Shown piece by piece: positions 1 through 28,782 of a stretch of DNA of 28,782 nucleotides (position 1 is the first letter of the stretch; each line of letters starts with the position of its first letter). Source of the DNA: a virus; IMG/VR virus record IMGVR_UViG_3300007722_002126, positions 1 to 28,782 of that record. One strand, given 5' to 3'. The position numbers and the translations under genes were made by a program. The notes beneath the pieces are model-generated. The model searched no databases. It worked only from the letters and a program-made list of their open reading frames with translations, and was not told where the DNA came from.

Positions 1-68
1 GCAGTTCTAGCAGCCTCAATTGCAGCCTTAGCAGCCTCAACATTTTTATCGTAAATACTTTTATCCAC
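1..68 (-). CDS. Partial Ala-rich protein, N-terminus only
   Basis: The reading frame begins with a GTG at 68-66 on the minus strand, preceded by GGAG at 79-76 with a 7-base spacer. An in-frame TAA lies immediately before the GTG, so this is the earliest possible start. The visible part reads MDKSIYDKNVEAAKAAIEAA followed by Arg-Thr-Ala and runs off the window. The Glu/Lys-Ala-Ala rhythm predicts a helix and recalls the Ala-rich gene at 718-1341. It follows a copy of the same hairpin-bearing intergenic element that precedes the duplicated cassette. It may be another member of that Ala-rich group, but too little is visible to assign a function. Confidence 0.55.
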   Translation of the reverse strand, partial: MDKSIYDKNVEAAKAAIEAART

Positions 69-105
69 TTATGTTCTCCAAAAGTTGATGTAATTTCGGG
101 GATAC

Positions 106-176
106 TCTGGATTATAAATCCATTATTGTATCCACATAGACTGTTCTAGCTGATCTATGTGGATACTAAATAGACT
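106..176 (-). repeat. Hairpin-bearing intergenic element, copy 1
   Basis: This element is repeated at 1601-1669. Both copies share TCTGGATT, a small GGATT/AATCC hairpin (109-121 here), CCATTATTGT, a TCCAC...GTGGATAC stem, and the end ACTAAATAGACT. In this copy the main stem is a perfect 12-base inverted repeat, TATCCACATAGA (129-140) and TCTATGTGGATA (154-165), with a 13-base loop. No T-tract follows on either strand, so it is not a standard intrinsic terminator. It lies after the broken gene 187-512 and before the partial gene at 68-1, so it could be an mRNA-processing or leader element. Confidence 0.7.
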
Positions 177-186
177 TCAGTGAAAA

Positions 187-512
187 TCAAGCAGGCAATT
201 CTACTTGCTTAGTGACCGGGTTGAAGTGAGACAGGCAAAGAATCATGAATTGTTTGTTCCTCTCTGTTTGTACTGCATAATCAGCAACATGATTAGCAGC
301 ATAAATATCAACAGCATCAGCATCAACAACCAACAAACATCAGAGACAGTATTTGATTCTACTGCATCGACGATTGGAAAGAGAATAGAGTCTGATTCTG
401 TTTTGTTTTGTCCTATGAGAATTCGTCTCCAACCAGACTTACAAGGATTGAAAGATTCTATTTCTGCAAGAGAAGTAAACAGGACAGGATAAGGTGAAAA
501 CGGTGAATTCAT
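187..512 (-). pseudogene. Frameshifted copy of the Ala-rich gene
   Basis: This is the second copy of the gene at 718-1341. From ATG 512 (AAGGAG 10 bases upstream) the N-terminal ~58 residues match it: ..CKSGWRRILIGQNKTESDS.. against ..CWSGQKHILMGQNKTEPDS.., through SDVCWLL. The frame then runs into MLMLLIFMLLIM and stops at 243. In the adjacent frame the sequence continues as VDADAVDIYAANHVADYAVQ and then TERNKQFMILCLSHFNPVTK to a stop at 187-189, matching the end of the intact copy. The middle ~100 codons of the intact gene are missing. The junction falls where TTGTTG and GTTGATGCT can align, which fits an out-of-frame recombination deletion. A truncated 89-aa product ending in a hydrophobic tail could still be made. 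Confidence 0.8.
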
Positions 513-526
513 GATCAGATAGCTCC

Positions 527-721
527 TTAGTTAAGAAATTCAATTGCATTGTAATACTGACCGTAACAAACAGGTGCAAATGCTTGAAAGTAAGTAAACG
601 GGTCAACTACAGGAAAAGCAGTTGCAAGTAATTGATAAGCATCTTCTGCTGTATCATGCGAAGAAAACACTAGCAGTGAAGAAGTATTAGAATGTGGATG
701 TTGAACTTGAGTGAATATCAT
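527..721 (-). CDS. Small protein, duplicated family, copy 2 (64 aa)
   Basis: Unrecognised. The product is clearly homologous to the 65-aa protein at 1354-1551. Both start MIFTQVQHPH, share SLLVF.SHD.AEDAYQLL in the middle, and end YGQY.NAIEFLN. Its ATG overlaps the stop of the Ala-rich gene upstream (ATGA at 721-718), so the two are translationally coupled. The conserved ends with a drifted centre show that both copies have been under protein-level selection. There is no membrane segment or signal peptide. The pairing with the Ala-rich gene in both cassettes suggests a joint role, which is unknown. Confidence 0.75.
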   Translation of the reverse strand: MIFTQVQHPHSNTSSLLVFSSHDTAEDAYQLLATAFPVVDPFTYFQAFAPVCYGQYYNAIEFLN

Positions 722-1341
722 GCCGGAATCTCGACGCGATTAGTGATCGGATTGAAATGGGACAAACAGAGAATCATAAATTGTTTATTCTTTTCTGTTT
801 GTACTGCATGAGCAGCATCAGCAGCATGAGCAGCATTAACATTAGCAGCAGCAGCAGAATAATTAGCATCAACAGTTTTAGCATAAACAACATTAGCAGC
901 AGCAGCATCAGCAGCATCAGCAGCATCAGCAGCATCAGCAGCATGAGCAGCATAATAAGTAGCAGCATCAGCAGCAACAGCAACATCAGCAGCAGCAGCA
1001 TAATTAGCAACATCAGCAGCAGCAGCATAATTAGCAACATAAGTAGCAGCATCAGCAGCACGCCTGCTATAGACATTATCTAAATGACTCACTGAATCTG
1101 CGCAAAGTCTTGCAAACTTTACTGCAATTTGTATTTCTGTTTTCCTTTTCTTCAACAACCAACAAACATCAGAAATACTGTTTGACTTTACTGCATCGAT
1201 GATTGGAAACAAAACAGAATCAGGCTCTGTTTTGTTTTGTCCCATGAGAATGTGTTTCTGACCAGACCAACAGGGCTTGAAAGAAAAGATTTCGTCGAGC
1301 GAAGTAAGCAGGACAGGATGATTGGAAGAAAGTGTATTCAT
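718..1341 (-). CDS. Ala-rich repeat protein, intact copy (207 aa)
   Basis: The N-terminal half (about 1-90) contains a FKPCWSG motif, then SDVCWLLKKRKTEIQIAVKFA and RLCADSVSHL. The second half (about 92-178) is low-complexity Ala with Asp, Tyr and Asn, including AADAADAADAADAA. The last 30 residues return to ordinary sequence (EKNKQFMILCLSHFNPITNR). This architecture of a FxPC..G segment, a 'FA..CA..V.HL' helix, a long Ala-rich helix and a short tail resembles Ala-rich phage and prophage proteins often named 'putative immunity protein'. That is a family resemblance from memory, not a search result. The start ATG has AGGAAA 10 bases upstream. The repeat is encoded by a 9-base unit and is likely unstable. 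Confidence 0.75.
   Translation of the reverse strand: MNTLSSNHPVLLTSLDEIFSFKPCWSGQKHILMGQNKTEPDSVLFPIIDAVKSNSISDVCWLLKKRKTEIQIAVKFARLCADSVSHLDNVYSRRAADAATYVANYAAAADVANYAAAADVAVAADAATYYAAHAADAADAADAADAAAANVVYAKTVDANYSAAAANVNAAHAADAAHAVQTEKNKQFMILCLSHFNPITNRVEIPA
901..954. repeat. 9-base tandem repeat (AGCAGCATC) inside the Ala-rich gene
   Basis: There are six consecutive 9-mers: four AGCAGCATC followed by AGCAGCATG and AGCAGCATA. On the coding minus strand the unit reads GATGCTGCT and encodes Asp-Ala-Ala. Degenerate units continue on both sides from about 808 to 1062. The unit length is a multiple of three, so slippage would change protein length without breaking the frame. The copy at 187-512 has lost most of this tract. 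Confidence 0.9.
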
Positions 1342-1353
1342 GATAGGGATTTC

Positions 1354-1551
1354 CTAGTTAAGAAATTCAATTGCGTTGAAATACTGACCGTAAGAAGCCG
1401 TAGCAAATAGTTGAAAACGAGAATATGGGTCAACTACGGGAACTGCGGCAGCAACAAGCAATTGATAAGCATCTTCTGCTGCATCATGTGAAGGAAACAC
1501 TAGCAGAGAAGAATTCAATCTGTGCGGATGTTGAACTTGAGTGAATATCAT
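1354..1551 (-). CDS. Small protein, duplicated family, copy 1 (65 aa)
   Basis: This is a homologue of the 64-aa protein at 527-721. It begins MIFTQVQHPHRLNSSLLVFP, followed by HDAAEDAYQLL, and ends YGQYFNAIEFLN. It is the first gene of the cassette, 12 bases before the Ala-rich gene, and lies about 50 bases downstream of the intergenic element at 1601-1669. The ribosome site is weak (CCAGAG about 10 bases upstream). The function is unknown. The product is soluble with no recognisable motif. Confidence 0.7.
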   Translation of the reverse strand: MIFTQVQHPHRLNSSLLVFPSHDAAEDAYQLLVAAAVPVVDPYSRFQLFATASYGQYFNAIEFLN

Positions 1552-1600
1552 GATGTAGACTCTGGTAAGGAAAACATGGGTTGAGTGATTGTCAGGGTAA

Positions 1601-1669
1601 TCTGGATTGATAATCCATTATTGTGTCCACGAGAATAATTGAATGATTCAGGTGGATACTAAATAGACT
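1601..1669 (-). repeat. Hairpin-bearing intergenic element, copy 2
   Basis: This is the second copy of the 106-176 element. GGATT/AATCC again forms the small hairpin. The main stem is GTGTCCAC (1623-1630) against GTGGATAC (1652-1659), with one G/T pair, while the loop differs completely from copy 1. The flanks TCTGGATT and ACTAAATAGACT are conserved. It sits directly after the zinc-ribbon gene (stop at 1687) and ahead of the duplicated cassette, the same arrangement as copy 1. Confidence 0.7.
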
Positions 1670-1686
1670 AGCAGAGTGATCCGGGA

Positions 1687-1902
1687 TTAATCCCAGTCAT
1701 CATTCTCTATTTGTTGCGCTATGGTTTCTTGGCTGTACTGATCTTTACCATAGTCTAATGATTCGCTCTTGCACTTTCTGCATTTGCTGTTTGCATAAGA
1801 ATCTGTCAAAGCTTTCTCAGGGTCTGGTTTGATAGCGGATTGAACGTGTCCACATTCTTGACACTTGCGAATCCAGCGAGGAATTTCAGTTGATTGTGGC
1901 AT
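1687..1902 (-). CDS. Small zinc-ribbon protein (71 aa)
   Basis: Two CxxC knuckles, KCQECGH (Cys14 and Cys17) and KCRKCKS (Cys41 and Cys44), are separated by about 24 residues. This is the usual layout of a small zinc ribbon. The C-terminus is acidic (QQIENDDWD). Such phage proteins often bind nucleic acid or host transcription factors, but no specific family was recognised. The ATG follows the stop of the 55-aa gene by 2 bases, so it is co-transcribed and probably translationally coupled. It is the last gene before intergenic element copy 2. Confidence 0.8.
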   Translation of the reverse strand: MPQSTEIPRWIRKCQECGHVQSAIKPDPEKALTDSYANSKCRKCKSESLDYGKDQYSQETIAQQIENDDWD

Positions 1903-1904
1903 AA

Positions 1905-2072
1905 TTAGAACCCAATCCCTTCGATGAAAGCTATTTCATATGTCCAAATGATTTTCAAGTCTTGATTCAGGACATAACTAGAAACCATCTCGATGAGTCC
2001 CAATGCGCGAGATTCAGTTTCTACTATCATATACAGTCGGCCATTACGAAACACTTTGTAGCAGTTACCCAT
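1905..2072 (-). CDS. Hypothetical protein (55 aa)
   Basis: The reading frame begins MGNCYKVFRNGRLYMIVETE and ends WTYEIAFIEGIGF. The leader is GAAAGGAAACCTAATC directly before the ATG, nearly identical to the leader of the gene at 2101-2328. The sequence alternates strands and a helix and looks like a small folded domain with no known motif. The position between two tightly packed same-strand genes and the strong ribosome site support it as real. Confidence 0.7.
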   Translation of the reverse strand: MGNCYKVFRNGRLYMIVETESRALGLIEMVSSYVLNQDLKIIWTYEIAFIEGIGF

Positions 2073-2100
2073 GATTAGGTTTCCTTTCAGGTTGCGAAGT

Positions 2101-2328
2101 TTAGTTGCGATCTTTGTTTGTGTGAAAGAAGTCTGAGAATTTTTTCGGTTGTCTTGCCTCTACTGCAAGAATTAAAAACTCTCGCGGATTCGGTGCATCA
2201 TTGATTTTCTGATGGTACTTTGTGTAGTAATTGCGAGCTATTTCTTTCTGCAATTCAGGCCAGTCAACAAAAGGTATATCTCGCAGTTCTATTGTTTGAC
2301 TGATGAGAGTGTCAACTATGATGCTCAT
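2101..2328 (-). CDS. Hypothetical protein (75 aa)
   Basis: The product begins MSIIVDTLISQTIELRDIPF and contains YYTKYHQKINDAPNPREFL. The leader GAAAGGAAACTAATC provides an AGGAAA ribosome site and overlaps the region of the preceding gene's stop (TGA at 2344-2342). It is predicted helical and soluble, and it was not recognised. It is the second gene of the small-gene run that starts at the promoter near 2530. Confidence 0.7.
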   Translation of the reverse strand: MSIIVDTLISQTIELRDIPFVDWPELQKEIARNYYTKYHQKINDAPNPREFLILAVEARQPKKFSDFFHTNKDRN

Positions 2329-2341
2329 GATTAGTTTCCTT

Positions 2342-2491
2342 TCAGACGGGGTGCCGATAAGCTTGGTAGTAACTGAACAGCATTTTGCTCAGTTTAGTTC
2401 TATCTCCGCCACATTCATGCTGCAAACAGAGATCAACACAAGCTTGTGTCCACTTGTATTGTCCGAATATGACCCATTTAGTATCGCTCAT
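2342..2491 (-). CDS. Hypothetical protein (49 aa)
   Basis: The reading frame starts MSDTKWVIFGQYKWTQACVD and ends SYYQAYRHPV. It is preceded by AAAGGAAACTAGAGTC, which shares the AGGAAACTA leader with the next two genes. Cys18, Cys22 and Cys27 with a His25 lie close together, but they do not make a standard metal motif. It is the first gene after the minus-strand promoter-like TATAAT at 2534-2529, about 38 bases upstream of the ATG. Its function is unknown. Confidence 0.7.
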   Translation of the reverse strand: MSDTKWVIFGQYKWTQACVDLCLQHECGGDRTKLSKMLFSYYQAYRHPV

Positions 2492-2524
2492 GACTCTAGT
2501 TTCCTTTGCTTGTTTAGAATTAAT

Positions 2525-2560
2525 AATTATTATAACTAGACCGTCAGACTGCTAGACTAA
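2525..2560 (-). promoter_or_regulatory. Left inverted-repeat arm with promoter-like TATAAT
   Basis: On the minus strand this arm ends in TTATAATAATT (the -10-like TATAAT is 2534-2529), about 38 bases before the first small gene. No TTGACA-like box lies 16-18 bases upstream. That space holds GTCTAGCA and GTCTGACG, repeats related to the 8-mer in the opposite arm (2858-2893). An activator or a phage-specific mechanism could substitute for the -35 box. The arm matches the opposite one at 31 of 36 positions as an inverted repeat. Confidence 0.5.
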
Positions 2561-2605
2561 CATGCCGCGCGCCCCCGCGTCAATGGGTCGCTCGAGTTGA
2601 TCTAT

Positions 2606-2655
2606 ACTGTGCATATATCTAGACTGTGCATATATCTAGACTATAGGCTATCTAG
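2606..2655. repeat. 17-base tandem repeats in AT-rich non-coding DNA
   Basis: ACTGTGCATATATCTAG occurs twice with no gap (2606-2622 and 2623-2639), followed by an imperfect third unit, ACTATAGGCTATCTAG (2640-2655). The stretch 2492-2956 has no gene. Besides these repeats it holds an inverted pair (CTATAGGCTATCTAGA at 2641-2656 and TCTAGATAGCCCATAG at 2692-2707, 15 of 16 complementary) and TGCTATCTAC twice near 2792 and 2810. The density of iterated AT-rich motifs fits an origin or a control region. Confidence 0.8.
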
Positions 2656-2750
2656 ACTATACATGTTTGCACTCATATAGATCATGTTAGTTCTAGATAG
2701 CCCATAGTGCTTAGTGTATGTTAGGGGTATCTAAAAATTCCAATAGAAAC

Positions 2751-2789
2751 ACCCCTATATATATACACTACATGTATATATATAGGGGT
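2751..2789. repeat. Perfect 17-base palindrome with 5-base loop
   Basis: ACCCCTATATATATACA (2751-2767) and TGTATATATATAGGGGT (2773-2789) are exact reverse complements around CTACA. The alternating TA core and GC clamp could extrude as a cruciform or form a long RNA hairpin. A further AGGGGTATCT lies at about 2723. No T-tract follows, so it is not an ordinary terminator. Confidence 0.85.
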
Positions 2790-2857
2790 AATGCTATCTA
2801 CGGGATAAGTGCTATCTACTGATTGGACGAGCTCCTTCTGGGCCTGTCGTGGGTCCA

Positions 2858-2893
2858 TTAGTCTGACGGTCTGACGGTCTGGTTACAATAATT
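2858..2893 (+). promoter_or_regulatory. Right inverted-repeat arm with GTCTGACG iterons
   Basis: The arm reads TTA, GTCTGACG twice, GTCTGG, then TTACAATAATT. TACAAT at 2884-2889 is -10-like and points right. It is the inverted partner of 2525-2560. All five differences between the two arms are transitions. Transcription from here would run at once into the hairpin at 2891-2937, so protein binding sites are as likely as a second promoter. Confidence 0.5.
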
Positions 2894-2937
2894 CTTAAAT
2901 ACTGCACACCCGAATTTGGTGTGCAGGGATTAAGAAT
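2891..2937 (-). terminator. Two-part hairpin after the 216-aa gene
   Basis: CTGCACACC (2902-2910) pairs perfectly with GGTGTGCAG (2918-2926). Beyond a 3-by-3 interior loop, ATTCTTAA (2891-2898) pairs with TTAAGAAT (2930-2937). It begins 20 bases after the stop of the minus-strand gene ending at 2957. On the minus strand the inner stem is followed by TATTTAAG, a poor U-tract, so termination may be partial. It also overlaps the end of the right inverted-repeat arm. Confidence 0.5.
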
Positions 2938-2956
2938 CTAATCGTAGGCTTCTATC

Positions 2957-3607
2957 CTACAGCTCGAGCAGTTCAGCAACAGGACGGGGCTTTTCCATGC
3001 TGTCGAGTCGAGCAGTGAGTTTGACACTGATTTCATCCGCTTCCGATGCCAACTCGATAGCCTTACGGCAACCGATGATCTGCTTCTTATCGAGAACTGT
3101 CTTTCCACCGGCCAGCATGGAAAGCACTTCGCGGTAAACTTTGAGATGCCCTTTGATGACAGGGGAATCGACATCCTCAAGTTGAAGTTTCTCGGCAAAG
3201 ACAACAGAAAGGTTCTCAGCCACTTGACTATCAAACCACGACACTATCCTGTCTTTGGTGATCCTGTCACCGGCGGCCTCAGCGGCCATGAAAGAGATGA
3301 GTGCATCGACGCTAATATCCGCGTCGATAACCATATCCAATTGACCGTCGGCAGACTCATACAAACTTTTGATGAGGGAGTCCTGAGCATTTTCCAACAT
3401 GGCCGTGATGTATGGTTCCAACTTGCCCATGTTTTCCTGCACATGGCCCTTGTCGATGAACGGGACACTGACGGCAACACTTGCATACTTGACTGGATTG
3501 GTCTTGCTGGGCTTGTACAAGACCCGTGCAAGCCGCTGGCCTGACAATGCGGCAGATTTACCGGCAATAAAAGGGAAGAGGGTGTGGATAGTTGAAACGA
3601 GTGACAT
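2957..3607 (-). CDS. Conserved-looking phage protein (216 aa), unknown function
   Basis: From ATG 3607 the product starts MSLVSTIHTLFPFIAGKSAA. An upstream in-frame TTG at 3619 is an alternative start; neither has a clear ribosome site. The product is soluble and mostly helical, with KYASVAVSVPFIDKGHV near residue 40, DRITKDRIVSWFDSQVAENL near 115, and MLAGGKTVLDKKQ near 160. The pattern recalls hypothetical proteins seen in other podovirus early regions, but I cannot name it. Base composition differs from the late genes: I counted 62 G+C of 120 bases at 3001-3120 against 24 of 60 at 5101-5160. The gene may have arrived separately or be under different codon selection. Confidence 0.8.
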   Translation of the reverse strand: MSLVSTIHTLFPFIAGKSAALSGQRLARVLYKPSKTNPVKYASVAVSVPFIDKGHVQENMGKLEPYITAMLENAQDSLIKSLYESADGQLDMVIDADISVDALISFMAAEAAGDRITKDRIVSWFDSQVAENLSVVFAEKLQLEDVDSPVIKGHLKVYREVLSMLAGGKTVLDKKQIIGCRKAIELASEADEISVKLTARLDSMEKPRPVAELLEL

Positions 3608-3739
3608 ACATGCTTTCAATACGGGGCTAGCCCGCGTTATGGAAACTGATTAAGCCTGTCAGCTAACCTAAATCTAGTTAAAACAAACGGTCAACAGACA
3701 CTACCTATATAGCAGTCCGCATGCCAACCCCAAAAAAGT

Positions 3740-3854
3740 CAATAGAATCAACAACTTAGCGCATATGTAACAATTTCCACCCTGCTCAGTGTAAGACAAT
3801 TCGACATCTCGATATTTCACAATGTGAAAACACCAATAGAATCAATGGGTTAGC
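3740..3854. repeat. Spaced direct repeat upstream of the late promoter
   Basis: CAATAGAATCAA, four variable bases, then TTAGC occurs at 3740-3760 and again at 3834-3854. The second copy ends 13 bases before the -35 box at 3868. A -10-like GACAAT (3795-3800) lies 55 bases after the start of the first copy, and TATAAT lies 56 bases after the start of the second. Conserved bases around a fixed spacer look like an activator or repressor site. The gene-free stretch 3608-4263 also contains the other control elements listed below. Confidence 0.65.
3815..3829. promoter_or_regulatory. 15-base palindrome, operator-like
   Basis: TTTCACA and TGTGAAA flank a single central A, making a perfect odd palindrome just before the second direct repeat and 39 bases before the -35 box. 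Its size and position suit a dimeric regulator. No cognate regulator gene was recognised in the window. Confidence 0.5.
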
Positions 3855-3867
3855 AGTGATATCTCCC

Positions 3868-3895
3868 TTGTTACAATGTGTGAATGAACTATAAT
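3868..3895 (+). promoter_or_regulatory. Sigma70-like promoter for the packaging genes
   Basis: TTGTTA (3868-3873), a 16-base spacer and TATAAT (3890-3895) make the best promoter in the control region. It points to the small-terminase gene. The expected start near 3902 gives a leader of about 360 bases, which carries the elements at 3958-4243. Confidence 0.6.
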
Positions 3896-3946
3896 GCCTT
3901 TACACTATGTAACCTGCACTATATTGCATATATGCCAACCGATGCC

Positions 3947-4018
3947 CACTGGCGGCCAGTGCGAATGAGAGTATAAATGAGAGTGTAAATGAGAACACGA
4001 ATCATTCTCATTCGCACT
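3947..4018 (+). promoter_or_regulatory. Leader stem-loops with iterated AATGAGA
   Basis: CACTGG-CGG-CCAGTG (3947-3961) is a small palindrome. AGTGCGAATGAGA (3958-3970) and TCTCATTCGCACT (4006-4018) are a perfect 13-base inverted repeat. Between them AATGAGA recurs in 12-base steps (AATGAGAGTATA, AATGAGAGTGTA, AATGAGAACACG). Each copy could pair with the single TCTCATT, so mutually exclusive hairpins of different size are possible in the transcript. It could equally be an array of protein sites. Confidence 0.6.
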
Positions 4019-4036
4019 ACTGTATGGATTTTCCCA

Positions 4037-4054
4037 CCCCCAGGGGACTTTTTT
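4037..4054 (+). terminator. Weak U-tract hairpin in the leader
   Basis: CCCC (4037-4040) and GGGG (4043-4046) are followed by AC and six Ts (4049-4054). The loop is too tight for all four pairs, so the stem is short. It lies 19 bases after the 3958-4018 inverted repeat, a possible attenuator. Confidence 0.3.
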
Positions 4055-4156
4055 GGGTTTTTGTAGCCGCTCTATCCTAAACAACCTCTAAGATTTTACT
4101 AAACTTTTTTGAGTGTCCTTGTGATTCATATTTGTTATACCTGTAATTCACTATCC

Positions 4157-4178
4157 CCGACAGTTCGGAAACTTTTTT
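4157..4178 (+). terminator. Second weak U-tract hairpin in the leader
   Basis: CCGA (4157-4160) pairs with TCGG (4165-4168) around CAGT. Four bases later come six Ts (4173-4178). The stem is only 4 base pairs, so it is at best a partial terminator ahead of the small-terminase gene. Confidence 0.3.
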
Positions 4179-4190
4179 ATGTCATAATCA

Positions 4191-4243
4191 CAGCAGTCTA
4201 TCCAGCAGTCTATCCAGCAGTTTATCAATCACAGCAGTTTATC
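4191..4243. repeat. Four 12-base repeats before terS, candidate pac site
   Basis: CAGCAGTCTATC occurs at 4191-4202 and 4203-4214, and CAGCAGTTTATC at 4215-4226 and, after a 5-base gap, at 4232-4243. The last unit ends 20 bases before the small-terminase start. In headful-packaging phages the small terminase binds iterated sites in or near its own gene, so a pac or autoregulatory site is plausible. This is inferred from position only. Confidence 0.6.
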
Positions 4244-4263
4244 CTTCTTTCCTTGTTTATATT

Positions 4264-4809
4264 ATGACTGAAAATACTTCTCTTCAAATCCAAAACTTGT
4301 CTTCTACAGAATCCAGGGCTTTAGAGCTTTTGGGGGCTGGAGTTGGGCCGGAACAAACCGCAAGTGCGCTTGGATTGTCAGTTTCACGAATTTCTCAGCT
4401 TTTGTCGGATGAGAATTTTTCCACCCTTGTAGCAGAAAAGAGGTTTAACAATCTCTTATCTCACAATAAAAGAGACAACAAAGCAGATCAACTTGAAGAT
4501 GTTTTATTGGATAAGCTTGAAAACATTATTCCGCACTTATATAAGCCGTTTGAACTCATTCGTGCATATCAAACAATAAACTCTGCAAAAAGACGCGGCC
4601 AAAGCGCTCCGGAATCTCTTGCACAGCAGCATACGATAATTCAGCTTACAATTCCGGTACAAATTGTGCAGCATTTTCAAACAAACGCAAAAAATCAAGT
4701 CATCAAAGCTGGTCAACAAGATCTTCTTACTATACAGTCAGGTAAAATGAAAGACTTGGTAGTTGATATAACAGCTGTAGTTGTACCAAACAATTCTCAG
4801 TCCGGATAA
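4264..4809 (+). CDS. terS: Terminase small subunit (181 aa)
   Basis: The product would recognise concatemeric phage DNA and bring it to the large subunit for packaging. Residues about 14-50 form a helix-turn-helix (ESRALELLGAGVGPEQTASA, then LGLSVSRISQLL), followed by a helical oligomerisation region (about 60-110) and a tail predicted as beta strands (IIQLTIPVQIVQHF onward) that could contact the ATPase. The size, the DNA-binding fold and the position two genes before the large terminase agree with the call. The ATG has no Shine-Dalgarno: the 20 bases upstream are pyrimidine-rich. Other HTH regulators are possible but less likely in this place. Confidence 0.8.
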   Translation: MTENTSLQIQNLSSTESRALELLGAGVGPEQTASALGLSVSRISQLLSDENFSTLVAEKRFNNLLSHNKRDNKADQLEDVLLDKLENIIPHLYKPFELIRAYQTINSAKRRGQSAPESLAQQHTIIQLTIPVQIVQHFQTNAKNQVIKAGQQDLLTIQSGKMKDLVVDITAVVVPNNSQSG

Positions 4810-4814
4810 ACATC

Positions 4815-4967
4815 ATGTCTGCAATCACTTTTATTCATATGAAACAACTTGAAAAAGCAACCCAACTTGTTCAAAAACAAGAGCAGTTAATTGCACGAAA
4901 TAAAGAAGCGGCTCGCGTGCACTTGCTTGCCATGAAAACTCTTTTAGCTAAGAGACCTATTTATTAA
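4815..4967 (+). CDS. Small helical protein between terminase genes (50 aa)
   Basis: The reading frame starts MSAITFIHMKQLEKATQLVQ and ends AMKTLLAKRPIY. It begins 5 bases after terS and ends 16 bases before terL. It is strongly helical and basic (Lys, Gln and Arg rich), possibly a short coiled coil. The ribosome site is weak (GGAT 8 bases upstream). The fit between the terminase genes supports it as real. The function is unknown; an accessory packaging or DNA-binding role is only a guess. Confidence 0.65.
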   Translation: MSAITFIHMKQLEKATQLVQKQEQLIARNKEAARVHLLAMKTLLAKRPIY

Positions 4968-4983
4968 AGCAAAACCATAAATA

Positions 4984-6561
4984 ATGACAAAGCTTAATGT
5001 AAATACAGATCTTTCTAAGGCGCTAGAGTTAGAGCCGTCTTCAAGCGAATCTGCTCCTGCCGAATCTACTATTGAAGGCTCATTTAACTTAGCAGAAATC
5101 CAAGAACTAGCCAAGACTTCTTTAGATTTCCTGGCTGCTCTTGCATTGCCATCAATTTTTCGTTACTTTTTTCCTGACGTATTTCAACAGATTTGGGCTT
5201 GGCTTTTATCATACATTCACAAAGAGCGAGACTTCTCTCAGCTTGCTATTGGACTTCCCCGAGGTTTTAGTAAAACTACTTTTGCAAAAATTTTTCTGCT
5301 TTATGTAATTCTTTTTACTAAACGCACCTTCATATTAATCTGCGCACACAGTGAAAAGAAAGCAGTGGCAATCTTATCCGATGTGTGCGACTTTTTAGAT
5401 GAGCCGAACATTAAAAAAGCTTTTGGAGATTGGAGAATAGGGCTTGAAACTGATCAAGCTGTAATGAAAAAATTCGGCTTTCGAGGTCGAAATATAATTC
5501 TTTGTGCAGGCACTGTAGAAACTGTACGAGGATTAAATGTAAAACACCAGCGTCCGGACGTAATGTTATTTGATGACATTCAATCTAGACAAGACGCTGA
5601 TTCTGATGTAGTGTCTCTTCAATTAGAGACAGATCTTATTGGTACAGCTATGAAGGCTAAATCGCCTCATGGATGTCTCTTCATCTTTATTGGGAATATG
5701 TATCCCACAAAGTGGAGTATTCTTCGGCGTTTAAAATCTAACCCTACTTGGATGAAATTCATTGCCGGCGGAATTATTCAACGCAGTGACGGTACATTTG
5801 AATCTCTTTGGGAAGAACTTCAACCTCTTGAGCAGCTTAAAAAAGAATTTCAAAATGATCTTTCTTCGGGTCGCCCGGAGGTTTTCTATGCAGAGGTATT
5901 GAATGATGAAAACGCTTCTGTCAATTTGCTTCTAGACACGTCTAAAATTCCTCAGTGTCCTTATGAAGAAGAAATTGCATCTGGATCAATTCACCAAGGT
6001 AATTTTATAGTAATTGATCCATCAAATGATAAAGCTAACTCAGACGCTGTATCAATTGGGTACTTTGAAATTTGGGATGGAAAAGCAGTATGCCGAGAAA
6101 TAAAAGAAGGTCGACTGTCCCCTGGTGATTCTATTGATGAATCACTTAAACTATGCTTCAAATACAACTGCGCCCTAGTGGCTTGCGAGTCAAACGCTTA
6201 TCAATACTCTCTCCTTTATTGGTTTAATTTTATTTGTCAGCAGCGCGGTATTATTGGAATTCACTGTGTTGACATCTATTCAGGTCAGAGATCAAAAAAT
6301 TCAAGAATTTTAGAGATGTTTAAAGGACTGCTTGCTAAAGAACAATATCTTACTCAGGCAGTTCGTCAACAGGTGTTTTCACAAATCAATTCATTTAATG
6401 CCACAAAAACAAACAATGTGGACGGTATTTTAGATTTAATTACCTATGCCCCAAAAGTACTGGAATTGTATGGAAGTCTTATTGCATCTTTGCTCACAAT
6501 TGAAATGCAAGAGTTTAAAGCAATTCCAGTGCTCTCTGTATTAGAAACCTCTTCCTTTTAA
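4984..6561 (+). CDS. terL: Terminase large subunit (525 aa)
   Basis: This is the packaging motor ATPase and nuclease. The Walker A-like P-loop is LPRGFSKTT (residues 91-99), a form common in podovirus terminases. Walker B is VMLFDDI (193-199), and FIFIGN (233-238) is the coupling motif. The RNase H-like nuclease follows, with FIVIDPS (Asp345), VACESN (Glu402) and DGILDLITYAP (Asp480/Asp484) as likely metal ligands. The length is typical and all motifs are present, so the protein should be active. It acts at the portal vertex with the small subunit. The ATG has no clear Shine-Dalgarno (CAAAACCATAAATA precedes it), which may keep its level low. Confidence 0.95.
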   Translation: MTKLNVNTDLSKALELEPSSSESAPAESTIEGSFNLAEIQELAKTSLDFLAALALPSIFRYFFPDVFQQIWAWLLSYIHKERDFSQLAIGLPRGFSKTTFAKIFLLYVILFTKRTFILICAHSEKKAVAILSDVCDFLDEPNIKKAFGDWRIGLETDQAVMKKFGFRGRNIILCAGTVETVRGLNVKHQRPDVMLFDDIQSRQDADSDVVSLQLETDLIGTAMKAKSPHGCLFIFIGNMYPTKWSILRRLKSNPTWMKFIAGGIIQRSDGTFESLWEELQPLEQLKKEFQNDLSSGRPEVFYAEVLNDENASVNLLLDTSKIPQCPYEEEIASGSIHQGNFIVIDPSNDKANSDAVSIGYFEIWDGKAVCREIKEGRLSPGDSIDESLKLCFKYNCALVACESNAYQYSLLYWFNFICQQRGIIGIHCVDIYSGQRSKNSRILEMFKGLLAKEQYLTQAVRQQVFSQINSFNATKTNNVDGILDLITYAPKVLELYGSLIASLLTIEMQEFKAIPVLSVLETSSF

Positions 6562-6580
6562 TTATCTAGACAATTCCAAT

Positions 6581-7783
6581 ATGGATTCTGCTAAAAGTAT
6601 TGAAGCTGCCCATAAAGCTAGATTAGCAGATAAAATAGCTAAGCAAAACATTGAAGCGGCTGCTACTCAAACTAGGCTAAAAGATTTTGCCCGCGGAACG
6701 CTTAAAGCTGTTACCACAGATATTCCTGGATTTATTGCAGATATTGTAGACAAGATTGTTGGAGACACAAACTATCTAGGAGAAAAAGATCGATCTTCTC
6801 AGATGTTTGAAAAGATTACAGGATCTAAAAGCTCTGGGTCAAGCCAAGAAAAACTTGGTGGCTTATTTTCTCCTCAAGGTCTTGGAACAGGAGCAAAAGC
6901 TATAATTATTCCTGCTCTTGCAATAAAATCTTTTAAAGAGATTAGAGAAGCTAGCAAAGCATTGAAATCAGGTGCAGACGCTCAAGAAGTATATTCTAAA
7001 ACAGGCATATTCTCAGCGCCTCTGGTAGAAGATTTGAGAGCGGTTATTTCAGACAAAGACGTAAAGCTCAATGATATTTTCGAGCTTAACAAAGGTTGGC
7101 CATCAAAAGATGTTAGTCTAGATACGTGGACAGATACTCCGCTATCTAGACTTATTGATCACCCAGAATTATTTTCTAAGGTACCTGGATCTGCTGATAT
7201 TCCTGTAAGGGGAGCCTTCAGAGCTAATGATGCTTCCTTTCATCCTGACAGTGGACATATTATGATAGGACCTACAAATACTGAAAAAGAATTTATTTCT
7301 AATTTATTGCACGAAGTTCAACACTCAATGCAACATACTTTTGACATGCCTTCGGGCGGCAACCCAAACAACTTTTTAAATAATCCCAAGAAATTAGAGG
7401 ATGCATTGTCTATGTTAGTGAGTGCAAGAGATACTCTTAAACAGCAATGGAAAAACACTTCAGGAGTAGAAGCTAAAAAGGCTGTAGATGACAGGCGCCA
7501 GGAAATAACTAATGCATATCATAAACTAAGTGCTGTTAAAGATGACAGCCTTAAAAACTATCAAAGACTTGCTGGAGAAGCAGAGGCCAGGGCTGTAGAA
7601 GGTATGTTTAATTCAAAAGATTACACTACAGTTCCTAACTCATCTAAATTTTACGTAGAAGAAAATATTTCAAACCTCATTTTAGACAAACATGCGGTAG
7701 GCAAATTGGACGACGATCCAGTGATTAAAGCAATTATTGACGCAGCAGTCAGAGCAAAAATTGTAAGAGACGCCATTAGGTAA
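6581..7783 (+). CDS. Predicted zincin-like protein, LPD23-like (400 aa)
   Basis: The C-terminal half carries FISNLLHEVQHSMQHTF with a zinc-binding HExxH (HEVQH, residues 244-248), followed by YQRLAGEAEARAVEG with Glu/Arg in GEAEAR (332-337). This pair matches the polyvalent-protein domain LPD23, a predicted metallopeptidase fold, as I remember it. The N-terminal half is helical (TTDIPGFIADIVDKIVGDTN, then a hydrophobic AIIIPALAI) and looks like the linkers of phage polyvalent or ejected proteins. It sits between terL and the portal, where some phages place head-maturation genes, so a capsid protease or an ejected effector are both possible. The ribosome site is poor, implying low copy number. 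Confidence 0.7.
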   Translation: MDSAKSIEAAHKARLADKIAKQNIEAAATQTRLKDFARGTLKAVTTDIPGFIADIVDKIVGDTNYLGEKDRSSQMFEKITGSKSSGSSQEKLGGLFSPQGLGTGAKAIIIPALAIKSFKEIREASKALKSGADAQEVYSKTGIFSAPLVEDLRAVISDKDVKLNDIFELNKGWPSKDVSLDTWTDTPLSRLIDHPELFSKVPGSADIPVRGAFRANDASFHPDSGHIMIGPTNTEKEFISNLLHEVQHSMQHTFDMPSGGNPNNFLNNPKKLEDALSMLVSARDTLKQQWKNTSGVEAKKAVDDRRQEITNAYHKLSAVKDDSLKNYQRLAGEAEARAVEGMFNSKDYTTVPNSSKFYVEENISNLILDKHAVGKLDDDPVIKAIIDAAVRAKIVRDAIR

Positions 7784-7825
7784 AAGCTGTTCTCCATTCT
7801 TAAAAATAACTAGGACATTCCACAC

Positions 7826-9850
7826 ATGGCCGCAACCCAAACATTTCCACTTTCAAAAACTACCCAAGAGGGGTTGATTCAATATCACAGAACTGCATCA
7901 ACTTTAGTTGATAGGCAGTGGAATATTCGCGAACAGATGCGTCAGATTGATCTAGCGTATATTCGTGAACAGGACTACACAATAGAAAATCGACGGGCGC
8001 AAATTGCAAATGCATATGGCGACTCGAATAAAATCCAGAATGTCACAATTCCAATTATCAAGCCTCAAGTTCAAGCAGCTAAAGCTTACCAAGCCGCTAT
8101 ATTTTTAACTGACTATCCTATTTTTGGGGTGGTTTCAGATCCTCGATTCATTTCTGCGGCTAAACAAATGCAAGCAGTAATAGAAGAGAATTCTGTTCGC
8201 GGAGCTTGGGCTAGAGAGCTTCTATTGTTTTTTGGGGATGGCTTTAAATATAACCTTTCAGCTATTGAAGTTGCTTGGCACAGTGTGGCCACAGCAGCTT
8301 TAGAAACTGATCTCTCTTTAAAAGCAGGGGCAGAAGCTAGGGTTAAAGAGGTTATTTGGCAAGGTAATTGTCTTAAACGCTGGGATCCATATAATACATA
8401 TTTTGATTCCCGATGCGAGGCGTATGATATTCCTACTAAAGGAGAGTTCTGTGGACGTACAGAGATCATGTCTCGCACAGCACTAAAAACTTTCATTAAT
8501 TCTCTTTCAAATAAAATTATTGAAAATGTAATACCTGCATTTTCTTCTCCTTCTCTTCTTAATGTGGGAGATGCTGGAGCTTATGGATCTTCTTACTATT
8601 TACCTGCCATAAATCCAAATGCTCTTATGGATCCAGATACTCTAGGATCGTTTGATTGGCTTGGGTGGGTTGGAATGAAAAACCAAACTCTAGGATCAAA
8701 CCAGATTAATTATCGAGGCGTATACGAAGTCTCTACGGAGTATGTCAGAATAATTCCATCTGATTTTCAACTTCGAGTTCCTGCTCCCAATACTCCTCAG
8801 GTTTGGAAGCTAATTATTGTAAATCACTCCGTGATTATTTATGCAGAGCGACAAACAAATGCGCACGAAAAAATCCCAGTATTTTTTGGTTGCCCTGCTG
8901 AAGATGGATTGAGTTATCAAACAAAATCTTTGGCTTCGGATGCACTGCCTTTTCAGCAGGTTTCATCCGCACTAATGAATTCAGTTCTTGCAGCGCGCAG
9001 GCGTTCTGTAACTGACAGGCTTCTTTATGATCCTTCACGAGTTTCTGAAGCTCACATTAATTCTCCCAATCCTTCAGCTAAAATTCCTGTGCGTCCTGCT
9101 GCTTATGGAAAGCCTGTAGGAGAATCAGTTTATCAGTTTCCATATCGAGATGATCAATCTGGTCTTATTATGCAGGAAATTCAAAGCTTGGCAGGTTTTG
9201 CAAGTACTCTTGGTGGGCAGAATCCTGCTCGGCAGGGTCAATTTGTTAAAGGAAATAAAACTGACGGCCAGTGGTCGTCCACAATGTCTAATGCTACTTC
9301 TCAGGATCAAATGACTGCACTTCTATATGAAGCTCAGGTGTTTACTCCAATGAAAGAAGTATTAAAATTAAACATGCTTCAGTACCAGGGGGCCGGATCA
9401 ATCTACTCTCCTTCTCAAAGAAAAGATGTTCAGATCGATCCTTTAGAGCTTCGTAAAGCTGTATTGAATTTCAAAGTTACGGATGGATTACTTCCTTCTG
9501 AGAAAGTAATCTCGTCTGATGCCTTAAAAATGGGAATGCAGGTTATTGGAACTTCTCAAGCCATTGCAGGAGCATACAATATTGGTCCGCTGTTTTCTTA
9601 TATTATGAAAGCGGAAAATGTTGATCTTAGCCCTTTTGAAAAATCTCCTGCTCAACAATCATATGAACAAGCTTTAGGAGCTTGGAACGCAGTAGCAATG
9701 AAAGCAGCTGAAAAAGGAGTGGAAATCTCAACTCCAATGCCTACTCCCCAACAATTTGGATATGATCCAAATATGCAAAATCCTGAAGCACAAGGACAGG
9801 CACAACTTTCTGGAAGCTCAAACGGAGGTCTTACAAATGGCGCAACTTAA
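7826..9850 (+). CDS. Portal protein (674 aa)
   Basis: This forms the dodecameric ring through which DNA enters and leaves the head. The N-terminal region (WNIREQMRQIDLAYIREQDY) and the block KRWDPYNTYFDSRCEAYDIP, then TKGEFCGRTEIMSRTALK, are typical of podovirus portals of this class, as are the length and the position after the terminase. The C-terminus is Gln/Gly/Asn rich and probably flexible. The start has AGGA about 10 bases upstream. Its end overlaps the start of the 101-aa gene by 14 bases. The call rests on sequence pattern and gene order. Confidence 0.88.
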   Translation: MAATQTFPLSKTTQEGLIQYHRTASTLVDRQWNIREQMRQIDLAYIREQDYTIENRRAQIANAYGDSNKIQNVTIPIIKPQVQAAKAYQAAIFLTDYPIFGVVSDPRFISAAKQMQAVIEENSVRGAWARELLLFFGDGFKYNLSAIEVAWHSVATAALETDLSLKAGAEARVKEVIWQGNCLKRWDPYNTYFDSRCEAYDIPTKGEFCGRTEIMSRTALKTFINSLSNKIIENVIPAFSSPSLLNVGDAGAYGSSYYLPAINPNALMDPDTLGSFDWLGWVGMKNQTLGSNQINYRGVYEVSTEYVRIIPSDFQLRVPAPNTPQVWKLIIVNHSVIIYAERQTNAHEKIPVFFGCPAEDGLSYQTKSLASDALPFQQVSSALMNSVLAARRRSVTDRLLYDPSRVSEAHINSPNPSAKIPVRPAAYGKPVGESVYQFPYRDDQSGLIMQEIQSLAGFASTLGGQNPARQGQFVKGNKTDGQWSSTMSNATSQDQMTALLYEAQVFTPMKEVLKLNMLQYQGAGSIYSPSQRKDVQIDPLELRKAVLNFKVTDGLLPSEKVISSDALKMGMQVIGTSQAIAGAYNIGPLFSYIMKAENVDLSPFEKSPAQQSYEQALGAWNAVAMKAAEKGVEISTPMPTPQQFGYDPNMQNPEAQGQAQLSGSSNGGLTNGAT

Positions 9851-10142
9851 TCCTGAGTCTTTGTTTCAATCTTGGATTATTTCTCCTGAAGAATTTGTAC
9901 AAGGAACACTTCTTTCAGGGGTTCAAAAGCAGGTAATCCAAAATCAAATTTGTGTTCTAGCCTCTGAGAAATGCCTTCTTCAATTTGATCCTGCGCACCC
10001 TAATCAATTTATTCAACGAGAGGCAGAGTTGCAAGGATCAATTAAATCTTTACAGTATCTTATTCAACTGTCTTCTGAAGCGGAAACACAATTTGATCCG
10101 GGCGCTCAGATGATTGTAATTCAAACTCCCTTGGATCATTAA
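9837..10142 (+). CDS. Hypothetical head-module protein (101 aa)
   Basis: I chose ATG 9837 because GGAGG (9824-9828) lies 8 bases upstream, inside the end of the portal gene. An earlier ATG in the same frame at 9756 has no such site. The product begins MAQLNPESLFQSWIISPEEF and is helical with VIQNQICVLASEKCLLQFDP in the middle. It has no known motif. Overlap with the portal gene and an 18-base gap to the scaffold gene suggest an assembly factor, but the family was not recognised. Confidence 0.75.
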   Translation: MAQLNPESLFQSWIISPEEFVQGTLLSGVQKQVIQNQICVLASEKCLLQFDPAHPNQFIQREAELQGSIKSLQYLIQLSSEAETQFDPGAQMIVIQTPLDH

Positions 10143-10160
10143 ATCTCTCAGGAAACTATC

Positions 10161-10907
10161 ATGTCATTTATGCAAAAAATCTTTGGCCCAGCCGCTACTC
10201 CTGCTGCGCCGCCTGCTCCTCCTGGAATTACAAATAACCTTAATACAAACGAGGCTCCGCTTTCTCCAAGTTCTTCAGAACAAACTGCTCCTAATGGAGT
10301 TGTACCTCCTAATGCGGCAGAAGGCCCTATTAAACAATCCCCAGATGACAAGTTTGCTACTTTATGGGAACCTGTTAAACAGGATGAAAGCAAAAATCCT
10401 TCTGCAGAATCTGGATTAAGCCCTGAAAAGATGATGGAAGCAGCCGGAAAGGTTGATTTCACAAAAGTATTAGATCAGGAAAGTCTCAAGAAAATATCTG
10501 CTGGAGGAGAAGAAGCTGTACAAGCTCTTGCCCAACTCCTGAATAAAACTGCTCAAACAGTTTATGGACAATCTACAGTAGTTGCCCAAAAATTGGTTGA
10601 AACAGCAGTAAACAAAGCCAAGATGGAATTTGCAAATCAAGTTCCTTCGATGGTAAAAAAACAACAAATGCGGGATGGATTACATTCTCAAAGTGCCGCA
10701 TTTAAAGACCCCTCAGTAGCTCCAGTTATTTCGGCAGTTCAGTCGATGCTTGAGCAAAAATTCCCCAGCGCAACTGCAACTGAATTAAATGACATGGCCA
10801 AAGAGTGGATGGTTTCTGCAGCTGGAAAATTTAATCCAGCTAAGCCAGAATCTAAAACCTCATCCAGAGAAGAAGATTGGGATGCATATGCGATGGGTAA
10901 AACTTAA
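10161..10907 (+). CDS. Capsid scaffolding protein (248 aa)
   Basis: This is a low-complexity, Pro/Ala/Ser-rich N-terminus (APPAPPG and following), a helical middle rich in Gln, Glu and Lys (residues about 90-175), and a short acidic C-terminus (SSREEDWDAYAMGKT). That is the usual make-up of phage scaffolds, which co-assemble with the capsid protein and then leave. The position between portal and major capsid gene supports it. The leader CTCTCAGGAAACTATC gives an AGGAA ribosome site. Scaffolds diverge quickly, so the call is by composition and context. Confidence 0.75.
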   Translation: MSFMQKIFGPAATPAAPPAPPGITNNLNTNEAPLSPSSSEQTAPNGVVPPNAAEGPIKQSPDDKFATLWEPVKQDESKNPSAESGLSPEKMMEAAGKVDFTKVLDQESLKKISAGGEEAVQALAQLLNKTAQTVYGQSTVVAQKLVETAVNKAKMEFANQVPSMVKKQQMRDGLHSQSAAFKDPSVAPVISAVQSMLEQKFPSATATELNDMAKEWMVSAAGKFNPAKPESKTSSREEDWDAYAMGKT

Positions 10908-10947
10908 TTCTTTCTGTGTTTATTAATACTACTTCAAGGAATACATC

Positions 10948-11352
10948 ATGGGCTTTCTTCGTGCTTTAGTTTCTAGTGCAGCTACTCTTGTTCGTCCTGC
11001 TAGGGCAGGTGATGGTTTGTTGGCGTTTTTTACTCCAGTAGTTGTTACGGCCGATGCTGCTGCAACTCTGACCGTAGCACAACTAGCTGGCGGATTAATT
11101 CAATTTACTGGATTTACCGCAGGTCGAGTTCTTACCACGCCTACGGCAGTTTTATTGCTTGCAGCAAATCCAGATATGGATGTTGGTGATAGTTTTACTG
11201 TAATTATTTCAGTGACTACTGCTTTTGCTGCCACTTATTCTGCTGGGGTTGGTGTAACTTTGGCCGGCCGCGCAACTACGGTTGCCAACACTTATTCTAT
11301 TATTGTACTGACTAAACTGTCCTCCACCACAGTGGAATGGCGAGTTCTTTAA
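10948..11352 (+). CDS. Small beta-rich virion protein, possible head decoration (134 aa)
   Basis: The product is Ala/Thr/Val rich with predicted beta strands throughout. It has a stretch DVGDSFTVIISVTTAFAATY followed by GVGVTLAGRATT and an end VLTKLSSTTVEWRVL. This resembles a beta domain widespread in large-phage virion proteins, often annotated as head fibre, decoration or simply structural. It lies directly before the major capsid gene, as many decoration proteins do. The leader CAAGGAATACATC supplies a good ribosome site, in keeping with a high copy number. A small capsid-surface protein is the best guess. Confidence 0.6.
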   Translation: MGFLRALVSSAATLVRPARAGDGLLAFFTPVVVTADAAATLTVAQLAGGLIQFTGFTAGRVLTTPTAVLLLAANPDMDVGDSFTVIISVTTAFAATYSAGVGVTLAGRATTVANTYSIIVLTKLSSTTVEWRVL

Positions 11353-11402
11353 TTTTCATTCACTTTGTTTAAACCTGTTTTTATTATTTAAAGGAATTTT
11401 AA

Positions 11403-12623
11403 ATGAGTACCGGTATTTTTAGCACTGGCGGCTTTACTCAAGATCTTGCAGTAAAGTCATTTGCGTCGATGATTACTCGACTCATGCCAAATGGCCAAGC
11501 GCCGCTATTTGGCCTGACTTCGATGTTGCCTACTGAAACTGCTGCACAAGTTGATCACGGGTTTTTTACAAAAACCATGTTGTTTCCTATGTTTAATTTG
11601 GACGCAGCAGTTGCCAATGCCACTGACACTACTTTTACTGTAGCAACTACAGCAGATTTGGCTTCAGGTATGTTGATGCGCGCGGAATCTACTGGTGAAG
11701 TTGTTATCATCAATTCGATTATTTCTGCAACTCAACTTTCAGTTACTCGAGGAGTTGGTTCTACTCCAGGAGCTGTTGCAGACAATGTGAATTTTTACCA
11801 AGTTGGTAATGCTTTTGAAGAATCTTCGGTTCGTCCGAATGCGCTTCAAATTAATCCTGTTCGCATTACAAACTTCACGCAAATCTTTCGTAATACGTGG
11901 GCACTTTCTGGCTCTGCTCAAGCTACTCAAGTTATTGCAGGCGATACGACAGTTGCAGAGAATCGAATGGACTGTGCGTCTTTCCACGCTGCTGATATTG
12001 AAAAAGCTCTGTTCTTTGGTACTAAATCTCAAGGCACTCGTAATGGCCAGCCATTCCGTACAATGGATGGTTTGCGTAATATCATTCTTAATCCTGCCTA
12101 CTATCCTGCTAGTTATGGCGGTGTTGTAAATAATACAACGGCTGGCGGTACTACAAACTTTACGCAGCTTGAGGCTGCTTTGGACCCTACTTTTAATCAG
12201 GCTACTGATCCGAAAGTTGGTAATGAGCGAGTTCTATTTGTAGGAGGCGGAGCACGAAAAGTTATCAATAATATTGGTCGCTTGAATTCTACGTATTACA
12301 TTCAAAACGGCGCTACTAGTTACGGCCTGCAATTTGGTCAATTTAATATTGCTCGCGGTAGTTTCCGAATGATTGAACACCCGCTGTTTAATTCTAACGC
12401 CGACTGGAGTAAATACGCCATTGCAGTTGACTTGTCTACTTTCCGCGTCGCTTATTTAGGGGGCCGCAAAACTATGAAACAAGAATTTAATATGAGCGGT
12501 ACAGCAGTGGATCAAGGTATTGATGCTGTTGGAGGCACTCTTACAACTGAATTGACTTGTGTTGTTAAGAACCCTCCTGCAAATGCAATTATTACGAACT
12601 TGACCGCAGCGGCTGTTGGTTAA
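11403..12623 (+). CDS. Major capsid protein, SU10/DUF5309-like (406 aa)
   Basis: This should build the icosahedral shell with an HK97-type fold. SSVRPNALQINPVRITNFTQ, AENRMDCASFHAADIEKALF and the later GSFRMIEHPLF and AVDLSTFRVAYLGGR blocks match the pattern of the SU10 major head protein family. Between about residues 70 and 125 a Thr/Val-rich stretch (TDTTFTVATTADLASGMLMR onward) looks like the small inserted beta domain seen in that family. The start has AAAGGAATTTTAA upstream. It is followed by a stable hairpin at 12650-12676. There is no sign of an N-terminal delta domain or cleavage region. Confidence 0.88.
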   Translation: MSTGIFSTGGFTQDLAVKSFASMITRLMPNGQAPLFGLTSMLPTETAAQVDHGFFTKTMLFPMFNLDAAVANATDTTFTVATTADLASGMLMRAESTGEVVIINSIISATQLSVTRGVGSTPGAVADNVNFYQVGNAFEESSVRPNALQINPVRITNFTQIFRNTWALSGSAQATQVIAGDTTVAENRMDCASFHAADIEKALFFGTKSQGTRNGQPFRTMDGLRNIILNPAYYPASYGGVVNNTTAGGTTNFTQLEAALDPTFNQATDPKVGNERVLFVGGGARKVINNIGRLNSTYYIQNGATSYGLQFGQFNIARGSFRMIEHPLFNSNADWSKYAIAVDLSTFRVAYLGGRKTMKQEFNMSGTAVDQGIDAVGGTLTTELTCVVKNPPANAIITNLTAAAVG

Positions 12624-12649
12624 GTTCCTCCTGAGGGAATCAGTTTTCT

Positions 12650-12676
12650 GGTATAGTTCTGATAAAAAACTATACC
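12650..12676 (+). other. Stable hairpin after the capsid gene
   Basis: GGTATAGTT (12650-12658) pairs with AACTATACC (12668-12676) around a 9-base A-rich loop. There is no T-tract after it, so it is unlikely to be a full terminator. It could protect the 3' end of the capsid message or act as a processing site. The next gene has its own AAGGAAA ribosome site. Confidence 0.55.
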
Positions 12677-12704
12677 TTCCATAAATCCTCAGAAGGAAAT
12701 TATT

Positions 12705-13130
12705 ATGAATGAAAATCTTGACTCTCCAGAAGCTGAAAAGCGTCTGTATAAATCTACCTTTAAGTTCGGTTCATTTGTTTTTCCAAATGGCCACAAGGCG
12801 GATTTTAAAGGAGGCATGTTTGCAACAGATAACCCGTACTATATTCAAGAGCTTGATAAAGAAATAGCTGGCGGACATCCTCAAATGTATATTGATCCAA
12901 ATGCTCGCACAATTACAGCCTCTCAAGAGAATCCAATGCTAGCATTAAAAAGGAAATTCTACGAAGAATTTCAAGCTGAGCTTCAAGCAAATCTGAATCC
13001 TAAGAATGATATGGGTACTTCAGAACAAAGTAAACTTAATGCGGCATCTACTACAAGTATTGCCCCAGTAGCTCTTGGTGGAGATGGTACTTCAACGTCC
13101 GCTCGTCTAATTGCTTTAGCCGGGAAGTAA
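12705..13130 (+). CDS. Head-associated protein downstream of capsid (141 aa)
   Basis: Residues 20-70 contain FGSFVFPNGHKADFKGGMFA, then YYIQELDKEIAGGHPQMYID, a pattern I recall from small proteins next to SU10-type capsid genes in other podoviruses. The rest is helical (MLALKRKFYEEFQAELQANL) and then Ser/Thr/Gly-rich. There is no enzymatic motif. Lying between capsid and adaptor, it is probably a minor head protein. The family has no settled function that I know of. Confidence 0.7.
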   Translation: MNENLDSPEAEKRLYKSTFKFGSFVFPNGHKADFKGGMFATDNPYYIQELDKEIAGGHPQMYIDPNARTITASQENPMLALKRKFYEEFQAELQANLNPKNDMGTSEQSKLNAASTTSIAPVALGGDGTSTSARLIALAGK

Positions 13131-13133
13131 AAA

Positions 13134-13724
13134 ATGACGCTGACTGAACTTATTTCTGAAGTTTATACACTAACTAATCGCCCCGATTTAGTGGCTCAAA
13201 CTTCGCTTGCTGTTCGGTCAGCTACCTTAAAACTTCATCAAATGGATTTTTTCTACAAAGATTTATATGAGACTGGAGTTGCTTTTTCTTCTGCAGAATA
13301 TTTACAAACTATAGAATATCGTACCCTTCTTCCTCGATATCGCGCATTTAAATACTTAAAGAAAACAAACTTAGCCGGCACGGAGCAGGGAGTTGTGTTT
13401 TCTTTAATTATTCCAGACAATGTTTTAGACGACTATCAATTAAACAGAGAGAATGTTTGTTATGTAGCAGGGGACGCAATTCAAATTCGTTCCTCTACGC
13501 AACTTCAATATGTAATATTTGGTTGTTATATTAATCCAGACGTTGTTACTGCAACTTACAGCTCTTGGATTGCATTAGATCATCCTTTTGCAATTATTTT
13601 TGAAGCAGCCGCCTCTGTATTTAAGGCTGTTGGAGATACAGAACAATTTGCAGCGTACACTGGATTAGCTCTACAGTTTGCAACAGAAGTTCGCACATCT
13701 GGCATTTTAGCTAACGGATACTAG
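13134..13724 (+). CDS. Head-tail adaptor protein (196 aa)
   Basis: This probably forms the ring under the portal. The start MTLTELISEVYTLTNRPDLV, a central PRYRAFKYLKK and the C-terminal block SSWIALDHPFAIIFEAAASV followed by FKAVGDTEQFAAYTGLALQF give the helical layout common to podovirus adaptors (P22 gp4-like). The start codon has GGGAAG 6 bases upstream, inside the end of the preceding gene. It lies 3 bases after that gene and 8 bases before the first fibre gene. The assignment is by pattern and order. Confidence 0.7.
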   Translation: MTLTELISEVYTLTNRPDLVAQTSLAVRSATLKLHQMDFFYKDLYETGVAFSSAEYLQTIEYRTLLPRYRAFKYLKKTNLAGTEQGVVFSLIIPDNVLDDYQLNRENVCYVAGDAIQIRSSTQLQYVIFGCYINPDVVTATYSSWIALDHPFAIIFEAAASVFKAVGDTEQFAAYTGLALQFATEVRTSGILANGY

Positions 13725-13732
13725 GAGTCAAT

Positions 13733-15121
13733 GTGACTGCATCTATTTGGAATCCAGGAAGTAATATACCCTCAGGAGGGTCGTCAGTAACTCGAGCCCA
13801 AGAGTCTCAAACTATAGTAGCAGGCCAAACTGTCGTAGCTTTTACTACGCTTGAGTATTTGCCTGGTACAAATTCTTTATACATTTTTATTGATGGATTC
13901 TTTTTCTCTGATTATGTACAAACAAACAGTACTTCAATTACACTAAGCAGTTCTTTTTTATTCCCAGTAAATCTAGTAGCAATCGCCGGAATTCCCTTAA
14001 ACTTTGGTCTTGCAGGCGATTCTGTTTCTTATATAGCAGCCGGAGCAAATTCCGTTGCTAGAGATATTCAAACAAAAGTTCGTGAAACTTCGTGGATTTC
14101 TATAGAAGACAAAGGCGCACTTGAAAACATAGACTGCTCCACATCGCTTCAGTCTGCAATAAATTCTGGATTTCATACAGAAATTCCTCCTGGCAGTTGG
14201 ACAGCTTCTTCAGCCGCTTCCATTGTTGGAAATAAAGTACTTCGCGCTAGAGCTGGGGCTGTACTTAGCGGAGCTGGTTTATCTGCAGCAGGATTTTTTA
14301 CTGGGGCTGCCGGAGCCGAACAACAAGTTCATTATAATTCTAGTAGAGCTACCGACGGAGCCTCTTTCTACTTTAGGAGAGAATCAAACTATGTCGGAGG
14401 AACTCCAGGATTTGTAAATTCTGGCGTACTTATACATTCATTTGTACGAAACTCTGCAAGCACTTCATTTGAATGGGGCCTTACTTCCACTTTATTTAAC
14501 TCCAGTAATTCAGGAGAGAACGTAGGAATTTATGCTCAAGCCCACAAATTAGCTCTTGGAGCTACTTGGGCTTTGGTATCTGAAATATATGATTACAGTG
14601 CAAGTAATCCTACTACCTCTGTTGTCTGTGCTGAGTTTGATATTACAGCAAACGGCACAGATGACACAGCTCCTTTTGGTGCTCGTGTTGGTTTAGATAT
14701 TGTTCTTAGAAATAGAGATCCCGCAGGTGCTGCGATTACAGCTTCTTGGGGAGTTCGTATTCAAGGAGATACGGGAGCTGTAGTAAAACGAGGGTATTCC
14801 TTTGTTCCCGGAGTTTCTACGACGTATGCTTTTGACGCTTCCACCGCTACAGTTGTATCTGCTGCGTTTAAAATGGACGTCAATCAACCAATTATATTTA
14901 AAGCAGACGACACAAAAAAGCTGTTCTATGATGGCACTGGACTAAAATATGAAACCAGTGGAACTCTTTTAGTTCGCTTTAACGATTCCGGACTTACGCA
15001 ACTTGGAGTAAATAGTACGGCGGCGGGAACTCCTGCCTCTTTTGTTGCTAATAGAACCATTAGAATTCAGCAAAATGATGGCACTATTTTATACCTTCCT
15101 GCTATGTTAGCCACCTGGTAA
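13733..15121 (+). CDS. Tail fibre/spike protein 1 (462 aa)
   Basis: The start is GTG 13733, with GGAG 5 bases upstream; the ATG at 13731 is followed at once by TGA. The N-terminal ~100 residues (TIVAGQTVVAFTTLEYLPGT, SLYIFIDGFFFSDYVQTNST) look like a podovirus fibre attachment domain. The rest is beta-rich, with an AFKMDVNQPIIFKADDTKKL segment before the tip. The last residues (GTPASFVANR..., GTILYLPAMLATW) match the end of the next protein. It should contact the host surface. No catalytic residues are evident, so an adhesin is more likely than an enzyme. Confidence 0.75.
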   Translation: MTASIWNPGSNIPSGGSSVTRAQESQTIVAGQTVVAFTTLEYLPGTNSLYIFIDGFFFSDYVQTNSTSITLSSSFLFPVNLVAIAGIPLNFGLAGDSVSYIAAGANSVARDIQTKVRETSWISIEDKGALENIDCSTSLQSAINSGFHTEIPPGSWTASSAASIVGNKVLRARAGAVLSGAGLSAAGFFTGAAGAEQQVHYNSSRATDGASFYFRRESNYVGGTPGFVNSGVLIHSFVRNSASTSFEWGLTSTLFNSSNSGENVGIYAQAHKLALGATWALVSEIYDYSASNPTTSVVCAEFDITANGTDDTAPFGARVGLDIVLRNRDPAGAAITASWGVRIQGDTGAVVKRGYSFVPGVSTTYAFDASTATVVSAAFKMDVNQPIIFKADDTKKLFYDGTGLKYETSGTLLVRFNDSGLTQLGVNSTAAGTPASFVANRTIRIQQNDGTILYLPAMLATW

Positions 15122-15126
15122 AGATT

Positions 15127-16230
15127 ATGGGAACAGCTACTCAAAATGTTAAAAGCCTATTCGGTATATCTTCATCAGTCGATCCTGGATTTTCAGGAAA
15201 TTGGCCCGATGTTACAGCAACCACTAGAATCAATAAAATCCGAGATCGTATTCAACTAAGTGGCGGAGCTGCTTTTACTGGAAACCGCTTTGGAACTCAA
15301 GCAGGTTTTGTACCTGATGATACTGCGGGAGCAAACTGGGCTCCTAGAGATAGCACACTGTTTGTTGCCCAAGATTTCGGTCTTATGGCAATCACAGGTT
15401 TTACAAGTAATACAAATATAAATATGGCAGTAGGGGAACCTACTCAGTGTATTGCAATATCTGGCTTTGTCATTGGAAATAAAGCAGGAAGAAGTTCTCA
15501 TGCTTTTTATGGCGACAGTCAATTTCAAGAAGGCAGCGTAGCTTTTGGATTAGAATTAGCACTAAAAAATAAGAGCGCAATTTCAATCACAAATACTTCG
15601 TATGTTTGGAGTGCCGCTACTGGATATACAATCGGCCAACATCTAGTTGCTGGCGGAGACCCTAGTTACGGCGGAGCAAATGTAAGCCCAATAAGCGCAG
15701 CTATCAATATTACTACGACTACTGCAGGAAGTGCTACTTTTAATACCGGCATTCGTTTTCAGCGTAATGCTCTTACAGGAACAAATGGATATACCGGAAC
15801 TGCTCGAGCTATTGCACTGGCAAAAGGTCATGCAATTGAATGGGGCGCAGGTGATGTAAATCACGGTGCGACTATTCGATCTGATGTTTCTGACGTTGCA
15901 AATAACGATGTTGCATTAATTTTTGGCAATAATTTAATTGATTTAAACGGCACTGCCAACATGCCGATTTTGAAGTTAGTTCATAATCCTGGCTCAGTTA
16001 ACTATTTGGAAATACAAAATCGCACGCCTGGCTCAAGCGTAAGATTAATTGCTCGCGGCACTGATGCAAACATTGATGTTGAAGTAGTTCCTAAAGGATT
16101 AGGACTGGAGGCTAGTGGATATCCAGGCAACCCCGCAGCAACTCCAGGATCTTTTTCAGCTACTCACTGGCACGCTAAAAAATTATTTGGTACTGTCTAT
16201 TATTTCCCTTGCCGGCTTACTGCTTGGTAA
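15127..16230 (+). CDS. Tail fibre/spike protein 2 (367 aa)
   Basis: This is a beta-rich, Gly/Thr/Asn/Ala-rich protein from MGTATQNVKSLFGISSSVDP. It lacks the N-terminal attachment domain of its neighbour but shares its ending: ATPGSFSA and then GTVYYFPCRLTAW, against GTPASFVA and GTILYLPAMLATW. It may assemble onto fibre 1 or arise from a tandem duplication followed by divergence. It begins 5 bases after the preceding gene with no clear Shine-Dalgarno, so translation may depend on coupling. Confidence 0.7.
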   Translation: MGTATQNVKSLFGISSSVDPGFSGNWPDVTATTRINKIRDRIQLSGGAAFTGNRFGTQAGFVPDDTAGANWAPRDSTLFVAQDFGLMAITGFTSNTNINMAVGEPTQCIAISGFVIGNKAGRSSHAFYGDSQFQEGSVAFGLELALKNKSAISITNTSYVWSAATGYTIGQHLVAGGDPSYGGANVSPISAAINITTTTAGSATFNTGIRFQRNALTGTNGYTGTARAIALAKGHAIEWGAGDVNHGATIRSDVSDVANNDVALIFGNNLIDLNGTANMPILKLVHNPGSVNYLEIQNRTPGSSVRLIARGTDANIDVEVVPKGLGLEASGYPGNPAATPGSFSATHWHAKKLFGTVYYFPCRLTAW

Positions 16231-16266
16231 GATTTTGTTAGTGTTTTACAACCCTCAGGAATTAAA

Positions 16267-16455
16267 ATGATCCTTAAAAATGCTCAACACCGCTCTTTTC
16301 TGCTTGAAGTTATTTCTAACGTAAACGTGCCAGGAAAGTTTATTGATCTTGCATACGAAGTTAAGCAAGAGATTATGGCAGCTGAAATTATTCAGTCTAA
16401 ACAAGATGACACTTCCGATGGAACTATAATTCCTGCTAGTGCTTTGGGGGAGTAA
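16267..16455 (+). CDS. Small tail-region protein (62 aa)
   Basis: The reading frame begins MILKNAQHRSFLLEVISNVN and continues VPGKFIDLAYEVKQEIMAAE, then ends in a flexible acidic tail. The leader CCCTCAGGAATTAAA gives an AGGAA site 7 bases before the ATG. Small proteins with this pattern occur beside nozzle genes in related phages, as I remember, but no function is known. It ends 6 bases before the nozzle gene. Confidence 0.7.
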   Translation: MILKNAQHRSFLLEVISNVNVPGKFIDLAYEVKQEIMAAEIIQSKQDDTSDGTIIPASALGE

Positions 16456-16461
16456 TTTTTC

Positions 16462-18150
16462 ATGCCTCAAATCGCTTATCGAGCCAATCTTTCTGCATCT
16501 ACGTTTCCGATGACAGTTGCGGAAGGAGGTCGCACGGTTATTGTTCCAGGACCAGACAATAATTTTGATAGGCGAGTTGATCCACAAGGCGAACAAACAG
16601 ATGCAGGTATTCCTCAGGCATTATATCTTGAAAATGTAATGCCTACTGCAAATGGATATCAAAGCATTGGATTTATAAAACCTACTGCACCGATGACAGT
16701 TCCTGCAGGGGTTGGAAATTGTATAGGTAAAGTAGTTGAATTAAAAGTTAAACTTATTGCTCTTCCAGGGCCCTACATTATTGGCCCTGTTGAATATATT
16801 ATTGATGTTCCTATGTATATTTGGACATCTGGAGCCATTACGGGAGGAATTAACGGAGCCGGAGTTATTGGAATTGTAGGGGCCGGATTTACTTCATATC
16901 TTAATACATTCTCAGTAGCTGTTGTTAGGGGAGTGTGTTATCTTTATTGTTCGAATGGAGAAATTTATACTGTAGCAGCAACCAGTTCCAACAATGTCAC
17001 TTTGACCAATGTTACAGCCTCCGTAACTCCTTTAGGATTTTTCACTACAGAAGACATTATTTCTATTTGTAGCTCTAATAATTATTTATTGTGCCATAAT
17101 ACATTAACTACATATTGGTCTTCTACAACAACTCCACTTGATTTTGTGTCTTCTTTAGTTTCAGGGGCTGGATCAATTGATCCTAATAGTTCCGATGATG
17201 CAGTAACATACATGAAAGAGGCCTATAATGGATTCTATCTGTATGCTTTAAACAATATCATTTATGCACAATACACTGGCAATGCTAGGTATCCTTGGAA
17301 GTTTACCCCAGTAAAGAATTCTACAGGAGTATTATTTTATCCTTGGAATATTTTTGGCGCGGTTGATACAATAGGACATTATGTAATTGAAAGTAACAAT
17401 AGTATCCGATTGGTGCAACAAGATAATTCATTGCCAATATCCGCTGACATCTCAGACTTTTTAAATAAAACAACTGTACAATCATTATTTAACTCTAGTA
17501 CAAATACGTTCACTGAAACTGAAGTACTGACTGAAGTTTCTACGATTTATGTACATTTAAATAGATACTTATTTATCTCTATTAACGGCACTAATAGAAA
17601 CGGAACTATTGACGAAAAGTATACTCATCTTATTGTATATGATATTCAACTTAAACGAGTTGGAAAAATTAAGCTTGATCATTCATTTATATTTACTATT
17701 ACAAAAGCAGTGAATTTCTTCTCTGCCGTAGTGACCGAAGAATCAATTGGATTTGTAAATAAACAAACAAATGAAATTCGAGTTTTGAATTTTGATGTGT
17801 ATAATTCGAGGCCTTTATCTGTTAATGCTACTTACGAGGAAATGCAAGGAGTTCTTGTTCTAGGAAAGTTTCAACATGTTCGTTCTCGTTTTTTATCTCT
17901 CGAAGAAATTGAATTTGAGGGACCACAAAATAAATCTATTGTAACTAACCCTAATTTTTCTTGTGTTGTGCTTCCTTCTTTGGACGGCAGAAATTTTAGC
18001 GCTCCTGTTTCTCCTTACTTAGCTTACAATTCTGGTGGCCTCATAAGATATAACTCTCACATAGTTGGGCAGAATGTGTCTGTCGCAGCAAAAGGCGCAT
18101 TTTCCTTAAATACCTTGCAACTTAAATATACGATTGCAGGAAACAGGTAA
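16462..18150 (+). CDS. Tail nozzle/hub protein (562 aa)
   Basis: The start MPQIAYRANLSASTFPMTVA and the block GIPQALYLENVMPTANGYQS are characteristic of podovirus tail nozzle or DNA-stabilisation proteins (P22 gp10-like). The remaining sequence is beta-rich with repeated aromatic and Asn turns, consistent with a propeller. It would close the tail tube under the adaptor. GGGGAG lies 9 bases upstream of the ATG inside the previous gene. The stop shares one base with the next ATG. Confidence 0.75.
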   Translation: MPQIAYRANLSASTFPMTVAEGGRTVIVPGPDNNFDRRVDPQGEQTDAGIPQALYLENVMPTANGYQSIGFIKPTAPMTVPAGVGNCIGKVVELKVKLIALPGPYIIGPVEYIIDVPMYIWTSGAITGGINGAGVIGIVGAGFTSYLNTFSVAVVRGVCYLYCSNGEIYTVAATSSNNVTLTNVTASVTPLGFFTTEDIISICSSNNYLLCHNTLTTYWSSTTTPLDFVSSLVSGAGSIDPNSSDDAVTYMKEAYNGFYLYALNNIIYAQYTGNARYPWKFTPVKNSTGVLFYPWNIFGAVDTIGHYVIESNNSIRLVQQDNSLPISADISDFLNKTTVQSLFNSSTNTFTETEVLTEVSTIYVHLNRYLFISINGTNRNGTIDEKYTHLIVYDIQLKRVGKIKLDHSFIFTITKAVNFFSAVVTEESIGFVNKQTNEIRVLNFDVYNSRPLSVNATYEEMQGVLVLGKFQHVRSRFLSLEEIEFEGPQNKSIVTNPNFSCVVLPSLDGRNFSAPVSPYLAYNSGGLIRYNSHIVGQNVSVAAKGAFSLNTLQLKYTIAGNR

Positions 18151-18482
18151 TGAGTAGCACAAACTCAGTTGTTCCTTTTTTAGGTGCTTCTTCTAGAGAC
18201 CTTCAAGAAGCGGCTGGGATTACTCAATTTCCTTCGCAGTATGAGTGGTTCCAAGTTGTTAATGGTTTAATAATCCAGGGCGGTTATGTAGAAGCTCTGG
18301 ACACTACAACTAATATCATTTCATTTGTAGCTCCATTTGGTAAACAAACTCTTGGAGTATTTATTCAAGTCGTAAATGCGGCTACAAATGATTCTTATGT
18401 TAATGCAGTAACTCTTAACAATTTTGAGCTGATTAATCTCGCAGGCGCAAGAAACTATTATTGGTGGGCGATCGGAACGTGA
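18150..18482 (+). CDS. gp53-like small tail protein (110 aa)
   Basis: The C-terminal ~70 residues (SFVAPFGKQTLGVFIQVVNA, then ELINLAGARNYYWWAIGT) resemble the gp53-like C-terminal domain of tail fibres, which ends in a similar YYW.AIG. Here it stands alone rather than at the end of a long fibre. It is translationally coupled to the nozzle gene (TAATG overlap). It could be a minor tail-tip protein or a chaperone-like domain. The family resemblance is from memory. Confidence 0.6.
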   Translation: MSSTNSVVPFLGASSRDLQEAAGITQFPSQYEWFQVVNGLIIQGGYVEALDTTTNIISFVAPFGKQTLGVFIQVVNAATNDSYVNAVTLNNFELINLAGARNYYWWAIGT

Positions 18483-18491
18483 TTCAATCCC

Positions 18492-18548
18492 CTACTGTTT
18501 AAAGTAGCGCTTTTTTATATATTCTCACTACAGTCCTCAGAAAAAGCG
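18492..18548 (+). promoter_or_regulatory. Hairpins with T-tract before the holin gene
   Basis: CTACT (18492-18496) pairs with AGTAG (18503-18507), and a T6 run follows after CGC (18511-18516), a weak terminator. An alternative structure pairs CGCTTTTT (18508-18515) with AAAAAGCG (18541-18548), just before the holin ATG at 18552. That stem would hide the weak holin ribosome site. The two structures share no strand but compete for space, so this could time or limit holin translation. Confidence 0.4.
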
Positions 18549-18551
18549 TAC

Positions 18552-18815
18552 ATGAGCAAAACATCTGATGATTTACATAAAGAACCTCTCAGGGGAGTTC
18601 TATCTTCTCATGACTCTTCGTTAGAGGGCTTGATGGCTAAACTTGGAATTGCCTGGGTAGGTTATTTTATCGGACTGAGTTTGCAAGAGTTTTTGACGCT
18701 GGCACTGACTTTTGCTTCTCTTGTATACGTGCTATTTAACACATTTGTTTTAGTTCGAGATCAAGTATTGCGCAAACGAAAGCTCGACGCGCAAGCTGAT
18801 CTCAACAAACAGTAA
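18552..18815 (+). CDS. Holin-like membrane protein (87 aa)
   Basis: There are two hydrophobic segments, about residues 30-48 (LGIAWVGYFIGLSL) and 50-70 (LTLALTFASLVYVLFNTFVL), followed by a basic tail (VRDQVLRKRKLDAQADL). The small size, two membrane spans with a charged C-terminus, and the phage late location fit a class II holin, which would open the inner membrane at lysis. No endolysin gene is visible in the window. The upstream region has only a weak ribosome site (CAGAAAAAGCG). Confidence 0.7.
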   Translation: MSKTSDDLHKEPLRGVLSSHDSSLEGLMAKLGIAWVGYFIGLSLQEFLTLALTFASLVYVLFNTFVLVRDQVLRKRKLDAQADLNKQ

Positions 18816-18830
18816 AAAGGAGATTATACC

Positions 18831-19562
18831 ATGATGGGCATGTCAATGGACTTTTCAAAGTTATGGGCGTCCGGAATGGACAATAACTTTGAGCTATCAA
18901 AAACTCAAACAACTCAAAAGAATCTTTCTCAAGAAGCCATAGACAAGATGATCTATGATGTCTTGTCTGGAGATGGTGGGTTAGCTGCACTAGGCTCAGG
19001 AGAAAATCTTGTTGGAGGCTCTAAGAGTTCTAGTAAGACTCTATTAGCTCAAGACATGATGGCAAAAATTATTGGCGAACTAGCTAAGGTTACAGCTCCT
19101 GAAACCACTACTTTTGATGAAGTCAAGACTACTAAAGAAGGTAGATTGATGTCTCGTTTTGGCGATTTTGGAGATCAAAACAATGTCTTTAATGGAGGCA
19201 ATTTTGGAGATCCTGGAAATCTGGATGGAAACACAGCAAGCGTAATTTGCACGGAACTTAATCGGCTTGGATTTCTTTCTGATGAATTATATCAAGCTGG
19301 AGGCCCTCCTTCTAGGCAAGTTTCTTACTATACATGGGCAGGTTATTATGCGTGGGCTAAACATGTTGTACCTCATATCTCTAAAAATCCAGTGCTTTGT
19401 AAAGTACTTTTATACGTTGTGGTTGCTCGCTATCAACATATTCTTGGTCTGCGCTTTAGCTTTGTTGGTATTTGCACAACTTCAGTAGGTCATTTAATTT
19501 GCAACATTATTGGTCGCGTCATTTCTCTGGGAGAAACTTGTGGCAGAATCAAACATTCTTGA
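18831..19562 (+). CDS. Putative internal virion protein (243 aa)
   Basis: The N-terminal half is polar, with a Gly/Asn/Phe-rich linker (residues about 108-132). The second half starts ICTELNRLGFLSDELYQAG (Cys140), then YYTWAGYYAWAKHVVPHISK and a hydrophobic stretch from 188 to 235. The CTEL...GYxxWA pattern recurs, in my memory, in podovirus virion proteins with unknown role. The long hydrophobic end with several Cys could contact the membrane. AAGGAGA lies 8 bases upstream of ATG 18831. It overlaps the next gene by 23 bases and leads the three-gene ejection group. Confidence 0.65.
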   Translation: MMGMSMDFSKLWASGMDNNFELSKTQTTQKNLSQEAIDKMIYDVLSGDGGLAALGSGENLVGGSKSSSKTLLAQDMMAKIIGELAKVTAPETTTFDEVKTTKEGRLMSRFGDFGDQNNVFNGGNFGDPGNLDGNTASVICTELNRLGFLSDELYQAGGPPSRQVSYYTWAGYYAWAKHVVPHISKNPVLCKVLLYVVVARYQHILGLRFSFVGICTTSVGHLICNIIGRVISLGETCGRIKHS

Positions 19563-21210
19563 TCTAATCACGAAGCAAGTTTCAAATGCTCGTAATGTAA
19601 ATAGAATCGCTGGAATTGAAGAAGCAAACAATGCTTCTAAAGCAGAGGCTATTGTTAATGACACGGCAAAAAATCAAGAAGCCATCGGCAGATCTCAGTC
19701 AATTGTAGTTACGGCTACTCAAACTGCAAATATGCAAGCCCAGAAAATAGCCAATAAAGCTGTTGAAGCCGCCGGCGGATATGAAGCTTTATATGGCATG
19801 ATATCTGAGATGGCCAATAAAAATAAAACACTTCAGGCTGATTTAAAGACATACCAGGAAGAAGTGATTTCTACTTCTGGATTCTCTCCTATCGGAGCAC
19901 TTAAGCTTGGCATTGATTGGAGTGGAAATCGCAGTAAAGTAGAGAACGGAATTCAATCGCTTAAATTAATGGAACAGGCTTCTTCTGCTATTGAACAGCG
20001 CTTGAATCAAGTAGCCCAAATTTCTCGTAATGCAGCTCAAACAATTACTCAAGCCTCTATTGAAGCAAGTGCTGACATTGTTGAACGAGAAGCTGTAAGT
20101 CAAGCAAACATTGCTAGATTAGAAGGGTTAAAATATAACACAGCGGCTATTAAAGCCATTGCTGGAATGTCAGACAGGGATTTAGATTTTGTACTTAAAT
20201 TAAACGCAGCTCAGAACACAGAAGAAAATCAAGCCTTTGCATTGAGAGAAGAATCTCGTAGGCGAGAGCAGTTTTCTTGGCAAAAAGAACAACAAACTGC
20301 TGCAGTACAAGAAAAACTTGACAACAAACAATTTGCAGAACGTACAGTGTATTACATTAATCTAGCTGAAACTGCTAGAGGCATGACACCATCTTCGCCT
20401 CAACAAGTTAAAGATCGAATGCAGCTAAAAGGAGAAGCTGCAAAAGAGCTAGAGCAATTATATTTAAAAGGAGAGTACATTTCTCGTACAGGCATTCCTA
20501 TGATTGGATCTACTCCATCGGAAAGTTCTTCTGTTCTTATTCGTAATCCTTCTTTACTTGAAACTCTTCCAGACGAAAGAAAGAAGGCTCTAGAAATCAT
20601 TCGTGCGGCAACAGCGGCAGTTCAAGTTGAGCGAGCTAATGTAGCATCTCCGCTGAACGATGATAAAGATGGAAAGAAAACTAGGGAATTTATTGATAGG
20701 ACTGCACAGACATTAGTTGCACGACAGGCTAACTTTGTTGGCAATAATCCAGATAACATATTTTTTATTGGAGATCCGAGTTCATATATCGGGTCGTCAA
20801 GAGCTCCTGGCGTTTCTAGTTTTCAAAACTACTCACTTGTGCAGAAGATTCTAAATCCTGCCATAGAGAATAACGTACCTCTGTCTGATCCAAACATAGT
20901 ATTTGGACTTACTATTGAAGCAGTACGAAAAGGAGAATTAAGTTCTTCTCAAGCTGCCGCTGAATTTTCAAATATGTATAAACGCATGAGCGCACTTCAC
21001 CGCGCTGCTGTTGGTTTTGATACTTTAGGTATTCCAGTCTCTTTAAATGGAATGGGTTATCGAGTCAAAATCGGAAGAGAAGTTGTAGATATTACTAATT
21101 TTGTAGAAGTAGCTACTGCTATGAATAGAGAATTCTCTAAGAACGCATACCGTAAGATTGTAGAAAATCGCGGCAACGCTATGCGTAATTTGCCAGGAAC
21201 TCCGAAATGA
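19540..21210 (+). CDS. Helical internal virion protein (556 aa)
   Basis: The start is GTG 19540 (MAESNILDLITKQVSNARNV): GGAG sits 6 bases upstream, whereas the more upstream TTG at 19510 has no site. The first ~270 residues are a long Ala/Gln/Glu-rich helix with coiled-coil character (for example NRIAGIEEANNASKAEAIVN). The rest is helical with a Gly/Pro/Ser loop region near 380-430. No enzyme motif is visible. It overlaps the previous gene by 23 bases and the next by 4. Composition and position match the ejection proteins that build a conduit across the cell envelope. Confidence 0.7.
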   Translation: MAESNILDLITKQVSNARNVNRIAGIEEANNASKAEAIVNDTAKNQEAIGRSQSIVVTATQTANMQAQKIANKAVEAAGGYEALYGMISEMANKNKTLQADLKTYQEEVISTSGFSPIGALKLGIDWSGNRSKVENGIQSLKLMEQASSAIEQRLNQVAQISRNAAQTITQASIEASADIVEREAVSQANIARLEGLKYNTAAIKAIAGMSDRDLDFVLKLNAAQNTEENQAFALREESRRREQFSWQKEQQTAAVQEKLDNKQFAERTVYYINLAETARGMTPSSPQQVKDRMQLKGEAAKELEQLYLKGEYISRTGIPMIGSTPSESSSVLIRNPSLLETLPDERKKALEIIRAATAAVQVERANVASPLNDDKDGKKTREFIDRTAQTLVARQANFVGNNPDNIFFIGDPSSYIGSSRAPGVSSFQNYSLVQKILNPAIENNVPLSDPNIVFGLTIEAVRKGELSSSQAAAEFSNMYKRMSALHRAAVGFDTLGIPVSLNGMGYRVKIGREVVDITNFVEVATAMNREFSKNAYRKIVENRGNAMRNLPGTPK

Positions 21211-24200
21211 CTGATACCTCTTTCTCTTTCGCACAGCTTCAATCAAATTCTGATCCAGATGATTATGAAGCTCCTTCATATTCTCTTCCTTTTCGAGTAG
21301 CGGATAATCACTCAATTGGAAATTCTGGACTCTCATGGACTGATCCAGCAGCCTGGCAACAAAAAATTGGAAACATGGGCCGCTTTATTGCGGTTTCTGC
21401 CCTTTCTGGAATTAATTCTTTTTACAATACCGGCGTAGCTGTTGGAAGATTTGCAGGATTTACAACTGTAGATGATCGTAATACAGCAGATTGGATCACT
21501 TCGTTTGATACAAATCTAGCGGATTACTACTCACAAAATAAAGAGTGGGCGGATGTAGCTGGTTTTGTTCTGGGATCAATTGCTCCTGGCATAGGCGGAA
21601 TTAAAATTTTAAACGCCGGTCAAGTAGCTATGCAGACAGCCATCAACAACGGCCGAATTGGAGGAACTACAGCAAAAGCTCTTGGATTACTAATTCCTAA
21701 AACTGATGACTTTCTTTTAGCCGCCCAAGCCGATATTCGTGCGTCTACTACATCTCTTCAATTAATTAATAGTAATTCAACTCGTGCACTAGCTTCAGGA
21801 TTCTATCAAAATGTATTAGAAGCTGCTGCATTTGAGACAATGGTTCAAGCAACAATGTTTAAATCTCCTATCTTGGAAGCTCAAGATGGCTGGGATATTG
21901 TAAAGAACATTGCTATTGGCGGGGCCGTTGGAGGAACAATTGTAGGAATTGGAACTGCAGCAAAGCTTCGAGGAACTCTGAAGAAAACGGTGTTTGATGA
22001 GGATAATCTTCGGATGCCGTTTCAACAGCGGCCCGGATTTTCTGTAACTACAAGTTCCTCATCTAGAATTGTACAGCTTTCATTTGATGCCGAGGCCGCT
22101 GCAATTCCAGTAGCTATTAAGAATAGCGATGGTGTCATTGTAAATAATTTTGATGTTACTTCTAGACTGTATCAAGCTAAACTCACTTCAAATTTTAATG
22201 ACATTCGGGCCGCTACAAATAATTTAGCAGGAAAAAAAGATTCAGAATTAGGAAACGTGATAGCTAATTTTTTAACCCCAGTTAGAAAAAACACTTTACC
22301 TGTACCTGGATTTGCCCAACAAACTTATGAATCCATGAATGGAGCTATAAGTTTAATGCGAGCCGCAGAGACTCATCCTTTAGAACTTGCTATGTCTAAA
22401 GCAATGAAAGAAGGTAAAGTCCCAGACAAAATTGTAGCTGCGCGATATGTCAAACTTTTTGGAGATGATGCTGGATCAGTCTTTGAAACTGCTCCCAGTT
22501 ACCTTTCTTATGCAGATCGTTATATTGGCGAAGAAGCTATTATTCGAGCCGTGCGTTCTGATTACAAATTTTCTTCTAAATTTGAAGGCGCAGTTAATCG
22601 CTGGAGCGCAATCAAACTAAAAGGAGCTTTTGCTGGAAGAGAAGCTGAAGCTAGATATATCTGGGCATCTAAAATGCTTCAAAAAATTCCAGATAACGCT
22701 ATCATTGATAAATATGATATTCCAGTACTAACTCGAGCATATCAACAAAACATCCTTGGATTTAAAATTGCTTCTGGCGATGGTCCTAGCTTAGAACTTC
22801 TTGCTGTAAATACTCGTGAACAGTTATATAATATCCTAAAAGAAGCTAAGCAAGAAACTGCTAATCATTTTTCTGATTCTTTCCGCACTCCTAAAGGAAA
22901 AATTAAAAAAGGAGATGGACTTATTCCTAAGCAGGATGCCTTAGACACCATTGCTAGAATTACAGACGTTCGCAAATCTTATCTAGATGGTCAGATGGAT
23001 TCTGTGGAAATCAATGATCTATTCGCAACGGCAACTGCGCAGCGTAATTATCGTCAGCAACTTGTTGATAGAGACTTGTCTACTTCCCAAAGTGAGGCAG
23101 TGCAGTCTGTTGTACTTCTTCCTAAATATGGAAGAATTGTTTATGACCTCGATCCTGTTATTGTAGCAGCAGACCAAAATGTACTCAACGGTATCGTACA
23201 TTACAAAGAGCAGCAAAAATTATTTGTCCAAACAGCTAAAAATGTGTTTGCTAGAATAATCGGAAAAAACTCTGTGCAGTTTCCGGATATTCTTCCAGAT
23301 AAATTGGCGCAAATCTCTCGCAATGATTCAGCCGCTGGGTTACTTTCTTCTGACTCTTCGTCATACGGATCTGTGGCGTCTGACGTTTCTTTTATAGGAT
23401 CAATTGTCCGTCAAATTAAACAAGATTTTCGCAAAGCTTCTTCCGACGCGATGGAGTCTCAGCTAGTCCGATTAGGATCTAAACAAGAAGCTGCTTTAGA
23501 GTTCGAAGCTTCTAATCAATTTATCGCCAGGGCTGGTAAGCTATTTATAATTCGAGAAGACACGCTAGGCGAAACCGTTTTCGTAGATAGAGCTCTTGTT
23601 AAAAGAACTAAAAACGGTATTGAAGAATCAGATGATATTGTAGATTATGAGCTTCTTGAAGAGGGAGTCAATTCTTTTCGATTCAAGCATCAAGAAACTC
23701 TTGATATGTGGAAAGCACATATAGAAGAATCTGGAAAACGCACTCAAAGTTTTAGAGAAATTCATGCAGCTCAAGGTAAAACCGATTTCAAAGACTCGGA
23801 AGTTGCTCGTCCCATACGTCCTGATCTTAAACAATTTCCGCACTTTGCTTTTGTTATTGATCCTCGCGTTACTGGAAGTGGTCATGTAACAATGATTCAT
23901 GCAGCCTCTGAAAAAGAGTTGCAACAGTTAGCCGATAAAGTTCCGGCTGCGTTTAAAGTTTTGTATAAAACAGAGTCTGAATCTTTTTATAAAGCGCGCG
24001 GAGACTATGAATATGCTCGGACTCTTAATGAAAATTATATCAATGCGGAATTATCTAACAACGGCGTGTTCTCAAATTTCTTCCCCAAATCCGATCCGCA
24101 GAAAATTATTGACGATATTCTTGGTCAGCATTACCGTGAATCCGATACTTTAGTTTCAGAATCTGTTCGTTTAAGATATGAGCCTGAGTTTAGTATTTTT

Positions 24201-26144
24201 GAAGATTTAGGCAAACAGTACTCTAAAGCAGATACATCTAAACTTGCTTCGAAATCTGATTTAATTGAGCAGTCTGCAAAAAATCCTTACTTTAATCTTA
24301 TCAAGACTGCCCTCGACCTCTCTAAAATTAATGAGCATACATTAATTTATGATGCTAACAAGCACTTAGACTCTGCATTTTCTAGGGTTGTAGGAGCAGT
24401 TAAAGACGCGTTTTCCAAAATTAATTCTCCAGAAGAGCTGGATACAATCAATGGTATTCTTGATACTTTTGGAATGAAGCCTGCGTATTATGATGCAGCC
24501 TTGCAAGCCTTAGTAAATCATACTGCTCCAAGAGGAGAATTAACTAAATTCGTTAGATCAGCTAACGCAATTCTCTCTAGATTTACACTGGGGTTAGATC
24601 CATTAAACTCTTTGAATAATGCTATAGGTTCCAATGTTCTTCGTACAACTGAGCTTGTGAGCTTAACTCGTGCAATCAAAGAGGGCAATACCGCACTAGC
24701 CTCAGATTTAAGTAAGCTCGCAAAAATTAAACTTCCAGGAACAGAATCAGAAATTCTTTCTCCATCTAAGTTGATAGCAAATGCGATCTCTACTTTTTGG
24801 AAAGATGGCGGAGCAACTCCAGGTAGGACTGGTCCTGTAATGCAAAAGTACAGGGACATGCAACTTGTTAAAGATCGAGCCGAGCAACTTAAACTTCTCG
24901 TGGAAGATTTTACCCTTAAAGGAACTGAAACAGTTGCTGAGCTTGATAAGCGCGTAAAAACTGGATTTGCCAGAGCCAAAGAACTTGCAAGTGAAACTTT
25001 AGATAAAGGAGAAAAGCTGACTGGAAATATATTAGCAGAAGAGTTTAACCGATTTGTGTCTGCAAATGTGATGGATCAAATCACATCTATTGCGATACGA
25101 CACGGATTAATGGACGATAAAACTGCTCGCACATATATCAATACATTCGTAAATCGAGTGGAAGGAAACATTGTTGCATCTCAACGTCCTCTTATTTTTC
25201 AAGGTCCGATCGGACAAGCTATATCTCTCTTTCAATCGTATCAATTTAATTTAATCCAACAACTTCTTAGATATACTGCAGAGGGAACAGGAAAAGATTT
25301 AGCTATGCTTGCAGGAATGCAGTCTACGCTGTACGGTATGCAATCTTTACCAGGATTCCAGGCAATTAATGTACACATTATCGGACAAATGTCTGGAAAT
25401 TCCCAGCACAAAGATACATATGATGCAGTATACGGAACTGTCGGACGTACGGCAGGAGACTTTATTTTGTATGGTATTCCCTCTAGGTTAATTGACACAA
25501 ATATTTATTCTCGCGGAGATATTAATCCTAGGCACTTAACAATTCTTCCTACCTCTCTACAAGAAACTCCTATCGTAGCTGGCTGGGCAAAATTCTTTGG
25601 CTCGATGTATGAGACAACAAAGAAAGTTGCAGGAGGTGCAGCAGTTTGGGAATCAATCTTACAAGGAGTGGAGCACAACGGAATTTCCAGGCCATTGGCA
25701 GGTATGGCTCAAACTTTACAAGCTTTCGGACCTTTAGGACAAGCATATTCTACTTCTTCTAAAGGCTCTATCCTCTATCAAAACGATTTAGCTTCTCTTG
25801 CTACACTAACAAGACTTGCTGGTGGAAGGCCGTTGGACGAAGCGTTAATTAATGATGCAATGTTTCGAGTCAAATCTTATGACGCAGCTCGTAAGAACTC
25901 ACTGAAAACTTTAGCTGAGAGAATTAAATCTACGCTTATCCAAGGCAACCAACCAACAGATGATCAGATTTCAAACTTTGCAGAAAAGTATGTAGAGCTC
26001 GGCGGAAGACAAAAGAATTTCAATAAGTACATGATGGAAATGTACAAGAGTGCTAATACTTCTCAGGCTGAGCAATTAAGTACGTCTTTATCAAATCCTT
26101 ATGTGTATAAACTTCAACTTCTTATGGGAGGTTCTGATGATTAG
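21207..26144 (+). CDS. Large internal virion/ejection protein (1645 aa)
   Basis: This is the longest gene of the window. Early on, VLGSIAPGIGGIKILNAGQV and KNIAIGGAVGGTIVGIGTAA are hydrophobic Gly-rich segments suited to membrane insertion. The C-terminal third contains FVNRVEGNIVASQRPLIFQG, followed by PIGQAISLFQSYQFNLIQQL, a block I recall from large virion or polyvalent proteins of other podoviruses. No lysozyme, lytic transglycosylase or RNA polymerase motif was found by eye. The start overlaps the preceding stop (ATGA at 21207-21210). It is probably ejected with the DNA to help form the trans-envelope channel. Confidence 0.75.
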   Translation: MTDTSFSFAQLQSNSDPDDYEAPSYSLPFRVADNHSIGNSGLSWTDPAAWQQKIGNMGRFIAVSALSGINSFYNTGVAVGRFAGFTTVDDRNTADWITSFDTNLADYYSQNKEWADVAGFVLGSIAPGIGGIKILNAGQVAMQTAINNGRIGGTTAKALGLLIPKTDDFLLAAQADIRASTTSLQLINSNSTRALASGFYQNVLEAAAFETMVQATMFKSPILEAQDGWDIVKNIAIGGAVGGTIVGIGTAAKLRGTLKKTVFDEDNLRMPFQQRPGFSVTTSSSSRIVQLSFDAEAAAIPVAIKNSDGVIVNNFDVTSRLYQAKLTSNFNDIRAATNNLAGKKDSELGNVIANFLTPVRKNTLPVPGFAQQTYESMNGAISLMRAAETHPLELAMSKAMKEGKVPDKIVAARYVKLFGDDAGSVFETAPSYLSYADRYIGEEAIIRAVRSDYKFSSKFEGAVNRWSAIKLKGAFAGREAEARYIWASKMLQKIPDNAIIDKYDIPVLTRAYQQNILGFKIASGDGPSLELLAVNTREQLYNILKEAKQETANHFSDSFRTPKGKIKKGDGLIPKQDALDTIARITDVRKSYLDGQMDSVEINDLFATATAQRNYRQQLVDRDLSTSQSEAVQSVVLLPKYGRIVYDLDPVIVAADQNVLNGIVHYKEQQKLFVQTAKNVFARIIGKNSVQFPDILPDKLAQISRNDSAAGLLSSDSSSYGSVASDVSFIGSIVRQIKQDFRKASSDAMESQLVRLGSKQEAALEFEASNQFIARAGKLFIIREDTLGETVFVDRALVKRTKNGIEESDDIVDYELLEEGVNSFRFKHQETLDMWKAHIEESGKRTQSFREIHAAQGKTDFKDSEVARPIRPDLKQFPHFAFVIDPRVTGSGHVTMIHAASEKELQQLADKVPAAFKVLYKTESESFYKARGDYEYARTLNENYINAELSNNGVFSNFFPKSDPQKIIDDILGQHYRESDTLVSESVRLRYEPEFSIFEDLGKQYSKADTSKLASKSDLIEQSAKNPYFNLIKTALDLSKINEHTLIYDANKHLDSAFSRVVGAVKDAFSKINSPEELDTINGILDTFGMKPAYYDAALQALVNHTAPRGELTKFVRSANAILSRFTLGLDPLNSLNNAIGSNVLRTTELVSLTRAIKEGNTALASDLSKLAKIKLPGTESEILSPSKLIANAISTFWKDGGATPGRTGPVMQKYRDMQLVKDRAEQLKLLVEDFTLKGTETVAELDKRVKTGFARAKELASETLDKGEKLTGNILAEEFNRFVSANVMDQITSIAIRHGLMDDKTARTYINTFVNRVEGNIVASQRPLIFQGPIGQAISLFQSYQFNLIQQLLRYTAEGTGKDLAMLAGMQSTLYGMQSLPGFQAINVHIIGQMSGNSQHKDTYDAVYGTVGRTAGDFILYGIPSRLIDTNIYSRGDINPRHLTILPTSLQETPIVAGWAKFFGSMYETTKKVAGGAAVWESILQGVEHNGISRPLAGMAQTLQAFGPLGQAYSTSSKGSILYQNDLASLATLTRLAGGRPLDEALINDAMFRVKSYDAARKNSLKTLAERIKSTLIQGNQPTDDQISNFAEKYVELGGRQKNFNKYMMEMYKSANTSQAEQLSTSLSNPYVYKLQLLMGGSDD

Positions 26145-26340
26145 CCTGAAATTGACCTTTGCAATTCTCGCTTTTACTGCTTTGGCTGGTTGTGGCAGCT
26201 TAAGTAAAGAATTTGATAATGAATTTGCTTGCGGAGCCGACGGTCAAGCCTACGCAGTTTCTATGTACGGCCCGTTAGGAATTGCATCTAAACTTAACGC
26301 ACCTAAACTCTGTACACAAATTCAAGGAGAGAAAAAATGA
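26137..26340 (+). CDS. Small phage lipoprotein (67 aa)
   Basis: I chose ATG 26137 because GGGAGG (26126-26131) lies 5 bases upstream and the protein then begins with a good signal peptide, MISLKLTFAILAFTALAGC. The lipobox is LAGC with Cys19. Mature residues include Cys32 and Cys59, which could form a disulfide, and YGPLGIASKL. It is too poor in proline for a classic Rz1 spanin. Outer-membrane roles such as lysis help or superinfection exclusion are possible. It overlaps the 1645-aa gene by 8 bases and the next gene by 4. Confidence 0.75.
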   Translation: MISLKLTFAILAFTALAGCGSLSKEFDNEFACGADGQAYAVSMYGPLGIASKLNAPKLCTQIQGEKK

Positions 26341-26582
26341 GTGAAGCAGCCATCTCTTTTAAATGGTCTGAAGTTGTAACTCCTTCTGACGTAACTTCAT
26401 TTCCTGGCGGACCTGCTCGTGGTTTATATGTAGGCAGCGCAGGAGGAAATATTTCTGTAGTTATGTACGGAGATGGAGCTACAGTACTTTTTACAGCCGT
26501 TCCTATAGGCATTCTTCCTGTGGAATGTACTCGAGTTAATTCTACCAATACTACTTCAACTAATATTATCGCGGTAAGATAA
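26337..26582 (+). CDS. Spike-base-like protein (81 aa)
   Basis: The pattern PARGLYVGSAGGNISVVMYG, followed by VLFTAVPIGILPVECTRVNS and TSTNIIAVR, resembles the family named 'spike base protein, RCAP_Rcc01079' (a gene-transfer-agent protein), as I remember it. It is a single small beta domain. Directly upstream of the tailspike gene, it is well placed to anchor that spike to the virion. ATG overlaps the lipoprotein stop (ATGA), with GGAG about 7 bases upstream. Confidence 0.65.
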   Translation: MSEAAISFKWSEVVTPSDVTSFPGGPARGLYVGSAGGNISVVMYGDGATVLFTAVPIGILPVECTRVNSTNTTSTNIIAVR

Positions 26583-26595
26583 TAGAGGAATTTAA

Positions 26596-28782
26596 ATGAC
26601 CTACGGTAAAGACTTGCCAGTAAAAGGCCCAGATCAATTATTAATGCAACGGCTGCTTGCATTAGATAATCTGGAAGATATATATAATGCAATTCGAGTT
26701 ACTTTAGTAGCTGGAAGTACCGGAGCAGCCGTTGCAAATAGACAGGCTATTCAAACTGCGCTACTTAGCGGACTCCCTACAATTCTAGCTACGCCTGGAA
26801 CGTGTTATATTGATAACACTTTATTTCTAGATAGTAATTCTAGAGTTGTTATTGACGCTGGCTGTAAGATTTCTTCTGTAGGTACTAGTCGTTATTCTTT
26901 ATTTACTACTTCCAACGTATGCTGGAATAGTAATGGACTTCCAGGAGTGGCTTTAATAGCAGCCTCTACAGAAATTACAGAGGGAGTTGGAGTAATTAGA
27001 TTAGCTTTAGGTCCAGTAAGATTGGCATTTACAGCTCCTGGAGATACTGAAGGAGTTTTAGTAGACGTAAGTGGAGCAACTTCTGGAGCAGCTAGATTTG
27101 AATTAACCAGTGCAAACGGAAAAAAACTTGCTGTAGCTGTATTTGTTGCAGGTCTTACCGGAGCATCTTCTGTAAGTATTCGCATTGGAGCCTCTAAAGG
27201 GCTTACTTCAGTTACTTGGAATAGAGTAAGTAATGTAACTACAGTTACAGAAATAGGTCACACAAGACAATCTGGAGACGCAGTATTTACTACTGGCACT
27301 TCATTTGCTGCAAACATATATATAGATACTATTGTTTCAGGATTTTCTTGGACATTTACAGACAGTCGAGGAAATTCCAGCGGTAGCGGTCAAGTATTTG
27401 GTAAGCACGATGTATATATAGAAGGAAGTGGTACCTTAGATTATGGTATGGCCCTTGGCGTAGCTGTGCGAAGCGTTCAAGATACAAATACAATTGTGTG
27501 TTTAGGGCTTTCACACTTTGGCATTAATGGATTATCTCTAGAAGATGGATATAAGTACGGGGTTCTTGGTCAGTGCATTACAAATTTTAATATAAATGTA
27601 CGAGGATATTCTGACAATCCGACTAGCTCTACTGCCATAGTTCAGCTTAATGGCAAAGCACGCCATGGATTCATTAGTGTAACTGGCAAAAGCACAGATA
27701 CTGCTATGGCACTAATAGGCGGAGACTATCCTACACAAACATATCTTTTTTCAAATGATCAAGGAGGATTAGATTTTGACGACATTGAACTTAGAGCGTC
27801 TGATGGAGTAGATTCTAACTATGAAGCAGTTAGATTAGCAGGAGCTGCCGGACTTTGGTATCGTAACATCCGTTGTTATAATATCCGACACAACGTTACT
27901 GCTATAGCTGATTCCATAATCAGCGCTGCTATAGACCCTGGAATTTATTTAGGGACTGAAACTAATATATCTGGACTGTTAGTTGATGGCGTATTTCCAA
28001 GTAAAGTAGGAATCACTAATTGTGCAATTGTTAGCTTATCGGGAGGAGGAGCATCTATTTCAACTGGAGTTATCCTTCGCAGATTAGAGTTAGCTTATCC
28101 AGTAGACGCTGATGGATATGCAGCAGTGCAAATTGAGAGCGGAAGTTGGCAAGACATCACGGTAGAAGATTGCTACCAAAGAAATCCTACTTGGCAAGGA
28201 AATCTCGTAGGTTTAGTTAATGGAGTGACTACTCGGGTATACTCTCTCGTAATTCGCAACAATAGACTTCGCATAAACAACGCTCTAAAGAATACGTCGT
28301 GGAGATCTGCTCTCTTTATTACTAACAATCCTAACGTCATCTGTGACATGCTCACAATGGAAGATAATACTGTTGAAGATGTATCTTCTGGAGGTACTCT
28401 TGCATCTACTGCTGTATACAACCAGGGAAATATTTATAGATCTTTTATAAATAGAATTCGATGTATTGGAACTTTGGATTTGTTGCATTACTTCTCTGGA
28501 TATAATGGGGCAAGTTTACATATCACAAATATTTTCATGAACGGTCCTTCATTTGTATGTAGAATAGACGCGGCTGTAACTGAAATTCAATTCGGAGGAA
28601 TCACTACTACCGCAACTTTAACGGATGTTGTGAGAATCGGCTACTCTAGTTTCACCGCAAGAATTCGATCTTTAGGTGGAATGCCGCCAACTCCTTCTAG
28701 CGGTAAACACGTAAACATTGCAGCAGGTTCTGCAAATAGCCCCGATGTAAATGGAGCTGATATACGAGTAGATATTGCAGCA
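26596..28782 (+). CDS. Tailspike, right-handed beta-helix, C-terminus beyond window
   Basis: The frame is open from ATG 26596 to the last base (729 codons, no stop). GAGGAA lies 6 bases upstream. After a short N-terminus (MTYGKDLPVKGPDQLLMQRL) comes an AIQTALLSG...YIDNTLFLDSNSRVVIDAG block typical of the first coils of pectate-lyase-like spikes, then many short beta-helical turns rich in Asn, Gly, Ile and Val. Such spikes bind and often cleave surface polysaccharide. I could not identify catalytic residues. It is the third receptor-binding candidate in the window and, unlike the fibres at 13733-16230, follows a spike-base gene. Confidence 0.8.
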   Translation, partial: MTYGKDLPVKGPDQLLMQRLLALDNLEDIYNAIRVTLVAGSTGAAVANRQAIQTALLSGLPTILATPGTCYIDNTLFLDSNSRVVIDAGCKISSVGTSRYSLFTTSNVCWNSNGLPGVALIAASTEITEGVGVIRLALGPVRLAFTAPGDTEGVLVDVSGATSGAARFELTSANGKKLAVAVFVAGLTGASSVSIRIGASKGLTSVTWNRVSNVTTVTEIGHTRQSGDAVFTTGTSFAANIYIDTIVSGFSWTFTDSRGNSSGSGQVFGKHDVYIEGSGTLDYGMALGVAVRSVQDTNTIVCLGLSHFGINGLSLEDGYKYGVLGQCITNFNINVRGYSDNPTSSTAIVQLNGKARHGFISVTGKSTDTAMALIGGDYPTQTYLFSNDQGGLDFDDIELRASDGVDSNYEAVRLAGAAGLWYRNIRCYNIRHNVTAIADSIISAAIDPGIYLGTETNISGLLVDGVFPSKVGITNCAIVSLSGGGASISTGVILRRLELAYPVDADGYAAVQIESGSWQDITVEDCYQRNPTWQGNLVGLVNGVTTRVYSLVIRNNRLRINNALKNTSWRSALFITNNPNVICDMLTMEDNTVEDVSSGGTLASTAVYNQGNIYRSFINRIRCIGTLDLLHYFSGYNGASLHITNIFMNGPSFVCRIDAAVTEIQFGGITTTATLTDVVRIGYSSFTARIRSLGGMPPTPSSGKHVNIAAGSANSPDVNGADIRVDIAA

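Follow-up and report, generated by a model that had tools for sequence, protein, structure and literature searches.

Tandem duplication of a two-gene phage cassette, probably followed by different losses in two sister strains

The cassette described here lies near the start of a 28,782-nucleotide stretch of viral DNA (IMG/VR virus record IMGVR_UViG_3300007722_002126, positions 1–28,782; hereafter the window). The minus-strand gene order within positions 1–1700 is B1, A1, B2 and the remnant of A2. B1 (1354–1551) and B2 (527–721) are intact small orphan genes with open reading frames of 65 and 64 amino acids, respectively. A1 (718–1341) is intact and encodes 207 amino acids, consisting of an N-terminal domain (N-domain), an Ala-rich tract and a short C-terminus; it was recognized by its open reading frame and by its match to PHROG 18326. 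The A2 remnant (187–512) is a broken copy of A with a length of 326 nt. The stop codon of A1 and the start codon of B2 overlap by 4 nt (ATGA). A sequence-only reading of the window had described a two-gene pair at 1551–718 that is repeated at 721–187, with the small gene intact in both copies; the coordinates and reading frames are as it claimed. The two copies are related by five collinear DNA repeat pairs, far above chance, with identities of 74–97%: 174–325/705–856 (74%), 323–515/1152–1344 (79%), 528–627/1355–1454 (79%), 618–683/1448–1513 (88%) and 693–722/1523–1552 (97%). The B1 and B2 proteins are 77% identical, with a dN/dS of 0.36.

Only one other carrier of the cassette, IMGVR_UViG_3300020213_000069 (L004), was found in searches with B, A, a flanking gene and alignments of A and B. 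It has the order A1 (175 amino acids), B (64 amino acids) and an intact A2 (233 amino acids) between the same hairpin elements as in the window. Its single B is the orthologue of B2. L004 lacks B1, but the leader of B1 is kept up to the joint and runs straight into A1. The presence of a whole A2 at the same site shows that A2 was once whole and that the lesion is specific to the window allele.

In both strains the cassette as a whole is flanked by copies of a two-helix hairpin, with fold z values of −2.8 to −6.0. In the window, one copy is located upstream of B1 (1600–1671, minus strand; L004:2301–2372) and the other between A2 and the next gene (105–178, minus strand; fold z −5.0; L004:3861–3934). 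The outer helix is invariant and the inner helix has two pairs changed on both sides, as is seen in the second element. The exact core occurs in just two copies per contig. Rfam contained no match above chance level, and the exact 16-base pattern was found in four contigs besides L004, none of which aligns to the window at an E value of 1e-8. The bracketing hairpin may serve as an element of RNA processing or control. Inverted and direct repeats (2520–2560 and 2858–2898; 2743–2797; 2599–2664) are also clustered between the cassette block and the gene at 2957–3619; they are partly conserved in L004 and resemble an origin or a control region. In L004, the cassette is located beside other small genes and a gene that, from reading its sequence, we take to be helicase-like; the description of the cassette as early fits this position.

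A1 matches PHROG 18326 with an E value of 4.9e-12 (hmmscan), the two A genes of L004 match with E values of 9.9e-9 and 3.9e-8, and the N-terminal part of the window A2, which contains no repeat, matches with an E value of 1.9e-4. A profile–profile comparison of the N-domain gave a match (98.1%, E value 1.1e-13, 81 columns) with proteins of phages PPpW-3, 1.154.O and 367.14 and of two environmental phages. On the strength of these matches, A is assigned as a divergent member of PHROG 18326, a widespread phage family of uncharacterised proteins with 519 candidate stretches in IMG/VR, as well as 13 in bacterial genome contigs. The family layout consists of a domain of ∼95 amino acids, then an Ala-rich tract that varies greatly in length and finally a short charged end; this layout is found in A1, in both A genes of L004 and in most of the ∼95 other loci surveyed. 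Similar to Pseudomonas phage PPpW-3 ORF-54 and Burkholderia phage Bcep176 gp36, A carries the N-domain motif TLNEIR..PC..GW..LL..K.K.D...SN...D..W, which precedes a variable Ala-rich tract and a C-terminus that is short and charged. In contrast to other members, A1 and A2 are divergent (E values of 4.9e-12 to 3.9e-8), have repeats rich in Tyr/Asn/Asp rather than Trp/Arg/Asp and alternate with the orphan gene B. A literature search returned nothing on the A family or on a recorded function, and an AlphaFold2 prediction of A1 gave no usable model (mean pLDDT 37).

PHROG 18326 genes are also present in tandem in L062 (four copies), L080 and L025 (two copies each), and broken members are present in L078 (with an in-frame TGA), L055 (a fragment, with a second copy on the same contig) and L103 (frame lost near the C-terminus), although these are mostly from metagenome contigs and some could be errors. 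The four copies in L062 (2337–4528) are arranged head to tail, each with its own Ala-rich tract. A further suspected broken member, L007, proved to be intact and only mis-annotated.

B gave no match in PHROGs, Pfam, NCBIfam, PADLOC or phage records and only chance-level matches in the PDB, and no relatives beyond the window and L004 were found in the collections searched. The AlphaFold2 model of B is poor to fair (pLDDT 67), and the predicted fold had no match in the PDB below an E value of 1. A also had no match among the defence families of PADLOC. Our guess is that A and B are dispensable early host-interaction proteins, the dosage of which can matter.

A megablast search among phage records found no near relative of the window. 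Two further contigs (L111 and L112), found by a terminase search, are 98% identical to window positions 3660–16564. The end of L004 and the start of L111/L112 share an overlap of exactly 127 nt, a k-mer length typical of assemblers, and L004 and L112 derive from one sample. Very probably, therefore, L004 represents the early half of a strain belonging to the phage species of the window, with L112 as its presumed late half. Late single genes of the window differ from those of L112/L111 by a dS of only 0.013–0.025, whereas the cassette orthologues have a dS of 0.10–0.24 and the flanking gene at 2957–3619 a dS of 0.95 (dN 0.054) relative to L004, which argues that the early region is mosaic between strains. 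Window positions 2486–3786 are 86% identical to L004 at the DNA level, compared with 98% in the late region; the change occurs near 3660. This is also where the sister contigs break, a pattern that looks as though one late half were common to several early alleles.

The lesion in A2 is defined by comparison with the intact A2 of L004. The N-terminal part (326–512, minus strand, ∼62 codons) is native, in frame and orthologous to L004 A2. At ∼324–328 the reading frame departs from the Ala frame; the deletion junction there shows ∼4 nt of possible microhomology (TGTT). Beyond it, frame 0, which comprises 62–63 native residues, continues with LMLMLLIFMLLIMLLIMQYKQRGTNNS to a TGA stop; this out-of-frame extension (243–325) encodes a hydrophobic tail of 26 residues (Kyte–Doolittle mean of 3.1 over 19 residues). 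The 3′ remnant (187–325) overlaps the tail in another frame, which holds VVDADAVDIYAANHVADYAVQTERNKQFMILCLSHFNPVTKQVELPA and is open in the original Ala-rich frame to the normal stop at 187, as the sequence-only reading had noted; it would be untranslated unless started anew. The length of A2 (326 nt) compares with 624 nt for A1 and 702 nt for L004 A2, and both differences leave a remainder of 1 when divided by 3. About 300–376 nt were lost out of frame, in agreement with the loss of about 100 codons proposed earlier. Of the two breakpoints, the left one falls within the unique N-domain and the right one within the Ala-rich tract. Programmed frameshifting to rejoin A2 was considered and rejected: TGTTGGTTGTTGATGCTG offers no slippery heptamer, and both frames are consistent with a deletion relative to the intact orthologue.

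The window A2 keeps about 62 of the 92 N-domain residues, short of a full-length PHROG 18326 domain, and its frame is broken. It is preceded by an AAGGAG ribosome-binding site, stronger than in the paralogues, from which a short product may be made. With one third of the conserved domain missing and a hydrophobic out-of-frame tail, A2 has the features of a pseudogene, and each allele retains at least one intact A and at least one intact B; we therefore regard the window A2 as most likely a pseudogene, with a product that is presumably non-functional. The earlier description of a copy caught in the middle of decay is borne out as to decay, which the whole A2 at the same site in L004 leaves standing, but 'in the middle' is too strong, because the open C-terminal frame has just 29 codons plus some repeat. 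The 3′ remnant is 90% identical in DNA to the 3′ end of L004 A2, and the nine differences in 84 positions (three, two and four at codon positions 1, 2 and 3) are too few to tell continuing selection from recent loss.

Synonymous distances give an order of events. The paralogues differ by a dS of 0.43 (B1–B2) and 0.40–0.48 (A1–A2), compared with orthologue values between the window and L004 of 0.18 for B2–B (dN/dS 0.26), 0.24 for A1 (62 codons) and 0.10 for A2. The larger paralogue values place the duplication before the split of the two alleles, and their similarity for A and B points to one duplication of a B–A unit before the alleles parted. Gene conversion blurs these dates, as the N-terminal part of A1 and the spacer before A2 look mosaic in L004. 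A 17-nt near-copy of the B start (TGATTTTCACTGAAGTC; 173–189, minus strand) is located directly after the A2 stop. In both strains the sequence there reads TGATTTTCACT(C/G)AAGTC, with one or two mismatches to the B start TGATATTCACTCAAGTC, and no other non-B site with three or fewer mismatches was found in the window or L004. This footprint marks the duplication boundary, either as the repeat that mediated the duplication or as the stub of a further B.

We therefore consider it highly probable that a B–A pair was duplicated in tandem and then suffered independent losses, of most of A2 in the window and of B1 in L004. The tandem duplication with subsequent loss in one copy put forward by the sequence-only reading is supported by the collinear repeats and by the intact A2 of L004. 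In the proposed sequence, the ancestral pair would have been duplicated before the two known early-region alleles separated, probably when a short direct repeat at the B start recombined with the 17-nt near-copy after the A stop. The presumably redundant array would then have lost parts independently in each allele: in the window an illegitimate deletion from the N-domain into the Ala-rich tract would have removed most of A2 and shifted its frame, while the sister allele would have lost B1. Such recombination has a precedent in phage T4, in which tandem segmental amplifications and deletions between homologies of 2–10 bp arise under experimental selection (PMC9391042). The cassette resembles the amplified T4 dmd–tifA segment (PMC9391042) in that a two-gene block with short homology at its ends lies in tandem and that short homologies also delimit deletions at other sites; unlike that recent and selected amplification of genes of known function, the window duplication is old and diverged, with partial losses.

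An ancestral order A–B–A, with B1 gained later by the window through copying or import, would explain why L004 has exactly this order between the same hairpins. However, B1 differs from L004 B by a dS of 0.37, near its distance from B2 (0.43), and is thus not a recent copy, and the B-start footprint after A2 fits a B–A unit; we judge this order rather unlikely. Since B1 is as distant from L004 B as from B2, loss of B1 by L004 is the simplest reading, a choice that turns on dS values from ∼44 synonymous sites and on one other known allele.

Less probable still is an assembly or sequencing artefact of the low-complexity Ala tract, the real gene being intact. The tract is repetitive, the sister-strain A2 is intact and contigs of the same phage break near the cassette region. 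Against this, the left breakpoint is in the unique N-domain outside the repeat, the longer tract of A1 was assembled, and the stretch at the junction that is shared with A1 has a length of ∼21 nt, less than would readily mislead a long-k assembler (k = 127, as implied by the L004/L112 overlap).

It is very doubtful that truncation of A2 created a new functional product, in which an N-domain fragment gained a membrane-anchor-like tail from shifted Ala codons. It does have an ATG-started open reading frame of 89 amino acids, an upstream AAGGAG that the paralogues lack and a tail with the hydropathy given above. The +1 frames of the Ala-rich tracts are open and encode hydrophobic, Leu/Met-rich sequence (774–1076, minus strand; L004:2700–2891 and 3377–3775) because Ala is nearly always encoded by GCT (45 of 46 codons in A1, compared with ∼40% in other genes), and the shifted frame of A2 is open for the same reason. 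However, about one third of the conserved N-domain is missing, no other phage seen has the truncated form, and the 13 differences in 186 positions between the N-terminal part and L004 A2 (dN/dS 0.65) are uninformative on selection. An established short N-terminal product, as the sequence-only reading had allowed, is made less likely by the intact A2 of L004 and by the truncation of the domain. Hardly credible is the further proposal of a stable N-domain fragment with a membrane anchor, in which the GCT-rich, low-complexity Ala tract is a latent transmembrane helix; if true, a single frame-shifting deletion would switch on such a helix.

The window cassette is thus best described as an old tandem duplication from which the two strains have lost different parts, an ordinary case of phage genome turnover. 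Together, the window and L004 clearly illustrate, in natural phages, how sister strains can lose different genes after a tandem duplication, with the boundary visible, and PHROG 18326, with its 519 IMG/VR candidates, is a repeat-rich family with recurrent tandem arrays and broken copies.
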